64,000 bases of DNA, taken from positions 40,286 through 104,285 of IMG/VR virus record IMGVR_UViG_3300045941_000233; one strand, 5' to 3'. Shown here one piece after another: positions 1-64,000 of this stretch. The notes beneath the pieces were generated by a model. That model had not been told where the DNA came from. It ran no database searches and saw only the letters and a list, made by a program, of their open reading frames with translations. Made by a program: the position numbers and the translations under genes. How positions within the stretch are numbered: the first letter of the stretch is position 1; each line of letters opens with the position of its first letter. Origin of the DNA: a virus.

Positions 1-528
1 TTCAATTCCGAGTCTCCGCGCCGCGGCCCGGGCTTTGTCACCCGCAAGATCACCCGCGGCGTGGCCCGCATCGCAAATACTGTCGGCCGGCCGGCGGACA
101 GAATCATCAGGCTTGGCAACCTGAACGCCCGCCGGGATTGGATGCACGCCAAGGATGCTGTGCGCGGCATGCATGCCATGCTACAGCAGGACGGTCCAGG
201 CGATTACGTGCTGGCCAGCGGCCGCAGCGAGTCCGTGAAGACGTTTTGCGAGATGGCGTTTCAGCGCGTCAAGATTCCGCTGTTTTGGGTTACAGAGAAA
301 ATTCCTGGACTGATCGACCGCGAGTATGCTGCCTACTTCACGGAATTTGTGGAAATGGGGCGGGTGCGGGTGATTGAAGTCGATCCGGCCTATATTCGTC
401 CGACTGAAGTTCCGCACCTATGCGGCGATGCGGGCAAGGCCTGGCGCGTGCTAGGATGGCGGCCGGAGATTTCGCTTGAGTCGCTGATCGACGAAATGGT
501 CGAAGCGGACTTGAATAGAGAATCGTAG
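1..528 (+). CDS. gmd: GDP-mannose 4,6-dehydratase, C-terminal part
   Basis: The frame is open from base 1, so the gene starts upstream of the window. It begins FNSESPRRG followed by FVTRKITRG, the GMD signature in the second half of this SDR enzyme. It then shows GNLNARRDW and the C-terminal YIRPTEVPHLCGD stretch that recurs in GMD proteins. The enzyme converts GDP-mannose to GDP-4-keto-6-deoxymannose in the cytoplasm. An aminotransferase of the perosamine-synthase type lies at 45719, so together they could make GDP-perosamine (inference). About 175 C-terminal residues are present; the Rossmann nucleotide-binding half is outside the window. Confidence 0.9.
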   Translation, partial: FNSESPRRGPGFVTRKITRGVARIANTVGRPADRIIRLGNLNARRDWMHAKDAVRGMHAMLQQDGPGDYVLASGRSESVKTFCEMAFQRVKIPLFWVTEKIPGLIDREYAAYFTEFVEMGRVRVIEVDPAYIRPTEVPHLCGDAGKAWRVLGWRPEISLESLIDEMVEADLNRES

Positions 529-537
529 CGATCAACG

Positions 538-936
538 ATGTTGAACAAGCTGGATTTTTCGTTTGGCTTATCTAACTCCACCTGGATCAAGGCCGAGCGA
601 GAGTCTTTTATTTCTCGTTCCATCGGAAAGCTGATGGAGTATGTAAACATCGAAGTGCCGCCCAAAAGTGAAGCGATTACCGAAATTGAGGCCGGCGATG
701 CCGTCATGCGGACGGCTTTATGGATGATAAACGCCGGCCTGGCTGGCGAATCTGATTTCGTGATGCTGGGAGCCGATAAATCCGCCGTTGCGATGATGAG
801 CGGAATGCGCGTCTATCGCAGCTTCAGGAATATCCTGTCCGACTCGTTCATTTCTCATCGCGCCGATGGCTCTTGCGTGATGCATTACGCCGGCGGAAAA
901 AAAGTTCGCTGTCTGCCTGACGCTAAAATGGACTGA
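538..936 (+). CDS. Hypothetical protein upstream of terminase
   Basis: A 132-residue protein that I do not recognise. It starts nine bases after gmd ends, and its stop is followed directly by the terminase ATG, so the genes are probably cotranscribed. It is mixed alpha/beta in character, with no signal peptide or membrane segment. The position before the large terminase invites a small-terminase guess, but no helix-turn-helix is evident, so the function stays open. Confidence 0.7.
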   Translation: MLNKLDFSFGLSNSTWIKAERESFISRSIGKLMEYVNIEVPPKSEAITEIEAGDAVMRTALWMINAGLAGESDFVMLGADKSAVAMMSGMRVYRSFRNILSDSFISHRADGSCVMHYAGGKKVRCLPDAKMD

Positions 937-2997
937 ATGCCCAGCCGCGCGTCGTATCTACTCGACAAGCCCGCCAGCGTTCCGATGGTGAACCACTGCG
1001 CCGGCATTATGATCCGCGGACTGTTCGGCCAAGACGTGATCGAACCGCCGACTAGCCGCCGGCTGGAATCTCTTCGCAAAAAATGCCGCGATGGCAACCC
1101 GTTCCCGCTGGTGGCCTATCAGTGGCCGGAGTTTGTCGTCAAAGATCCGGCGGAAGCGAAATATTTTCAGGGCCAGATCGAAAACCCGGAAGATCCATGT
1201 CTCCGGCTAGACCCCTGGCAGCGCGAAATTATCGCGGCGTTTTTTGACGATACGATCGTCGAAATCTTCATCAAAGGCGCGACGAAATGCGGCAAGGGCA
1301 TGTCCGTCTCCATCGGCACCAATCTGTGGTTTGACGTATGGCGCGAATGCAAGGTCATTCTGACGTCGGCCGACTACGAGCACGCTTGCAAAAATATTTA
1401 CGGAGAAGTGCGTATGTGGCGGGACCGGATGGGCGAGCCCGGCCCCGGCCGCATCGGCGCCGAAGGCATTTCTGATTTGCCAGAGCATTACGTCGTCGTC
1501 CGCAACCCGCTGAAGGACGAAGGCTTTTCCGGCCAGCACGGCCCGCGGACCCTGTTCGTATTCGATGAGAGCTCCGGCGTGCGCGACGGCCTATATGAAA
1601 ACTCGCAGAAGCAATTCCGGAAAATCGTTTCACTCTCCAACCCGCGTACTTTGTTTGGCTGGTTCCGGAACGGCTTCAAAAAGTGCACCGACGAAAACAA
1701 GACCCAGGTTGTCAACGGAGATTTCGGCCGGCGGCTATGCGTGACTGTCGGCGGCCTGGATTGCCTGAACGTCCGCGAGAAACGATTAGAAAAACCGATC
1801 GCACCGCCCGGCGGCGTGGAAATTGACGGCCGCAAGTTCGAACCTGGCGACACTATCCCCAAGGAGTTTTTCGACAAAGCCAAGCCGCTCATCCCGAATC
1901 AGGTCGATTTCGGCCGCTACATGGGCATTTGCCAGCATGCGGACTCGCGGCATATCGACGTTTACGCGCACGGCAAATTCCCGACGGAAGACCCGCAAAA
2001 GCAGGTCATCCTTCAGTCCTGGATGGAATTTCACGAAAAGGCATGGTCAGCGGCCTCGCCGCCAGCGGTGGAAGCTTTCGGCCTGGACGTGGCCCGTTCG
2101 CTCGACGGCGACTCGACTTGCCTTGCCGCCGGCGGCCAGACCGGGCTCCGCGGCACCCACAAATGGAAATATGCCGACACAACTTTTCATGTGGCGCAAG
2201 TGCTGGCCATTGCCCGCGAGCAGTACGGTATCGATCTGACGCTGGGCCGCGTGCCGGTGACGGTCGATATGGACGGACTGGGCGTCGGCGTCGGCGATCA
2301 ACTGCGACAGAAAAATGTGTGGGTGATTGATTTCAAAGGCAACGCAACCAGCCAAGTTGACCCGCGAACCTACGTCAATCTCCGCGCGGAAGCTTACGCC
2401 ACCCTCGGCCGCCGACTGAATCCAGACGACCGCTGGCATGGCATTCCGTGGGCCATACCAGCCAGTGAATCACTGCGACAGGAGCTCTGCGCCCCAGAGA
2501 AGATTTACGGCACCGACGGATTGCGGTTTGGATTGACACCCAAGACTCGCGGTCCGGACCGTGAAGATATCGTCACCGTCAAGGAGAAATTGGGCCGCTC
2601 GCCCGACGAAGCCGACTCGGTGGTCTATCTGTGGCATGCGGTCCGGATCCTGTTCAATCTGAACGAGCTATTTCAGCAAGTCTCGGCGCCGCTGGTGATG
2701 TACCCCCAGCCCGGCGATTCCAGCCGCGAGCTCCCCGGCAACGGCCACGCGGCGGCCAAGGAAAACGAAAATCTGGCTTGGCTCCGCCAGCAGTACGGCA
2801 GCCTGATTGGCGCCAGCCCGGCGCCGCCAGATCACGTTCAAGAAAAAATAGACCGATTCAAAAAGGAATCTGACAAAAAGGCCAGGGAGGCGGCCGAAGC
2901 GGCAGCCAAAGCGAACGGGAATGGGAATGGAAACGGTCATGCTGGCAAGCCGGCGGAATCGTGGCTAGACCATGTGCAGTGGGGAGACGAGAAATAA
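937..2997 (+). CDS. terL: Terminase large subunit
   Basis: The DNA-packaging motor and nuclease. The 686-residue protein has a Walker A-like GATKCGKG at about residues 114-121 and a Walker B LFVFDE at about 207-212, giving the ATPase. The C-terminal half has RNase H-like nuclease acidic residues: FGLDVARSLDGDS near 382, TVDMDGLG near 441 and DEADSV near 558. The last 60 residues are charged and rich in Ala and Asn/Gly (an NGNGNGNG run), probably a flexible tail. It would bind the portal (gene at 10852) and cut concatemeric DNA. Length fits the family. The ATG directly follows the upstream stop. Confidence 0.93.
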   Translation: MPSRASYLLDKPASVPMVNHCAGIMIRGLFGQDVIEPPTSRRLESLRKKCRDGNPFPLVAYQWPEFVVKDPAEAKYFQGQIENPEDPCLRLDPWQREIIAAFFDDTIVEIFIKGATKCGKGMSVSIGTNLWFDVWRECKVILTSADYEHACKNIYGEVRMWRDRMGEPGPGRIGAEGISDLPEHYVVVRNPLKDEGFSGQHGPRTLFVFDESSGVRDGLYENSQKQFRKIVSLSNPRTLFGWFRNGFKKCTDENKTQVVNGDFGRRLCVTVGGLDCLNVREKRLEKPIAPPGGVEIDGRKFEPGDTIPKEFFDKAKPLIPNQVDFGRYMGICQHADSRHIDVYAHGKFPTEDPQKQVILQSWMEFHEKAWSAASPPAVEAFGLDVARSLDGDSTCLAAGGQTGLRGTHKWKYADTTFHVAQVLAIAREQYGIDLTLGRVPVTVDMDGLGVGVGDQLRQKNVWVIDFKGNATSQVDPRTYVNLRAEAYATLGRRLNPDDRWHGIPWAIPASESLRQELCAPEKIYGTDGLRFGLTPKTRGPDREDIVTVKEKLGRSPDEADSVVYLWHAVRILFNLNELFQQVSAPLVMYPQPGDSSRELPGNGHAAAKENENLAWLRQQYGSLIGASPAPPDHVQEKIDRFKKESDKKAREAAEAAAKANGNGNGNGHAGKPAESWLDHVQWGDEK

Positions 2998-3006
2998 AAA
3001 AGGCTA

Positions 3007-3034
3007 TTGACGGCTTTTTGTACGATCGTACAAT
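3007..3034 (+). promoter_or_regulatory. Sigma70-like promoter with palindromic operator
   Basis: TTGACG at 3007-3012 and TACAAT at 3029-3034 are separated by 16 bp, a good sigma70-type pair. A perfect 16-bp palindrome, TTGTACGATCGTACAA (3018-3033), fills the spacer and overlaps the -10 box, the classic place for a repressor. It lies just after the terminase stop and about 80 bp before the next start codon, so it probably drives the gene at 3117 and perhaps the array and the gene behind it. The repressor is not identified in this window. Confidence 0.6.
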
Positions 3035-3116
3035 GACAGCCGCCGACATAGGATGATTCGGGCTGTGAAATCGTGGAACCAATTTTTCCGTGCCGGCAAA
3101 AACACAGGAGTCTTTT

Positions 3117-3716
3117 ATGTTGCTTGGATCGCAAGAGCAGGAAGTCTTTAAGGGCATCATCGACAAATCTGGCGACGATGCAAGGAAGGCGGCTGTCGCA
3201 ATGGCCAAAATCTTGTGGAGCGACAAGATGCACAAGGCCGCGCTGGAAGAGCTCGTTGTTTCGCGGCTTGAAATAATGGCCAATCAAATCATTGCCGGCC
3301 GCCCTAATCGCAAGATGCGAGAGGCGGCGGGAGCGTATGGCCGCGGAAAGGTCATCCCCCTTCCGAAAATCAAAAAACTTCCCGAAGAGCTCGCCGGCGT
3401 CCATCGCGAAGCCCGGGCCAAGTCGAAGATCCAAGAGAGCATTTGGGAATACCGCCTTGGCGGCGACATTGTTGGCAAAATTCCATGGTCCGACCTGCCT
3501 GGAATCATCGAAAGCAATCTGTCTCGCGGCGACGGCCATTATCGCAATGCAGAAATAGCCCGGCAGTTACTGAAGCTCGCCCCAGCGAACCGAAAGGGAC
3601 GTATCGGCGACAGCGTGAGCGAGCGGGCTTTCCGAAAGATTTTCGAAAAAGTCTCGCGCGAATTCAGGACGGCCGCCAACAGCCGCACGGCTGCGAGGCG
3701 AAGGAAAGCGTCTTAG
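3117..3716 (+). CDS. Hypothetical protein, first gene of the array module
   Basis: A 199-residue basic, helix-rich protein that I do not recognise. I chose ATG 3117 because AGGAG lies 7 bp upstream; a GTG at 3090 would add nine residues but has no such site. The C-terminus is Arg/Ala/Ser-rich (TAANSRTAARRRKAS), consistent with nucleic-acid binding. It sits directly behind a regulated promoter and directly before the hairpin array at 3725, so it may belong to that system (inference from position only). Confidence 0.75.
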   Translation: MLLGSQEQEVFKGIIDKSGDDARKAAVAMAKILWSDKMHKAALEELVVSRLEIMANQIIAGRPNRKMREAAGAYGRGKVIPLPKIKKLPEELAGVHREARAKSKIQESIWEYRLGGDIVGKIPWSDLPGIIESNLSRGDGHYRNAEIARQLLKLAPANRKGRIGDSVSERAFRKIFEKVSREFRTAANSRTAARRRKAS

Positions 3717-3724
3717 GGAAATAT

Positions 3725-4149
3725 CTGCCGACACGGGAAAACGAGTGCAACCGAGCGAAGACGTCCCGTCGGCAGTGAAACAAAGTCCGTCATGGGTGAC
3801 ATAAGCCGTGAAACCGAGTCCACGATTCTCCTGTGACGGCAAATACAAGTCCAGCAGCAGACCCACTAACTGAAATCGAATGGGCCAGTTGCCGCTGGCA
3901 GCCACAAGTCCGCCAGGAGTAGAAGCTAATGAAATCGACACGGCCCGCCCCAGGCGGCAAATCCAAAGTCCCAAGGCAGGATTCACGCTTGAAATCGCGT
4001 ACCGCGATCGCCTTGGGCAAACCCAAAGTCCGCCGGCAGGATGGCGATATGAAACCGGGGTCAACAATTGCCGGCGGCAAACCCAAAGCCCATCGGCAGA
4101 GCCGCGATATGAAACCGACTGCGGAATTCGCCGATGGCACCCACTCCGT
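3725..4149 (+). repeat. TIGR-like tandem array of seven dyad units
   Basis: Seven units start at 3725, 3787, 3851, 3910, 3970, 4030 and 4090, with periods of 62, 64, 59, 60, 60 and 60. Each unit is a variable arm of about 20 nt, a conserved box TGAAAYCG, a second variable arm of about 20 nt, and a linker resembling CAAAYCCAAAGT. The outer ends of the two arms are complementary and differ between units: CCGCCGGCA/TGCCGGCGG, CCCAAGGC/GCCTTGGG, CCATCGGC/GCCGATGG, CCGTCA/TGACGG, CTGCCGAC/GTCGGCAG. Changes on one side are compensated on the other, so pairing, or targeting of opposite strands of one site, is conserved rather than sequence. This matches the reported layout of TIGR arrays: two spacers alternating with loop and edge repeats, next to a Nop-domain protein. 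The last units overlap an open frame. Confidence 0.75.
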
Positions 4150-4207
4150 TTGTCAATCTATCGCCAGCGCTCACCGCGAGCGGTCGATTGCGATCAAGTC
4201 TGGCATC

Positions 4208-4945
4208 ATGTTAGGCAATCGCCTTGTCGCGACGATTGCCCAAGTGATCGGCTACCACGCTGGCCGGGACAAGAAGTCGCGCGACAAGCTTTTTTCGGAT
4301 GCCAGAAAAATCGTCAAGTCGCTTTCCAGTCTTTCAGAAGCCCCGGCGTCCGTCGGAAAGATAACGCCCGGCATGCGCGAACAGACTCATTCCCTGTCGT
4401 CGGCCGTCGATAAATTTTCTGATTTGGCAGACGGTCTAGGCAAGGAGATGGTTCGGCTGGCAAAGGAGCTTCCGGTTGCCGAATGGGTTGGCGACAAAAA
4501 TCAGCGCGGCTTCGGGCTTCTGTCTTTGGCTCAAGTGATCGGCGAGACCGGCGACTTGTCGCTATACTCCGCCCCCGGCAAGGCATGGAAGCGGCTTGGG
4601 TTGATGCCGTTCAATGGCAAGATGCCGTCAACTTGGCGCAAACACAAAGGACAAGGCGGCCTGACAGCTAAGCAGTGGACCGAGATTGGCTACAACCCGC
4701 GACGTCGATCGATCTGTTACGTGCTGGGCGAAAATCTCGTCAAGCTGAACGGCAAAGGTCCGTATCGCAAGCGATACGACGAAGCAAAGAAATCAGGCAA
4801 AAAGGATCATCCGGACTGGACGGACGGCCACGCCCACAAACACGGCATGCTATTGGCCGTTAAGCTCCTGATTCGCGATCTTTGGATCGAATGGAATCGC
4901 ATAACAGGCGCAAACCTAATTCGCGATCCATCGATCAAGCCATGA
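4208..4945 (+). CDS. IS110-type/Nop-like domain protein, candidate Tas
   Basis: About 245 residues from ATG 4208. The core carries GLLSLAQVIGETGDLSLY, then APGKAWKRLGLMPF, a basic stretch, and YNPRRRSICYVLGENLV. This resembles the C-terminal Transposase_20 domain of IS110-family recombinases, which is structurally related to Nop domains of box C/D RNPs. The N-terminal DEDD/RuvC-like catalytic domain of IS110 proteins is missing and I see no HNH or RuvC motif, so it should bind RNA or DNA rather than cut. The frame is open back to 3929 through four array units (20 codons each), so ATG 3929, 4049 and 4109 are alternative starts. I prefer 4208 because the upstream codons are array sequence. Its position next to the array suggests an RNA-guided TIGR-Tas-like protein without nuclease. 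Confidence 0.75.
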   Translation: MLGNRLVATIAQVIGYHAGRDKKSRDKLFSDARKIVKSLSSLSEAPASVGKITPGMREQTHSLSSAVDKFSDLADGLGKEMVRLAKELPVAEWVGDKNQRGFGLLSLAQVIGETGDLSLYSAPGKAWKRLGLMPFNGKMPSTWRKHKGQGGLTAKQWTEIGYNPRRRSICYVLGENLVKLNGKGPYRKRYDEAKKSGKKDHPDWTDGHAHKHGMLLAVKLLIRDLWIEWNRITGANLIRDPSIKP

Positions 4946-5121
4946 ACGACCCCTGTCCCAACTGTCAGAATTTCGACGCCACCGAAATAATTCCGGTTGC
5001 CACCTATACAGTCACGATTGACTGGCCGCCGGCCGGCTTTGCATGCCCGGAAATGATCGACCAATTTGTTGCGGACTGCTTTAGCCGCGGGCTGTTTGTT
5101 TATATGCCGAGGGCTATTTGA
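4942..5121 (+). CDS. Small Cys-containing hypothetical protein
   Basis: A 59-residue protein whose ATG overlaps the stop of the preceding gene (ATGA), suggesting translational coupling to the candidate Tas gene. The N-terminus has CPNC, half of a zinc-ribbon-like motif, and further single Cys residues follow. No function is recognised. The next 175 bases (5122-5296) hold no convincing gene. Confidence 0.6.
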   Translation: MNDPCPNCQNFDATEIIPVATYTVTIDWPPAGFACPEMIDQFVADCFSRGLFVYMPRAI

Positions 5122-5296
5122 AAACTGTCCGGTTTCAATTCGTTTGGCTTGTTCGATCAGCCTGTTTTTCCGTTTATTGGGCCGGCCGAGATTGCCTGTT
5201 GAAAGGCTTATGGATTCAGATTCGGTCGCGAGGCTGGACTTGCGTTAGAGTTCTGCCGGCAAATCGGTTTCGGTTTTGGGTTACAGGATGCGAGCC

Positions 5297-5656
5297 ATGA
5301 GCGACAGCGGACGAGCGATTAGTGACGGACACGAATCTTGGCAGGAGAAGTCCGAGCGACTAGCCGCCGAGTGTGATTCGCTTCGCACAAAACTCGACAT
5401 TGATGCGGCGGTGCATCGGGCGGTCCTCCGGCAGCTAGACGCCGAGAGGCAGGAAACAAATCGGCAATGCGCCTTGAAGATGCAAGCCATAAGGCAGCTT
5501 TCCGCCCTGAAATCTGCCGCGTGCGACATCTACATTGCCGGCCGCTGGACCTGCGACGTCCCCCCGGATGTGCAATCGCGGCTATGGGAAGCACTGCGAG
5601 ATGCGGCGGGCATAGCAAAGGGGACGGCAACGAAGATTGGCATGGGGGGGCCATAA
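5297..5656 (+). CDS. Coiled-coil hypothetical protein
   Basis: A 119-residue protein, helical and probably coiled-coil over residues 15-75 (SWQEKSERLAAECDSLRTKL and onwards). ATG 5297 has AGGA 8 bp upstream; ATG 5288 is an alternative. It is followed by the KdsB-like gene after nine bases. No family is recognised. Confidence 0.65.
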   Translation: MSDSGRAISDGHESWQEKSERLAAECDSLRTKLDIDAAVHRAVLRQLDAERQETNRQCALKMQAIRQLSALKSAACDIYIAGRWTCDVPPDVQSRLWEALRDAAGIAKGTATKIGMGGP

Positions 5657-5665
5657 AGGCGACTA

Positions 5666-6454
5666 ATGCGAACCATCATCATCATTCCGGCCCGGCTCAA
5701 CTCCACGCGACTGCCCCGCAAGCTGCTGCTGGCGGAGACGGGAGTGTCGTTGATCGAGCATGTCGCCAGACAGTGCTACCACTGCCATGCTCCTGACGAA
5801 ATGATCCTGGCTGCGCCAAATGACGACGCGACGGAGATTTCCAATGCCGTGCGGCGGCAAGTGTTCACTACCAGCAGTTGGCCCAAGGTTGCCCATACCG
5901 CCAGCCACCATCCAAACGGGACCAGCCGCGCGGCGCAGGTAATGTTGTTCGCCGACCAGATTTGCCAGCGGCCCGACGGCTGGTGGGAAGCGTATTGCAT
6001 CGTCCAGGCCGACTATCCTGAGATTCCGCCAGAGCTCATCGACGAAGTGGTCAACCAGCTTGAGCAGCATCCCGACTGGGACTGTGCGACGGCATGCGGC
6101 CCGCTTGGCGGAAGCATAACGTGGGAAGAGTGTTTTGACGGAAATCGGGTAAAGGTTTTTTTGGGAGATGACAATTGTGCTGTTGACTTCAGTCGCGATT
6201 CTCGCGGACTAAATCCGCTCAATTACGATCGGCTAGGCATTCACATCGGCATTTACTGCTACCGCCGCGCCGCCCTACTCCGCTACTCGGCCGCCGGCCC
6301 GTGCGAGCGCGAGCAAGCCGAATCACTCGAACAACTGCGAGCTCTGCACATCGGCCTGAAAATGGGTGTCGTGCCGTGGGACAAGCCAGTCGCCGGAATT
6401 GACACCCGCGAGGATTACGACCTATTTGTCAAACGATGGAAGAGCAAAGCATGA
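5666..6454 (+). CDS. kdsB: CMP-Kdo synthetase-like cytidylyltransferase
   Basis: The 262 residues open with IIIIPARLNSTRLPRKLL, the nucleotide-binding loop of 3-deoxy-manno-octulosonate cytidylyltransferase. Later come NGTSRAAQ, VQADYPEI (VQGDEP in the family), HIGIYCYRRAALLRY and an EQLRAL motif, all in KdsB order. The known reaction is CTP plus Kdo (or a related acid sugar) to the CMP-sugar. Asp replaces the Gly-Asp of the VQGDEP motif, so the substrate may differ. Phage-encoded CMP-sugar synthesis fits the many glycosyltransferases downstream. The stop overlaps the start of the GNAT gene. Confidence 0.85.
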   Translation: MRTIIIIPARLNSTRLPRKLLLAETGVSLIEHVARQCYHCHAPDEMILAAPNDDATEISNAVRRQVFTTSSWPKVAHTASHHPNGTSRAAQVMLFADQICQRPDGWWEAYCIVQADYPEIPPELIDEVVNQLEQHPDWDCATACGPLGGSITWEECFDGNRVKVFLGDDNCAVDFSRDSRGLNPLNYDRLGIHIGIYCYRRAALLRYSAAGPCEREQAESLEQLRALHIGLKMGVVPWDKPVAGIDTREDYDLFVKRWKSKA

Positions 6455-6963
6455 GCGCGGTCGCGGAAGCCAGGGTCATATCTCCGTTGGCCGTCCAAAT
6501 CCGTTGGATGATCCGGCGCGACATGCCGGAAGTGCTGGCGATCGAAAAGCACTGCTTTGAATTTCCTTGGTACGAAGAGGATTTTATTCGCTGTCTCCGC
6601 TTCCGGAATTGCATCGGCATGGTGTCGGAAGTCGGCGAACGGGTTGTGGGCTTCATGCTGTACGAGCTCCACCGGCACCGGCTGCATGTACTCAATTTCG
6701 CCGTGCATGAGCAATTTCGCCGCCGGACCGTCGGAACCACGATGGCCAAAAAATTGACCAGCAAGCTATCCCCTGACCGCCGCACCCGGATTGTGCTGGA
6801 AGTCCGCGAAACGAACCTGTCGGCCCAGCTATTTTTGAAAGCGATTGGTTTTCGGGCTGTGAAGATTTTGCCGAGGCATTACGAGGAAACGCCCGAAGAT
6901 GCCTACCAATTCAGCTACCGATACCAGCCTCCCGAGTGCGACGGCAAATTTGCCCCGTTTTGA
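6451..6963 (+). CDS. GNAT-family N-acetyltransferase, RimI-like
   Basis: A 170-residue GNAT. The sequence WMIRRDMPEVLAIEKHCF, an FMLYEL strand, LNFAVHEQFRRRTVG (acetyl-CoA loop region, here QFRRRTVG instead of the usual Q/RxxGxG/A), then LEVRETNLSAQLFLKAIGF are typical of RimI-like enzymes that acetylate protein N-termini. The degenerate pyrophosphate loop is odd. ATG 6451 overlaps the preceding stop. It could act on a virion protein, a host protein or an amino sugar; the last would fit the sugar genes but is not shown. Confidence 0.8.
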   Translation: MSAVAEARVISPLAVQIRWMIRRDMPEVLAIEKHCFEFPWYEEDFIRCLRFRNCIGMVSEVGERVVGFMLYELHRHRLHVLNFAVHEQFRRRTVGTTMAKKLTSKLSPDRRTRIVLEVRETNLSAQLFLKAIGFRAVKILPRHYEETPEDAYQFSYRYQPPECDGKFAPF

Positions 6964-6969
6964 GCCGAA

Positions 6970-7203
6970 TCATTTCCGGTACAGAGAGAAGTAATTCGCC
7001 CCGTTTTGGGCCGGAGCAACCTGCGCGGTCTCGCGCATTAGCCTTGAAATGCCATTCTCCGCGGCGCCGACCCTGACGATCCGAATTTCGTCAAATTCTC
7101 GCGGATTGCTGAGCAGCACGCCCAGGCAGCCTTCGACGGTGAATCCGCTGGCGTGCTCTGTCCACGATTCGCCGGTCCTGGTTAGCAATTTATAGGTGCT
7201 CAT
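6970..7203 (-). CDS. Small minus-strand hypothetical protein
   Basis: A 77-residue protein on the minus strand (starts MSTYKLLTRTGESWTEHASG), the only minus-strand gene before 62 kb. It has the look of small early-phage proteins and shares style with the short minus genes at 62455 and 62688. ATG at 7203-7201 is preferred over an upstream start with an Arg-rich leader. The 137 bases between it and the next plus-strand gene form a divergent intergenic region, with TTGACA at 7265-7270 on the plus strand but no well-spaced -10. Confidence 0.6.
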   Translation of the reverse strand: MSTYKLLTRTGESWTEHASGFTVEGCLGVLLSNPREFDEIRIVRVGAAENGISRLMRETAQVAPAQNGANYFSLYRK

Positions 7204-7340
7204 GCCGCCAGTGTAGTTCGCGGCCCGCCGGCGACTAGGTGACAACTATTCACGAATTCTTTCATTGACAGTCCGGCAGTGAATACAGCAGCTTGAAAGT
7301 GTGCTTATGCGGGGGCGCTGAGGCACGGGCTGTATCGTCA

Positions 7341-7646
7341 ATGGCCGGCAAGCGTCACAGAGAGCGCCACCGCATCGTTGAGATTCTAGGACGCCGGTGG
7401 CGTCTGGAATTTTCTAATCCTGGCCCGAAAGCCGACGGCGATTGTTCGGATCCGGGCGACACCGACAAGCGAATCAGGGTCCGTTCCTCGCTTCGCGGTA
7501 TCACCAAACTGGAAACGATCATCCACGAAGTTTTGCACGCGGCCGACTGGCACAAGTCCGAAGAGTGGGTCGAGCAGGTGGCCGGCGACTTGGCCAAGAT
7601 TCTCCACAAACTCGGATACCGGGAGATAAGCAATGAGCCTGATTGA
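7341..7646 (+). CDS. HExxH-type putative metallopeptidase
   Basis: About 101 residues from ATG 7341. The motif TIIHEVLHAADW contains HExxH, the zinc-metallopeptidase helix, followed by a W/H-rich segment. Small phage proteins with this layout (SprT/ImmA-like fold) are common and mostly uncharacterised. A TTG at 7293 would extend the N-terminus. The gene overlaps the next one by 14 bases. Confidence 0.65.
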   Translation: MAGKRHRERHRIVEILGRRWRLEFSNPGPKADGDCSDPGDTDKRIRVRSSLRGITKLETIIHEVLHAADWHKSEEWVEQVAGDLAKILHKLGYREISNEPD

Positions 7647-7947
7647 TAAGGCAAAAGCAATGCGCCAGCCAGACGCAATCCCGAAGTGGTTGCGTGGAAT
7701 GGCGTCAGACAAACGAAAGGAGGTTGACGATTTATGTCGCGCCTACCTGAACGGCGAATTGCCGCCGCACGTCACCGTCTCAAGCCTATGGCGGGAAGTC
7801 ATCGCTCCGGCCGGAATTGCCGCCAGCCTTCAATCGTTCGGTGACTACATACGAAAGATTCGCCATGAAAAAATGCCCGACGGACGACCTGCTGTCAAAG
7901 GCCAAGCAGATAGACGGAACAGAGGAAAACAAAAGCCAAAAGATTAG
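7633..7947 (+). CDS. Hypothetical basic protein
   Basis: 104 residues, starting MSLIDKAKAM. It contains a short helical domain (KWLRGMASDKRKEVDDLCRA) resembling DNA-binding phage proteins that count or recognise repeats, and a basic C-terminus (RRNRGKQKPKD). It overlaps the preceding gene by 14 bases and the following phosphoesterase by 83 bases. Function unknown. Confidence 0.6.
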   Translation: MSLIDKAKAMRQPDAIPKWLRGMASDKRKEVDDLCRAYLNGELPPHVTVSSLWREVIAPAGIAASLQSFGDYIRKIRHEKMPDGRPAVKGQADRRNRGKQKPKD

Positions 7948-8908
7948 ACGGATTGAATCCGAGCTCGCCAAGATTCGCCGTGAGAGAGACGCATGGAAGA
8001 AACAGGAGCAGGATCTTGAGCATGTTATCGGAATCATGCAGCAGCGGATCGAACGGCAGTCCAGGAAAATGTTCAAGCTGCCGCGCGGCCAGTCGCCGGC
8101 GGTAAAGGGCGGCCATTGGCATCGGGTAATCATTCCGGACACTCACGGCAGCCTGATTCATAAGGCAGCCGCCGGCGCCTTCCTGCGCGACTTGGAATAT
8201 CTGCGGCCCCGCGAGGTTGTTTTACTGGGGGACCATTTGGAGTGTGGTGGATTCCTGGCCGAACATCACACTTGGGGCTATATCGCGCAGTCGGAATACA
8301 CGTTTGTTGACGACGAGCACGCCGCCAACGGCTTCCTCGACTCCGTGCAGGCGGCCTGCCCGCAAGTTGTCGAAGGCGACTGGCACTACATCGAAGGAAA
8401 TCACGAACGGCGCATTGAAACATGGTGCATAACCAAGGCTCTCCGTAGCGGCCGCGATGCGCAGTGGTTGCTCAGCAGGCTTGGCACCGAAGCCACGTTG
8501 TCGCTCCCCCGCCGCGGCATCAAATATTACCGCCAAGCCGAAATGTACTGCGGGCTCCCCGTCCGCGGGACGATCAAGCTGGGGCATTGCCTGTTCACTC
8601 ACGGCAGCAGCACGGCCGACGACGCCCCGGCGAAGATGCTGGCGAAGTTTGCCACCAATCTAATTTTCGGACATATCCACCGAATCCGCTCGCTCACGAA
8701 ACACTTTGTCGGCACCGGAGACTTGACGGCTCACTCGGACGGTTGCTTATCTGAGAAAGTTCCGCTGTGGCGCCACACTGATCCGACCACTTGGAGTCAT
8801 GGCTATGGCGTCCAGGTTGTGCGGCCCGACGGCTGCTTTTTGCATATCACCGTGCCGATTCTGGAAGGCAAAAGTTTACTAGGTCCGTTACTGGGGGCTG
8901 TGAAATGA
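7865..8908 (+). CDS. Calcineurin-like metallophosphoesterase
   Basis: A 347-residue protein with an N-terminal coiled coil (about residues 10-70) and a metallophosphoesterase domain. The metal-binding blocks are in order: IPDTHG, LLGDHLECGG, EGNHERR, LFTHGSS and FGHIHR. The family hydrolyses phosphomonoesters or diesters with two metals; phage members are linked to nucleotide or DNA-end processing. ATG 7865 is used; the upstream open frame overlaps the previous gene. The stop overlaps the next start. Confidence 0.85.
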   Translation: MKKCPTDDLLSKAKQIDGTEENKSQKIRRIESELAKIRRERDAWKKQEQDLEHVIGIMQQRIERQSRKMFKLPRGQSPAVKGGHWHRVIIPDTHGSLIHKAAAGAFLRDLEYLRPREVVLLGDHLECGGFLAEHHTWGYIAQSEYTFVDDEHAANGFLDSVQAACPQVVEGDWHYIEGNHERRIETWCITKALRSGRDAQWLLSRLGTEATLSLPRRGIKYYRQAEMYCGLPVRGTIKLGHCLFTHGSSTADDAPAKMLAKFATNLIFGHIHRIRSLTKHFVGTGDLTAHSDGCLSEKVPLWRHTDPTTWSHGYGVQVVRPDGCFLHITVPILEGKSLLGPLLGAVK

Positions 8909-9561
8909 GTTTTTGGTATCTGGCGACTCCGTATTCCAAGTACAAGGGCGGAATCGTGGCGGCATTCAATGAGGCCGCCAGGCAAGCGGCCGTCTTGTTG
9001 CGTGCCGGAGTGCCGGTCTTTTGTCCAATCACGCATTCGCATCCGATTGCCATCTACGGCGAAATAGATCCGTTAGATCACTCGATTTGGCTTGAGTCCG
9101 ATGGATATTTCATGGAAGCGGCCCGCGGGCTAATCGTTTGCGAGCTCGACGGCTGGAAAGAGAGCTACGGCGTCAATCACGAAATCAAGTGCTTTGAAAA
9201 GCAAGGCAAGCCGATAGTCCAGATGACGCCGGGCGTTGTGCCAGACTTTTTCAATCTGAAATCGCCTGCCGCCAACATATTGAAAATCGCCGACTCGCTG
9301 GTTCATGGCGATCGTGGCGTCAGCTACGGACATCCCGAAGACGATTTTTCGTGTGTTGCGGCTATCGCCACGGCCATGCTCCGCCGTCAGGGCAAGCTTG
9401 CCGGCAACGAAGTGATATCGGCCGAAGATTGGGCGCTGTTCATGGTGGCGTGCAAGATCACGCGCGAGTGCTATCAGCACAAGATCGATAACCTTGTGGA
9501 CGGCGCCGGCTACTTCGAAACTCTACAGATGATCCACGAACGACGCGCCGGGAGAAGTTAA
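8905..9561 (+). CDS. DUF1937/DUF6378-like two-domain protein
   Basis: 218 residues. Residues 1-105 (WYLATPYSKYKGG, then FCPITHSHP) resemble DUF1937, related to nucleoside 2-deoxyribosyltransferases. Residues 125-215 (VSYGHPEDDFSCVA, then DWALFMVACKITRE) resemble DUF6378, a common phage domain. A role in nucleotide metabolism is plausible for the first part only. ATG 8905 overlaps the preceding stop. Confidence 0.75.
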   Translation: MSFWYLATPYSKYKGGIVAAFNEAARQAAVLLRAGVPVFCPITHSHPIAIYGEIDPLDHSIWLESDGYFMEAARGLIVCELDGWKESYGVNHEIKCFEKQGKPIVQMTPGVVPDFFNLKSPAANILKIADSLVHGDRGVSYGHPEDDFSCVAAIATAMLRRQGKLAGNEVISAEDWALFMVACKITRECYQHKIDNLVDGAGYFETLQMIHERRAGRS

Positions 9562-9642
9562 GTGGCGAATTGGTTCTACCTGGCCGGCAGCGTGATGTTT
9601 TTAATCGGCACGATTATCAACATGCTCTCCGCGAGGCATTGA
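9562..9642 (+). CDS. Small membrane peptide
   Basis: A 26-residue GTG-started frame, WFYLAGSVMFLIGTIINML, consisting almost entirely of one transmembrane helix. GGGAGAAG sits just upstream at 9550-9557. It begins directly after the previous stop and ends directly before the next ATG (9643), which argues for a real, coupled gene. Possible roles such as a lysis or membrane regulator are guesses. Confidence 0.5.
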   Translation: MANWFYLAGSVMFLIGTIINMLSARH

Positions 9643-9999
9643 ATGGATTTGCCGGTTTGCGGCCATCGCACAAGCGCCACCGATTCGTCCGGCCGCAATC
9701 AATACACTTGCGACCATCCGCAAGTCGCCCGCCCGCACGCTTCCGCTGTCGTGTCCGAACAGTTTTGCAGAGAGTGCGGACTTGTTGAATTCGGGCCGGC
9801 GGCTGTCGCGTATCAACCATCTTGCCCAGAGCAGCCGACGTTGATCGAGTATTATTCTCGCGCCATGACTTGCATGTCCTGCCGCTCGCGCGACGGCAAC
9901 CATTGCGTATTGTCTGGCGGCTCATGTAGTCTCGCGCAGAAGCTGGCGCGGCCGGACTTCGCCTGTCCGCTAGGCAATTTCGGGACAATCAAAAGATGA
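9643..9999 (+). CDS. Cys-rich putative zinc-binding protein
   Basis: 118 residues with three metal-ligand clusters: CGHRT with CDHPQ, FCRECGL, and CMSCRSRDGNHC. The arrangement suggests one or two zinc ribbons. No family recognised. It overlaps the next gene's start by four bases. Confidence 0.6.
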   Translation: MDLPVCGHRTSATDSSGRNQYTCDHPQVARPHASAVVSEQFCRECGLVEFGPAAVAYQPSCPEQPTLIEYYSRAMTCMSCRSRDGNHCVLSGGSCSLAQKLARPDFACPLGNFGTIKR

Positions 10000-10214
10000 T
10001 CTATGTCTTACTGTTTGTGACCGGGGTTTTTTGCGGCGTTTCAATCGGATTCATTGCCGGAACTTTGTTCGGCGCCGCGCTGTGGAGGTCAGCCTGGAAC
10101 GGGTACGGCGATTCGGTCGATTACACAGTGACGATGGAGTCGGCCAAAACCGAAGAGCAGGAAGAATCCGACTGGTGGAAAAAGGGGGCAAGCGACAGGA
10201 ATGAGCGAGACTGA
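9996..10214 (+). CDS. Single-pass membrane protein
   Basis: 72 residues. Residues 2-28 (IYVLLFVTGVFCGVSIGFIAG) form one hydrophobic helix, followed by an acidic cytoplasmic or periplasmic tail. It could be a holin or spanin component, but no lysin is recognised nearby. Overlaps both neighbours. Confidence 0.6.
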   Translation: MIYVLLFVTGVFCGVSIGFIAGTLFGAALWRSAWNGYGDSVDYTVTMESAKTEEQEESDWWKKGASDRNERD

Positions 10215-10536
10215 GCAGGCCAATCGGCTGAAGGACTTCGAACGAGTCTCGGAATTGCTTTGGCCGGCGGTTCGTTTCTTTGGTCTATGCGGCGCCGACC
10301 CGCGGTACGTTGCCGCGGTCGCGGAGCTCGGGGTGCTGCTTGGCAAGGCGAAGTCGCTTGGCGAAGCGGAAGGTCCGACCGGCGATACGATCGCGAAGGC
10401 CCGCGCCGAACAGCGCCGGGCGGATTTTGCGGAAATCGCCAATTACATCGAGCAGACCGGAGAGATACGGTCGCGAATTGGCCGCGGTAATTCCGCGGAT
10501 ATCGCTGAAATAGTTAGGGGGCTGGCAAGCAAGTGA
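10201..10536 (+). CDS. Hypothetical helical protein
   Basis: 111 residues, predicted mostly helical, no recognised domain. The start overlaps the preceding gene by 14 bases and the end overlaps the following start by 4, so it belongs to the same transcription unit leading to the portal gene. Confidence 0.6.
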   Translation: MSETEQANRLKDFERVSELLWPAVRFFGLCGADPRYVAAVAELGVLLGKAKSLGEAEGPTGDTIAKARAEQRRADFAEIANYIEQTGEIRSRIGRGNSADIAEIVRGLASK

Positions 10537-10841
10537 TACGCCGATTTTTTCGCTGGTTGATCGATCACTGGCACGCCCGCCGCGCTTACGAAGCCAATCG
10601 CCGCGACATCATCGGCCGATACGTCGTCCGGGAAGAAGAAATCACGGAGCGACACCGCCGGGAAATCGAGTCGAAGGATTCGACCATTGCGCTGCAGCAG
10701 CTTGAGCAAAAAGTGCTGCTTTCGATGATCGAAACACTGCAAGCCAAGCTATCCAGCGTCCAGGCCGCACTTGCACTACAGCAGGCCCAGTCTGAAAATG
10801 CAGTGAGACGACCGCCACAAGCCGGGGGCACGGCGAATTAG
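10533..10841 (+). CDS. Coiled-coil hypothetical protein
   Basis: 102 residues. A basic, aromatic N-terminus (IRRFFRWLIDHWHARR) that could lie on a membrane is followed by a long coiled coil (about residues 35-90, with LQQLEQKVLLSMIETLQAKL). Function unknown. Next gene is the portal, 10 bases on. Confidence 0.6.
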   Translation: MIRRFFRWLIDHWHARRAYEANRRDIIGRYVVREEEITERHRREIESKDSTIALQQLEQKVLLSMIETLQAKLSSVQAALALQQAQSENAVRRPPQAGGTAN

Positions 10842-10851
10842 GTGAGCGTCC

Positions 10852-12351
10852 ATGTCGATCCAGGACTTGATTACAGAGGCAAAAGACCGTCGCGTCGGAT
10901 TTTATAAGGCGGCGACGGCATCTCTATCACGCGGCCCGTCCGGAGGCAGCGCGGCCGGCGGCCCGTACATGCAAGGCGAAGCGAGCATTGCGTCCGCTTT
11001 CGGCGACCAAGTGACGGCCGGCGCCGAACGGCAATATCGCGCGGCCCGCGGGGGCTGGCAGTGGGCGGCCATGCGGCCGGTTGCCGTCCGGGTAGCCGAT
11101 CAACCGTTCCGGTGCGGCAACAAGCAGATCCGCAAAGACTCCGGCCAAAACGCCCCCAGCAAGTTTCGCCGCAAGGTTTTCGAGTGCGCGCCGCTGTTCG
11201 TTCAGAAGCAGATGAGCGAGGGGATGGATCAGGACGACAGCCATCCGCTGCTTGAACTGTTCGAGTCCCCGAATCCGTTTATGACTGGCTGGGCGAACGT
11301 GTATTGCACGGCCCTGTCGATGCAGATCACCGGCAAAGCGTTTTGGTGGCTGGAAAATTTACAGTCGGATCCGAACAGTCCATCCAGCGCTCAACAAATG
11401 CGGCTGTGGTATTTGCCCGTGTCTTGGGTCCGAGAAATCAGCACCGAAACAGAGCCATTGGCCCAATTCAAGGTTATTCCGCCGGGTGTCACGGAAGACC
11501 GGGCGGTAATAGTCCCTGGCGCGGACATGTTGCGGTTTACCTATCCCGACCCGGCCGACCCTCTCGGGCAATTGAGCCCGATGCAGACCCAAGCCCGGGC
11601 GATCAATACCGACGACGAAATTCAAAAGTCCCAGTTTGCGTCGATGATGAACGGCGCGCGGCCCGGAATGATTCTCACCGCCGGCCGACTGGAAATGCCG
11701 GCTGGAATGGGCGGCGGACTGGGACCGCGGCCCATTTTGACGCCCGAGCAGCGAGCGCAGCTTACATCCGCTTGCCGGCTGGCTTACGCGGGCGCCATGC
11801 ATCACATGGAGCCGTTTATCATCGACGGCATGATCGAAAACGTGCAGCCGTGGACCCTCAACCCGGTCGATCTGGACTTTCCCAACGGTTCGAGCCTGAC
11901 CAAAGAGCGGATTTTCCAGGGCTTCGGCATGAATCCGATCGTGGCCGGACAGATCGAGGGAGCCAACCGCGCTTCGGCCTACGTGGCGCAGGCGAACGTC
12001 GATGCGAATGTCGTTAATCCCCTGATTACACAGATTTCGCAGACCATGACGATGAAGCTGAGTCCGCGATTTTCAGGCGACGGCGCCGGTCGCAAGTTGT
12101 ATGTCTGGATTGACCGGGCTGTCGCGCACGACGAAGAGATTGAAATCCAGAAAACGGCCCAGCTTTTAGAGGGACACGCCATCACAAAGAACGAGCTCCG
12201 CGAGCGAAACGGAATGGCGCCCATGGAAACCGGCGGCGACGAAATAGCCGCCCCGCCAGAGCCGCCGCTGGCCCCGCCAGGATCCACCGGCCCACAGCGC
12301 CCCGGTAGTGGTGGCCAGCGTCCGCCGGCCCGCGGCAAGCCCAAGCGCTGA
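10852..12351 (+). CDS. Portal protein, HK97 type
   Basis: 499 residues. The dodecameric ring at the capsid vertex through which DNA enters. Family marks are HPLLELFESPNPFMTGW, a VSWVREI strand pair, the clip and stem region (AINTDDEIQKSQFASMMNGA) and the C-terminal KERIFQGFGMNPIVAGQIEG followed by ANVDANVVNPLI. The last 50 residues are Pro/Gly-rich and disordered. Portal, protease and capsid follow in the usual order, but a glycosyltransferase and two small genes are inserted between portal and protease. Confidence 0.92.
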   Translation: MSIQDLITEAKDRRVGFYKAATASLSRGPSGGSAAGGPYMQGEASIASAFGDQVTAGAERQYRAARGGWQWAAMRPVAVRVADQPFRCGNKQIRKDSGQNAPSKFRRKVFECAPLFVQKQMSEGMDQDDSHPLLELFESPNPFMTGWANVYCTALSMQITGKAFWWLENLQSDPNSPSSAQQMRLWYLPVSWVREISTETEPLAQFKVIPPGVTEDRAVIVPGADMLRFTYPDPADPLGQLSPMQTQARAINTDDEIQKSQFASMMNGARPGMILTAGRLEMPAGMGGGLGPRPILTPEQRAQLTSACRLAYAGAMHHMEPFIIDGMIENVQPWTLNPVDLDFPNGSSLTKERIFQGFGMNPIVAGQIEGANRASAYVAQANVDANVVNPLITQISQTMTMKLSPRFSGDGAGRKLYVWIDRAVAHDEEIEIQKTAQLLEGHAITKNELRERNGMAPMETGGDEIAAPPEPPLAPPGSTGPQRPGSGGQRPPARGKPKR

Positions 12352-13016
12352 TGGTCAGCGCCAGCGACTTAACCGTGATGGTCGTAATGGTTGGCGGGAC
12401 GGATTATTGGCCAAAAACACGGCCGTTTATTGAAGAATACTGTCAGCGGCACGGCTATCAATTTCGAGTCTTCACCGAAGACTGCCTGCCGGCTGAAGCG
12501 CATCCGTCCTGGAACAAGCTGGCGATAGCATCGTTTGCAAAAACGCCGCACGTCGTCACCTGGGACGCCGACTTAGTTCCATTGCCGCAAGCCGGCCCGA
12601 TCCATGTCGAGCTCGACCCCGATCGTCTTGGCATGGTCAAAATCCCTCCGTCACACGGCGGCTATTCGAAGCTGAGATATCGCTACGGCCGCCGGGCTGC
12701 GCCGCACATGCAATTCAACTGTGGCCTGATTTCCATTCCGGACGCCTGGAAGCCGTTCCTGCGCGACTTGTTTTTCGCTTCCGACTATGGGCGGTCGATC
12801 TTTTGGGAGCAGGGCGCGCTAAATTACGCGATCTATCGCCAGTCGATCGATGTCTGCGAGCTCGACAGCCGCTGGAATTACTGGGTTTCTGGCGTCCTGC
12901 GCCGCCGGCATCTGGTCGAAGCCAACTGCCTGCACTTTGCCAGTCGATCGTGGCTCCGGCGCCGCAACGTCGATCTGCTGTACCGGCTACTTCGCCGGCC
13001 ACTCCCGGCAGCCTGA
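12351..13016 (+). CDS. GT-A-like glycosyltransferase
   Basis: 221 residues with VTWDADLVPLP, a DxD-type metal and nucleotide-sugar motif, and the MQFNCGLISIP segment seen in family 8-like and GT-A enzymes. The start overlaps the portal stop. Its place inside the head module, away from the main glycosyltransferase run at 41-62 kb, suggests a virion protein as substrate (inference). Confidence 0.7.
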   Translation: MVSASDLTVMVVMVGGTDYWPKTRPFIEEYCQRHGYQFRVFTEDCLPAEAHPSWNKLAIASFAKTPHVVTWDADLVPLPQAGPIHVELDPDRLGMVKIPPSHGGYSKLRYRYGRRAAPHMQFNCGLISIPDAWKPFLRDLFFASDYGRSIFWEQGALNYAIYRQSIDVCELDSRWNYWVSGVLRRRHLVEANCLHFASRSWLRRRNVDLLYRLLRRPLPAA

Positions 13017-13036
13017 AATATTTTCGTTTTTGCCTG

Positions 13037-13066
13037 TTGACGTTTTCCGCGGTTTGTTTCTAAGTT
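13037..13066 (+). promoter_or_regulatory. Possible promoter
   Basis: TTGACG at 13037 and TAAGTT at 13061 with an 18-bp spacer, just before the ATG at 13073. The -35 is identical to the one at 3007; the -10 is weak. A terminator follows the short gene at 13293, so this may be a separate small transcript. Confidence 0.3.
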
Positions 13067-13072
13067 CGGGCT

Positions 13073-13270
13073 ATGGCGGCTGACGAAGTGGATTTGGAGT
13101 CACCGCAAGAGAAGTCAGCGAGGCTTGAAAGGTCGATCTATTCGCTGGTTGCTGAAGCCGTAAGGCACAAAGCCGCCTCGAAGTCCTTCGGTCACTTTCA
13201 AATCAAGCTGGTCTTCAAGCACGGCCTAATCGACATGATTGAGGCCGGCGACAACGTAACGCACAAGTAA
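13073..13270 (+). CDS. Small hypothetical protein
   Basis: 65 residues, charged and helical (SPQEKSARLERSIYSLVAEA). It is flanked by a possible promoter and a clear terminator. No recognised family. Confidence 0.55.
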   Translation: MAADEVDLESPQEKSARLERSIYSLVAEAVRHKAASKSFGHFQIKLVFKHGLIDMIEAGDNVTHK

Positions 13271-13292
13271 TTTTTTAGTCAGAGCACCAAAG

Positions 13293-13342
13293 AAGGGCCT
13301 GGCAAGCGAGTCCGCTCGCTTTCCAGGCCCTTTTTCGTTTTT
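13293..13342 (+). terminator. Rho-independent terminator
   Basis: AAGGGCCTGG (13293-13302) pairs with CCAGGCCCTT (13323-13332), with an inner AGCGAG/CTCGCT stem, then TTTTTCGTTTTT. It separates the portal-side genes from the decoration/protease/capsid block. Confidence 0.85.
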
Positions 13343-13361
13343 ACACACAAAGGCCATCGAA

Positions 13362-13892
13362 ATGAACGCTCAAGGTTTTGGCGGTTTGTATGTCACTGGC
13401 AATACAACGAACGTCCATGCCTTGAGCACGGGCACGGAGCTTTCCGGCGTGTTGCTTACGTGGGTGGCGCTTTCCGGCGTCACTGCCGCGCATGGCGATG
13501 TTTCCGTTACTCCCAGCACTTCAACGGGCCGGCTGACCCTGAAGCCGGGCGCTTACGAAGTCGTTTTCGAGTGCAGCGTCGAAAACAACATCGTTTCCGG
13601 CCTGTCGTCTGAAGACGTGACAGTCCAAGACATCCTGCAAGCGGACATCCGCCAGGGCAATTCGTCCGGCACGATGACCGCCATCACCGGCACCAAGAGC
13701 AAGGTGGCCTTGCTGGAAGGCTTGCCGACCATGCTCCGCATCACGGCGCTGGTGGAAATCGCGCACGCCGCGGCCGCTGCGACCACGCCCTACAACTACA
13801 TCTCCGTTTGGCTCACGACGGCGATCACTGGCGGAACACTGAGCGACGTGCTCATCAGCGAAGCCCGGTTCTACGCAAAGCGGCTGTACTAA
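13362..13892 (+). CDS. Putative capsid decoration protein
   Basis: 176 residues, rich in Thr, Ser, Val and Ala, with a beta-strand pattern. It has TLKPGAYEVVFECSVE, a motif typical of jelly-roll (TNF/C1q-like) phage surface proteins. It lies between a strong terminator and the prohead protease, a common place for head decoration genes. The assignment rests on fold style and position only. Confidence 0.5.
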   Translation: MNAQGFGGLYVTGNTTNVHALSTGTELSGVLLTWVALSGVTAAHGDVSVTPSTSTGRLTLKPGAYEVVFECSVENNIVSGLSSEDVTVQDILQADIRQGNSSGTMTAITGTKSKVALLEGLPTMLRITALVEIAHAAAAATTPYNYISVWLTTAITGGTLSDVLISEARFYAKRLY

Positions 13893-13944
13893 TTCCGCCG
13901 CTCGACCCGCGCCCGCTGTCCGCTGGATCGAAAGGTTTTGGCTG

Positions 13945-15489
13945 ATGACGCTTGAACAACTCATTGAGTCGATCAACTCCCGAAAGGCATTTTCGCCTTT
14001 CGGCATCAGCACGGCCGCGGCTTACGTCGGCGGCATCGCTCCATGTCTGACCGGTGGCGATCTATGCCCGGTCAAGATTTTCAAGTTGGCGTCGGCCGAC
14101 TTGTGGGAAAAGGAAATCAAGGAGGCGGCCAACCGCCTGACGTATTGCGATAACGCCATGGCGGACCCCGACTTGCTTTCCAAGTCGATTCGCGACGGCG
14201 CCGGCATCACCAAGGATGCTGTGCTCGAATACGACTGCGTTTTGTCGTCGTGCATGAAGGACCGCGACGGCGATATCGTCCGGCAAAAGGGCGGCCTGGA
14301 AGTCGATCTGAAAATGCCGCTGCTGTGGCAGCATATTCAGGTGAGCCCCATCGGCAAGCATGTCGCCCTGCTTGAACAGGACGACACGATCACCAAGTCG
14401 CGTTTCGCCATCGCTGACACCGAGCTTGGCCGCGATGCGGCCGTGCTGGTGAAATTCGGCGCTCTCCGCAAGTCCATTGGCTTCAAGCCTTTCGAGTTTT
14501 CGCCCATCGAAATCGTCAAAGGTTCCGACGGCAAGGATCATGTCCGCGGCTGGGACGTGAAGAAATCGGCCTGCATGGAAGGTTCGCTGGTTTCGATTCC
14601 CGCCAATCCGGCCGCCGGCATCCTGTCCTACTACGAAAAGGAATTCGACGGGCTGTGCACGGCCCACGGCCGCGGGCTGCTGAAGCACCCGATGGTAAAG
14701 CATTGGTCGAAGGGCATTTACGATTTGCGGCCGGTCCAAGTCCCGGGTGTCGATCTGAGCACCAAAGCGGCCGAATCCGAGACGACCGCCAAGCTGACGA
14801 TTGGCGGCGCGGTTGTCGAGCTCTCCACCAAATCAACGGCCGCCGCAGAGAAATCCGGCCAAGCGCAGGGCCAAGAGAAGCGGAAATGCCCGAAGTGCGG
14901 CGTCGGCCGCCTGGCGTCCAACGGCGAATGCCCGAATTGCTTCCACATCGAAGTGGATAACAAACCCGGCAGCGCCCCCAAGTCCACGGAGCCGACCGCC
15001 GACAAAGCCGTCACCGATGACCTGTCAACGAAAATGATGGGCAATGAGTACATCGACGGCAGCTACGAAAAAGTCCAGTCGATGCTCCGCGCCACCGCGC
15101 GAAGCTACTTGCGCGGCAAGGGCCTGACGGCCAACGAAAACGGCTATACGGATCTGGTTGCGACGTTCGGCGATTCGGCCGTCGTTTGCCTGTACTCCTA
15201 CGGCGATGTTAAGTCGCCTTGCTACCGAATCGATTACTCGGTGGACAAGAGCGGCGCCGCCACCTGGACCGGCGAACCGAAGTCGGTCGAAGTCAAGCAG
15301 CAAATCATCGACAAGCGCTTCGCGGCCGAGTCGATCGACGCACTCTCCCGCAAGCTGGCCGCCAAGATGCTCAACGCTGACGGCGCCAACGAGCAAGTGC
15401 GAGCCGCGCACGACACGATTTCCAAGGCTTTCGCGACCCTCAAACAGTCCAGCGAGAGCTTTGATTTTGAGGAATTGTTCAGTAACTAA
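13945..15489 (+). CDS. HK97-family (S78) prohead protease with C-terminal extension
   Basis: 514 residues, far longer than the usual 150-250. Residues 90-225 are the S78 protease: LLWQH near 127-129 supplies the catalytic His, then FGALRKSIGF, and EGSLVSIPANP near 212 supplies the catalytic Ser. A Lys/Ser/Thr-rich linker follows, then a four-Cys zinc ribbon CPKCGVGRLASNGECPNC (about 315-332) and a roughly 120-residue helical C-terminal domain. The extension may be a fused scaffold (inference), although the capsid protein carries its own N-terminal scaffold-like region. Confidence 0.85.
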   Translation: MTLEQLIESINSRKAFSPFGISTAAAYVGGIAPCLTGGDLCPVKIFKLASADLWEKEIKEAANRLTYCDNAMADPDLLSKSIRDGAGITKDAVLEYDCVLSSCMKDRDGDIVRQKGGLEVDLKMPLLWQHIQVSPIGKHVALLEQDDTITKSRFAIADTELGRDAAVLVKFGALRKSIGFKPFEFSPIEIVKGSDGKDHVRGWDVKKSACMEGSLVSIPANPAAGILSYYEKEFDGLCTAHGRGLLKHPMVKHWSKGIYDLRPVQVPGVDLSTKAAESETTAKLTIGGAVVELSTKSTAAAEKSGQAQGQEKRKCPKCGVGRLASNGECPNCFHIEVDNKPGSAPKSTEPTADKAVTDDLSTKMMGNEYIDGSYEKVQSMLRATARSYLRGKGLTANENGYTDLVATFGDSAVVCLYSYGDVKSPCYRIDYSVDKSGAATWTGEPKSVEVKQQIIDKRFAAESIDALSRKLAAKMLNADGANEQVRAAHDTISKAFATLKQSSESFDFEELFSN

Positions 15490-15526
15490 CGCCGGCGCAA
15501 GCCGGAATTTGTAAAGGGCCGACCCA

Positions 15527-17197
15527 ATGTGGAAGATCACCACCGAACTGAAGAAGCACCTTCAGGAGAAATTCAGCCTCGCGGCCGATGCGACGGATGA
15601 AGTTGTTCGCAAGATGGTTGGCGAGAAAATCGCCAGCGGCGAACTGTCGATGGACGACTTCGCCCGCCTCACGACTGCAAAGGCCACCGAGGCCGAGCAG
15701 AAAGTCCAGGCGATGATCGACAAGTCCATCGCCCCCGTGCTCGACGCCATCAAGGCGCTCAAGCCCGAGACGCCGGCCCCCGCGGCTCCCGCGGCCCCCG
15801 CCGAATCGAAGGCCCTCAACCTGACCGCCCCGCCGGCCGCGCCGGCAACTCCGCCCGCGTCGGAAGGCCAGAAGCTTTACGCTTTGGCCGGTTCGGCTGT
15901 GGCGAGCGACCTGGACGAACCCACCCGTATTCGCGTGAAGTCGGCCATTGAACGGTTCGACGACACCCGCACGGCCGCGACCTGGGACAAGTGCACAAGC
16001 ACTATGGTCAAGGCGCTTGGCAGCGGTAACGTCGGATCGCACACCAGCGGCCACTATTCGCCCAGTTATGACATGCCGACGGAGCGCAGCAAGGCCATCT
16101 CCGGCGTGTGGCTGAAGAACATGGCCATCAAGCGCATGCGTTCGCGCGGCGTGCATGTCGCCGACCACATCCAACTGAAGGAGTGGGAGCGCGACATCCT
16201 CATGTATGCCGCCCACAACTGCAAATTTGTTGGTCCGATTGGCTGGACCGGCAGCGGCGACAGCAATGAAGGCGACGCGCTGCACTGGTACACGGGCGAG
16301 AAGCTGATGAGCGACTTGCACCGCAAGGCCGTGTTGGACGATTCGACGTCGGGCGGCCTGGAAGCCGTGCCTATCGAATTCGACGCCAACGTCATCCTGA
16401 CTCCGCTTCTCAATGGCGAACTGTTCCCGTTTGTGAACATCGTCAACGTCGGACGCCGACGGATCGAGGCCACGAAAATCAGCAATCCCACCATGGCGTG
16501 GGGTGTTGCTGAAGGCACCGCGATTTCGCTGTTCAATACGGACAGCTTCATTTCGGCTTTCGACAATTCGATCTATCCGATCACCGGCGCCATGGAGCTC
16601 GGCCTGGACTTCCTGGCCGACTCGCCGCTGGCCGTCACCCAGACGGTTGTGCAGCGGTACGGCGAGCGGTTCCGGACGGAAATGGACAACGTGATTGCGA
16701 CCGGCAACGGCACCGACCGGCCCGAGGGCGTGTTTACCACGTCCGGCGTGACTTCGGTCACTCCTTCCGGTGGCGCTGGCGCCGCCCAGACCGTCGGCGA
16801 TTACGAAGGCTTGCGGTTCGGCGTGGCGAAGGAATTCCGCCAGGAAGCCGGCCTGCGTGCCATGTACGTCGGGACCGACACTTCCTACAGCCGCGCCCGC
16901 GGCATTGCGGTTGGCGCGTCGGATCAACGCCGAGTGTTCGGCATCGACGACCAGGAGAGCTACACGCTGTTCCAGCGGCGTTATGCGGTCAACGGTTCGC
17001 TGACGAATGCCCAAATCGGGTATTTCTGCTTCAACCGATACCGCATGTATCGCCGGCTTGGCTTGGAAGTCCGGATGGTCACTGAAGACTGGACCTTGGC
17101 CCGCCAGAGCAAGGAAGGCATCATCGTCCGCGCCCGCTTCGGTGGTGCGCTCGAACTGGCCGCGGCCGGAACAAAGATCACTAACGGCCAAGCCTAA
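15527..17197 (+). CDS. Major capsid protein, HK97 fold
   Basis: 556 residues. Residues 1-85 are a charged helical delta/scaffold domain, followed by an Ala/Pro linker to about 125, probably removed by the protease just upstream. The remaining part has the HK97 pattern: TSGGLEAVPIEFDANVI, then FPFVNIVNVGRRRIEATKI, MELGLDFLADSPLAVTQ (spine helix), NVIATGNGTDRPEG and a C-terminal VRARFGGALEL strand. This forms the icosahedral shell. A terminator follows at 17219. Confidence 0.92.
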   Translation: MWKITTELKKHLQEKFSLAADATDEVVRKMVGEKIASGELSMDDFARLTTAKATEAEQKVQAMIDKSIAPVLDAIKALKPETPAPAAPAAPAESKALNLTAPPAAPATPPASEGQKLYALAGSAVASDLDEPTRIRVKSAIERFDDTRTAATWDKCTSTMVKALGSGNVGSHTSGHYSPSYDMPTERSKAISGVWLKNMAIKRMRSRGVHVADHIQLKEWERDILMYAAHNCKFVGPIGWTGSGDSNEGDALHWYTGEKLMSDLHRKAVLDDSTSGGLEAVPIEFDANVILTPLLNGELFPFVNIVNVGRRRIEATKISNPTMAWGVAEGTAISLFNTDSFISAFDNSIYPITGAMELGLDFLADSPLAVTQTVVQRYGERFRTEMDNVIATGNGTDRPEGVFTTSGVTSVTPSGGAGAAQTVGDYEGLRFGVAKEFRQEAGLRAMYVGTDTSYSRARGIAVGASDQRRVFGIDDQESYTLFQRRYAVNGSLTNAQIGYFCFNRYRMYRRLGLEVRMVTEDWTLARQSKEGIIVRARFGGALELAAAGTKITNGQA

Positions 17198-17218
17198 CCT
17201 GGCTTGACTGACTGAACT

Positions 17219-17263
17219 CCCGGCGGCTGCAACATCGCCCGCGGCCGCCGGGTTGATTTTTTT
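17219..17263 (+). terminator. Rho-independent terminator after capsid gene
   Basis: CCCGGCGGC (17219-17227) pairs with GCCGCCGGG (17244-17252), followed by TTGATTTTTTT. It closes the capsid transcript. Confidence 0.85.
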
Positions 17264-17286
17264 CCGAAGGGCGAGCCGGGGGTTAC

Positions 17287-17952
17287 ATGCCACGCTACAC
17301 GATCGAGATAGCGGGACCGCGCAACGAAGGCGCGATTTTCCCGCCGATTGGAAATGAACGGCTGAGAGGCCGTTGGTCGAATGCGAAAGTTGCTCACCGC
17401 AACAAAACCAATGATGAGTCCGGGCTGGCGCTCAAGCAGTTGTCGCTCGCCGTCGAGACGATTCCTGGGTTGTTTATTTCGCTCGACACGACTGCCGGCG
17501 GTCGCGGAGAGGGGTCAATTGTTGACCCGCTCGGTGAGTCGCCGGCGGGACGCGAGATTCAGGCGAAGATCAAGGATGTCCTGAGCCGTTTTTCGCCGAA
17601 CGCTCTTGATTGCGGTTCGGATCCACGGCCGCGATCGACTTTCCCGAATTTGGGCGCCGACGGCATCAAGGAATGGGCGTTTTTCATGCGAACGATGCTT
17701 GACTCCGGTCAGGCGGCGGAAGTTGGCACCGAAAAACTGCCGGATATCGAAACGATTCGAAAGATGCCAGGCAAGCGGCGCCGCGATCCGCTCAACACCG
17801 GCCGCCAGGACGCCGAGAGCGAAGCCGAAGCCCGCAAGGGCCACGGAGTTTACCGATACGCCGACGAAGTGCCAGAGAATGCCGAGCTCGTCGGCGCCGG
17901 CCCCTCGACTGGCAATGGACCCAAGGGCGGCAGTAAGCCGCCGACACCGTAA
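17287..17952 (+). CDS. Hypothetical protein after capsid
   Basis: 221 residues. The N-terminal 130 residues are mixed alpha/beta; the C-terminal third is charged, then Gly/Pro-rich and disordered. No recognised domain. It sits between two terminators and is probably its own transcript or read-through product. Confidence 0.65.
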   Translation: MPRYTIEIAGPRNEGAIFPPIGNERLRGRWSNAKVAHRNKTNDESGLALKQLSLAVETIPGLFISLDTTAGGRGEGSIVDPLGESPAGREIQAKIKDVLSRFSPNALDCGSDPRPRSTFPNLGADGIKEWAFFMRTMLDSGQAAEVGTEKLPDIETIRKMPGKRRRDPLNTGRQDAESEAEARKGHGVYRYADEVPENAELVGAGPSTGNGPKGGSKPPTP

Positions 17953-17976
17953 AACAGCGCTGGCCCCCGGCGCGTT

Positions 17977-18020
17977 CCACTCCCGGCATAGGTCGTCCCT
18001 ATGCCGGGCAGTGGTTTTTA
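17977..18020 (+). terminator. Rho-independent terminator
   Basis: A long stem: CCACT plus CCCGGCATAGG (17977-17992), a five-base loop, CCTATGCCGGG (17998-18008) and AGTGG, then a T-run at 18015-18019. It lies 25 bases after the preceding stop and 15 bases before the next start. Confidence 0.8.
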
Positions 18021-18034
18021 TCTGGCCCGTCACA

Positions 18035-18310
18035 ATGGCGAATCGTGTTACTGGATTCGAGCAGATCACCGGACTAAATGTCGTCAAGCAATTGACGGTT
18101 CCGGCCGGATCCAGCTTCGCCTCGATTCGCGCTGTGACCCAAAACGTCCGCTACCGGCTTGATGGGACCGACCCAGAGGCCGGCATCGGCGAACAGATCA
18201 AGGCCGGCGCCGACCAGCCGACCATTTTGGTTATCCAAAACGGAATGATTGCCGCCAAATTCATTCAAGAGGCATCGTCTGCCGTCCTGAATGTCCATTA
18301 CTTCGCATAG
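18035..18310 (+). CDS. Small structural-like protein, copy 1 of a tandem pair
   Basis: 91 residues, a beta-rich domain (TVPAGSSFASIRAVTQNVRY, then RLDGTDPEAGIGEQI) that reads like a small phage decoration or jelly-roll protein. It is clearly paralogous to the next gene along its whole length. No Ser-rich tail. Confidence 0.7.
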   Translation: MANRVTGFEQITGLNVVKQLTVPAGSSFASIRAVTQNVRYRLDGTDPEAGIGEQIKAGADQPTILVIQNGMIAAKFIQEASSAVLNVHYFA

Positions 18311-18313
18311 ACC

Positions 18314-18580
18314 ATGGTACTCGGATTTCAACAGATCACGTCGCTATCGACGGCCATCGGCCTAACGGTCCCGGCCGGAACTCGATTCGCCTCGATTCGG
18401 GTTGAGTCCCAGAACGTGCGTTACAGGCTGGACGGATCAAACCCGACAGCATCCGTCGGCGAGCAGCTAAAGGCCGCCGCGGACCAGCCGATCCAATTGT
18501 CGATCGACGAAGGCTTGCACGTCGTCAAATTCATCGAAGAAACGACGTCCGCAAAGCTTAACGTCCACTATTTCAGCTAG
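18314..18580 (+). CDS. Small structural-like protein, copy 2 of a tandem pair
   Basis: 88 residues. It shares FQQIT, LTVPAG.RFASIR, QNVRYRLDG.NP, GEQLKA.ADQP and LNVHYF with copy 1, three bases downstream of it. A local duplication with divergence. Function unknown; the VRYRLDG signature also occurs in other phage virion-associated small proteins. Confidence 0.7.
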   Translation: MVLGFQQITSLSTAIGLTVPAGTRFASIRVESQNVRYRLDGSNPTASVGEQLKAAADQPIQLSIDEGLHVVKFIEETTSAKLNVHYFS

Positions 18581-18750
18581 TGCGCGAGCTCATCACCAAA
18601 CCGATCGACTCACGGCCACGCGCCTCTTGCGTTTTTTGCGCGGACGCGGGGACAGTGACAGTCGAGAAAGACGGCCGGCAGACGAAAGTCGCCTGCCCGC
18701 ACTGCACCAAAAAACCAGACACTTCAAATCTTGTCACTAAGGGGGTTTAG
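18580..18750 (+). CDS. Small zinc-ribbon protein
   Basis: A 56-residue GTG-started frame overlapping the previous stop by one base. CVFC and CPHC, 26 residues apart, form a classic four-Cys zinc ribbon. It ends two bases before the next ATG. Too small to assign a role. Confidence 0.55.
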   Translation: MRELITKPIDSRPRASCVFCADAGTVTVEKDGRQTKVACPHCTKKPDTSNLVTKGV

Positions 18751-18752
18751 TC

Positions 18753-19058
18753 ATGGCCGAAAGCACAATCAGGATCGCACTGAAGAAAGTCCGCGACTTC
18801 CTTTCCTACGTCGCGCCGATCACTCCCATCAAGACCGACGATGCGCTGGTGGTCGTAATCGATGCGCTCCTGGCCGACGTTTTGCTTTTCGGGTGGTTCA
18901 CCGTGAAGGTTGCCGAAGATCAAGCCGGCAAGCTGTCACTGGAAGCGGCCGAACCGCCGCAAGAGCTCCGCGGCCCGCTGGCCGATCGCCGGATCGAATG
19001 GAAGAAACTCATCGAAATGGCGCCGACGATTATTAGCCTTGTGAAGCTGTTTCTGTAG
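18753..19058 (+). CDS. Hypothetical protein
   Basis: 101 residues with two hydrophobic stretches (VVVIDALLADVLLFGWF and PTIISLVKLFL) that could be membrane-associated helices. No recognised family; a holin-like role is possible but unsupported. Confidence 0.6.
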   Translation: MAESTIRIALKKVRDFLSYVAPITPIKTDDALVVVIDALLADVLLFGWFTVKVAEDQAGKLSLEAAEPPQELRGPLADRRIEWKKLIEMAPTIISLVKLFL

Positions 19059-19103
19059 TCCAGCGTCGATCGACGCTATCTCTGCAGATCGAAAGAGGGG
19101 CCA

Positions 19104-19772
19104 ATGCCTGGCGAGTTACAACCGGTCGAAGAGCAGATCCTTTTCTGTCGCAATCCCGAGCAGTTTGGCGACGGGACGGCCCTGAACATCCTTCGAACCA
19201 ATCGTCCCAAATGGTGGATCGTCAGAACTCCATCCTGGCTGACAGTCGATCAACTGAATCAGATTTTCGAAGCTGGCGTGAATCGTTGGTCGAAGGTGGC
19301 GAACGTCTATGCCACCCGCGCGGACTCCATGGAGCTCGCGGACTGGATCATCGACGCGCAGAGCATCGACGGCCCGGGAAAGATTTTGGCCGACGCCGAG
19401 CTACCCGGCTTTTCCCGCCAGCAGAAAGTCCGGATCGACATTGCCGAGTCGGCGCTGCGCGATCGAATGTCTGACATTTTGGGCCATGAGGGCGGCCACC
19501 TATACGGCCTGCATCACTTTTCGTCGGCGCCGCCGCCGGAGTGGATGGAACCGACGCTGGGCGTTGTGAACACGCCACAGCAGGCGGAAGCATCGCTGAT
19601 GGCGCAGCTTTATGGCCTGCCGCAGTCAACTCCGCCGGGCTCCGGACCGAGCATTCCGCCGGTCGTCAGCACTTGCCGGATCGAGGTTGTTGACGGCATC
19701 GCGAAAGCGTCAATCAGTGTTCAGCAAGCCAACAAAAAGGCGATGCTGGACGGCAACAAGCAAATGGTTTAA
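19104..19772 (+). CDS. Metzincin-type zinc protease
   Basis: 222 residues. HEGGHLYGLHH at about 129-139 is a complete HExxHxxGxxH metzincin zinc site. The preceding WSKVANVYATRADSMELADW and the following residues resemble matrixin-like (M10) catalytic domains, although the Met-turn is not obvious. No signal peptide is seen, so it is either virion-borne or released at lysis. AGAGGGG lies before the ATG. A second, larger metzincin is at 56888. Confidence 0.75.
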   Translation: MPGELQPVEEQILFCRNPEQFGDGTALNILRTNRPKWWIVRTPSWLTVDQLNQIFEAGVNRWSKVANVYATRADSMELADWIIDAQSIDGPGKILADAELPGFSRQQKVRIDIAESALRDRMSDILGHEGGHLYGLHHFSSAPPPEWMEPTLGVVNTPQQAEASLMAQLYGLPQSTPPGSGPSIPPVVSTCRIEVVDGIAKASISVQQANKKAMLDGNKQMV

Positions 19773-19791
19773 CGAAAACCCCGGGGGCGGG

Positions 19792-21498
19792 ATGTTTGGA
19801 GTTCTGTTTGTGCTGGCCACTATGGGCCAGATCGATATTCCACCGCTGCCCGGCTACTTGCCGGCGGCCGTCGCTCCTGCGCCGCAGCAAGTCGCGCCAA
19901 TTGTCGAAGCGGTTCGCGTTCCGGACACCACGGATTATGTGGCATGGGCTGTGCAGGATCTAATGCTCCGCCAGCCGACGGACCGGCCATTCATGCGATA
20001 CCTGGCCGTTCCCGCGTGGGGCGACATTAGCTGGCATCACGTCAATTCGTACATGGTCAATTCGGCCATCAGCCAGTCGAGCGTTACCGTGCGTCCGGAA
20101 GGAACCGCCGGCGGCTGGATGATCGTTTGGGATTTGCGGCGACTGGCGCCGAAAGAACATGATCTAAAGCGATTGCTGGCCGTCTGGGACGCTTTAGCGC
20201 ACGGAGAGCCCTATTTCCATGTCGAGCTACCGCAAGGAAAACAAGTCGCCTGTCGGCAATACACCCATCTCGACGGCAAAATCTACACCCAGCGGCGATT
20301 TGTCCCCGCTCCGCATGTTGCCGAAGGTTATGGCATCTTGGAGCGCGAGACTGCGGCTTTCGCGCCGCTTCTCCGGGCGGACTATTTTCTGAGGCGAGTC
20401 GCCAGCACGGTTGATGGCGGTCTGTATTACCACTTCATCGGCTTCATCAGTGGCGGTAAGCGGCTGACCGAAACCGAGATTTTCAAGCTGGTTGGCCTGG
20501 ACGTGGCACTTTCCCGCGGGGTCGAAGGCGACGACCGGGCGGCCGTGTTCCAGTCGGCAGTGACTGGCAAGCCGCGCACGGTCGAACAAGTCCAGGGCGC
20601 CATTGGTAAAGCGCGGATTACCTACGATCTATTCGACGAAGACGTCGAAGCCGGCCGGCATCCGATTTACGAATTGCTCGACTTTGTGAAGCGAGCTCGC
20701 GGCAAGGAATTGATTTACGAGCGGCAGAACGGGACTCTCGGCTATTTCCTGGCTGACGGCGAAGGGAAATTGGTCGATGTTGCCCCGCCAAATCTCGCCA
20801 GCGACCACAACACTCCGGCGCCGGTGACGAAGCAGCTTTTCCCGCCGCTTAGCTGCATTCGCTGCCACGGCCCGCATAGTGGCGTCCAGATCGTCCGAAA
20901 CGACGTGCAGACGCTGTTAAGCGGCGGCAGCGGCGAAGTCGATTTGTTCGATGACCTGACCAGCAAGGACAACCGCTTCGCTACCGTCGATCGACTGGCT
21001 GGCCTGTATGCCGCGGCCGACGCTTTCAATTTCGACGCTGAACTGTCCCGCTCGCGGCATGCCGACGCCATTTTTCGGGCAACCCGCGGGATGGGTGTTC
21101 GCGAGCGCGAAAACGTAGCCTCCAAAGCCGCGGCCAAGCTGTCCGAGCAATTCGCCGACTATTGGTATCCCCGATCGCCGACCGAAGCGAACGTGAACGC
21201 CGACCGGGCTTGTCTGGAACTTGGCTGGCGAGTGCCGCCGGGAGATGGCTCCGCATTCTTGAATCAGACACTGCGGCCGCATCGCGTGGACTTTTCGGTC
21301 CAGGGCGTGCCTGTCGAGTCGGCCGATCCGGCCCTGGCTGCATTGCGGCGACTGAAAACGAACCCCGATGGGACGCTGTTCCTCCAAAACGGAAAGCCGG
21401 TTAGCGCCGGCCTGACGATCCGGCGACAGGACTTGGATCGAATCTATCCATACGCCGCCGGCCAGATGATCGAAGCTCGAAAGAACCCAAAACCTTAA
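19792..21498 (+). CDS. Secreted protein with a c-type haem motif
   Basis: 568 residues starting at ATG 19792, where a hydrophobic segment MFGVLFVLATMG may act as a signal peptide. CIRCHGP at about 355-359 is the CxxCH covalent haem-binding motif in a context (PLSCIRCHGPHSG) typical of bacterial c-type cytochromes. The rest is mostly helical and unrecognised. Haem attachment needs export and the host's cytochrome c maturation machinery. The next gene also has CxxCH, so the two probably act together. Such proteins are common in planctomycete-like genomes and unusual in phages. Confidence 0.7.
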   Translation: MFGVLFVLATMGQIDIPPLPGYLPAAVAPAPQQVAPIVEAVRVPDTTDYVAWAVQDLMLRQPTDRPFMRYLAVPAWGDISWHHVNSYMVNSAISQSSVTVRPEGTAGGWMIVWDLRRLAPKEHDLKRLLAVWDALAHGEPYFHVELPQGKQVACRQYTHLDGKIYTQRRFVPAPHVAEGYGILERETAAFAPLLRADYFLRRVASTVDGGLYYHFIGFISGGKRLTETEIFKLVGLDVALSRGVEGDDRAAVFQSAVTGKPRTVEQVQGAIGKARITYDLFDEDVEAGRHPIYELLDFVKRARGKELIYERQNGTLGYFLADGEGKLVDVAPPNLASDHNTPAPVTKQLFPPLSCIRCHGPHSGVQIVRNDVQTLLSGGSGEVDLFDDLTSKDNRFATVDRLAGLYAAADAFNFDAELSRSRHADAIFRATRGMGVRERENVASKAAAKLSEQFADYWYPRSPTEANVNADRACLELGWRVPPGDGSAFLNQTLRPHRVDFSVQGVPVESADPALAALRRLKTNPDGTLFLQNGKPVSAGLTIRRQDLDRIYPYAAGQMIEARKNPKP

Positions 21499-21515
21499 TC
21501 CGAAAGGATCAAAAA

Positions 21516-22376
21516 ATGAAACGGTTACTGGCTTTGCTTGTATTGCTTGCTGTCTGGCTTACTGCAACTCCGGCCGATGCCTGCCACCGGTGCGGGATTT
21601 TCGGCCGTGGCTGCCGGTTTAATCACGTTCCGGCGGTCATTCACGCGGCGCCTTACGTCGCTCCGGCCTACGGCAACCAGACTTTTAATTTCATCAACAG
21701 CTACCCCCTGAACCTTATTCCTGGCGGCAATTCGGTGTACGGCTACAACCTAGCCGCCCAGCCGCTGGCTCTCGACGTTCCGCTGGTGCTCGATCGCTCC
21801 GCCCGACTGGCCGAAGCGTTTTCCGTCGGCGCCGTGCAGGCCCTGAACGGCCACAATGCCAACGTCCAAGGCGCTTTATCGCTGGTGGACGGCATCGATC
21901 GCCGATCGAAAAACATTCAGGCATTTACGGCGACACTGCAGGCCAACAATGGAGCTCAGCCGGTCCAGTCCCCGCCGTCGCTGTCTTTTCGCGTGACTGT
22001 CGGCGCCGACGGCCAGCCGAAAGTTGAGCGATTGGAAGCCGGCAAACCATGCCCCGACGGCAATTGTCCAGATCCGGCAATCCCGCCGCCGTCGCCCATC
22101 CAGGCCCCCGAGCAGCCGCTGACGCCCAAGCAAACCGGATTGCAGTACCGCGGCCAGTCGCTGGGAGTGCTTTCGGCCGTTTGCGGTAAATGCCACGACG
22201 GGCTTGGCACAAAAGACACTCCGCTTGGATTGGTCATTGACGATCGCGCCGTACTTACGCCAGATCAAAGGAAGCTGGCCTTGAAAAAAGTCGAGGCAGG
22301 AAAAATGCCGCCCCCGGGCTCGATAGCCGTCAGCATCGACGTCTTGAATAGCGTCCGGGCGGCCCTGGCAAACTGA
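21516..22376 (+). CDS. Secreted cytochrome c-like protein
   Basis: 286 residues. MKRLLALLVLLAVWLTATPADA is a strong signal peptide. The C-terminal 75 residues form a mono-haem cytochrome c domain: VCGKCHDG at about 222-229 (CxxCH) and EAGKMPPPGS near 263, with Met as the distal ligand. A Pro-rich linker separates it from a roughly 150-residue N-terminal part carrying a Cys-rich start. A clear AAAGGA ribosome site precedes the ATG. It probably moves electrons or binds redox partners outside the cytoplasm; function in a phage is unknown. Confidence 0.8.
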   Translation: MKRLLALLVLLAVWLTATPADACHRCGIFGRGCRFNHVPAVIHAAPYVAPAYGNQTFNFINSYPLNLIPGGNSVYGYNLAAQPLALDVPLVLDRSARLAEAFSVGAVQALNGHNANVQGALSLVDGIDRRSKNIQAFTATLQANNGAQPVQSPPSLSFRVTVGADGQPKVERLEAGKPCPDGNCPDPAIPPPSPIQAPEQPLTPKQTGLQYRGQSLGVLSAVCGKCHDGLGTKDTPLGLVIDDRAVLTPDQRKLALKKVEAGKMPPPGSIAVSIDVLNSVRAALAN

Positions 22377-22423
22377 ATCGTTCCGTTTGATTAACCAAAA
22401 ACCTTAACCGAAAGGAAAGTTTT

Positions 22424-22672
22424 ATGAAGTTCGTTCTCTCCGTCGCCGCGGCCGTCGCCTTGCTGGCTGCTACCGCCGGCACCGCGAATGCGTTCCACGG
22501 TCCCGCCGCTCAGGCATTTCGGAATGCCGGCAATCGGCAAGCCTTCCGTCAGGCGCAGCGGCTGAACAACCACCACCACGGCCGCCAGGCAATTTTACTT
22601 GTCCCGGTGGCTCCGCCAGTGCAGACATTTGTCGCCCCCAGCGGCGCCATTCTGCAGTTTCGGTCGTACTAG
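22424..22672 (+). CDS. Small secreted His-rich protein
   Basis: 82 residues: a strong signal peptide (KFVLSVAAAVALLAATAG), then an Asn/Gln/Arg-rich part with NNHHHG and a hydrophobic VPVAPPVQTFVAP. AAAGGAAAG lies 7-8 bp upstream. It shares a leader with the cytochrome gene before it. The His cluster could bind metal or haem (inference). Confidence 0.65.
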   Translation: MKFVLSVAAAVALLAATAGTANAFHGPAAQAFRNAGNRQAFRQAQRLNNHHHGRQAILLVPVAPPVQTFVAPSGAILQFRSY

Positions 22673-22686
22673 GCCCGTATCGTCCA

Positions 22687-23022
22687 ATGCGTTTCGACAT
22701 TTACCACCATCACGAACACGATTCAGCGCTTCGAAAGTCACTTTCTGACATTTCGATGGCGATGGCATCGATACTTGGAAAGGTACTTCGCATGTCCGCA
22801 TCCCTTGATCGCCTCACCCGCGAGGTAGGCGAGATGAAAGAGCAGGTCAATTCCGCCGCGGAGAAGTTTGGAAAACTGGCAGAGCAAATCCGCCAGTTGA
22901 AAGACGACCCCGCGAAATTGGAGGCATTGGCCGACGACCTTGATGCCCAGCAGGCCACCTTGAAGTCGGCCGGCGATGCAGCTAGTCCGCCGGACGAACC
23001 GCCGGCAGAGCCGCCCGCATAG
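22687..23022 (+). CDS. Coiled-coil hypothetical protein
   Basis: 111 residues. Residues 20-95 form a continuous amphipathic helix (LRMSASLDRLTREVGEMKEQ and onwards) with heptad spacing, ending in a Pro-rich tail (PPDEPPAEPPA). HHHEH lies near the N-terminus. Resembles short phage coiled-coil structural proteins. Confidence 0.65.
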   Translation: MRFDIYHHHEHDSALRKSLSDISMAMASILGKVLRMSASLDRLTREVGEMKEQVNSAAEKFGKLAEQIRQLKDDPAKLEALADDLDAQQATLKSAGDAASPPDEPPAEPPA

Positions 23023-23051
23023 TTTTGCGCGTCTCCGCACCGCAAACCCTT

Positions 23052-23085
23052 ACAGCCGACGGCTTAACTGCCGCCGGCTGTTTTC
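23052..23085 (+). terminator. Rho-independent terminator
   Basis: ACAGCCGACGGC (23052-23063) pairs with GCCGCCGGCTGT (23070-23081) with one mismatch, then TTTTCGTTT. It ends the 17-23 kb block. The following 110 bases up to 23196 may contain a promoter, but I cannot point to convincing boxes. Confidence 0.75.
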
Positions 23086-23195
23086 GTTTGCCAGTCCAAG
23101 CTATTGCCGGTTTTTGCGCCTTTCCAGCAATATCTAGCTAGGCTCCGGGGGCGTGGCCGAGGCTTTCGTATTGTCCTCGTTGGTCGTCCAAAACC

Positions 23196-23579
23196 ATGCC
23201 CCAAGATCAAATCGAATGGTTGCTGAAGACCGGCAGCATTTACGGGCTCGGATTTGCGGCCCTTGCTGTCGGCGTGTCGATGGCCTTTTATTTTTTGTGG
23301 CGGATTGGTCTGGGAGTGGCCAACTTCGTTGACGACGTGCGGACGAAATGGTTTCCGAATGTCGTCACCGGGCATTTGGCGTTTCTGTCGCGAACACAGG
23401 AGTCAAATGACGCCACCCTGGCCGCGGTCGAAAAGATGACAGCCGGCCATGCCGTTTCCAGCGACAGCCACGAAAAAACTCACCGCGCTTTGGAATACAT
23501 CGCCAGAGCACAGGCCGAGGGAGACGTTTGCGAAGACGCGCGAGCGTTTCTGGTCGAAGCCGTGAAGATTTTGAAGTAA
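23196..23579 (+). CDS. Membrane protein with coiled-coil tail
   Basis: 127 residues. Residues 15-38 (YGLGFAALAVGVSMAFYFLW) form one transmembrane helix, followed by a charged helical tail. Resembles phage membrane proteins of the single-helix holin-accessory type; function not shown. GGAG-containing sequence precedes the next gene. Confidence 0.6.
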   Translation: MPQDQIEWLLKTGSIYGLGFAALAVGVSMAFYFLWRIGLGVANFVDDVRTKWFPNVVTGHLAFLSRTQESNDATLAAVEKMTAGHAVSSDSHEKTHRALEYIARAQAEGDVCEDARAFLVEAVKILK

Positions 23580-23604
23580 CCGCCATCAAGGAGAGCCATA
23601 AAGC

Positions 23605-24144
23605 ATGTCATTGACGCTTGCCCAAAAACAGGCCCTGAAAACTCATGCTCTGAATAATCAAACCCAACTGGCATTTCCGGCCGGGCAGGCAACTATTGCC
23701 AGCAAGTTTGCTGCGGCATCGCTGCAGTCAGCGGACGCGCTGCTAATTGCCAACTGGTATAACTTACTCACTTCGCCGGCGGCGTATGCTTGGCATTTTT
23801 CTCGGTCGCGCATGGACAATCGGCGCGCGGTGATGAATACGGCCGGGTCAGCGAATCAACTTGACGCGCTAACTGGCGCCAAGCGCGATGCTCTTCTGTG
23901 GTGCATTGACGACACGATCGATTGCAGACTGGCGGCCGTCCGGACAAGCATCGACGATCTTTGCGGCAGCCAGAACACGCTAAAGGCGGCCATCCTTGAC
24001 AGCTTCAAGAGGCAGCTTCGCAATCTTGAGCGCGTGTTTTCTACCGGCGGCGACGGCTCGCTATCAACTCCGCACGACTACGTGTTTGAGGGCACTGTGA
24101 CCGGCGACGAAATCTCTGACGTGCACGGCGTAACGCTGCCCTAA
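23605..24144 (+). CDS. Hypothetical virion-associated protein
   Basis: 179 residues, helical, with LTLAQKQALKTHALNNQ at the start and many Ala/Asn residues. Located at the head of the appendage gene block. AGGAGAG precedes the ATG. The N-terminal 60 residues resemble a small domain seen in other phage tail-region proteins, but I cannot name it. Confidence 0.6.
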   Translation: MSLTLAQKQALKTHALNNQTQLAFPAGQATIASKFAAASLQSADALLIANWYNLLTSPAAYAWHFSRSRMDNRRAVMNTAGSANQLDALTGAKRDALLWCIDDTIDCRLAAVRTSIDDLCGSQNTLKAAILDSFKRQLRNLERVFSTGGDGSLSTPHDYVFEGTVTGDEISDVHGVTLP

Positions 24145-24159
24145 TTGGACTAATGCGAA

Positions 24160-24729
24160 ATGCCTAACGAAATCAAGCAAAAGGTTGGCACGCAGCTTCG
24201 GTTCTGCGTTAGCGGCTCGTTCTCTCCGGCCGATTCGGCCACTAACTGGACGATTGGCTCGCCGACTAACGTAACACTGACGCAAAGCGGTCTGGCCAAC
24301 GGCGCAGGCCGGCAGTCCGCCAAGTTCGATTTTGGCTCCACCCGGGCAGCAGCCTTCGAATGCCTCGCCGCGGCGGATTTTACCGACGAAACTCCGACGG
24401 CGGGCGGCACTATCGATTATTACTTCGCGCCATCGACCAGCACCACGCAGGCAGACGGCAACGTCGCCGGAAACTCGGGGGCGGACGGCGCCGCGCCGGA
24501 CGGCGCTTTGGGCTCGATCACGCTGGCCGAGTTCCTGAAGCAGTGCATTTTTATTGGGTCGCTTGTGACGCATGACGGGGCCGTCGTGCAGAACGGTTTT
24601 GTTGGAATTCTGCGGCCCACCAGTCGCTACGGACAGTTGATCGTCGTGAACAACAGCGGCGATGCGCTTGAAGCAGACGACGTGGAAAATCATGTAGTCC
24701 TGAACCCAATCGTCGATGAGTTTCAATAA
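24160..24729 (+). CDS. Hypothetical beta-rich virion protein
   Basis: 189 residues, rich in Gly, Ala, Thr and Ser with alternating hydrophobic strands (IGSPTNVTLTQSGLANGAGRQ, split here for brevity). It resembles a tail-tube-like or decoration beta-sandwich. The stop overlaps the next start by 14 bases. Confidence 0.6.
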   Translation: MPNEIKQKVGTQLRFCVSGSFSPADSATNWTIGSPTNVTLTQSGLANGAGRQSAKFDFGSTRAAAFECLAAADFTDETPTAGGTIDYYFAPSTSTTQADGNVAGNSGADGAAPDGALGSITLAEFLKQCIFIGSLVTHDGAVVQNGFVGILRPTSRYGQLIVVNNSGDALEADDVENHVVLNPIVDEFQ

Positions 24730-25555
24730 ACACGGCTGGCTTGACAGTGCTACTCCTGTCAATTGGTTCCACCCCCTCAATCGCGGCCTTGTGGCCGAGT
24801 GGGCGGTAGTACAGCCAGGCTACGGGGGGACTGCTTTTCGTAATCTGGTTACTCGCGGTCTGGTTAAAAACGGCGCCAACAACGCCAATATCACATGGCT
24901 GCGCCGGAATCTGGTTTTCAATGGGACCAATACCAGAGTCAGCCTGGACGACTCGTCTGCGCTCATTGCCTCCGGTGATTTTTCCATCGTCAGCATCTAC
25001 ACTCCCACCGATGCCGTGTCGGGGGGCATGATCTACCGGATGGGCGACAACCCATCGGACAACGACGCCAACTTACAGCAAGGCAATCTATTCAATGGTG
25101 GCACCGCCAGCCGCATTTCTCTCATCCACTACAGCGCTGGGTGGCAGGTCTGCACTGGCGCTACGGATCTTGTGAATGGCCGTCGATACTGGGCGGCTGG
25201 GACTTTCAGCGGAACTAATGGCAGTGTCGTGTACTTGAACGGAGTGGCGGACGGCACAGATGGCAACACTACCCGCGGCGGAGTGCCTTCCACGCATGCC
25301 GCCATTGGGGCTAATGCCGTCACCGACCAGTATTACCTAAACGGATCCATAGAGAGCGTATTACTCTACAACCGGGCGCTCACCGCCGGCGAATGCTTGT
25401 CCTTGTATAAGGAAATGATGCAGGACAATCCCTTCCGATGGAATTGGATCAACAACAGCTTAGTCAGGAATGTAGGCGCGGCATTAAAATCGAGGGGACT
25501 GCTTAGCGGCGGTAATCTGCTAGGCCAGGGGATGCTTTCCGGCGGAAGGCTTTAG
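24716..25555 (+). CDS. LamG-domain (concanavalin-like) protein
   Basis: 279 residues. LNRGLVAEWAV opens the domain and RYWAAGTFSGTNGSVVYLNG, then IESVLLYNRALTAGE are the classic LamG/concanavalin A-like signature. Such domains bind glycans, so this is probably a virion appendage protein contacting the host surface. Followed by a related appendage gene after four bases. Confidence 0.8.
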   Translation: MSFNKHGWLDSATPVNWFHPLNRGLVAEWAVVQPGYGGTAFRNLVTRGLVKNGANNANITWLRRNLVFNGTNTRVSLDDSSALIASGDFSIVSIYTPTDAVSGGMIYRMGDNPSDNDANLQQGNLFNGGTASRISLIHYSAGWQVCTGATDLVNGRRYWAAGTFSGTNGSVVYLNGVADGTDGNTTRGGVPSTHAAIGANAVTDQYYLNGSIESVLLYNRALTAGECLSLYKEMMQDNPFRWNWINNSLVRNVGAALKSRGLLSGGNLLGQGMLSGGRL

Positions 25556-25559
25556 TCCA

Positions 25560-26264
25560 ATGGGATTCAAAGGCATTGACGTTCGAGAAACCGGCGACAG
25601 GATCGTCGTACGCGCGTTTTTGCTGGATTCTTCCGGCGCAAAGGTGACGTCCGGGGAAGCCTCGCTGTATCTCTATGAACTTCAGTCCGACGGGTCTTTG
25701 AAGTCGTTTGATTTTCGCGACCTGACTTTCAAGACCACCAATCTGCACTCGGAAACACTGGCGCTCACCCACCAGACCGGCAACAACGGCCAGACCAATA
25801 CGGGGATCTGGACCGGCGCTTTTGAAGTCGATCGCACGCTCGAATCTTCATCGTCGCAGTGGTCTAGCCAGTCTGGCGATTCATTTTCGTCCGAGTCCAG
25901 CATCAATGAAGAAACGGAATTCACGAAGGGCAATATTTACATCGCGCTCGTAAACCACTCTTCCGCAAGCCCGCCCTGGCAGGGCCGCGAGTTCCAATAT
26001 GGCGAGGCGGAAGGCGACGGACTGGCGGCAATTGCTGACGCGACCCTCTTCCGCAACTGGATTACGGCCGTGGCCGAGCTCGAAGCCGATGGCGACTCCG
26101 TGCCGGCCCGTTCCTTGATTCAGGCGGCCCGCTTCATTCGCAATAAGTTCAGCACGACCGACAATCCTGGCTTTGTGACGGTTTATGAAGAGGACGACGC
26201 GACAGAAGCCTATCAAAAGGCCCTGACTACAGATCCGGCCGCAGAGCCGATTGTCGAAGGCTAA
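25560..26264 (+). CDS. Virion protein with a short Ser-rich insert
   Basis: 234 residues. A beta-rich N-terminal domain (VRETGDRIVVRAFLLDSSGA) is interrupted at about 100-118 by a Ser-rich loop (SSSSQWSSQSGDSFSSESS), then a second domain follows. The N-terminal domain resembles lectin-like or BppU-like baseplate modules. It carries the same Ser-rich style as the larger neighbours. Confidence 0.6.
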   Translation: MGFKGIDVRETGDRIVVRAFLLDSSGAKVTSGEASLYLYELQSDGSLKSFDFRDLTFKTTNLHSETLALTHQTGNNGQTNTGIWTGAFEVDRTLESSSSQWSSQSGDSFSSESSINEETEFTKGNIYIALVNHSSASPPWQGREFQYGEAEGDGLAAIADATLFRNWITAVAELEADGDSVPARSLIQAARFIRNKFSTTDNPGFVTVYEEDDATEAYQKALTTDPAAEPIVEG

Positions 26265-26276
26265 CGGGGGTGTCCG

Positions 26277-26549
26277 TTGGCAGAAATAGTTGCCCAGCGC
26301 GTATCCAAGGACGAAATATACATTCGTGCCGGCGACGGCAAGGACGTCACGATCACGCGCACGCAGATACAGGGTTTTTACGCGGCCCAAACCGGCAACG
26401 CCGCTGCGCGCAAGTCCGCCACCGTCGCCGAGTTCAAGCAGCGCATAGCAACTGCCCTTGGTGTCGCGCAGATCGCGATTGGCAATATCGTCCTGGACTT
26501 CAACCCCAGCGACACCAATGCGACCCTGACGTCAGAGGTCGTTAGCTAA
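26277..26549 (+). CDS. Small hypothetical protein
   Basis: 90 residues with a TTG start (26277) after a G-rich site. It is alpha/beta, with KDVTITRTQIQGFYAAQTGN and AEFKQRIATALG. No recognised family. The next gene follows at once. Confidence 0.55.
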   Translation: MAEIVAQRVSKDEIYIRAGDGKDVTITRTQIQGFYAAQTGNAAARKSATVAEFKQRIATALGVAQIAIGNIVLDFNPSDTNATLTSEVVS

Positions 26550-28868
26550 ATGACGACCATAAACTTTGGCGGACATGAGAGAGGAACGGCGGCGGAAACC
26601 GCCATCACTGGCGGTACGTTTTCTATTCAGTCCACCACGAAGCGCACCGGCACTTACGCCTTGCAATGCAATCCGGCAAGCGGAGTAGCTGGCTACAACG
26701 GCTTTCACAACATCTTGGCGAACGGTGGCGGCACATCTCTGGCCAGGACCGCCGAAACTTTTTACACGACTTACTTTCGATTTGTCAGCATTCCGTCAGG
26801 CACCACTAAGTTTGTGCAGGTCGTATCGAATACGCCGTCCGATGTTGTGGTAGTGCAGATCGACTCATCGGGGAACGTCAAGCTTGTAGGCACCACAACA
26901 TCGGCGACGATTGCCACGGTAACTTCTGGGACATGGTACAGGCTTGACTTGCGAGTGACCAGCAACGGCACCAGCGGCGCAAGTATCGACGGCGGAGCCG
27001 AGCAAACAGTAACAGCCAACAACATCACGCAAGACAGGTTTGTGCAGGGACGGATTAGCACCGAAGCAGTCGCGATGGACGTGATCTTCGACGATTGGCA
27101 TATCGACGACGCCGGGTTTCCTGGCGCGGGCGAATGCCGAATGTGTTCGACCACGGGAGACGGGACATACACGGGATGGGTGACTGGCACTGGCACAACC
27201 GAAGCGGAAGTCGATGACACTCCGAGCGATGCTGACACCACCTATATCGCCGTGCCGGCCACCGGAGACAACACCGCTCGGACGTTCGCGATGGAGGATT
27301 GCACGACGGTTGGCATCGAGGGAACGATCCGGGCCGTCAAATGCATCTGCTCCGTTAGAACCGAATCAACCACTGGCTCATCTACGGTTGGATTGCGGGT
27401 ACGGTCCGGATCGACTGACAGCGATACAACCGGTGTGGAATGGACGACGACCTACGCTAATCATCAAAAGCTGCTAACGACCGACCCTAATGGCGGCGGC
27501 TCGTGGACAAGCAGCGGCGTCGATGGCGTCGAGTGCGGTGTATTTGCCGGGTCTATCGCCCAGATTCAGCGCTGCACGACGGTTTCGCTGATGGTGTGGA
27601 GTAGCGGCGTAGATGAGTCCTCAAGTTCCGATTCCAGCGCTTCGTCGGCGAGCTCCGCGTCCTCAATCAGCAGTCTTTCGTCGCTCTCTTCGCCGTCGTC
27701 TGCCTCTAGCGCAAGCTCGATTTCTTCCCTTAGCAGCCTGTCGTCTCTGTCCAGCCAGTCATCGGCTTCCAGCGCCAGCAGTATTAGCAGTGTCAGTGAT
27801 GCAAGCAGCGGAAGCAGCGCAAGTAGCGCAAGCAGCCTTTCGTCTCCAAGCAGCGGATCGTCGGCAAGTTCCGCTTCGTCTTTTGGTCCCACGGCCGGCT
27901 ATCGATCGTTCACGGCGTTCTGGTTGGGTGGCGCATCGGCGCCAGGAGAGGAAGATTCGTCGTCATCGTCGGTCTCTTCCGCAAGCAGCCAGTCCTCACT
28001 CAGCAGCCAGAGCAGCCTATCGTCGGCGAGCAGCGCGTCGAGCCTGTCGAGCCCTTCCAGCGCGTCATCGCTTTCGTCGCCAAGCTCCGCAAGCTCTCTC
28101 AGCAGTCTTTCGTCGGTGAGCTCGCTGTCGTCGGCGAGCAGCGCATCGTCGGTATCCTCGTTGTCGTCTATTTCCTCACTGTCCCGGCCGTCAAGTTCCA
28201 GCAGCCCGACTTCGGCCAGTTCCGCAAGCAGCCAGTCTAGCGCGTCGTCCGCCTCTTCGCTTAGTTCGGTATCGTCTCAAAGCTCCGGATCGTCGGCGAG
28301 TTCTCTTTCTTCTTCAAGCAGTCTTTCGTCGGCATCATCGGCATCGTCGGCCAGTTCGGCAAGCAGTTTGTCGTCGGTTTCATCTCTTAGCAGCCAGTCA
28401 TCAGCCAGTTCGGCGAGCTCTGCGAGCTCGTCAAGCTCCCTGTCATCCCAAAGCAGCCAGTCGTCGGCATCTTCCGCATCCAGCGCGAGCAGTATTTCTT
28501 CGCTCAGCAGCCAGAGCTCGGCGAGCAGCGCATCGTCTGCGAGCTCATTGTCCAGCAGTTTTTCGTCGGCGAGCAGCGATTCTTCCGTCAGCAGCTTGTC
28601 GTCACTCAGCAGCCAATCGCAGAGTTTTTCTAGCGAGTCATCGTCAACGTCCAGCATGGTCGAGCGGCCGATCTACCCCGGCGACACGGCTTGGTCGCAG
28701 CTTGGCCCTGGCGATGCAGCTTGGAACCAGCGCGGCCCCGGTAGCGCGTCCTGGACCCAGCGAGGGCCGGCCGGCACAGCCTGGACCCAGCGAGGCCCTG
28801 GCGGCGCCGACTTGTCGCCGCGCGGTCCTGGCGGCATTTCGATTCGACCAAAACGCACTAATCCGTGA
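26550..28868 (+). CDS. Ser-rich repeat fibre-like protein
   Basis: 772 residues in three parts. Residues 1-345 form two beta-rich LamG-like domains (STTKRTGTYALQCNP and VIFDDWHIDDAGFPG). Residues about 352-703 are a Ser-rich low-complexity region of SSxSS, SASSxSS and SxSSLSS units with a single non-Ser block, AGYRSFTAFWLGGASAPGEE. Residues 711-770 are six decapeptides of the form GDAAWNQRGP. The encoding DNA uses mixed Ser codons, so the composition itself is under selection. Probably a virion fibre or appendage. Confidence 0.75.
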   Translation: MTTINFGGHERGTAAETAITGGTFSIQSTTKRTGTYALQCNPASGVAGYNGFHNILANGGGTSLARTAETFYTTYFRFVSIPSGTTKFVQVVSNTPSDVVVVQIDSSGNVKLVGTTTSATIATVTSGTWYRLDLRVTSNGTSGASIDGGAEQTVTANNITQDRFVQGRISTEAVAMDVIFDDWHIDDAGFPGAGECRMCSTTGDGTYTGWVTGTGTTEAEVDDTPSDADTTYIAVPATGDNTARTFAMEDCTTVGIEGTIRAVKCICSVRTESTTGSSTVGLRVRSGSTDSDTTGVEWTTTYANHQKLLTTDPNGGGSWTSSGVDGVECGVFAGSIAQIQRCTTVSLMVWSSGVDESSSSDSSASSASSASSISSLSSLSSPSSASSASSISSLSSLSSLSSQSSASSASSISSVSDASSGSSASSASSLSSPSSGSSASSASSFGPTAGYRSFTAFWLGGASAPGEEDSSSSSVSSASSQSSLSSQSSLSSASSASSLSSPSSASSLSSPSSASSLSSLSSVSSLSSASSASSVSSLSSISSLSRPSSSSSPTSASSASSQSSASSASSLSSVSSQSSGSSASSLSSSSSLSSASSASSASSASSLSSVSSLSSQSSASSASSASSSSSLSSQSSQSSASSASSASSISSLSSQSSASSASSASSLSSSFSSASSDSSVSSLSSLSSQSQSFSSESSSTSSMVERPIYPGDTAWSQLGPGDAAWNQRGPGSASWTQRGPAGTAWTQRGPGGADLSPRGPGGISIRPKRTNP
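27605..28650 (+). repeat. Ser-codon repeat block 1
   Basis: Low-complexity coding DNA made of TCN and AGY codons interspersed with GCN, CTN, GTN, ATT and CAG. It is interrupted at about 27890-27950 by the AGYRSFTAFWLGG block. It generates long shadow frames on the other strand. Confidence 0.85.
28680..28859 (+). repeat. Six 30-bp coding repeats
   Basis: Six degenerate 30-bp units encode decapeptides such as GDTAWSQLGP, GDAAWNQRGP and GSASWTQRGP. They form the C-terminal end of the preceding fibre protein. The Trp-Gln-Arg-Gly-Pro pattern is collagen-like in Gly/Pro periodicity but with period 10. Confidence 0.85.
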
Positions 28869-28880
28869 TAATTAACCGCT

Positions 28881-29318
28881 ATGCCGTTCCTTGTTTCAGC
28901 CCGAAACCGCCGCGACCGTGAATGGGACATGACCATTTATGAAGACGACGGCACGACTGAGGTTGTGCTGGCGTCTGACGACGTGGTGCGGCTGAAAATC
29001 GGAACCAACGATGAAGAGCCGCCACTGGACCTATCCAGCCTCGATCCGGACGAAATCACGTTTACCGTCGGCACCGGCGATTGCGTTGTTTATTTGACGG
29101 CCGCCCAGGTTGCCGTCCTTGGCGCCGGCGTCTTCGACTGTGAAGTGAACGTGTACGACGAATCAGAAAACAAGTTCAAGCAGGCAGAATACGGCGCTTT
29201 CACCGTTCACCCGACGCAGCTTGGCGAGACCGGCGGCGAGCAGTCCAGCAGCAGCGGCGGGAGCTCGGAATCAAGTAGTTCTGGGGGTAGCTCTGAATCT
29301 AGTTCGTCGTCGTTCTAG
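28881..29318 (+). CDS. BppU-like domain protein with Ser-rich tail
   Basis: 145 residues. A roughly 110-residue beta domain (SARNRRDREWDMTIYEDDG, LDLSSLDPDEITFTVGTGDC, FTVHPTQLGE) is followed by a C-terminal tail of SSSSGGSSESS units. The domain is homologous to the C-terminal domain of the 1,087-residue protein that follows, and resembles the N-terminal module of siphophage baseplate proteins. Probably part of the same appendage. Confidence 0.7.
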   Translation: MPFLVSARNRRDREWDMTIYEDDGTTEVVLASDDVVRLKIGTNDEEPPLDLSSLDPDEITFTVGTGDCVVYLTAAQVAVLGAGVFDCEVNVYDESENKFKQAEYGAFTVHPTQLGETGGEQSSSSGGSSESSSSGGSSESSSSSF

Positions 29319-29336
29319 CGCCTGCGGGTGCGGCGC

Positions 29337-32300
29337 ATGTATTACTACGGACTTCAACAATACGCCTGGCATGAGCTAGGAAATTCCGGCAAGGGGTATT
29401 GGAAGCTGCCGGCGGGCGTTGTCGGCGCGGTCGATCTGCGGACCATTCCCGCCCAATCTCAACGCGGCGGCACTCCGCAAGGCTTTGCGTTTGTTGCGTC
29501 AAAAGATCCTGTTGACGTGCTGATTTCCAGGGCCGAACACCTTGGAATCGAATTGGCCACAACGGAGATGCGTGACGCTTGGGAAGCCGAACTAGGCTAC
29601 CGCCCCAACGGCAACACGGTTGCCGATCTGCTTTGGGACATGCTTACCGCCGGCGCGGATCCGACCGGCGATTCAGCCTGCAAGCCGCTCATGCCGGCCA
29701 GGGATAACTTTTACGAATTGTTTTTGGGCGTCCACGGGCTTGTGAAGGATGAAGAGTTTTCTGCGGTGAGCGCGGCCGGCCTGAAATCGCTCGACTTGCT
29801 GCGACTCGAATATCGCCAGCACCGCCAGGATTCTTTAGACGGCTTGCATCGGGACACAAGGGGCCGGGTGGCACCACAGCATTACCGCAAGATTCTCGGC
29901 TTTTGGGTGCAAAAGTATGGCCTGGACTATCGGGCGTTTATTCCAAGCGACATGCCCGACGAGCGGCCGCTGCAGCCGGAAACGACCATTGTTGACGACT
30001 TTGATCGCGCCGACCAAAGCGGTCTCGGAACAGCGTCCGGCGGATTTACGTGGTCGAATCCTATCGGTAGCGTCCGCTGGGATATCGTCAGCAATCAGGC
30101 AAAGTACGGCGACGGAAGCGAGACCGGCGAGGATATCGAGCGGGCGGATGCTGACCTGTCGGGTACAGACCATTACGTCCAGATGAAGGTTGTCGAGGTT
30201 TTCGATGGCGGCGGCCCGGGCTTCTACAACTCGGCAGACACGATTTCGCGGAAAGATAACACGTCCACCGCGACGTACTATCTTGGCCAATGCTTCATCG
30301 AAAGCGCAATCAGTTACCACCGTCTATACAAAAATGTAAACGGCTCATTTTCGCAGCTTGGGAGCACTGCGGAGACTATCAATGCCAATGAAATTCAGAG
30401 GGTAGAGTGCGTCGGAACGACAATCCGGCTTTTGATCGATTCGGTGATAGTCCATGAAGTCACCGACTCATCGATTTCGACCGGCACGCGCACCGGCATC
30501 CGAAACGATTCAAGCCACGCCGATAATTACACGATTATCGACGATTTTGAGGCCGGCGACCTGGACGCCGACGAATCGTCTGCGAGCTCGGCATCTTCGG
30601 CTTCGTCGGTTTCGTCGCAATCGTCACTATCCAGCCCGTCTTCGCTATCGTCTGCGAGCTCGGCGTCGTCGGCTTCCAGCCAATCGTCGGTGTCCAGCCT
30701 GTCTTCCCCAAGCAGCGCTTCGTCGCTATCGTCCGCGAGCAGCCTGTCCAGCGCGTCGAGCCCTTCGTCGGCTTCCAGCCAGTCGTCAGCTTCAAGTCCG
30801 TCTTCCGCGAGCAGCCAGTCGAGCCAATCGTCGGCGAGCTCGCCGTCTTCCGTCAGCAGCCTTTCGTCGGCGTCGTCAGCGTCCAGCCAGTCTTCGGTAT
30901 CATCTCTAAGCAGCGCTTCGTCGCCGTCGTCGGCGAGCTCAGTTTCTTCCCAGAGCGCTAACGTCACGGCCGGCTATCGGTCGATGGCGGCCTTTTGGTT
31001 AGGTGGTGCCGCGGCAACCCCGGAGAGCGCGGCCAGTTCACAATCGAGCGCGTCGTCTCTTTCGTCGGCATCGTCCCTGTCGTCGGCATCGTCTTTGTCG
31101 TCGGCCAGCAGCGCCAGCAGCCAATCGAGCCAAAGCAGCCTATCGAGCGAATCGAGCTCTTCAAGCCTGTCCAGCGCCAGCAGCCAATCGTCAGCGAGCA
31201 GTCAGTCGAGCGCCAGCAGCCTTAGCTCCCAGAGCTCGCTTAGTTCGCCGTCGAGCGCATCAAGCCAGTCCAGCCAATCTTCGGCGTCGTCTGAGTCTTC
31301 GGCATCGTCATTGAGCAGCCCAAGCAGCGAATCGTCGGCCAGCAGCGTCAATAGTTCGTCGTCGTCCAGCAGCATCAGCCAGGTCAGCAGTTCATCTAGC
31401 AGCGTCAATAGTTCGTCGTCGTCCAGTAGTCTCAGCAGCCTTTCGTCGGCATCGAGCCAGTCATCCGCGAGCAGCCTTTCGTCGGAAAGCAGCCCGTCGT
31501 CCGCGAGCAGCTTATCATCGGCCAGCAGCGCTTCATCGGCCAGCAGCCAATCTTCCGCAAGCAGTCCGTCATCTGCCAGCAGCGCGTCGTCGGAATCGTC
31601 GGCTTCGTCGTCGTCGTCTCTCAGCAGTCAGAGCTCGGCATCGTCTCAAAGCTCGGCAAGCTCACTGTCCAGCGGTTCGAGCGCGTCCAGCGCGTCGAGC
31701 GCTTCAAGTGCTTCCAGCTTGTCGAGCGCTTCGAGCTCTTCCAGTGCGTCGAGTGCTTCGAGCGCGTCAAGCCTGTCGAGCGGGTCCAGCCAGTCGAGCG
31801 CGTCAAGTGCTTCCAGCCAGTCTTCCGCTTCGTCGCTGTCGTCCGGATCGTCGTCGTCCAGCGCGTCATCGGCCAGCAGTGCCAGCAGCCTTTCATCTCT
31901 CAGCAGTGCCAGCAGCGCATCGTCCGCGAGCTCTTCGAGCAGCGCATCGTCGCTGTCGTCTCAGTCGTCGCTTAGTTCCGCGAGCTCGGCCAGTTCCGCA
32001 AGTTCGGCAAGCTCCCTTAGCTCGGGCAGTAGTTCGTCATCGTCTTTTAGTAGTTCGTCGTCTTCGTCCTTTAGTAGCTCATCGTCTTCGTCTCTCTCTT
32101 CGCTTTCGTCATCGTCGCTTTCGTCATCGTCCAGCAGCCATTCGAGCTCTAGCGTCATTGAGGGCTTGGCAACCGCCCGGATGGGCATTGCCAGCTTTAT
32201 GCTTCACGTCCGCAACCGCCGGGACCGCGAATTTGATCTGATAATTTTCGAAAGCAACCGGCCAGTCGAAATTGTGCTGACGGAAAACGATGTCGTCCGG

Positions 32301-32600
32301 TTCAAGGTTTTCGAAAACGAAAAAACGCCAATCCTGGATCTGTCGAGCCTCGATCCGGGCCAGATTACATTTACCGCCGGGACCGGCGAATGCGTCGTCA
32401 ACCTGACCGCCAGCCAGATAGAAAGCCTCGGCGCCGGCGCATGGGATGCTGAAATCAGCGTTTGGGTGGAGTCCGAAGACAAACTGAAGAACACCGGCAG
32501 CGGCGTTATTTTTGTGCATCCTACGCAAACCGGGCAACATGCGGGCGAAGAGTCCAGCAGTTCCGGCAGCAGCGAGAATTCCTCAGTTTCCTCGTTCTAG
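29337..32600 (+). CDS. Large Ser-rich fibre-like protein
   Basis: About 1,087 residues from ATG 29337 (GTG 29328 adds three). Residues 1-215 are an unrecognised helical domain; about 220-405 a LamG-like domain (TTIVDDFDRADQSGLG to TIIDDFEAGDL). About 410-940 are Ser-rich repeats with an AGYRSMAAFWLGG block near 545. The last 145 residues are a copy of the domain in the preceding gene, again ending in a Ser-rich tail (SSSSGSSENSSVSSF). Probably a virion appendage; the repeats would form an extended, possibly glycosylated stalk (inference). Confidence 0.75.
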   Translation: MYYYGLQQYAWHELGNSGKGYWKLPAGVVGAVDLRTIPAQSQRGGTPQGFAFVASKDPVDVLISRAEHLGIELATTEMRDAWEAELGYRPNGNTVADLLWDMLTAGADPTGDSACKPLMPARDNFYELFLGVHGLVKDEEFSAVSAAGLKSLDLLRLEYRQHRQDSLDGLHRDTRGRVAPQHYRKILGFWVQKYGLDYRAFIPSDMPDERPLQPETTIVDDFDRADQSGLGTASGGFTWSNPIGSVRWDIVSNQAKYGDGSETGEDIERADADLSGTDHYVQMKVVEVFDGGGPGFYNSADTISRKDNTSTATYYLGQCFIESAISYHRLYKNVNGSFSQLGSTAETINANEIQRVECVGTTIRLLIDSVIVHEVTDSSISTGTRTGIRNDSSHADNYTIIDDFEAGDLDADESSASSASSASSVSSQSSLSSPSSLSSASSASSASSQSSVSSLSSPSSASSLSSASSLSSASSPSSASSQSSASSPSSASSQSSQSSASSPSSVSSLSSASSASSQSSVSSLSSASSPSSASSVSSQSANVTAGYRSMAAFWLGGAAATPESAASSQSSASSLSSASSLSSASSLSSASSASSQSSQSSLSSESSSSSLSSASSQSSASSQSSASSLSSQSSLSSPSSASSQSSQSSASSESSASSLSSPSSESSASSVNSSSSSSSISQVSSSSSSVNSSSSSSSLSSLSSASSQSSASSLSSESSPSSASSLSSASSASSASSQSSASSPSSASSASSESSASSSSSLSSQSSASSQSSASSLSSGSSASSASSASSASSLSSASSSSSASSASSASSLSSGSSQSSASSASSQSSASSLSSGSSSSSASSASSASSLSSLSSASSASSASSSSSASSLSSQSSLSSASSASSASSASSLSSGSSSSSSFSSSSSSSFSSSSSSSLSSLSSSSLSSSSSSHSSSSVIEGLATARMGIASFMLHVRNRRDREFDLIIFESNRPVEIVLTENDVVRFKVFENEKTPILDLSSLDPGQITFTAGTGECVVNLTASQIESLGAGAWDAEISVWVESEDKLKNTGSGVIFVHPTQTGQHAGEESSSSGSSENSSVSSF
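30570..32155 (+). repeat. Ser-codon repeat block 2
   Basis: About 1.6 kb of Ser-rich coding low complexity, interrupted near 30967-31020 by the AGYRSMAAFWLGG block. Ser codons TCG, TCT, TCC, AGC and AGT are all used. Where Ala-Ser-Ser occurs, the DNA reads GCGAGCTC or GCCAGTTC, which avoids CAGCTC. Confidence 0.85.
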
Positions 32601-32658
32601 TGTAAAATCCTGACATGCAGGCACGGCACGCCGGGGGCGGCGCACCGGGCAATGTGCC

Positions 32659-33447
32659 ATGATTTGCAAAAAGGCCGAATGCCTCGTTTTTATGAAGCTC
32701 GCGACCTCCCTCTCGCAAGAGGATGAGGCGCTATTCGATCTGATTCACCCGCTGGCTGAGTCGAGTCTCTTGAATTGGATTGGCCAGGAGCTTCAGCACC
32801 AGCAATTCGTCGAATTCCTGCCGATTGGCCAGTCGTTTTCTAATCGGGCGCCGCTACTCCAAACCAATTATGCCGTGGGCGGCGGCACGCAAGACGTCGA
32901 ATGGCGATCGTCATCGACCGCGATCATCACGGCCGGCAATGGGACCGAGTTTTTGCAACTCGAAAATACGCCCGTTTCGCTCACCGGTCTGCAGGTGAAG
33001 GAAAACCCTGGCGGGTATGCCGGACAGGCCGAAGGAAGTTTTGGCGATGATACGGTTTTGGCTTTGGGGGTCGATTACTACCTGGACGTTGACAATCCGG
33101 CCAGCGATATCAGCAAAAGCGGCATTCTGTACCGGAATGGCTCTTGGCCGACGGAGCCGCGGAGCATCAAGGTAAGCTATTTCGGCGGCTACACTGCCCA
33201 GCAACTAAGCGGAAACATGGCCGGGGTCGTGAAGCTGGCGGCGATGCAGTGCATTGCGGCCGCGTTTTGGAAGGCCAAGGTTTTAGCCAAAACTAACGGG
33301 CTTGGACCGTACACGTCCGAGTCGATCGGCAAATACAGCTATGCCATCTCTTCCATGGCTTCCGCCGGCCATCTGACGTTCGACGTTCCGGCCGACGCCC
33401 GCCGGCAATTGTTCAGTTTGAAGAGCCTTGGTCGAATCTTCGGCTAG
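32659..33447 (+). CDS. Head-tail connector, gp6-like
   Basis: 262 residues. A helical N-terminal part (LSQEDEALFDLIHPLAESS), a central beta part (YAVGGGTQDVEWRSSS, then VDYYLDVDNPASDIS), and a helical C-terminal part (GVVKLAAMQCIAAAFWKAK) resemble gp6/gp15-type adaptors that dock below the portal ring. Starts the connector block; ATG 32692 is an alternative start. Confidence 0.65.
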   Translation: MICKKAECLVFMKLATSLSQEDEALFDLIHPLAESSLLNWIGQELQHQQFVEFLPIGQSFSNRAPLLQTNYAVGGGTQDVEWRSSSTAIITAGNGTEFLQLENTPVSLTGLQVKENPGGYAGQAEGSFGDDTVLALGVDYYLDVDNPASDISKSGILYRNGSWPTEPRSIKVSYFGGYTAQQLSGNMAGVVKLAAMQCIAAAFWKAKVLAKTNGLGPYTSESIGKYSYAISSMASAGHLTFDVPADARRQLFSLKSLGRIFG

Positions 33448-33458
33448 GAGGGCCAGCT

Positions 33459-33842
33459 ATGTCAGCCATCGCGGCCGATTGGAGCGACCGGATTCTCGAC
33501 TATTACGACGACGTGAGCCACGTCGGCCCGCTGGCCGGTTGCACGCACAGCGGCGAGCTCACAAACGCTTCATGCGGCGATCGGGTGGCCATGGAGATGA
33601 TTATTTCGGCCGGCCACAAGATCGTTGCGGCGGCCTTTACGGCCCGCGGCTGTTGTCTTAGCCGGGCGGCGGCCGCGATGCTGGCGGAGAAGATCCAGGG
33701 CCTGCCGCTTGGCCTGGCGTCACAGATTCACGATGACGGCATGATCGAGCTCGTTGGCGTCGGAATCTCGCCCGCCCGCCGGGGCTGCGTCCTATTGCCA
33801 TTGCGTGCTTTCAGGCTGGCGATTGCGGAGTACATCGTATGA
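33459..33842 (+). CDS. SufU/IscU-like scaffold homologue
   Basis: 127 residues matching the Fe-S scaffold family over the full length. ILDYYDDVSHVGPL aligns with the family ILDHYKNPRNxG start. SCGD gives C39 and D41, FTARGCCLSRAAAAML gives C65 (and C66), and PARRGCVLLPLRAF gives C110. All three ligand Cys and the Asp of SufU/IscU are present. The known family assembles or transfers Fe-S clusters, or binds zinc as a sulfur acceptor. It lies between the connector and stopper genes, overlapping the latter by four bases. No cysteine desulfurase is seen. Confidence 0.75.
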   Translation: MSAIAADWSDRILDYYDDVSHVGPLAGCTHSGELTNASCGDRVAMEMIISAGHKIVAAAFTARGCCLSRAAAAMLAEKIQGLPLGLASQIHDDGMIELVGVGISPARRGCVLLPLRAFRLAIAEYIV

Positions 33843-34213
33843 GCGTCGAAGCGCTTTGCACTGGCGATAAAGTCGTCAAACAGGAAGCGGCCATCACTAA
33901 AGGCGGCATGGGCGGGCAAGCCCGTTCGTTTTCGGACGTCGGCGCCGCGATCGACTGCCTCGTCCAAGACGTCGGCCGCGGACAGTCTGTCATGTTCGAG
34001 GCCCGCGGACAGCGGCACAGCCACGAAGTTTTCTTTTCGTCGGACGTGCAATTAACCACAAATAACCGCCTAAAACAGACGGTCTCCGGCAATCGAGCGC
34101 TCTCAGTGCCCGTTTATCTGCGCGTGCTGGCGTATTATTCGGAAGGCCGTCCTGGCGAGAATTATTTGTGGATTGCCGCCTGCGAGCAGGAAACGACGCG
34201 GCCGGAAAGTTAG
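33839..34213 (+). CDS. Putative head-closure (stopper) protein
   Basis: 124 residues, beta-barrel-like, with ARGQRHSHEVFFSSDVQL, as in head-tail joining proteins of the SPP1 gp16/HK97 gp7 type. The position between connector and gp10-like gene supports this. The N-terminal half is divergent. Confidence 0.55.
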   Translation: MSVEALCTGDKVVKQEAAITKGGMGGQARSFSDVGAAIDCLVQDVGRGQSVMFEARGQRHSHEVFFSSDVQLTTNNRLKQTVSGNRALSVPVYLRVLAYYSEGRPGENYLWIAACEQETTRPES

Positions 34214-34216
34214 CCA

Positions 34217-34561
34217 ATGTCACCAGTCACAATAGCTTGGTTTGGCGCCAAGATTCTCCAAGAATTCAAAATGGAGATGAAGCGGCGGGCGATGCGCGCG
34301 GCCCGCACTCTGGCTAATCAACTCGCCGACAACATCGACACGCCTGGACCGCAAGCCAGTGCACCGGGCGAGTTTCCGCATGCCCAGACTCGCGAATTGT
34401 TGTATTCGATCAACGTCCATGACGACGGCGAAATGGGCGCCTCAGTGTCGGTTGACGCCGAGCATGCGAGATTTGTCGAGAAATCGCGGCCGTTTTTCGA
34501 TCGCACAATACGAGATTGCGAACGTAGAATCGAAAAAATTCTGTCCGCACCAATGGACTAG
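34217..34561 (+). CDS. HK97 gp10-like neck/tail completion protein
   Basis: 114 residues. PGEFPHAQTRELLYSINVHDD followed by VDAEHARFVEKSRPFFDRTI is the gp10-like pattern (APG, LxxSI, YAxxlEfG...rPF), where the EFG is here KSR. These proteins sit at the neck between head and tail. Confidence 0.75.
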   Translation: MSPVTIAWFGAKILQEFKMEMKRRAMRAARTLANQLADNIDTPGPQASAPGEFPHAQTRELLYSINVHDDGEMGASVSVDAEHARFVEKSRPFFDRTIRDCERRIEKILSAPMD

Positions 34562-34567
34562 CCGACA

Positions 34568-35020
34568 ATGGCAGACGCCCTAGCTACCCTAATTACCGGC
34601 ATTGTGACTAAATGGGACGCCACCGCCACGCTTACAAACGGCATTCCGGGCGGGTTGCATTTTGCTGAGCGCCCGGCCGACGATCAAGCCAACCCGGTCA
34701 TTGGCAGCGATTTCCAGCCTTACGCGATACTTCCCAGCCGCGAGCAGCAGTCTAGGCTTTTGGCAATGTCTTGCGGGTCAGAGCTTTGGGAGCATGAGAT
34801 ACTTTTTAGGGTCTATGGCGCCACCCCGGAGCTCTGTCAGACCTATGCCGGACTGGTCAGAGCCATTTACGATTCAGACTCGCTTGCATTAATCTTGGCA
34901 GAGGGGTCGATGGTCAAACATCGGCCCACCGGCGACGTTCGATACGTCCAGGCAGACAAGAGTGTTTTTTATGTCGATTTGCCGTATGAGTTCGTAACCC
35001 AAAAGGACCGCACGGCATAG
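34568..35020 (+). CDS. Putative tail terminator protein
   Basis: 150 residues. An ATLITGIVTKWDA start, a central FRVYGATPELCQTYAG helix and a final beta strand resemble tail-terminator (gpU-like) proteins. The order gp10-like, terminator, tail tube is the standard one. The family is diverse, so this rests largely on position. Confidence 0.6.
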   Translation: MADALATLITGIVTKWDATATLTNGIPGGLHFAERPADDQANPVIGSDFQPYAILPSREQQSRLLAMSCGSELWEHEILFRVYGATPELCQTYAGLVRAIYDSDSLALILAEGSMVKHRPTGDVRYVQADKSVFYVDLPYEFVTQKDRTA

Positions 35021-35064
35021 ACCGTACACGCCGGGGGCTAAGCGACTGTCTCGGGAGATAACCG

Positions 35065-35442
35065 ATGGCAGCCGTTTCTGGTCAGTACGGAAAAATTACG
35101 ATCGCGACTTCGAACGTCACCGAATGCAGCTATTGGAGCTTCGATCGGACGGCCGCCGAACACGCTTACGCATCATGCGCGACCAACGGCTACAAAAAGC
35201 GCGTGGCCGGCACGAAGGACGGCAGCGGGAACCTGAAGGGATGGCAGGATCCGTCGGCGATGATCGAAACCTATTTCGTGGAAGGCGATTTGCCGACGCT
35301 GCGTTTGTATATTTCGGCGGCCAAGTATTACTCTGTGCCGTGCATGATTACCCGTCTGCACACTGAATGCGATATCGACGACGGCGCCATCATTCCATGG
35401 GAGGCTGATTTCGGCGTCAACGGCGCCTGGTCGATCGTGTAA
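35065..35442 (+). CDS. Major tail tube protein
   Basis: 125 residues, beta-rich (GQYGKITIATSNVTECSYWSF, then AKYYSVPCMITRLHTECDID and WEADFGVNGAWSI). It lies directly upstream of the tail assembly chaperone and tape measure genes, where the tube protein is always found in siphophages. GGGAGATAACC precedes the ATG. Confidence 0.75.
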   Translation: MAAVSGQYGKITIATSNVTECSYWSFDRTAAEHAYASCATNGYKKRVAGTKDGSGNLKGWQDPSAMIETYFVEGDLPTLRLYISAAKYYSVPCMITRLHTECDIDDGAIIPWEADFGVNGAWSIV

Positions 35443-35468
35443 TCTTTTTTAGGAGAATCGGGGGCCAG

Positions 35469-35939
35469 ATGCAGGATATTAGTCGTGTGACCGGCGATGG
35501 AGTCATCGTCGAGTCCAATGTGAAGGGCCGCACATTTGTTTTGAGCGGCATGACGTTTGAGGATCTTGGCGCTGTCCAAAAAAGGTTTCTGAGAGACAAA
35601 CGCGAGCGGCTACTTGAGGCCGCCAAGATTCGCGCAGACCTTGAAGACACTCCGGAAGCCCGCCAGGAAGTGATGGACAAGGCGCAGGCGGCAGCGACCC
35701 AGATAGCCTACCTGTCGGACGAAGAATTCAACAGCATCGTTAAATCGCCGTTCGGGGCCACAGAGCTTTTGTGGGTGCTGTTCCAAAGACAGTTTCCTAA
35801 TCAAGTGACCAGGACAGAAATTATCAGGATGGCAAACGCTGGCGAGTTTCCAGCGGATAGCATGACGCAGCTTATTTCTGAGTTACTTGGCGGGAGTCCA
35901 GGGGGAAACTCGACTGGCCAGAGCAACGATTCCAAGTAA
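35469..35939 (+). CDS. Tail assembly chaperone (gpG-like)
   Basis: 156 residues, helical, with a short N-terminal beta part (VKGRTFVLSGMTFEDLGAVQ). Placed between tail tube and tape measure, as in lambda gpG. Near the end, in frame, GGGAAAC (35903-35909) is a slippery site that allows -1 frameshifting into the next frame. Confidence 0.8.
   Translation: MQDISRVTGDGVIVESNVKGRTFVLSGMTFEDLGAVQKRFLRDKRERLLEAAKIRADLEDTPEARQEVMDKAQAAATQIAYLSDEEFNSIVKSPFGATELLWVLFQRQFPNQVTRTEIIRMANAGEFPADSMTQLISELLGGSPGGNSTGQSNDSK
35903..35909 (+). promoter_or_regulatory. -1 ribosomal frameshift slippery site
   Basis: G GGA AAC fits X XXY YYZ in the reading frame of the upstream gene. After slipping, the -1 frame runs open from 35909 to 36286 with no stop. 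Lambda G-GT uses GGGAAAG at the corresponding position. Confidence 0.8.
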
Positions 35940-36286
35940 GTTTCGATCCGACTAGCCCGGCCGGCTGGCGGTATTTGCTCTGGCTGCTTGTCCGGCCACC
36001 CGAAGCTGGCGGGTTGGGGATGGACCCTATCTCTGCCAAGCGACTTACACTGGGAGAAGCGCACCTATACTTGTCGGGCGAGGACTCGATCAAATCTGCC
36101 TGCCGCAAAATGAATCAGGCATCGCACTTTGGCCGCAAAGCGACACCGGAAGATATACGCGAGGCTCACCGCCGGAGCATGACCGAGCGCCGCAAGTATT
36201 TCACTGGCAGCGAAGATATTGGTCTAACAGAGGCAGAACAAAAAGACGTCGGCAAGGAAGAGCCGCTGGGGGCTTTTTGGGGATAG
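35909..36286 (+). CDS. Tail assembly chaperone GT extension (T frame)
   Basis: 125 codons read by -1 frameshift from the G gene (fusion of about 272 residues). It contains FDPTSPAGWRYLLWLLVRPP, then RLTLGEAHLYLSGED and a KYFTGSEDIGLTEAEQK end. The start at 35975 seen by simple ORF calling is internal. In lambda, the GT fusion chaperones the tape measure protein, whose gene follows five bases later. Confidence 0.75.
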   Translation, partial: LDWPEQRFQVSFDPTSPAGWRYLLWLLVRPPEAGGLGMDPISAKRLTLGEAHLYLSGEDSIKSACRKMNQASHFGRKATPEDIREAHRRSMTERRKYFTGSEDIGLTEAEQKDVGKEEPLGAFWG

Positions 36287-36290
36287 TGTT

Positions 36291-38054
36291 ATGTCGAGAA
36301 TCCTGGCGAATCTGGTTGTTAATATCGGCGCCAACCTGGCACCGCTGAAGAGCATCTTGGGGCAGGCGCAGGGCATGGCCCTTGGCATGCAACTCAGCAA
36401 AGGAATTGATCTTGCGCTCTCCGGAATGCGCGGCCTGTTTGCCGCTGGCATCGGAGTAAACGCCGAATTGGAGCAGATGACGGCCGGATTTGAGGTCATG
36501 CTTGGATCGCAAGAAAAGGCGGTCAAGTTAATGGGCGATATTCGGAAATTCGCCGCGGAGACTCCATTCGAGTCCCCCGCCGTAGCGCAGCTTGCCACGC
36601 AACTTCTGGCAACCAAAAAAATCGCCGAAGATAAAGTCATGCCGGCAATTCGGAAGCTTGGCGATGCGGCCGCTGGCTCCGCGAAAGGATTCGAAGCTCT
36701 GCCGCGGATTGGGCTGGCTATCTCTCAAATGCTCGGAAAGGGAAAGATTACAGCGCAGGACATGAATCAAATCGCCGAAGCCGGCATACCAGCCTGGTCG
36801 GCGCTTGCGGAAGCAACTGGTAAATCGGAAGCGCAGCTTCGCGAAATGTCCGAGTCCGGAAAGCTCGGTATGAATTCGGTTTTGATGCTGATCGATGCAC
36901 TCGGCAAGCGATTTGATGGTATGGCGGTTAAGCAGTCCAGAACTTACAAGGGTCTCTTCAGCACGATCAAAGACAATTTTTCGATGGGACTAGGGCGTGT
37001 TTTCGAGCCCATTTTCAATCGGCTAAAGAAAGTGCTGGAATGGGTTGCCGATTTCACGAAGAGCCCCGACTTCACTGCCTGGACGGATCGGCTTGCCGCC
37101 GGCATGGAATGGTTTGGAAAGATGGCTGAAGCCGGGGTCAAGGGGCTGCTTAGCGGTATTGAGCTCGCGATTAAAGCCGTGACATTTTTCGGCGAGCACT
37201 GGAAGACGATCTGGGATTTTGTTGTTGCGCAGGGCATCGCCAGCGTTTCCTTGCTTTGGGACAGGTTCAAGTATCTCCTGAATGAGCAGGTTCCGTTTGC
37301 GATCGTCGCCATGTGGGAAGGCGCTTTGGCTGGCGGCAGAAAATGGCTGGAACATCTCGGCACCGAAATGAAAGCGTGGATGGATTTCTTTAAGGACTTG
37401 TTTATCGCTGTCTTTGACTCAATTTCTGTGAGATTTCAGGGGCTGATGAAGGCATGGGAACAGGTCAAGGCCGGCAAGCTCGGGAATGCTTTTGAAGAGC
37501 TCGTCAAGGGAAACGCGGCCGGAGATGCAGCGCTGGCCGGCGGAGCGGTGAACGCCGCAAGCAACTTTGCTGCCACGATGGGCGGCATGGCCGTTGATAT
37601 CGGCGCGGCCGTTGCTGACGCTGTTGGTGAGGTTATGTCAGCAATGCCAGGTTTCGAGCCGTCTGACAGAACAAAGGGACTTCAGGGCGTTGCCGACGAA
37701 ATCGGCAAAAGATTAGGCGAAGCATGGAACGCGGCCGGAATGCCGAATTTATTCAAGGCTCCGGAAAAACCAGCCGGCGCCCCTGGTGGCAATGTTGCTG
37801 GTGCAGGCGGTCTTGAGGACACCGGCAAGGGTAAGGTCAAATCCGAATTCCTGGCGCTCGACGAGCTCAACAAAAAGATCCAGTCGTCGATCACCGACAA
37901 GGAGGCCAAGGACCGCAAAAAGGCGATTGCCGCGGCCGAACGCGGCGCCGACGCCGGCGAAAGGGTTGCCGTATCCACCAATCACATTAACGAGTCCATG
38001 CGGACGCTTCCGCAGAGAATCGCCACCGAAGTCAATCTGGGCTACGTGGCCTAA
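36291..38054 (+). CDS. Tape measure protein
   Basis: 587 residues, helical. The N-terminal region has FEVMLGSQEKAVKLMGDIRKFA, TPFESPAVAQLATQLLA and GLAISQMLGKGKITAQDMNQI, all characteristic of tape measure proteins. A Trp-rich mid-region and an Ala/Gly-rich part follow. It sets tail length and is ejected with DNA. At 587 residues the predicted tail is short (roughly 80-90 nm by the usual 0.15 nm per residue). Confidence 0.9.
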   Translation: MSRILANLVVNIGANLAPLKSILGQAQGMALGMQLSKGIDLALSGMRGLFAAGIGVNAELEQMTAGFEVMLGSQEKAVKLMGDIRKFAAETPFESPAVAQLATQLLATKKIAEDKVMPAIRKLGDAAAGSAKGFEALPRIGLAISQMLGKGKITAQDMNQIAEAGIPAWSALAEATGKSEAQLREMSESGKLGMNSVLMLIDALGKRFDGMAVKQSRTYKGLFSTIKDNFSMGLGRVFEPIFNRLKKVLEWVADFTKSPDFTAWTDRLAAGMEWFGKMAEAGVKGLLSGIELAIKAVTFFGEHWKTIWDFVVAQGIASVSLLWDRFKYLLNEQVPFAIVAMWEGALAGGRKWLEHLGTEMKAWMDFFKDLFIAVFDSISVRFQGLMKAWEQVKAGKLGNAFEELVKGNAAGDAALAGGAVNAASNFAATMGGMAVDIGAAVADAVGEVMSAMPGFEPSDRTKGLQGVADEIGKRLGEAWNAAGMPNLFKAPEKPAGAPGGNVAGAGGLEDTGKGKVKSEFLALDELNKKIQSSITDKEAKDRKKAIAAAERGADAGERVAVSTNHINESMRTLPQRIATEVNLGYVA

Positions 38055-38155
38055 GTCCGGCGCGATTGCCAAACATTGCCGCCCGCTGGCACACTAACCA
38101 ATTGAGCCGGGGGCCAGCGATTGCACTACTACCGCAACCGCTGGGACGGCAATAA

Positions 38156-38992
38156 GTGGCGCAGGTATTGATTCAAGGCGGTTCAGTCGCCTTTGAAGAG
38201 CTAAACGACTCGCCGAAATTCACCGTCGGCCGCGATTCCCGCGAGGCATCTCGGCACGGCAAAATTGCGTGGACCGACATTCAGTCCGCGATCAATGAGC
38301 TATTCCCGGCTGCGCCGGCGCTGCCCGGCATCTATCCTGGAGTTTCGTATCTGTACGCCGAATCGGCCGAAATTGAGCCGTGGCACCCGGAGGCCATTCC
38401 AACCGACGGAACGATAGCGACCTACGCCACGCCGGCCAGAATCCGAATCAAGTATTCGACGAAGCTATACGATCCGTCGGACTTGATCGTCAGAAAATAT
38501 GGTTTCTCGGGTGAGTTTCTGACACTGACCGGCGCCGGTCTCTACTGGGAATCCGGCCCGCAGGTCGAGCAGGAAGATGTTTCGGCCGCCAAGATCGTCC
38601 CGATGGTCGAGCATTCCCTGACTCGGCACCGGGCGACGTTCATTCCGTGGACTGCTATCCAGGCCAATATCGGCAGGGTCAACAAGAACACAATCAATAA
38701 CAGCTATTTCACGAATATTCCGCGCGAATGCCTGCTTTACATGGGCGCGGAAGTGAACTTCACGCTTTCGACGAACGGAACCACTGTCTGGACGCTTGAG
38801 CATCGGTTTCAAGAGCGGCGCGTCGATCTTTACGAAGACACCAGCAGCACCGGCGGCGCGACCGGCATCGGCGGCTGGAATCACTTCTACCGCCAGACCG
38901 GCGCCAGTCCTGGATTCGATCGAATTTTCACGGCCGACGGCGATCCAATTTACTCCTATTCGCAAAACGATTTCGCCGGCCTGTTTGTGTAA
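38156..38992 (+). CDS. Putative minor tail protein
   Basis: 278 residues with a GTG start. Beta-rich: PKFTVGRDSREASRHGKIAW, ARIRIKYSTKLYDP and a C-terminal RQTGASPGFDRIF. Located directly after the tape measure gene, the usual place for the distal tail or tail-tip proteins. A 16-codon frame upstream (38119-38155) is too short to judge. Confidence 0.6.
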   Translation: MAQVLIQGGSVAFEELNDSPKFTVGRDSREASRHGKIAWTDIQSAINELFPAAPALPGIYPGVSYLYAESAEIEPWHPEAIPTDGTIATYATPARIRIKYSTKLYDPSDLIVRKYGFSGEFLTLTGAGLYWESGPQVEQEDVSAAKIVPMVEHSLTRHRATFIPWTAIQANIGRVNKNTINNSYFTNIPRECLLYMGAEVNFTLSTNGTTVWTLEHRFQERRVDLYEDTSSTGGATGIGGWNHFYRQTGASPGFDRIFTADGDPIYSYSQNDFAGLFV

Positions 38993-40017
38993 TGTCGAAG
39001 CCCAGCACCAACAACAAGAGTTTTTTCAAGCTGGTTGCGGCCGGGGACCGCCCCAGCGCGACCGAGCAGAATAAAATCACGTCTGCCCTGTCGTCGCTGA
39101 TGGGGAGCCCCAACGTCCACGACTTGGGCGGCAACAAGGTTCGCATTGTCAGGCTTGGCGAACCGTCCGGCACGTTTTCGACGGCCGACAACCGGCACGA
39201 CGTCACCGCGCAGGTGATGCACTACAACAACGAAGACGTCTCGGACGCTTCCAGTCAGTCGCAAGACATTGGCGCCGGCTTCAAGGTCTCATCGCGCGAC
39301 CCGCTGGATAACTTCTGCGACCCTCACAATCTGATTTTCGACCGCCACGAAATCGCGGTGGCCGTGTATTGCAAGCAGTCCGCCAAGTGGATTCCGGTTA
39401 CTTTCCGGTCTGTTCGGCACGCCATGACATGCCGGGCTTCCGACGGCACATATCCGGCGCGAAGCGTCAACCCGGACACCTACCCGATTCAGTGGATCCG
39501 CTTGCGCTACCATGAAGCCATCGGCCGCCAGCGGCACGACGTCAGTTTCCTCGCGAACAATGTCCTGGATACCAACCTGGCCAATGAATCGAGCCTGTTC
39601 AGCGAGTCGAGCAACCAGCGGCCGCTAGGCCCGGACGCCTACGTCCACAACATCGTGCCAAATGCCTACATCAAGCCCAGCACGATCATTCAGGTTTACA
39701 ACGTCACCGGGCAGTGGTTTACGGAATATCGCGCCGAGCCGGCGCTTGTAGTCCAGCCGGTCCGTAGCATTACCGCCGGCCAGTCGGACGATTGCCGAAT
39801 TTACAGCGGCGGGGTCTATACCAAGAAAGTCGTTCGCTGCACGGCCCTTGCCGCGGCCGTCCAGGCTAATCGCTGGTGCGTTGCCTGGCAGGAAGAGTCG
39901 AGCGGCGTTTATTACGTCGGCCCGTGGGAATGCGCCGACGCCACGCAGAGCGAAAGCAGCATCAGCCGGTCCATCAGCAGCGAGAGCAGTCCATCGTTTG
40001 TGTCTGGCGAAATCTAA
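38992..40017 (+). CDS. Hypothetical tail-region protein with Ser-rich end
   Basis: 341 residues. An N-terminal helical part with SATEQNKITSALSSLMG is followed by a beta-rich body (NVTGQWFTEYRAEPALVVQ) and a short SESSISRSISSESSPS tail. The repeat of ATxxxKI and HDVTAQV resembles tail-tip components. The stop overlaps the next start. Confidence 0.6.
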   Translation: MSKPSTNNKSFFKLVAAGDRPSATEQNKITSALSSLMGSPNVHDLGGNKVRIVRLGEPSGTFSTADNRHDVTAQVMHYNNEDVSDASSQSQDIGAGFKVSSRDPLDNFCDPHNLIFDRHEIAVAVYCKQSAKWIPVTFRSVRHAMTCRASDGTYPARSVNPDTYPIQWIRLRYHEAIGRQRHDVSFLANNVLDTNLANESSLFSESSNQRPLGPDAYVHNIVPNAYIKPSTIIQVYNVTGQWFTEYRAEPALVVQPVRSITAGQSDDCRIYSGGVYTKKVVRCTALAAAVQANRWCVAWQEESSGVYYVGPWECADATQSESSISRSISSESSPSFVSGEI

Positions 40018-40763
40018 TGCGGAAAATTGCTTGTTATCTGCGCTACGCGGCGGCCGTTGTGCTGCTTTGTGCCGTCCTGGCGATCATCGACCCGGCCCAA
40101 ATCACAAACGCCCTTTGGCCGCTGGGCCTAATTCCAAATGCGTGTTGCTGCGATACGGAGGAATTGAGCAGCGGCAGCAGCAGTACGTCGTACCCGGGTT
40201 GCTCTTGCTGCATCGGCGATTACGACGGGCAGTTTGACGTTGAGATTTTCGGTGTCGCGGATCAAATCTGCATCGAGTGCGAGAGCCTTAACGGACTTTA
40301 CACGCTCAGCTTCATGGGCGGTTATCTGGATGGAGTCAACGACGAACAGGTCATTTCCAGCCAGAGCGGCTTCCCTCCCGGCACTTCCTGCGCAAGCCTC
40401 CCATTCACCACTTGCTGCCGTGCTTGGGGTCACTGGTTTCGGTGGGGTTGCGGCGGCTCCCAGCCGATAGCCGATATCCATATCGGTCTCAACATTTACA
40501 AATTCAACACGGACAACAGCAGCAGTAGCAGCGGATCAGTTGGCAGCGATATTGGCGATTGCACTATTCAGGTATTTTTCTCTGTCCCAAGCCGTCCATT
40601 GTTCGGCACTTTCATTTTCAGTAAAAGGCTAAATGCCGACGAAGTTGATTGCGCGCTAATCCACGGCCTGGAACTTTCACTCCAAACAGAGACCGGAACG
40701 GACTGCAACGGATCGGCTGCCCGCGCTGTTGTTTCGGCTGTCGTTAGCTCCCAATCGTCCTAG
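40017..40763 (+). CDS. Secreted Cys-rich protein
   Basis: 248 residues. Residues 1-30 (a basic start, then YAAAVVLLCAVLAII) form a signal anchor. Many Cys follow (NACCCDTEEL, PGCSCCIGDY, FTTCCRAWGHW, GCGGS) with Ser-rich spacers (SSGSSSTS, NSSSSSGS). It may be disulfide-linked and membrane-attached. The last 20 residues repeat Ala/Val/Ser. Function unknown. Confidence 0.65.
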   Translation: MRKIACYLRYAAAVVLLCAVLAIIDPAQITNALWPLGLIPNACCCDTEELSSGSSSTSYPGCSCCIGDYDGQFDVEIFGVADQICIECESLNGLYTLSFMGGYLDGVNDEQVISSQSGFPPGTSCASLPFTTCCRAWGHWFRWGCGGSQPIADIHIGLNIYKFNTDNSSSSSGSVGSDIGDCTIQVFFSVPSRPLFGTFIFSKRLNADEVDCALIHGLELSLQTETGTDCNGSAARAVVSAVVSSQSS

Positions 40764-40773
40764 CCGCGCCCAA

Positions 40774-41253
40774 ATGCTCGAATATCGCAGCGAGCCAGAC
40801 AGCAGCGGCCGGCGGCTAGTCGTCTGCACAACCGCAAACTGCGGATACAGGCGGACGACGACCTGGCCGATTGAGAAGATTCGTCACAGTTGCGGCCACG
40901 AAAGAATTCCGGAACCACTGGAAGACCCGCCGCCGGCAGTCGGACCCGGTACGGAGTTGGTGCAACTTTTGAAGCAGCTTGGGGCGTCGGCCAAAGCGTG
41001 CGCCAGATGTTCTGAAAATGCTGGCCTAATGAATCGATGGGGTCCGGACGGCTGCCGCTCGCGCAGGAATACCATCGCCGACTGGCTGAAGAGGGCCTAC
41101 GGGGAGCAGTCGGTTATCGGAAAAATCAAAAACCGGATGGCCGGCGCCGTCTCGGGAGTAGCCTGGAAAATCGACTGGAACGACCCTTTTTTGTGGTTGG
41201 TCGATGAGGCGATCCGGCGCGCGGAATCCGTCGAGAACGATGGCGGAAATTGA
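40774..41253 (+). CDS. Zn-binding hypothetical protein
   Basis: 159 residues from ATG 40774. CTTANCGYRR and HSCGHERI form one Cys/His cluster; ACARCSENAGLMNRWGPDGCRSRR forms another, the latter matching a short conserved module found in phage genes of unknown role. The next gene follows after 35 bases. Confidence 0.6.
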   Translation: MLEYRSEPDSSGRRLVVCTTANCGYRRTTTWPIEKIRHSCGHERIPEPLEDPPPAVGPGTELVQLLKQLGASAKACARCSENAGLMNRWGPDGCRSRRNTIADWLKRAYGEQSVIGKIKNRMAGAVSGVAWKIDWNDPFLWLVDEAIRRAESVENDGGN

Positions 41254-41288
41254 CGATTCAGGACATTTCCATACAAAACCGATAGGGA

Positions 41289-42311
41289 ATGGACGATGAG
41301 AACACGATTTCGCGACTTGAGCCGCGGCCGAACCTGACCCCGGACCAATGGGCGGCCCTGCCGCGGCATGAACGCATTCGCCTTCGGCAATTGAAGTTAG
41401 CCCACCGCCGGGCTGAAGCAATCGCGGCCAGCCAGGACGGCGAGACGCCGGTAGAAGAGCCATCGGCATCGCGCCCACCGCCGGCCGATACGCCATTCCG
41501 AGACTCCCACAACCGGCCGCTGTACCTGGAAAATCTCTATTTCGGCGCTAGTTGCTTTTTGATGCTCTCGGGACCGTCGGCACTGAGTAACGACCTGACA
41601 GAGCTAAGACGGCGCGGCATCTACACAATCGCCGTCAACAATGCGGCCACGATCATTCGCCCGAATTCCTGGATTTTCGTGGACCCGCCGGAGAAGTTTC
41701 ATTCGGCAATCTGGCTGGATCCGGCGGTGACGAAGTTCGTTCACAACCGGTTCCTGGAATATCGACTGCGCGAGAAAATCGGCGACGAATTCCGCAAGCT
41801 GGACCGGCCGGACGGCAAGCCGGCCCACGTTCGGGATATGCCTGGCGTGGTGTCGATTATTCGCAACGCCGACTTTCGGCCCAATCGCTGGCTGAGAGAG
41901 TCGTCGATCAACTGGGGAAACTCCAAACGGTCGGCCCGCCGGAACAATCAACCGCGCGATCTGAATGTGATGCTGGCGGCCCTGAAGCTGGCCTACGTGC
42001 TCGGCTTCCGGGCGGTTTACTTGCTGGGCTGTGATTTCCTGATGACGGACGATCAGCCGTATTCGTTCACCGAAAACAAGCACGCTTCGGCCGTCGGCAG
42101 CAACAACAACAAATATCGCCGCATTACGGAGATGCTTCAGATTCTGAAGCCGTACTTCGAGGGCGCCGGGTTTCACGTTCGCAACTGCAACCCGCGAAGC
42201 GGATTGACGCTTTTCCCGTTCGTCTCTTACACGGAGGCTATCCAGGCCGCCAGCGGCCACGTCCCGCAAGACCCGCTCGACACGATGAATTGGTACAGGA
42301 AAGGAAACTAG
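41289..42311 (+). CDS. DUF115/sialyltransferase-like putative glycosyltransferase
   Basis: 340 residues. The core starts with SCFLMLSGPSALSNDLTEL, then GIYTIAVNNAATII and WIFVDPPEKF, resembling DUF115-type proteins and the CST-I group of sialyltransferases that use a Rossmann-like GPS motif. VYLLGCDFLMTDD and YRRITEMLQILKPYFE follow. This is the first gene of the main sugar cluster. The substrate is unknown. Confidence 0.65.
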   Translation: MDDENTISRLEPRPNLTPDQWAALPRHERIRLRQLKLAHRRAEAIAASQDGETPVEEPSASRPPPADTPFRDSHNRPLYLENLYFGASCFLMLSGPSALSNDLTELRRRGIYTIAVNNAATIIRPNSWIFVDPPEKFHSAIWLDPAVTKFVHNRFLEYRLREKIGDEFRKLDRPDGKPAHVRDMPGVVSIIRNADFRPNRWLRESSINWGNSKRSARRNNQPRDLNVMLAALKLAYVLGFRAVYLLGCDFLMTDDQPYSFTENKHASAVGSNNNKYRRITEMLQILKPYFEGAGFHVRNCNPRSGLTLFPFVSYTEAIQAASGHVPQDPLDTMNWYRKGN

Positions 42312-42318
42312 GGGGGAT

Positions 42319-42678
42319 ATGACCGAAAATCAAGCCATCCCGTTCGGCAATGTGCCGGCCGGCAATGAAATGGATTCTCTGTCTGGCATTCCGGACTCCC
42401 TCTTCAATGCCTTGCGGCACGCCATGAAGAACAGCGGCGGCCGATACGGAATCGCCGTCTTCACCCACGACGAAAACTGCAACGAAGTTCTTTTGAATTT
42501 CAATTACGGTCCGGCGTGGAGCGGCAAGTGTTTTCTGACCGCCTACGGTCTTTTCGTCGGCGAGTTTTTGAAGGTCACGCCAGGACTGATTAACGCGATC
42601 AACCGGACGACGGAAGCCGCGCAGTCGCCGCAGGCCAGCTTCGGACCGGCCCCGCCAGCGGAGATTCCGCCGCTATGA
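42319..42678 (+). CDS. Hypothetical protein
   Basis: 119 residues, no recognised domain. It has a short GRYGIAVFTHDENCNEVLLN segment and a Pro/Ala-rich end. The stop overlaps the cupin start by four bases. Confidence 0.55.
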   Translation: MTENQAIPFGNVPAGNEMDSLSGIPDSLFNALRHAMKNSGGRYGIAVFTHDENCNEVLLNFNYGPAWSGKCFLTAYGLFVGEFLKVTPGLINAINRTTEAAQSPQASFGPAPPAEIPPL

Positions 42679-43079
42679 CAGGGCCGGCCGCCAGACCAAT
42701 CGAAGTCGGATTAGGCACATGGATTGAAAAATCTTGGGGCTGGTTCCGGACACTGTTCCGCGACGATCAAGTCGAAATTGTCGAGGCCGAGATTGTCGCC
42801 GGCGGCTATAGCAGTCAGCACAAGCACCTATACAAGAGCAACACGTTCCAAGTGATAACCGGCGAGCTCGAAGTCCAGACCTATCCGGCGTCACTGAAGC
42901 CGACGAAGTACGTTCTGACGCCAACGGCCGATTCGATCACCATCCCGGCATTTGTTCCGCATAAGTTTTTCGCTCCGCAAGCCACGCGACTAATTGAAAC
43001 ATACGTCGCTTCGCAGCGCGGCCGCGCCATCGAGCCAGACGATATAGTCCGGTTCAGTGACGGGGGAATTAGGAAGTGA
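42675..43079 (+). CDS. Cupin-domain sugar enzyme-like protein
   Basis: 134 residues forming one cupin. GGYSSQHKHLYKSNTFQVITG supplies the HxH...E-type metal site, and VPHKFFAPQATRLIETY the second motif. It resembles phosphomannose isomerase-type cupins and dTDP-sugar isomerases. The likely role is sugar-nucleotide modification in the surrounding pathway (inference). Confidence 0.75.
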   Translation: MTGPAARPIEVGLGTWIEKSWGWFRTLFRDDQVEIVEAEIVAGGYSSQHKHLYKSNTFQVITGELEVQTYPASLKPTKYVLTPTADSITIPAFVPHKFFAPQATRLIETYVASQRGRAIEPDDIVRFSDGGIRK

Positions 43080-43864
43080 TTCCCGATTTTACTATTGTCG
43101 TCGCGATCGACCCGGCTCACCTTGCCGAGTTGCGCCTGTCCTATCCGACCTGGATCCGACACCATCCGGAACTGGCCGATAGGCCGATGGTCGTGATTTG
43201 CGACGGCGACAGACATCCAGACGGCGCGCCGGCCAGGCCCGGGGCAACGGTCGCATGGTGGGGAGCCATCGAGGATATTGTTTATCCGTTTCACCGCGGG
43301 AAAATCCACCCAATATTCGCGAGCAGCAGCGATCCGCAAATCAGCCAGCGGGAGAAGATGCTTTCGGCGTTTGTGTTGAAGGCGCCGCTCCGCGTCGATA
43401 CGCCGTGGTATCTGAAAATCGACACGGACTGCATCGCCACCGTCGGCGGCGACTGGGTTTATCCGGAATGGTTCGAACGCGAACCGGTTCTGATTGCCCC
43501 CGCGTGGGGCTACACAAAGCCGGGCAGCATGCTCGACAAGCTCGACGATTGGGCCGACTGCAATCCGGAGCTCGTTCTACGGCCCCCGCCGGCCCGCCGC
43601 GCCGTCGGCCAAATCGCCAAGCATCGCCGCATCATTTCCTATTGCATGTTTGGCCGGACGGACTGGACCCGGAATATTGCAAAACTGTGCGGCGATCGAC
43701 TGCCGGTCCCGAGCCAGGACACGTTTTTGTGGTACTGCGCCGAGCGGCTTGGCCATCTTTGGATGCCGGCAAAAATGAACGGCTGGCGGCATGTTGGCGG
43801 CGGCGGCCAGCGACTGAGAATCGCGGCGCAAGAGGCGATGAAGACCGAGGGGGTGACTGCATGA
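43076..43864 (+). CDS. Glycosyltransferase-like protein
   Basis: 262 residues. YLKIDTDCIATVGGDWVYPEW contains a DxD motif after a hydrophobic strand, and FVLKAPLRVDTPW precedes it. The family is not exactly identified; it looks like a GT-A fold enzyme. The start and the stop overlap both neighbours. Confidence 0.65.
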   Translation: MIPDFTIVVAIDPAHLAELRLSYPTWIRHHPELADRPMVVICDGDRHPDGAPARPGATVAWWGAIEDIVYPFHRGKIHPIFASSSDPQISQREKMLSAFVLKAPLRVDTPWYLKIDTDCIATVGGDWVYPEWFEREPVLIAPAWGYTKPGSMLDKLDDWADCNPELVLRPPPARRAVGQIAKHRRIISYCMFGRTDWTRNIAKLCGDRLPVPSQDTFLWYCAERLGHLWMPAKMNGWRHVGGGGQRLRIAAQEAMKTEGVTA

Positions 43865-44526
43865 GCATGGGAGACAGCGGTCGTTTTGTCGAAATCCTGG
43901 AAGCCCATTTCGGCCCCGGCGGCGGACGAATGCATACGGGCGTCGAAATCGGAACGCACCGCGGGGGACTGTCGGAAAGGCTCCTGCGCAAATTTCCTGC
44001 GCTGATGCTGTTCATGGTCGATTCTTATTGCGAACACGACAAAGAATCCGACTACCGCAAGACGGGCGACAAGTGCTCCCGTCTCAGCTACGACCAACAG
44101 CAAGAGCATTACAAGGTGGCCCTGCGGGTTACGTCATTTGCCGGACACCGCCGGACGATCTTGAAAATTCCGAGTTCTGAAGCAGCCTTTCGCATTCCAT
44201 GCCCGCGGCTGTCGTTCGCTTTCCTGGATGGATCCCACTCACTCCCAGACGTTCGGCACGACTGCTTGATCTGGTGGCCGCGAGTCGAAGCCGGCGGCAT
44301 TATGGGCGGCCACGATTACGGCCATCCGCGCTATGGCGGCGTCGAAGTTGCCGTGAAGGAATTTGCGGCCCGCGAGCAAGTGGAAATCAGGACGGCGGGA
44401 AGTTGCTGGTGGGCGGTGAAGCCTGACACGCTTGTTGCGGCCGCCGATTCCGGCAGCCTGCCATCTTTGGACATGGGAGTGCAGACGATTAACGTCGATT
44501 CTGGCGACGTTGACGATTTCGATTAA
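43861..44526 (+). CDS. Class I SAM methyltransferase (type 24)
   Basis: 221 residues. TGVEIGTHRGGLSERLL is the SAM-binding motif I and FLDGSHSLPDVRHDCLIWWP with GGIMGGHDYGHP is typical of the Methyltransf_24 family. Such enzymes methylate sugars or small molecules in glycan clusters. ATG 43861 overlaps the previous stop. Confidence 0.8.
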   Translation: MSMGDSGRFVEILEAHFGPGGGRMHTGVEIGTHRGGLSERLLRKFPALMLFMVDSYCEHDKESDYRKTGDKCSRLSYDQQQEHYKVALRVTSFAGHRRTILKIPSSEAAFRIPCPRLSFAFLDGSHSLPDVRHDCLIWWPRVEAGGIMGGHDYGHPRYGGVEVAVKEFAAREQVEIRTAGSCWWAVKPDTLVAAADSGSLPSLDMGVQTINVDSGDVDDFD

Positions 44527-44539
44527 AGGAGTTTTTGAG

Positions 44540-44959
44540 ATGAAAAATCAAAAAAAGGAAGCGCTTCGCAACGAGTCTATACACGATATCGACGAAGTGC
44601 TTTTTGAGGTTGGACGGTATGAGGCGATGAATCGCCGGCCGAATGAAACAGGCTACGACGTTTTCCCCATCATGCCGCAAGGGTGGTTTGGTCGATCGGT
44701 CGAAATGCTGCGCGAAAGCATCGGAGCCAGGAAAAGGCTTCCGGACTGCGGCGAAGCTATCTGGAAGTCGATCACCGACATTGCTTTTTCTGGCAACGAG
44801 GGCGATATCGATCGACTGATGCATGAGTTTCGGCTGTGGCTGATTTTTCAGCGCGGAAAAGTCACGTTCGGCAGTGGCCGCCGGCCGGAAACTTTCCCGG
44901 GAGAGGAATCGACATCGACAAGCGAAAGCAGTAGCAGCCTGACCATCAGCGAGGATTGA
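44540..44959 (+). CDS. Hypothetical protein with short Ser tail
   Basis: 139 residues, helical, from ATG 44540 with AAAGGAG 9 bp upstream. The end reads STSTSESSSSLTISED, another Ser/Thr-rich tail. Function unknown. Confidence 0.6.
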   Translation: MKNQKKEALRNESIHDIDEVLFEVGRYEAMNRRPNETGYDVFPIMPQGWFGRSVEMLRESIGARKRLPDCGEAIWKSITDIAFSGNEGDIDRLMHEFRLWLIFQRGKVTFGSGRRPETFPGEESTSTSESSSSLTISED

Positions 44960-44960
44960 T

Positions 44961-45722
44961 TTGCCGGAGACCGTTTTAGCTTCGATCATTAACTGGCGGC
45001 GGCCAGAAAACATCCACGCGCTGTTGACCCGCTACCGCGAGCAAACGGTTCCGCTGCATATCGTCCTGGTCGAGTGTTCGCCGGATTCGGAATTCGCGGC
45101 CCCGCCGGAAGCCGTCGCACTGGCCGACGTCGTAATCACAATCAACCGCAACCTGACGGCATGCTCCCGGTTCATTCCGCCGCTAATGATGCCGCAGTTT
45201 CGGTACACGTTCTTTGGCGTTGACGATCATCTCCCCGGCCGCCGGCACGTCGAATGCCTGCTGCGCTGTGCCGAGTCTCTTGGCGGAAGGTTTGCCACAA
45301 TCGGCCAGGACGGAAGATGCTTCCGGAATGGCGCTATCCACAAGCGGCGAGCCAGGCCCTATCCATCGACACCGCGGCCGATCGACGTCGTAACGAGCTC
45401 TGAATTGATGGAGACAAGGAACATCGCCGACGCGATCATTTTTCGCCAGCGATTGCGCGAGTACGAGGGCAGCGACGAATTCATCACGGAAGACGATTTG
45501 ATCCTTTGCATGGCCCTGCAAACGAAGCTGGCGGCGCCGTGCTACGTGACTCCGCAGCCAGGCGAAGACGAATGGTGGGCCGAAAAGCGACTGCCATCCG
45601 ACCACGCGCTGTCGGGACGGCCGAATCACATCGACAGACGGAATCAGATGATCCAGAAAATGACGGATCTTGGCTGGCGGTCGATGGTTCCGAAGAGCGA
45701 ATCAGGAGACGAAGGCGAATGA
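44961..45722 (+). CDS. GT2-like glycosyltransferase
   Basis: 253 residues with a TTG start. LASIINWRRPENIHALLTRY and the following HIVLVECSPDSE match the GT-A N-terminal strand-loop of family 2. FFGVDDHLPGRRH contains the DxD-like acid pair. The product end overlaps the aminotransferase start. Confidence 0.65.
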   Translation: MPETVLASIINWRRPENIHALLTRYREQTVPLHIVLVECSPDSEFAAPPEAVALADVVITINRNLTACSRFIPPLMMPQFRYTFFGVDDHLPGRRHVECLLRCAESLGGRFATIGQDGRCFRNGAIHKRRARPYPSTPRPIDVVTSSELMETRNIADAIIFRQRLREYEGSDEFITEDDLILCMALQTKLAAPCYVTPQPGEDEWWAEKRLPSDHALSGRPNHIDRRNQMIQKMTDLGWRSMVPKSESGDEGE

Positions 45723-46825
45723 GCGAGCCAGTGCTGGTCAAAGACCGCAGATTCATTCCAGTTGCCAAGCCCTGGATTACGGACTGTGAGATAGAGGCGG
45801 CAAGCAAGGTCGTTCGATCTGGCTGGATTTCGGCCGGCCAGCAAGTCGAGGAATTCGAGCATGAATTCGCGGCGGCCCACGGCAAAAGATACGGGGTCGC
45901 GTGCAACAGCGGGACTACAGCGCTGCAGTTGGCCATCACGGCCGCCGGAGTTGAGGCCGGCGATCGTGTCGCATGCCCAACAATGACGATGGTGGCCTGC
46001 CCAAACGCCATCATTTCCGCCGGCGGCAATCCATTTTTGCTTGACTCCGTGCCGGGCTCCGGATGCATGGACCTGGACGAAATTCCAGCCCGTCGATATC
46101 GGCCGAAGGCCATTTTGTATGTTCACCTTTACGGGGTGCCGGTCGAGTTTGACGCTGACACTTGGATTGCGAAGGCGATCGAGGACTGCGCAGAAGCACA
46201 CTACGGCAGTTTCGAAAACGGCTCACCGGTTGGCAGCCGCGGCGACTTTGCTTGTTTTTCGTTTTTCGCCAACAAGATCATTGCATGCGGCGAAGGCGGC
46301 ATGGTCCTGACGAACAGCGCCGAAGATGCCGAACGAATGCGAGGGCTCCGCGCCCATGCATTCACCAAAGGCGAGCACTTCCACCACCGCGAGCACGCCT
46401 TGGGTGTTCGCATGACCGACATGCAAGCGGCAATCGGACTTTCCCAGCACCGACGGCGGGAACAGATAATCCAGCGGCGGCGCCGGATTTTCAGGCAGTA
46501 CATGGCCGGCCCTTGGCCGGATTGGGTCCGGTTTCAGTGGCGAACTCCCGGCTCTGCCGATTGGGTTTTCCCTATTTTGGTTCGCGAAGGCTTCGGACTG
46601 ACTCGCGACATGGTTCGCCAGCATCTCGGTTCGGCTGGAATAGAAACGCGATCATGGTTTAAGCCGATGCATCGGCAGCCGCACCTAAAGCGGTTCGCAG
46701 ACGGAGAGCTCTTTCCAGTTGCCGACGATCTTGCACGGCGCGGCTTGTATTTGCCTATTTATCCGGAAATGACGGACGATGACGTTTCCTATGTCATCGA
46801 AACCGTTGCAGCCATTCGCGCGTAG
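45719..46825 (+). CDS. DegT/DnrJ/EryC1 aminotransferase, perosamine synthase-like
   Basis: 368 residues. Shows the family order: KPWITDCEIEAASKVVRSGW, CNSGTTALQLAI (PLP phosphate site), EDCAEAHYG, and FFANKIIACGEGGM with the PLP lysine K186. The YLPIYPEMTDDDV end is typical. With the gmd product GDP-4-keto-6-deoxymannose it could make GDP-perosamine; other 4-keto sugars are possible. The ATG overlaps the preceding stop. Confidence 0.9.
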   Translation: MSEPVLVKDRRFIPVAKPWITDCEIEAASKVVRSGWISAGQQVEEFEHEFAAAHGKRYGVACNSGTTALQLAITAAGVEAGDRVACPTMTMVACPNAIISAGGNPFLLDSVPGSGCMDLDEIPARRYRPKAILYVHLYGVPVEFDADTWIAKAIEDCAEAHYGSFENGSPVGSRGDFACFSFFANKIIACGEGGMVLTNSAEDAERMRGLRAHAFTKGEHFHHREHALGVRMTDMQAAIGLSQHRRREQIIQRRRRIFRQYMAGPWPDWVRFQWRTPGSADWVFPILVREGFGLTRDMVRQHLGSAGIETRSWFKPMHRQPHLKRFADGELFPVADDLARRGLYLPIYPEMTDDDVSYVIETVAAIRA

Positions 46826-47558
46826 CGCGCAGTATTACGACCAAATCTATTCCGGCGGACGGAAGCGGAACTACTCGCGCGAAGTTGACGTCATCGCGTC
46901 GTTTTTTGGTGAACTGCAGACCAACGGCCGACAGATAGTCGATTGGGGGTGCGGGACCGGTGAGCATCTTTCCCGCTGGCCGGCAGCGGCCCCCGGCTGG
47001 CAGGCTTCCGGCTTCGATCCATCCGACGGCATGGTTCAAATCTGCCAGCGAAAGGGCCTGGACGTTTATCACGGCGACATTTGCTCGACGCTGCCATGTC
47101 ACGGGCTGGCGCCGGCGGCCGTGCAGACGTGCTTGTTTGGCGCTTTTGGTTATGCTGCCGCCGGCCCGGACTCCCGCGGCATGAACGCGGCCCTCGATAA
47201 CGTGAAATGGTGGGCGGCTTCCGGCGGGCTGTTCATTCTCGACGTCGTGAATTATTTGGCCGCCGCTTGTCATCTTCGATCGCAAGATTGTTATCAGTGT
47301 CCGGAACTGCGCCGCACGTTCCGCAAGCGGTTCGATCTGGAAGAATCTCTGCTGCATTATGAAATCGAGTACGAGCCGGCCAATGCGGCTTCTTTCGTGG
47401 AATCGCACGTCATGCGCGCCTTCACTCCGCGCGAGCTCCGCCAGGCCCTGCGGCTGAATGGGTTTGACGTTTTGCATTGCTTCGATCCAGAATCCGCGCA
47501 GATGTCGAAGCCGGGGCCGGAGAGCTTCTATTTCATGCTGGTAGCGCGGAAGCGATGA
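46779..47558 (+). CDS. Class I SAM methyltransferase
   Basis: 259 residues. IVDWGCGTGEHLSRW is motif I of SAM methyltransferases; GFDPSDGMVQICQRKGLDVYHGD and LFILDVVNYLAAACH follow in type-11 order. FTPRELRQALRLNGFDVLH ends the fold. Overlaps the aminotransferase by 47 bases; ATG 46791 is an alternative start. Probably methylates a sugar or precursor. Confidence 0.8.
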   Translation: MTFPMSSKPLQPFARSAQYYDQIYSGGRKRNYSREVDVIASFFGELQTNGRQIVDWGCGTGEHLSRWPAAAPGWQASGFDPSDGMVQICQRKGLDVYHGDICSTLPCHGLAPAAVQTCLFGAFGYAAAGPDSRGMNAALDNVKWWAASGGLFILDVVNYLAAACHLRSQDCYQCPELRRTFRKRFDLEESLLHYEIEYEPANAASFVESHVMRAFTPRELRQALRLNGFDVLHCFDPESAQMSKPGPESFYFMLVARKR

Positions 47559-47755
47559 CCGATTTCGATATTCAGGCGACGATCAAGCGCATCATTGCCC
47601 TATACCGCGAGCGCGGCTTGGAGCGGACGCGCGACGATATCGTCAAATACTCAAAGTCAATCGCCAAAAAGAACAAGATTTCCGAGACAAAGGCGCTGTT
47701 GGCGATCGAAAGGGATTTACTCGACGACAACCCGAAGCCGGAGAAGTGGGACTAG
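47555..47755 (+). CDS. Small hypothetical protein
   Basis: 66 residues, helical (TIKRIIALYRERGLERTRDD). The start overlaps the previous stop by four bases and the stop is directly followed by the next ATG. Perhaps a partner of the winged-helix protein behind it. Confidence 0.55.
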   Translation: MTDFDIQATIKRIIALYRERGLERTRDDIVKYSKSIAKKNKISETKALLAIERDLLDDNPKPEKWD

Positions 47756-48652
47756 ATGGACGAAGCTGTTAAGACAGTGACCGCCGACGATCTGACGCCA
47801 GAGATGCGAAAGGTGATGAGAATCCTTCATGGCGGACAGCGAACGATAGTATCCATCGCCCGCGAGCTCGGCTGCCAATATCGAATCTCTGACGCCAGCG
47901 TTCGCCGGTTGAGAGATATCGGGCTTATCGAAATCGGCGAGCGGGAGATTGTTTCGCTGACTGAAGCCGGCCGCGGATTTGACCTTCAAACTTCAACCAG
48001 CAAAAAGCTTCAGAATCTGACATTCAACGCCGGAATGATGCCGAAGCAGATTGAGGCGGCCGAAAAGAAACTGGAAAGAAAGATCAACAGGGAGATAGCC
48101 CGGGCTCACAGGCGAAAAGTCGGCTTAATAGAAGAACTGGACAGGGGATTCGTCACGTCCCCGTCGATGCCTGAACTTCCTGACGATTTCGTTCAGACGG
48201 CGGCCGAAGAGTGCCGGATTGCCATCCGCCGCGGGAATTTCGATTCGCTGCACGAACTGGCCGAGGATTTCCGCGAGCGATGGGACCGGATTCGGCTGGC
48301 CATGTCGCCGCTGGCGAAGAAGCCGATTGGACTCAGGCTGGCGACTTATCTCAGCGAGTGCCAGCACCCCGACACCGGGAAATTGATCGACGTGCGGATT
48401 GTTAATGCCGTCGAAAAGGTATGTCCGGCCACGCTTGGTTCGGTTCTGGAAAATTGGCCGAATGCGTTCGCCGGCCAGGCCAACGTCGGCCAGCTAATGA
48501 TCGAATTGCTTGGCAAAGTCCTGTTGAGTGCCGGGCTCATCGACAGCGAAGAACACGACCGGCGCATGACCGATTCCGGCCTGAAGGACATACTTCGCCG
48601 CAAGAAACACCGCAAGCAGTGCGAGGAAGAATTGCGCTATGCCGTTGCTTAG
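47756..48652 (+). CDS. Winged-helix DNA-binding-like protein
   Basis: 298 residues. Residues 15-75 form a wHTH: MRKVMRILHGGQRTIVSIA, SDASVRRLRDIGLIEIGE. A coiled coil (about 100-125) and a helical C-terminal domain follow. It could regulate this late operon or process a phage signal. The family is not identified. Confidence 0.65.
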   Translation: MDEAVKTVTADDLTPEMRKVMRILHGGQRTIVSIARELGCQYRISDASVRRLRDIGLIEIGEREIVSLTEAGRGFDLQTSTSKKLQNLTFNAGMMPKQIEAAEKKLERKINREIARAHRRKVGLIEELDRGFVTSPSMPELPDDFVQTAAEECRIAIRRGNFDSLHELAEDFRERWDRIRLAMSPLAKKPIGLRLATYLSECQHPDTGKLIDVRIVNAVEKVCPATLGSVLENWPNAFAGQANVGQLMIELLGKVLLSAGLIDSEEHDRRMTDSGLKDILRRKKHRKQCEEELRYAVA

Positions 48653-49454
48653 CCAGGACTTTGACGCCGACCTGACGGCTATCACGGTTGGCCTGTCGCG
48701 CGACTACAAAGGGCCGCCCTACGCTTTTTCGCGGTGGGCCGACGGCGAATGGGCTGTGGCGTTTGGGAAGTACCATTACGCCCAGTCCGACGGCTGGCAA
48801 TGGAAAGACGGGCACCGCAATTTGCTTTCCGATTGCCTACTGGACTCGCTGGCTTATTGCGACCCTGGATGGTATGTCGGCATTACGTGCGAGCCACATC
48901 ACCCGCAGATTCACGCCGATCTTTTGAAGTACGTCAACGTGCCGCCGGAGCAACTGACGTTCGCCGAAGTCTTTATTTTTGCCAATTATTGGCGGTGGGC
49001 GCAGATTGATATCGCCGGCTGCCTGACCGTCGGCCCGGGCGGCGACTTCAATGTCCCAGACAATGGCGTCGAAACCGGCTGGCTGTGGCACGATCTGGCC
49101 GAAGAGATGATCGAGGAAGCCGGCGGACCGATCCTGGTTGCCGCCGGACCGCTGTCGAATGCCATTATTTACGAGTATTGGCGCCGCAGTGCTCACCGGC
49201 CGGCCTGTCGGCAAGTGATTCTGGACGTCGGCAGTGCCTTGCGGCTTACCAAGCGATCGAGGGCCGCCCCTGGCCCATACCGGGTCGTCGGCGACAGGCT
49301 GGTTCGCGTCCGCGGCCGCCGTAGCAGCATCACGCGCGAATATCAGCGGATGGAGCGGCCGGCGGCCAAGTGGCGCCCCGGCTGGAAATTGAAGCCCGGC
49401 GAGCAGCCCGGCATTCCCGGGTATGAATTGACGGATTCCGAGGGCGAGCCGTAG
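48639..49454 (+). CDS. GT-D type putative glycosyltransferase (DUF1792-like)
   Basis: 271 residues. AFSRWADGEWAVAFG matches the R-x-x-D-G-E signature of DUF1792/GT-D enzymes, and GPILVAAGPLSNAII with VILDVGSALR matches the C-terminal half. The last 60 residues are basic and Pro-rich (ITREYQRMERPAAKWRPG). Proposed role: sugar transfer to a growing glycan. Confidence 0.65.
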   Translation: MPLLSQDFDADLTAITVGLSRDYKGPPYAFSRWADGEWAVAFGKYHYAQSDGWQWKDGHRNLLSDCLLDSLAYCDPGWYVGITCEPHHPQIHADLLKYVNVPPEQLTFAEVFIFANYWRWAQIDIAGCLTVGPGGDFNVPDNGVETGWLWHDLAEEMIEEAGGPILVAAGPLSNAIIYEYWRRSAHRPACRQVILDVGSALRLTKRSRAAPGPYRVVGDRLVRVRGRRSSITREYQRMERPAAKWRPGWKLKPGEQPGIPGYELTDSEGEP

Positions 49455-49463
49455 CGTTCGGAC

Positions 49464-50588
49464 ATGGAAGTCGGCGGCCCTTATTCTGCTTTGAAGGTTT
49501 TCCACCACAGAGACCGGCTGGAACAGCTAAAGCGCGGCGAGCAGATCGTCCCGACGCAGCTTCAGATAATTCTCAGCGACCTTTGCAACCACGATTGCAG
49601 CTTTTGTTCGTATCGATGGTCCGGATACACGTCGAACGAGCTTTTTACCGCCGGCGCCGAGCTCGCCGCGTTTGGGACCAATAACCCAAACCGGATGCTG
49701 CCTTACGAGAAAGTGATCGAAGTTCTGGACGACTGCCAGGAGATGGGCGTTCAGGCGATCCAGTACACCGGCGGCGGCGAGCCGACGGTTCACCCCAAAC
49801 ACCGCGAGCTATTCCAGGCGACGATCGACCGCGGCCTGCAGTTTGCGCTAGTGTCCAACGGCGCCATTTTCCGGAAGGCGTCCGCCGACGTTCGATCGAC
49901 CGTCGATTTGCTGCTGGAAGCGGCTTGGGTGCGGTTTTCGATCGACGCCGGCAATTCGAACACCTACTCCGCCATCCGCCGCATACCGAAAACAATATTC
50001 AGGCAGGTAATCGACAACATTCAATCACTCGTTGACGCCAAGGCTGCCGCCGGCCGCGGTCCGATCATCGGAATCGGGTTTGTCGTCACAAAGGAAAACT
50101 GGCGCGAAGCGGCTCAGGCGGCCGAGCTCGCGAAGACGATTGGCGCCGACAATATTCGCATCAGCGCCGTTTTTCAGCCGGACGACGACGCCTATTTTCG
50201 GGACTTTCATCTCAATGCGGCCGCCGCGTGCCGTGAGGCCACAAAATTCGCCGACGCGAGCTTTGCTGTCTTCAATCGATTCTCGGACCGGCTAGAGGAT
50301 CTTCACGACAAGCACCCCGACTACTCGTTTTGCGGCTATCAGCAATTCAATTGCTACCTGGGCGGAGACATGTCCGTGTACCGGTGTTGCAACACGGCCT
50401 ATTCGCTGCACGGTCTCATCGGTTCGATCAAGGATCAACGATTCAAGGATTTGTGGGCGTCCGAAGTGAAGCGGCGAAAGATTGGCGACTTTGACGCCAG
50501 CGGCTGTCCGAGATGTATGTTCAATCGCGTCAATAAGACGATCAACTACGCGCTTGGCGAAAAGGCTGAGCATACGGCTTTCGTATGA
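49464..50588 (+). CDS. Radical SAM protein, MoaA-like
   Basis: 374 residues. C41-N-H-D-C45-S-F-C48 is the CxxxCxxC [4Fe-4S] site and TGGGEPT the SAM-binding motif. The C-terminal region has FCGYQQFNCY, YRCCN and SGCPRCMF, i.e. a SPASM-like auxiliary Cys cluster. The enzyme likely modifies a peptide or sugar by radical chemistry. It follows the GT-D gene and its stop overlaps the next start. Confidence 0.85.
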   Translation: MEVGGPYSALKVFHHRDRLEQLKRGEQIVPTQLQIILSDLCNHDCSFCSYRWSGYTSNELFTAGAELAAFGTNNPNRMLPYEKVIEVLDDCQEMGVQAIQYTGGGEPTVHPKHRELFQATIDRGLQFALVSNGAIFRKASADVRSTVDLLLEAAWVRFSIDAGNSNTYSAIRRIPKTIFRQVIDNIQSLVDAKAAAGRGPIIGIGFVVTKENWREAAQAAELAKTIGADNIRISAVFQPDDDAYFRDFHLNAAAACREATKFADASFAVFNRFSDRLEDLHDKHPDYSFCGYQQFNCYLGGDMSVYRCCNTAYSLHGLIGSIKDQRFKDLWASEVKRRKIGDFDASGCPRCMFNRVNKTINYALGEKAEHTAFV

Positions 50589-51430
50589 CGATTTACCTGA
50601 ATCCAGAAATACGATCCGGCTTGGGCGAAGATACGTTCTGGACTTGGGCCGCGAGGGAATTCCCCGGGGCGACATTCGATAGTCCGCCGGGCCGCCCGCT
50701 TAACGCCGACGAAGTTGTGCTGCAATACAGCACGCTTGGACATCCACAAAACGCCGACGACAACACGGTCGCGCTGCTTTGGGAACTTCACCCCGAGATG
50801 CGATTGCAACTCGACAGTCAGGAGTGGAACGAAGTTATCGAGCGGACCGAGCTATGTGCCGCCGGCTGCCATCGTCGCGCCGTCTCCACCCGTTTCGCTG
50901 TGCCTTTTTATGAGCGATTCGGCAAGGTCGATATCCTGCCGATTGGCGTGGACTGCGATCTATTCCAGCCACAACCGGAAAACGTCAGGCAGGCAACACG
51001 GCTCTTGTCTTGTGTTCCGAACGACGCCCGCGTCGGCTTCTGGATGGGCACCAATCACCGCATGAAGGGCAGCGATCGGCTAGTCCAGTATGCCCGCGAC
51101 AATCCGGACATTTTCTGGATCGTCGTTTGGAAGTCGAAGCGCGAGCGCGGCGAGGCGCCGGTCAATTCAAAGGAATACGTTCATGTCACCCAGGACGTGC
51201 TTGCTGGGCTGATGGCCTGCTCTGATTTCCTGCTGGCCACTGGCCGTCTGCGGCCCTGGTTCATGGTCGAGTGGGAGGCGATGGCCGCCGGCTTGCCGGT
51301 TGTCGATCTGAGCGGCCTGGAACGCGAATTCGCGCCGTCGGCAAATCCGCGACAGCAAGTGATTGAGCTTGGCTGGGACCGGAAGACGGCAAGGGAAACC
51401 TGGCTGAAATATTTGGGAATTCAAGGATGA
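50585..51430 (+). CDS. GT-B glycosyltransferase (GT4-like)
   Basis: 281 residues. ILPIGVDCDLFQPQP is the linker of GT4 enzymes; GFWMGTNHRMKGSDRL starts the C-terminal domain and VEWEAMAAGLPVVDLSGL contains the E-x7-E-like donor-binding motif. Transfers a nucleotide-activated sugar with retention. Overlaps both neighbours. Confidence 0.8.
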   Translation: MTIYLNPEIRSGLGEDTFWTWAAREFPGATFDSPPGRPLNADEVVLQYSTLGHPQNADDNTVALLWELHPEMRLQLDSQEWNEVIERTELCAAGCHRRAVSTRFAVPFYERFGKVDILPIGVDCDLFQPQPENVRQATRLLSCVPNDARVGFWMGTNHRMKGSDRLVQYARDNPDIFWIVVWKSKRERGEAPVNSKEYVHVTQDVLAGLMACSDFLLATGRLRPWFMVEWEAMAAGLPVVDLSGLEREFAPSANPRQQVIELGWDRKTARETWLKYLGIQG

Positions 51431-52191
51431 CATACCGCCCGCGCATCTCCATTGCCGCCCTGATTTACCGCTCGACACGGTTCGCCGATTCGGTTTACGC
51501 ATCGCTTCAGGAATTCACGCCATGGCTTCAGGATCCAGAGGCGCGTACCCGGTTTTTCTTTGTCCTGAACGATCCAGAAAAGGGCCTGCTTGGCCACATC
51601 ATGCAAAAGGGCTATCCGTGGGTTATGCACCACGTCCCGAAGCCCTGGCTGACTGAGGATGAGCTCTTCGCGCAGGGCTACGGCACCCCCGAGTACATTT
51701 CGCGCGTTTATCGGGCGTGGAATCACGCCATCATGCACGGCGACGAAATTTGCGTCCTGGTGAATAGCGACCACATTTTTTCGCCGAACTGGCTAGAAAA
51801 CCTGATTCGGCCGCTGCTTGAAAACCCGCGGCAGTTGGTTTGCTCTCAGGCGATCGAGCTCCCGGGCTTCAACGGCGCCTGGCCGGTCGATTTCGGCCGA
51901 AAACTCGACACGTTCCGCAAGGATGAATTCCTGGAATTCGTCGAAGCAAACAAGCAGCCGGGAGTCGTGCGGCCGAGCGGGGTCTATATGCCGGTGGCGT
52001 TCTATCGCCACTTTGCCATCGGCGCCGGCCTGTACCCGGAAGGCAACCTGCACGGCGGACGGTACGACAAGATTGCCAAATTCGGCGATGCCGCGTTTTT
52101 TGAAAGAATGGAAGAAAAATACAATATCCAGCACGTTACAGCGATGGACTCCATAGTCTATCACTTTCGAGAGGCTGAGAGGCTGGAATGA
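51427..52191 (+). CDS. GT2-like glycosyltransferase
   Basis: 254 residues. RISIAALIYRSTRFADSVYA opens the domain; CVLVNSDHIFSPNWLENLI is the GT2 DxD region (here NSDH). GAGLYPEGNLHGGRYDKIA follows. The stop overlaps the HNH gene's start, so the HNH start is coupled to it. Confidence 0.75.
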   Translation: MTYRPRISIAALIYRSTRFADSVYASLQEFTPWLQDPEARTRFFFVLNDPEKGLLGHIMQKGYPWVMHHVPKPWLTEDELFAQGYGTPEYISRVYRAWNHAIMHGDEICVLVNSDHIFSPNWLENLIRPLLENPRQLVCSQAIELPGFNGAWPVDFGRKLDTFRKDEFLEFVEANKQPGVVRPSGVYMPVAFYRHFAIGAGLYPEGNLHGGRYDKIAKFGDAAFFERMEEKYNIQHVTAMDSIVYHFREAERLE

Positions 52192-52988
52192 ACACCGAAG
52201 ATACGCAGGGAATCAGAAGTAGTGTTTTACCGTCGAAGGGCAGAGTGGTTTACGAGTTCTCTGCGGACCCGAACGCAGAGTACCGTCCTGTCTTAAATTT
52301 CCCCAATTATGCTGTCGGATCGGACGGGACAGTATGGACTGCTCATGGCGGCTGGATTAAGCAGATGAAGGTCAATTCTTTCAACAAGAAATATAACGGA
52401 TGTAATCTTGTATGCGGCAGCCGAAGGAGACGGGTTTGCATTCATACGCTTGTCTTGGAGGCTTTTGTTGGCCAGCGCCCAAAAGGCATGAGTTGCCGAC
52501 ATTTAGACGGAAACGGATTTAATAATCGACTCGACAATCTAAAGTGGGGGACTCCGCTAGAGCAGTCTGGGGACCAAAAAAGACACGGGACGAATCTGAT
52601 CGGATCAAGACAAAACAAGTCCAAGCTATCTGAAGTGGACATTGCGGCAATCAAAAAAATGCTAATCGGCAATGTGCCAACAAAGGAGATTGCATTTTAT
52701 TTTGGAGTTTCCTCGAACACGATAACGAGAATCGCAAGCAACAAAACATGGAAGCACGTAAAAACGGCTCCGGTCCCTCTAAAAGACAGGGCTGGCCAGA
52801 AAGGAAGCGACCATTACGCAGCAAAAATCAGCGAAGACATTGCCAGGGAAATATTTGCCAGGTCGAGGGCCGGCGAGAGCGGCCGTTCACTTGCCATGGA
52901 GTTTGACGTTTCAAGCCAACTTGTCAGCAATATCATTCGCGGCAAAGCATGGAAACATGCAACTCGACAACTCCAAATTTCAGCATGA
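52188..52988 (+). CDS. HNH homing endonuclease with NUMOD4-like and HTH parts
   Basis: 266 residues. NFPNYAVGSDGTVWTAHGG is NUMOD4-like, CIHTLVLEAFVGQRPKG and CRHLDGNGFNNRLDNLKWG are the HNH core, followed by two copies of a helix-turn-helix (SEVDIAAIKKML to SNTITRIASNKTWKH; SEDIAREIFARS to SQLVSNIIRGKAWKH). The encoding DNA is visibly richer in A and T than the flanks. A free-standing homing endonuclease inserted between two cluster genes. Confidence 0.9.
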   Translation: MNTEDTQGIRSSVLPSKGRVVYEFSADPNAEYRPVLNFPNYAVGSDGTVWTAHGGWIKQMKVNSFNKKYNGCNLVCGSRRRRVCIHTLVLEAFVGQRPKGMSCRHLDGNGFNNRLDNLKWGTPLEQSGDQKRHGTNLIGSRQNKSKLSEVDIAAIKKMLIGNVPTKEIAFYFGVSSNTITRIASNKTWKHVKTAPVPLKDRAGQKGSDHYAAKISEDIAREIFARSRAGESGRSLAMEFDVSSQLVSNIIRGKAWKHATRQLQISA

Positions 52989-53653
52989 GCCACCACCCGT
53001 CAGCAATTGCGATCTACGATGCCGTTCCGCGGTCTGTCCTGGCTGCCGCGAGGGAGTTCATTGAATCGCTTGGCCCTGAAAGCTTCGACGTCTATTCGCA
53101 CCCTTTCGAGCCGAAAATCCAGGTCAAAAAACAGCTTTACAACAACTTGGCGCTATGGCGGGTCGTCCTTGCGATCAATGAGCGGTTTGGCCATCTGTTC
53201 GCGCAAATGTTTGGCGATCTGCCGGCCCTGCAGCCATCCTCCAACTACTTCCGGGCGTTTTACATCTACCGCACCGGCGACTATCTGCAGAACCACATCG
53301 ACGCCGCATTCCACGACAACGAGCGGAAAGTCGTCACGGCCAATCTGTATCTGACCGACTGCGAGGGCGGGGAGTTGTTTGTTGGCGATCAAGCCATCCC
53401 GCCGGCCGCCGGCTGCCTGGTGGTCTTCGCCAATCGCGACAATGCCTATCATCGCGTCAGTCCGGTTCGATCTGGCCGCCGGATCATGCTCACCACTGGA
53501 TTTTGCATGCCGGCCGACATGTTTCCGCGGCCGGACTTCACCTGGAACAACAAAAAAGCTTGGTTCGCGCCGGCGCCAGGCGAGGAATGGACCGAAGAGC
53601 AATTCAAGATGCGAAACGAGCGAGCGGACCCGAATTGGAGGCCCGTGAAGTGA
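52985..53653 (+). CDS. 2OG-Fe(II) oxygenase (prolyl-hydroxylase-like)
   Basis: 222 residues from ATG 52985. The Fe ligands H104 and D106 (NHIDAAFHD) and H156 (AYHRVSPV), and R166 (GRRIML) for 2-oxoglutarate, are all present. The double-stranded beta-helix order fits P4H-like enzymes. It may hydroxylate a protein, sugar or lipid in the virion or glycan pathway. The start overlaps the HNH stop by four bases. Confidence 0.85.
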   Translation: MSHHPSAIAIYDAVPRSVLAAAREFIESLGPESFDVYSHPFEPKIQVKKQLYNNLALWRVVLAINERFGHLFAQMFGDLPALQPSSNYFRAFYIYRTGDYLQNHIDAAFHDNERKVVTANLYLTDCEGGELFVGDQAIPPAAGCLVVFANRDNAYHRVSPVRSGRRIMLTTGFCMPADMFPRPDFTWNNKKAWFAPAPGEEWTEEQFKMRNERADPNWRPVK

Positions 53654-54108
53654 GTCGCGAGTATCGCAGCGTCAACCTTGGCGCTGGCCCCTACAAAACC
53701 CCGGGCTGGACGAATATCGACATCAATCCGGCACACAAGCCGGATATCGTGCGCGACGTCCGCCGCGGCCTGCCGTTCGACGATTCAAGCTGCGAGCACG
53801 TTCGAACGAGCCATTTTTTGGAACATCTGGCAAATGACGACATGATTTGGCTGATGGGAGAGATTTACCGGGTTTTGAAGCCCGGCGGCCACTGGCAGAT
53901 CGTCGTTCCGCTGGGCTGCACCGGCGAGCTCGACCACAAAATGCAATTCACGGAAGGGAGCTTCGATATCCTGACGCGGCCCGAGACGTCCGACTATTTT
54001 CAGCAGCCGATGCGATGGGAAGAGGTCGAAGGCATGCGCCGAGTTGAGGAAGAGCCGACGCGCAAGGGAGTCTTTTCGCTGCATTTGAGGTTGCGGGCGA
54101 TCAAATGA
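53650..54108 (+). CDS. SAM-dependent methyltransferase
   Basis: 152 residues from GTG 53650. VNLGAGPYKTPGWTNIDI is a variant motif I, followed by FDDSSCEHVRTSHFLEHL and EIYRVLKPGGHWQIVVP, typical of type 11 enzymes. Overlaps the preceding stop. Likely acts on glycans or precursors. Confidence 0.85.
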   Translation: MSREYRSVNLGAGPYKTPGWTNIDINPAHKPDIVRDVRRGLPFDDSSCEHVRTSHFLEHLANDDMIWLMGEIYRVLKPGGHWQIVVPLGCTGELDHKMQFTEGSFDILTRPETSDYFQQPMRWEEVEGMRRVEEEPTRKGVFSLHLRLRAIK

Positions 54109-54827
54109 AATGCTCGATCGTCATGGCGACACATGAGCGGCCGGAGCTCTTGGCCCGCACGCTCGACAGCATCGCCCGCCAGCGGCCGCCGTTCGAATTC
54201 GAAGTGATTGTCGTCGATGACGGTTCCGAGTCGCCGGAGATACAGCGGATTGTTACGGCGCGAGGATACGGGTATTTCCGGATCGACCGCGAGCCAGGCT
54301 ATCGCAATCCCGGTCCGGCCAGGAATTTCGGATATCGGGTTGCCCGCGGGGAAGTGGTCATCTGCCAGAGCGACGATGTAGTGCACCGGTCGGCGGACTG
54401 CATCGCAAAGCTGGTGAAACTTGTCGCAAACGACAATTTCGTCATTGCGACGGTGTTCAACGGCGACATAGACGACTGCGAGCTCCCGAACGACGTTTAC
54501 ACGTCGCCGCAAAAGCCATCGCCGCTGTTTTTCCTGGGTGCCATTCAGCGCCGGCACATCTACGCCATCGGCGGCAATGACGAAGATTTCACAGAGCCGG
54601 GCTACGACGACAACTATTTCGCGGACTGTCTCATCCAGGGCCTGGGGCTGACGCCGCTGTTCACCGACGAAGTTGTCGGAATCCACCAAAAGCATGAGCG
54701 TCCGCGACTGGTTGGCGCCTATCGCCACATGCGAGCCATTTACGAGCGGAAATTCGCCTACTCCAAAGCCAAAGGGGTATGGGTGGCGATCGGTGGCGCG
54801 TGGCCGATGGATAGGCCGACGGTTTGA
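54105..54827 (+). CDS. GT2 glycosyltransferase
   Basis: 240 residues. CSIVMATHERPELLARTLDS and EVIVVDDGS are the family 2 N-terminus; PGPARNFGYRVARGEVVICQSDD contains the DxD region. EPGYDDNYFADCLIQGLG is the ED-type acceptor motif. The GT-A fold core is complete. Confidence 0.85.
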   Translation: MKCSIVMATHERPELLARTLDSIARQRPPFEFEVIVVDDGSESPEIQRIVTARGYGYFRIDREPGYRNPGPARNFGYRVARGEVVICQSDDVVHRSADCIAKLVKLVANDNFVIATVFNGDIDDCELPNDVYTSPQKPSPLFFLGAIQRRHIYAIGGNDEDFTEPGYDDNYFADCLIQGLGLTPLFTDEVVGIHQKHERPRLVGAYRHMRAIYERKFAYSKAKGVWVAIGGAWPMDRPTV

Positions 54828-54859
54828 CGATTTGCGGGCGGCTTTTCTAGTCTCGCCCG

Positions 54860-55951
54860 ATGGACTCCGCCCCAACTGTCTCCCAGCGCATCGATCTACT
54901 ACGCGCCGCGAACCTGCTTCCCGCCGGCGGGCCGCTTCCGACGCCGCGATTTACGCCAACTGACCGATGGACTGGCCGAGTTTTCTGCGGCATTGCAAGC
55001 TTTGAGCGGCATACCAGCGACGAAGGCTGGCAGCTTCAGATTGGACTACAGCACGCCGGATATTTGCTGGCCGGAAAGAATCTTCCATTCGACGAAACCG
55101 ATATCGACGAAATAACGCTTTACGCCAAAGCCGGCACGCTGATCCTTCAGGACAAGCGCGAATGGGATCCGTCAAACGACGCTTGCATCGACAAAAGTGA
55201 GGCTTTCGAGTGCTACGAATACATGAAGGACGATTACGACGATGTTTTCAAGCTGACGATCTGTAAAGACGCGCACGCCCGGCCGGACTATCACCGCCAG
55301 GCCAGCGACGAAATCGGCTGCCACGCCTGGATTTGCTACTACCACCCCGACATTGTTTGTGCGCTGGCGCCGTGGATCCGGCGGGAGCACGTCATCCGGA
55401 CTTGGCATTCGGTCGATTCGGCCGCCGTGCCGCCGTACAACGCCGACGATCATGTCGCCGGCTGCCTGATTTCCGGGGCCGTGACTCGCGAACTGTATCC
55501 GTTCCGGACTCGAATCCGAGACGCCCATAAGGCCGGCCGTCTCAAAAGCACGGCCATCATGCACCACCCGGGCTATCACGCCCGCGGGAGCCATACGCCG
55601 CTATTCCTGAAGATGCTCAGCCGGCACAAGGTTGCCATCTGCACGGCCAGCATTTTCGGCTATGCCCTTCGCAAGATTATCGAGGCGACGGCTTGCGGGT
55701 GCCGCGTCATCACCGATTTGCCGCCGGACGAAATTCTCCCGGGCAGTATCGACGGCAATCTAGTCCGGGTTTCTCCCGACATTTCGATCGATGAGCTCGA
55801 CGCGATCGTCCAGCAAGAGATTGCGGATTATTCGCCCCATCGACAACAAAGCTATTCAGTGGCTGCCATCAATTGGTTTGACTGGCGGCGGCGCGGGGCC
55901 GAACTGGCAGAGGCTATCGAAAGGATGCGAAAGGAGTATCCAACATGCTGA
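54860..55951 (+). CDS. GT-B glycosyltransferase (GT4-like)
   Basis: 363 residues. The C-terminal part has RKIIEATACGCRVITDLPPD, a GT4 donor-site motif, and GNLVRVSPDISIDELDAIV. The N-terminal half is less clear (CGIASFERHTSDEGWQLQIG). Cytoplasmic, using a nucleotide sugar. Confidence 0.75.
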   Translation: MDSAPTVSQRIDLLRAANLLPAGGPLPTPRFTPTDRWTGRVFCGIASFERHTSDEGWQLQIGLQHAGYLLAGKNLPFDETDIDEITLYAKAGTLILQDKREWDPSNDACIDKSEAFECYEYMKDDYDDVFKLTICKDAHARPDYHRQASDEIGCHAWICYYHPDIVCALAPWIRREHVIRTWHSVDSAAVPPYNADDHVAGCLISGAVTRELYPFRTRIRDAHKAGRLKSTAIMHHPGYHARGSHTPLFLKMLSRHKVAICTASIFGYALRKIIEATACGCRVITDLPPDEILPGSIDGNLVRVSPDISIDELDAIVQQEIADYSPHRQQSYSVAAINWFDWRRRGAELAEAIERMRKEYPTC

Positions 55952-56319
55952 CGGAAGAGCAACGAAAGGCACGGATTGCGAAGCGGCGAGCCAAGCGGCA
56001 GTGGTCGATCAAGGACCGGATGGACTTCGCCCGCAAGCGACTAGGAATCACGCCGAAACTAAAAGACCAAAAACTTTCCGGCCGCCTGGCCTGCAAGCCG
56101 AAAATCGTCAGTGTTCGCCGCAAGGTTTTCGGGTTGTTCAAAGTTGGAAAGAGAGGCGAGCCGGAGCTTGTTGAGAAAGTCGCCGCGCCGACGATGGCCG
56201 CGGCCGTTCCGATACTCGCCGACGGTTACGGAATAAATATAAATCCACACAAGATTCGCCGGCACATACACCGAACGGAGGGCGGATATTTCTGCCTGCA
56301 AATCCTATGGAAAAGCTAA
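55945..56319 (+). CDS. Basic hypothetical protein
   Basis: 124 residues, Lys/Arg-rich at the start (RKARIAKRRAKRQWSIKDR), then a beta segment. No recognised family. Overlaps the gene behind it. Confidence 0.55.
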   Translation: MLTEEQRKARIAKRRAKRQWSIKDRMDFARKRLGITPKLKDQKLSGRLACKPKIVSVRRKVFGLFKVGKRGEPELVEKVAAPTMAAAVPILADGYGININPHKIRRHIHRTEGGYFCLQILWKS

Positions 56320-56501
56320 CCGAAATGGATTTGGCGGAAATTTTCACGACCACGCGGCAGGACCATCCTGGCCGCCGGTCCGCTGGCGTGCGCTCCGCAA
56401 AAAAAGGAATCCGGGCTGCAAGGCAGCGTCCGCCCAAGCCGCCGGACGAAAGCCTGAGTAAGTGGCACCGTCGGATGGTAGCCGCGGGGCTGAAAAAATG
56501 A
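56307..56501 (+). CDS. Small basic hypothetical protein
   Basis: 64 residues, Arg/Lys/Pro-rich; no recognised domain. Its stop overlaps the next start by four bases. Confidence 0.5.
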   Translation: MEKLTEMDLAEIFTTTRQDHPGRRSAGVRSAKKGIRAARQRPPKPPDESLSKWHRRMVAAGLKK

Positions 56502-56878
56502 GCCGCAAAAAAGCCCGAGCCAGAAAGCCACCCAAATCACAGGTTCCGCCGAATCCAGGTCCGATTTTTCTAATACAGGGGATTAGTTCCATGGACTTCA
56601 AGATCGAAATTCCGCCAACAACATCGGGCAAAGTCGCCAACGGTGAATTGACCGTAACAGTTGCCGGCGGGCAGTCGCATGTCTTCATCACCGCCAAAAC
56701 GCAATCGGAAGTCATCGCTCCGGTGTTTGTCGGCGAGGATGGCCAGTTTGTTGATGCGTCGTTCGTCTATGTGAGCACTCGCGGAGTCAAATCCGAAGTG
56801 CCGGCGACGATCCACCATGAACTGGTTGACATGTCACCGCCGCCGAACCCCGGTCCGATCCGTTTGGTTTTGGTCTAG
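56498..56878 (+). CDS. Hypothetical protein sharing a domain with the metzincin
   Basis: 126 residues from ATG 56498. After a basic start and PPNPGPIF, residues 30-110 form a beta domain: NGELTVTVAGGQS and DASFVYVSTRGVKS. This domain recurs at the C-terminus of the metzincin gene that follows (NGELAINIAGQQS, GASFAYLSKRGTKS). It may be an adaptor, inhibitor or partner of that protease. Confidence 0.65.
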   Translation: MSRKKARARKPPKSQVPPNPGPIFLIQGISSMDFKIEIPPTTSGKVANGELTVTVAGGQSHVFITAKTQSEVIAPVFVGEDGQFVDASFVYVSTRGVKSEVPATIHHELVDMSPPPNPGPIRLVLV

Positions 56879-56887
56879 CCAGTCGCA

Positions 56888-58171
56888 ATGTTCATTCCCA
56901 AGCCTTGCCGATGTCTCTTGCCGCGCGGCATTGAAGCGATGCCGCCGGCGCGTGTTCCGTTGTCTGCCGACAACATCCCGGCCCTCAGTAGCTTGCCAGG
57001 GGCCAGGTACAAGCTTTTTTTGAGCATGGAGGGGCTGTCACTGCCGGCCTGGGGATTCTATACGGACGTGAACACCCCGCCGTTTGATTTGGCCGGAGAT
57101 TCGTCGGTCGTTCAGCAGATTTGGGAAAGGGTGGCAGAGGATTACGCGCCTTTCAATCTGGACGTGACGACGATCAACCCCGGGCCAAGCCTGGACGTCG
57201 CCGTAATCTCGATTGGCGGATCGTGGTCTGATTGGTATGGGAGCTCCGCCGGCGGAGTGGCGTTTACTGGCGGGTACAGACAAAACTCGCTCAGCATGAA
57301 AACCGGCTTTGTCTTTTCCCGCAATCTCGGCAGCGATGCGAAATATATTGCCGAAGCTGCCGCGCATGAGGCTGGCCATTTATTCGGACTGCAGCATCAA
57401 GCCCTTTGGAATGGGACAACGCTGGCGGCCGCATATCACCCTGGCAATGGCGAATGGGCGCCGCTGATGGGTGTCGGATACTACGCGGTCCGCACGACAT
57501 GGCACAACGGCGCCACGTCAGCGGGTCCGTTTGTGCTCCAAGACGATCTTTCCATCCTGTCGAAAAACGTATTCGGACTGCGGACAGACGACGCGGGAGA
57601 TTCGATCAACAAGGCCGTCGATTTGCCGGTATCCGGAAATCGGCTGTCGGCTTCCGGCCGGCTGAATACTTCAGACGACCGCGACTTGTGGCGATTCGCC
57701 TGCGGCTATGGGCCGTGCGACATAACGCTCGCCGGATCGTTCGGGACCAATACCGATTTGGTGTTAGAGATTCGCGACCCAGACTGGAACTTGATTTCTG
57801 TCGCCTCGCCTGCCGAATCGTACAGCGCCAGAATCGCCACCGATCTTCTGCCCGGCGTTTATTTCCTGGTCGCGTCCAGCACAGGGGGCTACGGAAACCT
57901 CGGCCAGTACACACTCAGCGGCACGATACCGCCCGAGTCCGCGGAGAGAGTTAATTTCGGAATTGAATGGCCAGACGATGGGGTGCTCTTGAACGGAGAA
58001 TTAGCAATCAATATCGCCGGCCAGCAGTCGGTTATTGCTACATTCCCCGGCCAGCGCGGAGTTACCGGCCTATCCGGACAGAAATTCAGCCCCCTTGGGG
58101 CGTCGTTTGCGTATCTCAGCAAGCGCGGCACAAAATCGCCAAACCCGAGCACGTTGAGCGCAATTCTTTAG
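56888..58171 (+). CDS. Metzincin protease with PPC-like domain
   Basis: 427 residues. IWERVAEDYAPFNLDVTTI and HEAGHLFGLQH (about 160-170) form a full metzincin zinc site. A beta domain at about 240-345 (FGTNTDLVLEIRDPDWNLIS, PGVYFLVASSTGGYGNLG) looks like a bacterial pre-peptidase C-terminal (PPC) domain. The final 75 residues match the domain of the preceding gene. No signal peptide is obvious. Could act in virion maturation or on host surface protein. Confidence 0.8.
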   Translation: MFIPKPCRCLLPRGIEAMPPARVPLSADNIPALSSLPGARYKLFLSMEGLSLPAWGFYTDVNTPPFDLAGDSSVVQQIWERVAEDYAPFNLDVTTINPGPSLDVAVISIGGSWSDWYGSSAGGVAFTGGYRQNSLSMKTGFVFSRNLGSDAKYIAEAAAHEAGHLFGLQHQALWNGTTLAAAYHPGNGEWAPLMGVGYYAVRTTWHNGATSAGPFVLQDDLSILSKNVFGLRTDDAGDSINKAVDLPVSGNRLSASGRLNTSDDRDLWRFACGYGPCDITLAGSFGTNTDLVLEIRDPDWNLISVASPAESYSARIATDLLPGVYFLVASSTGGYGNLGQYTLSGTIPPESAERVNFGIEWPDDGVLLNGELAINIAGQQSVIATFPGQRGVTGLSGQKFSPLGASFAYLSKRGTKSPNPSTLSAIL

Positions 58172-58175
58172 AGGC

Positions 58176-59120
58176 ATGCATCCTCTCCCGCCAACAATGA
58201 AGTCCCCTCGCGACCGCCGGCCTGGCGCGTACCGCGAGGGCGTGCTGCAGATCCATATCACGCGGGCTTGCGATAAGTCCTGCTTCGGATGCACTCAAGG
58301 CAGCAACCTTGGCGGCAAGCCGGTAATGATGGCGCCGGAGCAATTCGAGGCCGCCTGCCAGAGCCTGGAAGGATATTGGGGCGTTGTCGGGGTGTTCGGC
58401 GGCAATCCGGCCCTTCACCCGCAGTTCGATCAAATCTGCGAAATACTCCGCCGCTACTTTCCGAAAAAGCAGTGCGGCTTGTGGTGCAACAATTTGCTTG
58501 GCAAAGGCGAGCACGCACGCGCGACCTTCAACCCGATGGTCAGCAATCTAAACGTCCATCTCGACCAAGAGGCTTACGACGAATTCAAACGCGACTGGCC
58601 GGAGTCGAGGCCGTTTGGCTTGCACGACGATTCGCGACACTCGCCGCCGTTTGTGGCGATGCAGGACGTCATTCCGGACGAAGAGGAACGCTGGCGGCTG
58701 ATTGGCCAGTGCGACGTCAACCAGCACTGGTCTGCCATGGTCTGCACGTTCCGCGGCGAGCTCCGCGGGTACTTCTGCGAGCTCGCCGGCGCCCAGGCGA
58801 TGCTTCATCAGCACGAACCGGACTATCCGGATCTGGGGCTGCCGGCCGTTCCTGGCTGGTGGAATCAGGGCATGGAAGCATTTGACGCGCAAGTCCGGTT
58901 CCACTGCCACGCTTGCGGAATCCCCCTTCGCGGATACGGAGAATTGGCAATCGGCGGAAAAATCGAGGAAGTCAGCAAAACCCACCTTCCGATTTTTAAG
59001 CCAAAACGACATCAGGGCCGCGAAGTTCGGCAGATCCTGAAGATCGAGGAAATGCAGATCGAAAAGGACTCGCCGGCTACCAACTATCTACAGAAAGCGG
59101 GGGCGATATGGGGACGGTAG
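58176..59120 (+). CDS. Radical SAM protein
   Basis: 314 residues. A32-C-D-K-S-C36-F-G-C39 contains the CxxxCxxC [4Fe-4S] site at the end of the first strand, then VVGVFGGNPALHP replaces the usual GGEP motif. Further Cys/His residues in the second half (CHACGIP) could bind a second cluster or metal. ATG 58197 is an alternative start. The end overlaps the next start by 13 bases. Confidence 0.8.
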   Translation: MHPLPPTMKSPRDRRPGAYREGVLQIHITRACDKSCFGCTQGSNLGGKPVMMAPEQFEAACQSLEGYWGVVGVFGGNPALHPQFDQICEILRRYFPKKQCGLWCNNLLGKGEHARATFNPMVSNLNVHLDQEAYDEFKRDWPESRPFGLHDDSRHSPPFVAMQDVIPDEEERWRLIGQCDVNQHWSAMVCTFRGELRGYFCELAGAQAMLHQHEPDYPDLGLPAVPGWWNQGMEAFDAQVRFHCHACGIPLRGYGELAIGGKIEEVSKTHLPIFKPKRHQGREVRQILKIEEMQIEKDSPATNYLQKAGAIWGR

Positions 59121-59413
59121 TGGTCGAAAAAAAGCCAGACCAAAAAATACTTCCGGCCTGCAGCATCGAGCCGCTGAAATCCTATCGAGCGGTCAGGGTT
59201 GACGCTCACGATGACACAGAACGCAAGTGGTGCAATGAAGGCGACATACTTGTGTCCATTCAGTGCCAGCTTGGCGGCAGAGAAGTTCTGAATACCAGAA
59301 CGTCAAAGCTACTGCTTCGATCAAATGGGTTTGTGGAACGGGTTTTTTGTGTTCGGGATTTCAGTGTCCAGTCAGTTTCAATTGCCTTCGACGACAACGA
59401 AATGCCGGCATGA
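59108..59413 (+). CDS. Hypothetical protein
   Basis: 101 residues, beta-rich (LLLRSNGFVERVFCVRDFSV), no recognised family. Overlaps both neighbours. Confidence 0.5.
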   Translation: MGTVVVEKKPDQKILPACSIEPLKSYRAVRVDAHDDTERKWCNEGDILVSIQCQLGGREVLNTRTSKLLLRSNGFVERVFCVRDFSVQSVSIAFDDNEMPA

Positions 59414-59613
59414 GCCCCAAGCCATCCAAGCCAGAAATCGAAGTCACTTCGATCGAAAAATGCCCGTCCTGCGGCGGCTCTCACATTGCCGTCGAGATGC
59501 TTCGCCTCGACAGGCCAAACGAACGCGGCAGCACCCACCGCGGAATCTGCCCGGTGACTGGCGCGGTGTTCATGGGGACTAAGAACAACAAGCCACTGTT
59601 TGTTCGGCGATGA
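59410..59613 (+). CDS. Small zinc-ribbon protein
   Basis: 67 residues from ATG 59410. CPSCGGSHIAVE and a later Cys in RGICPVTGA suggest half to one zinc ribbon. Starts and ends with overlapping stop/start pairs. Confidence 0.55.
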   Translation: MSPKPSKPEIEVTSIEKCPSCGGSHIAVEMLRLDRPNERGSTHRGICPVTGAVFMGTKNNKPLFVRR

Positions 59614-60335
59614 AAGCGGTCACTGTCAGCGTCAATTTCGCCGATCTGCTTTCAATTTCGCTGCCGCGGAATGCTGTCCATTTCGAGCGAATCGTCGTCG
59701 CATCGACGCCGCAAGACAGCGACACCGCCCGGGTCGTTGCTGGCGTCACAAACGCCGACCTCTTCACGACGGACGCTTTTTATCGCGACGGCCGCACGTT
59801 CGGAAAGTGGCTGGCACTTGAAGAGGCTTTAGACCGTCTGGGGCGCGACGGATGGATTTGCGTTTTCGATGCCGACGTCGTGATGCCGCCGGAGTTTCTT
59901 CAGTACGACTACCGGCCCGGTTTTCTCTACTCGCCTTACCGCCGAATGATTGCGGACCCTCGCGAATATCGCGACGGACTGGACTGGAATTTCCTGCATC
60001 ACGTTCAAGACAAAGAATTCGCCGGATACTGCCAGGTTTTCCATGCTGACGATGAAGTGCTGCGCAATGTGCGGCCGTGGTACGGAACGGACTGGAAGCA
60101 TGCCGGCGGCGGCGACAGCGATTTTCAGTTCCGCTGGCCACCGCGGCGACTGATTCGCCTGCCGTTCCACGTCCTGCACTTGGGCCAGGATGGACGGAAT
60201 TGGATGGGTCGTGTTACTCCATACCTCGATGGCACCATCCCGCCGGAAGCCGCGGCGAGGGCGGCGCAGATGAGCGAGATGATGCGAGTGAGGCAGGAGA
60301 GCGGCGGCCGGCATGAGCATGAGAAGCTGAAGTGA
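59610..60335 (+). CDS. GT-A-like glycosyltransferase
   Basis: 241 residues. WICVFDADVVMPP is a DxD motif; HFERIVVASTPQDSDTARVV and FRWPPRRLIRLPFHVLHLGQ resemble GT-A enzymes of the DUF/family 2 border. Overlaps both neighbours. Confidence 0.75.
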   Translation: MKAVTVSVNFADLLSISLPRNAVHFERIVVASTPQDSDTARVVAGVTNADLFTTDAFYRDGRTFGKWLALEEALDRLGRDGWICVFDADVVMPPEFLQYDYRPGFLYSPYRRMIADPREYRDGLDWNFLHHVQDKEFAGYCQVFHADDEVLRNVRPWYGTDWKHAGGGDSDFQFRWPPRRLIRLPFHVLHLGQDGRNWMGRVTPYLDGTIPPEAAARAAQMSEMMRVRQESGGRHEHEKLK

Positions 60336-61237
60336 AAATCCCAAATCGCATGTCGTTTTTCTGGGGCGGCGGCCCGCTGTCCTGGATGCGATACATGACC
60401 CTGTGGTCGTTTCGGCTTCAAAACCCCGGCTGGGACATTCATCTCTATCTGGCGCCTACATGCCAGAACAAAGCCACCTGGACTAGCAACGAGCAGCAGG
60501 ACTGTTCGCCGCCGATGACGTGCCGCGACCACCTGCCCGAGCTCGCTGCTTGCGGAGTGAAGGTTGAGCAGTGGATCCCGCCGGCCGACTTCGCCACCAT
60601 GTCGCCGGTTCACATGGCCGACCTTTGCCGCTGGGGCGTGCTTTCGAAGTTTGGAGGCTGGTTCGCCGACACGGATATCCTCTGGGTCGATTCCATGAAG
60701 CGGGTTCAGGACCGCTACGACAGCGATGCCAAAAACCACGAAGCACGGCGCGGCCCCGGATCGTTCAAGGCGGCCGACGTCGCCTTGCCGTTATGCCGCG
60801 ACTGGCTGCCGACCGGACTGATTGGCGCCGTTCCGGATAATCGATTTTCGGCCGACCTTTACATGATGGCCCGAAATTCGGCCGACCCTCGCGGGTATCA
60901 ATCGGCCGGCCGCAGCTTGATTCTGAAAGTATGCGGACTGGACCCGGTTTTCCCGGCCGACAAGCGCGAAGTCGTGCGCGGCCTGACGACCGGCTTCCCG
61001 GGCGTCGTGTTTTGGTTAATGCACCACCTGACTTGCTATCAATGGGAGTGGTTCGACGCGCATGTCATTTTCGATCAAGACAAAGAAGTGCTTTTGGAGA
61101 CCGTCGGCATTCACTGGTATGCCGGATCCCGCGTAGGCCAAAAGTTTAACCGGCTGTTGGATGGCCACAATTTCCGCGGCTACAAAAACACGTTTTGCCA
61201 CTATGCGGCCAACTTGCTCGACGGGAAATTTGAATGA
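60332..61237 (+). CDS. GT32-like glycosyltransferase
   Basis: 301 residues, GTG start. IPNRMSFFWGGGPLSW and MADLCRWGVLSKFGGWFADTD are the DXD sugar-transfer signature of family 32. GTG at 60332 overlaps the previous stop. Confidence 0.8.
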   Translation: MKIPNRMSFFWGGGPLSWMRYMTLWSFRLQNPGWDIHLYLAPTCQNKATWTSNEQQDCSPPMTCRDHLPELAACGVKVEQWIPPADFATMSPVHMADLCRWGVLSKFGGWFADTDILWVDSMKRVQDRYDSDAKNHEARRGPGSFKAADVALPLCRDWLPTGLIGAVPDNRFSADLYMMARNSADPRGYQSAGRSLILKVCGLDPVFPADKREVVRGLTTGFPGVVFWLMHHLTCYQWEWFDAHVIFDQDKEVLLETVGIHWYAGSRVGQKFNRLLDGHNFRGYKNTFCHYAANLLDGKFE

Positions 61238-62100
61238 GCGATTCGGACGTCGGGGTTGTGTACTTCAATCATGGTACGTCGCACTGCGCCCGTCTGGTCG
61301 TATCGCTGCTGTCGCTCCGCAAGCGTTACGACGGTCCGGCGACGATCCTAGATACCGGTTCATCCGACGGAATCATCGAGCAAATCGCCGGCGACGTTCA
61401 GTTATCGGTGTCCGTCAAGAGAATCAAAATCAAGGCGCTTCGCCGGCATAGCTGCTACGTCAGGAAAGCCAGCCTTTGGCGGGAGTCACCCTACCGCGCG
61501 ACGTTGTTCCTCGATGCCGACACGCTGATTGCTCGATCGATCCGGCCGCTGCTGGACATTATCGCCGACGACAGCAACCCGGGCTTTGTCGTGACTCGGT
61601 TTGCCGACTGGATTTCTACCGGAGATATCATTTCCGCGCGCATCCGGCAGTGGCGATCGGTTGAATGCGACGGCCTGGACGTGGAAAGAATGGTCCGCCA
61701 AAGCCTCGACTATCCGCACCCGGCGCTGAATACGGGCGTTATGGGCTGGCGCACTGACTCCGCCGATACGCTTGGCCGCTGGGAGAAGCTGACAGCCGCC
61801 GGCCACAAGTGCAGCTTTACCGATGAGCTCGCGGCGCAGTTGATCGTCCGCCAAGAGAAGCACACGCTATTATCGTCGCGATTCAACGCCAGTCCGATTT
61901 ACTACCGCGGCGATGACGTCATTATCTGGCACGCGCACGGCCGCAAGCATCTATCACGCGCCGACGGCCGCGGCCATGAAGCGAACGCGATCTGGGAGCC
62001 TGTTTTCAGGGAAGCTTTCGCCAATAATGCCGGCGGGATATGCGACTGGGCGCCGGCGGGAGATGCCACGCTGGCCAACAATATGAAGCTATTTGCCTAG
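61234..62100 (+). CDS. GT8-like glycosyltransferase
   Basis: 288 residues. ATLFLDADTLIARSIRPLLD is the family 8 DxD region, and LNTGVMGWRTDSADTLGRWE the following conserved block. Last plus-strand gene; its end overlaps the minus-strand gene at 62089 by 12 bases, so the two units converge here. Confidence 0.75.
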   Translation: MSDSDVGVVYFNHGTSHCARLVVSLLSLRKRYDGPATILDTGSSDGIIEQIAGDVQLSVSVKRIKIKALRRHSCYVRKASLWRESPYRATLFLDADTLIARSIRPLLDIIADDSNPGFVVTRFADWISTGDIISARIRQWRSVECDGLDVERMVRQSLDYPHPALNTGVMGWRTDSADTLGRWEKLTAAGHKCSFTDELAAQLIVRQEKHTLLSSRFNASPIYYRGDDVIIWHAHGRKHLSRADGRGHEANAIWEPVFREAFANNAGGICDWAPAGDATLANNMKLFA

Positions 62101-62454
62101 CTGTTCTAGTTGCCGCAGTACGTCCGCCGCAAAAAAGATAAATTCCGGGACGATCCTCTTGGGCTTGCTCCGGACTCGCTTGATTTTTGCGTGAGCCAGC
62201 GGAGTAAACCCGTCGCCGCCGTACTGGCAACTCGTCAGATCAACTTCCGTTCCGCACGGGAGCCGGTTCCAGTAGTGCGGTTCGCCGTTGACTGTGCCGG
62301 CGACTATTTTACCGCCCATGGTTCCGGCGATCATGCAAGCAACATGGCCGCAACAATAGCGGAGACTGCCGCCCTGAACGGCAAGAGATGCCTTGCGAAG
62401 CCGGCGAAGATGCCTGGCAGTTTCTGGCGAAAGCTTATCAAGCGGAGTAGCCAT
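62089..62454 (-). CDS. Minus-strand hypothetical protein
   Basis: 121 residues (starts MATPLDKLSPETARHL). It has CCGHVACMIAG and a basic KIKRVRSKPKR segment. Function unknown. It reads towards the sugar cluster and overlaps its end. Confidence 0.65.
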   Translation of the reverse strand: MATPLDKLSPETARHLRRLRKASLAVQGGSLRYCCGHVACMIAGTMGGKIVAGTVNGEPHYWNRLPCGTEVDLTSCQYGGDGFTPLAHAKIKRVRSKPKRIVPEFIFFAADVLRQLEQLGK

Positions 62455-62670
62455 TTATTCACTCATCCAGCACGGGGTCAGCAATTCGAAAGCTTCGTCG
62501 GCCGGTTCGAGATGCCGCGGGACCGTATCTTCTTTAACCAGCGCGATGCTGCGCTTGTCTTCTATCACGAATTCCGCCTGATGCCATCGCGCCAGCTTTA
62601 GCGCAGCATCGACCGCGGAGTCTGTTTCGCCAAGCAGCCGGCCGCCGGCCGAAAAAATTTCGTAGGTCAT
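62455..62670 (-). CDS. Small minus-strand hypothetical protein
   Basis: 71 residues (starts MTYEIFSAGGRLLGETDSAV). Its stop lies just before the next gene's ATG. It has the compact alpha/beta look of early phage proteins. No family recognised. Confidence 0.6.
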   Translation of the reverse strand: MTYEIFSAGGRLLGETDSAVDAALKLARWHQAEFVIEDKRSIALVKEDTVPRHLEPADEAFELLTPCWMSE

Positions 62671-62687
62671 TCCGTTGCCTTCCTTGA

Positions 62688-62984
62688 TTAGTCAAACATC
62701 GACTGCGGGACAAACACGGCCGGCCCGACGATATCGATCACGGAAACATCGTAGGCCGATTTTCCATGCCATTCGCGAAAGACTCTTGTCGCGACGTCGT
62801 TCTTCGGGAGCCCCATCGCGCGACCATCTTCATTGACGAGCATGAGCGTATCGCTGTCTTGCGCGGCGAGCTCGACAAAGCCGCCGACATACGACTGTAG
62901 TTCCTTGAGCGTGAACGTCTTCCCGTTCGCGGGAGCAATGTCGCGAGCCGGTTTTCCTGGTTCGATCAATTGGGCGCTCTTCAT
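62688..62984 (-). CDS. DUF3846-like protein
   Basis: 98 residues. KTFTLKELQSYVGGFVEL, LMLVNEDGRAMGLPKNDVAT and IDIVGPAVFV match DUF3846, a small family widespread in phages. The biochemical role is unknown. Confidence 0.8.
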   Translation of the reverse strand: MKSAQLIEPGKPARDIAPANGKTFTLKELQSYVGGFVELAAQDSDTLMLVNEDGRAMGLPKNDVATRVFREWHGKSAYDVSVIDIVGPAVFVPQSMFD

Positions 62985-63416
62985 TTATTCCCCTTTGGTG
63001 AAGTAACCATAGACACAGCGCGTACCATCGCGGGAGTCTTCGAAGGTGTCGTGGATAACGCCGTCGATCACGGCCAGTAAATGCTTGCTGACGACCACGA
63101 CAAGCCGCCCTGCTGGGAGCTCGCCGGCCCGCAAGTGCACCCGGCAGCCCTGGCCGATTTTCATCGTCGGCACCCATCGCCAGCCGAGCGATTGCATACA
63201 CTTGCGCACGGTTGCCGAATAGGCGCCGCCGCGCGCGGTAGTTCGGCCCGTCTTCCGCCGGCCGGTGCGCTCGCACTTGCCGAGCTCATTTAATCGGTCG
63301 TAGATGGCTTGATATGGCAAGCCGGTTGCAATCGCGATAGCGCGGCAAGCGCAGTCGCGCGCGGCGCCTTTGTATCCGGCCGCGGCGCGGCCGCCGTCGT
63401 TATATTGAAACTTCAT
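62985..63416 (-). CDS. Phage hypothetical protein, cysteine-peptidase-like
   Basis: 143 residues from ATG 63416. NDGGRAAAGYKGAARDCACRA followed by IAIATGLPYQAIYDRL is the N-terminal signature of a common phage family; the C-terminal half (LVVVVSKHLLAVIDGVIHDTF) has a His and Asp after the Cys, so a papain-like fold is possible (inference). Confidence 0.7.
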   Translation of the reverse strand: MKFQYNDGGRAAAGYKGAARDCACRAIAIATGLPYQAIYDRLNELGKCERTGRRKTGRTTARGGAYSATVRKCMQSLGWRWVPTMKIGQGCRVHLRAGELPAGRLVVVVSKHLLAVIDGVIHDTFEDSRDGTRCVYGYFTKGE

Positions 63417-63826
63417 GCGGCCCGCCTTGCCGCCGCCGCGGCCGCCCGAGGATATCCGCCGGCCGTCTGGCGAGCTCGCCGCTGCTGGCGAGCGTATCGC
63501 GCCCCGAGCCATTCCAGGTCATTATCGATCGCGCACAAAATCAGCCAGTCGGCGACTTGCTGCCGCCGGCCGTCGCGCAAGCTTCGCACTGTCACAAGAT
63601 GGCCGCCGGCAATGTACTTCACGGCCGGCCCGCCTTTGACCGCGGGAAAATACTCGCGATTGGCGAAGCTTTCGACAATCCAAGGATTCCGGCATATCGG
63701 CCCGCGGCCGACACCCCCGAGGGGCCTGAAATCTTGCAAGTACAAGATTTGCCCGAGCTCAATAACGCCGATGCCGCGCGGATTATGGCCGCCGCGGCGC
63801 CGCTGGCTGTGGTACTGTCTCAGCAT
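63413..63826 (-). CDS. Minus-strand hypothetical protein
   Basis: 137 residues from ATG 63826, with AAAGGGGAAA upstream on the minus strand. It has an Arg-rich start and an Arg/Ala-rich end. No family recognised. Overlaps the next gene by four bases. Confidence 0.6.
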   Translation of the reverse strand: MLRQYHSQRRRGGHNPRGIGVIELGQILYLQDFRPLGGVGRGPICRNPWIVESFANREYFPAVKGGPAVKYIAGGHLVTVRSLRDGRRQQVADWLILCAIDNDLEWLGARYARQQRRARQTAGGYPRAAAAAARRAA

Positions 63827-63866
63827 TGGTTTCCCCTTTCGATTTTTGGATCCACCTAGACCACTT

Positions 63867-64000
63867 TCAAAAAACGCAAGTCGGCCGGCGGCAGAGCTCA
63901 TTGACCCCTTGCATGCGCAGCATTGTTTCGCCGTCGAAACTTTCGACAGCAACCACTTTGCCGAGCCAGCCGGATTCAATCGACCGCGCATAGCGGCCGA
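63867..64000 (-). CDS. Partial minus-strand protein at window edge
   Basis: The frame is open from the window end to a stop at 63867-63869, giving 44 C-terminal residues (ending NELCRRPTCVF). The 5' end is outside the window. Confidence 0.45.
   Translation of the reverse strand, partial: GRYARSIESGWLGKVVAVESFDGETMLRMQGVNELCRRPTCVF

Follow-up and report, generated by a model that had tools for sequence, protein, structure and literature searches.

Zinc-dependent sulfurtransferases of the SufU type have been described in Bacillus subtilis and Mycobacterium tuberculosis. In the B. subtilis protein the zinc ligands are Cys41, Asp43, Cys66 and Cys128 (PMC6006206), and the strictly conserved contacts made by M. 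tuberculosis SufU with SufS include Tyr9, Cys40, Gly41, Asp42, Gly66, Cys67, Arg128 and Cys131 (PMC10216065). Iron-sulfur scaffold genes have already been reported in viruses, and a survey names nifU and iscA as common phage proteins (PMC8190135). To this we add a short, strongly diverged SufU-type copy that lies among the connector genes of a phage.

A scan of viral contigs with IscU sequences gave at least 585 matches, although part of these contigs may be mis-binned bacterial DNA. We tallied 81 loci (80 from the scan, plus L119), finding an IscA-like neighbor in 48 and an IscS-like neighbor in only two. Such genes, exemplified by that of Kyanoviridae phage C48C1 and those of many IMG/VR contigs, resemble the gene studied here in being virus-carried iron-sulfur scaffold genes that mostly lack IscS. 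However, they are of the IscU type and often accompanied by iscA, and the C48C1 copy is near genes for a DnaB helicase and an endolysin rather than connector genes. Several candidates were set aside as probably bacterial. The matches in phage records (Acinetobacter 'phage' MD-2021a, MT835553) fall within isc/suf operons or beside desulfurase genes, Staphylococcus ISU935 has a desulfurase gene just upstream, and the viral contigs L012, L016 and L019 present an isc/suf operon or desulfurase setting.

The phage NifU-like genes of PHROG 8429 and the viral SufU genes of contigs L015 and L017 are, like our gene, phage-borne and without a desulfurase. In both contigs the SufU gene adjoins PAPS-reductase-like genes. 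The L015 protein differs from ours in that it is encoded in a replication/nucleotide module, is longer and less diverged, and scores above the SufU cut-off. At L015 4097-6402 two PAPS-reductase-like genes are followed by the SufU gene with a 4-bp overlap, possibly forming a viral sulfur-transfer cassette, and the contig also carries immunity-repressor, DnaB and primase families.

The window that we have analyzed is a stretch of 64,000 nucleotides, corresponding to positions 40286-104285 of a linear virus record of 104,285 bp that represents an uncultivated tailed phage. At 33459-33842 on the + strand it contains an open reading frame with an ATG start, encoding 127 amino acids. A good Shine-Dalgarno sequence, TAGGAGGGCCAGCTATG, is evident from the sequence in the ribosome-binding site region 5′ of the gene (33444-33461, + strand). 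The translated sequence matches the Pfam family NifU_N (PF01592) with E = 5.3e-16 and 59.3 bits, above the curated cut-off of 22, and PHROG 8429, 'NifU-like Fe-S cluster assembly protein', with E = 1.3e-16; a sequence search of IscU/SufU chains in the PDB gave a best E = 2e-9. The original prediction that this is a SufU/IscU-like scaffold homolog is thus confirmed. Its score with the TIGR01994 SufU equivalog model, 56.1 bits, is nevertheless below the cut-off of 92.5, unlike those of cellular short SufU and actinophage SufU, both of which exceed it.

Does the protein adopt the expected fold? An AlphaFold2 model calculated from a 39-sequence alignment has a pLDDT of 88.9. Foldseek comparison with the PDB returned 58 matches at E ≤ 0.001, the best 50 of which are all SufU, IscU or NifU-like, and the TM scores to solved SufU/IscU structures are ~0.75-0.84 for most top matches. 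Those for zinc-dependent SufU of B. subtilis and M. tuberculosis (6jzv, 5xt5, 8odq) are 0.76-0.83. Structure prediction therefore agrees with the assignment made from the sequence. We conclude that the open reading frame encodes a true protein of the NifU_N/SufU/IscU fold, with homology far beyond chance.

Alignment with SufU and 38 family members shows that the phage protein keeps N36, C39, G40, D41, G64, C65, R107 and C110. The three ligand cysteines and the neighboring aspartate, singled out originally as retained, are therefore found as C39-G40-D41, C65 and C110. In our own alignment the B. subtilis ligands Cys41, Asp43, Cys66 and Cys128 correspond to C39, D41, C65 and C110, so that the Cys/Asp/Cys/Cys set for zinc is complete, and the arginine before the last cysteine is present as R107. 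The M. tuberculosis contacts with SufS, similarly aligned, are kept as C39, G40, D41, G64, C65, R107 and C110, with the position of Tyr9 occupied by tryptophan. The fold and the three cysteines and aspartate are also shared with IscU and the NifU N-terminal scaffold. However, the LPPVK-H-C motif and the histidine before the last cysteine are missing, the sequence there being SPARRGC. The SufU-specific insert before the last cysteine, which zinc-dependent SufU has, is missing too, as it is from cellular short SufU of suf operons.

These short proteins are the nearest cellular relatives. The best, which reach at most 38% identity, belong to Chloroflexi, Dormibacterota, Patescibacteria and haloarchaea. 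A sufS-like gene accompanies most of them within the locus, and many are also found with sufB and sufC. They share with the phage protein its length class, the C-GD-C-R-C pattern and the lack of an insert of 18-21 residues (e.g., L035, 127 amino acids, 38% identity). The phage gene, in contrast, is a solitary copy surrounded by connector genes. A search for cysteine desulfurase (PF00266) over the 104-kb phage record gave no match, i.e., the pairing with sufS/sufBCD typical of SufU is not seen in the phage.

The phage protein also differs from cellular short SufU at conserved positions. At 27 alignment columns, taken here as near-invariant, 90% or more of the remaining sequences agree. The phage protein has lost the conserved residue at eight of them (Y8, H15, K17, P19, I67, S73, K109 and A111), as against 0-3 per sequence in the 38 comparators, a contrast that is approximate given that the comparators were chosen partly by similarity to the query. 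The N-terminal SufU motif DHYKNP has become DYYDDV, and the lysine before the last cysteine is G109. The branch leading to the protein in the tree is 3.08 changes per column, compared with a median of 0.32, and because it is so long the placement of the protein is unsure. Given these losses and the length of the branch, altered function, inhibition of a host pathway or early decay of the gene are all possible.

If function has been altered, the SufU fold might now serve as a phage-specific regulator or inhibitor. Such a protein would still dock onto the SufS of the host, or onto some other sulfur donor, diverting or blocking the supply of sulfur or Fe-S clusters to the host. Docking would occur through the active-site residues that have been kept, with downstream contacts lost. 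The pattern of substitution is consistent with this, since the ligands and Arg107 persist beside the changes in the N-terminal motif and at K109, with greater loss than in any of the 38 comparators and a very long branch. Yet nothing direct points to inhibition, a residue of the M. tuberculosis contact set with SufS (Tyr9; PMC10216065) is replaced, and the same pattern could be explained by fast viral evolution alone. We regard this as unlikely, although it is a live rival.

Much of the same evidence, together with the presence of the gene in a single genome, could indicate recently acquired cargo that is decaying or weakly selected, whose only current role would be to keep the following gene translated. 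However, the reading frame is intact and has a good Shine-Dalgarno sequence, and the structure model is a confident one. Moreover, all five active-site residues have been kept beside eight changed near-invariant sites, which would be unlikely if the gene were neutral. Early decay is also a live rival, to which we give slightly less credence than to inhibition.

The phage has genes for portal, protease, major head protein, adaptor, gp10-like protein, tape measure and terminase. Upstream of the NifU-like gene is that of the head-tail adaptor (32659-33447, + strand; PHROG 442, E = 6e-9), which has a homolog at 5773-6537 of L004, the form in which we see the sole related virus found, G001 (100,062 bp). 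Downstream is the gene of a putative stopper or head-closure protein (33839-34213, + strand), assigned from its position and its counterpart at L004 6537-6908 (31% identity, E = 1e-16). Pfam and PHROG family models gave no match to this protein, and a model of its structure built from two sequences is poor (pLDDT 42.5). It is followed by genes for an HK97-gp10/Neck1-like tail completion protein (34217-34561, + strand), matching the HK97-gp10/Neck1 families, and, by family match, the tape measure protein (36291-38054, + strand). The NifU-like gene is thus set among connector genes, and its stop codon overlaps the start of the putative stopper gene in the sequence ATGA (33839-33842, + strand), both as described in the original prediction. 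An Rfam scan of 32000-36500 found no elements at the gathering threshold.

Is the gene a conserved part of the neck? The order terminase, portal, protease, head protein, adaptor, major tail protein, tape measure is common to the phage and G001. In G001, however, the stopper homolog lies directly 3′ of the adaptor, at the junction TAGTG, with no NifU-like gene between them, and a search of the whole 100,062-bp record with PF01592 gave no match. Conservation of the gene between adaptor and stopper in related phages is therefore not observed in the one relative available, and the gene is not a conserved neck part. Comparison of the two sequences indicates that the gene was most likely inserted at the adaptor/stopper junction. 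Gain in this phage seems likelier than loss in G001, because of the cellular kin and the compact junction, with one relative for comparison. Single-sequence protein scans of viral and genome contigs gave no confirmed relative of the NifU-like protein, and a tape-measure scan gave none either. Scans with the major capsid and terminase proteins returned G001, a near-identical short contig (L115) and one weak terminase match, and nothing more. Since L115 stops before the NifU-like gene, the position of the gene rests on one assembly, and it is carried by one contig only.

Two further differences from G001 were seen along the genome. In G001 the adaptor adjoins a head gene, but in our phage the corresponding genes (head gene 17287-17952; adaptor from 32659) are separated by a region of ~14.7 kb, at 17950-32600 of the window, that G001 lacks. 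Two Ser-rich repeat proteins of very large size are encoded in this region (26550-28868 and 29328-32600). A RimI-like GNAT acetyltransferase at 6436-6963 is 64% identical to a G001 gene located at another place and on the other strand, a similarity far above that of the structural genes.

The location of the gene between adaptor and stopper, with the ATGA overlap, led to the proposal that an Fe-S or zinc site is built into the neck of the virion, or that the fold has been recruited as a structural or assembly protein. The fold and its metal site would then serve the neck as a part, plug or chaperone. There is some precedent, in that Fe-S clusters are known in the virions of other siphophages, i.e., in lambda gpL and the RcGTA tail tip (PMC10721106) and in the hub of roseophage R4C (PMC10276861), but these are in the tail tip and not the neck. 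The results from G001 show that position inside the structural operon is insufficient to infer a role in the virion, since the same adaptor-stopper order is found there without the gene. Furthermore, Foldseek comparison with viral protein models gave zero matches at E ≤ 0.001, and thus no tie to a known virion protein; the kin are SufU proteins of suf operons, possible Fe-S clients are encoded elsewhere in the phage, and a purely structural role would not need the catalytic residues that have been kept. Neither form of the proposal is supported, and while the fold, ligands and overlap of the original prediction stand, the neck role drawn from position lacks support. We consider recruitment as a virion or assembly protein improbable. 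Still more doubtful is the broader idea of a SufU-like metalloprotein of the late connector operon that loads Fe-S clusters or zinc onto, or itself becomes, a virion or assembly component. A virion role is the least favored of the readings.

On balance we favor the view that this is a diverged SufU-type cargo gene of suf-operon origin, inserted at the junction and most likely working inside infected cells, together with the SufS of the host. A short cellular gene would have entered the adaptor/stopper junction of the late operon and been kept as an auxiliary, its product expressed late and working outside the virion. Zinc or a transient Fe-S cluster would be held at C39/D41/C65/C110, and C39 would take persulfide sulfur from a SufS-type desulfurase of the host. 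This could support Fe-S loading or sulfur transfer late in infection, with two radical SAM proteins of the phage as examples of recipients. The view has a precedent in viral IscU genes, which are common and usually lack a desulfurase. Against it, a late structural operon is an odd site for a metabolic gene, and the residue losses, long branch, sub-cut-off SufU score and restriction to a single contig all count as well.

Possible clients are present in the phage. Two radical SAM proteins with CxxxCxxC motifs are encoded on the + strand at 49464-50588 (C41, C45, C48) and 58176-59120 (C32, C36, C39); none was found in G001. A PAPS-reductase-like protein is encoded at 34942-35739 of the phage record (G000), and G001 has one too. 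We infer that these three proteins are candidate partners of the NifU-like protein. Should it act on host SufS or the radical SAM proteins, the phage would offer a tractable case of a virus steering sulfur supply late in infection.

The two radical SAM proteins occur within a region downstream of the tail genes (41289-62100) that contains a glycan-type gene set, comprising a sialyltransferase-like protein (41289-42311) and family matches to cytidylyltransferase, glycosyltransferase, methyltransferase and 2OG-oxygenase. The protein encoded at 39876-40763 is rich in cysteine and has a hydrophobic stretch at its N-terminus. It is followed by a protein containing CxxC-type motifs (40729-41253), to which G001 has a relative.
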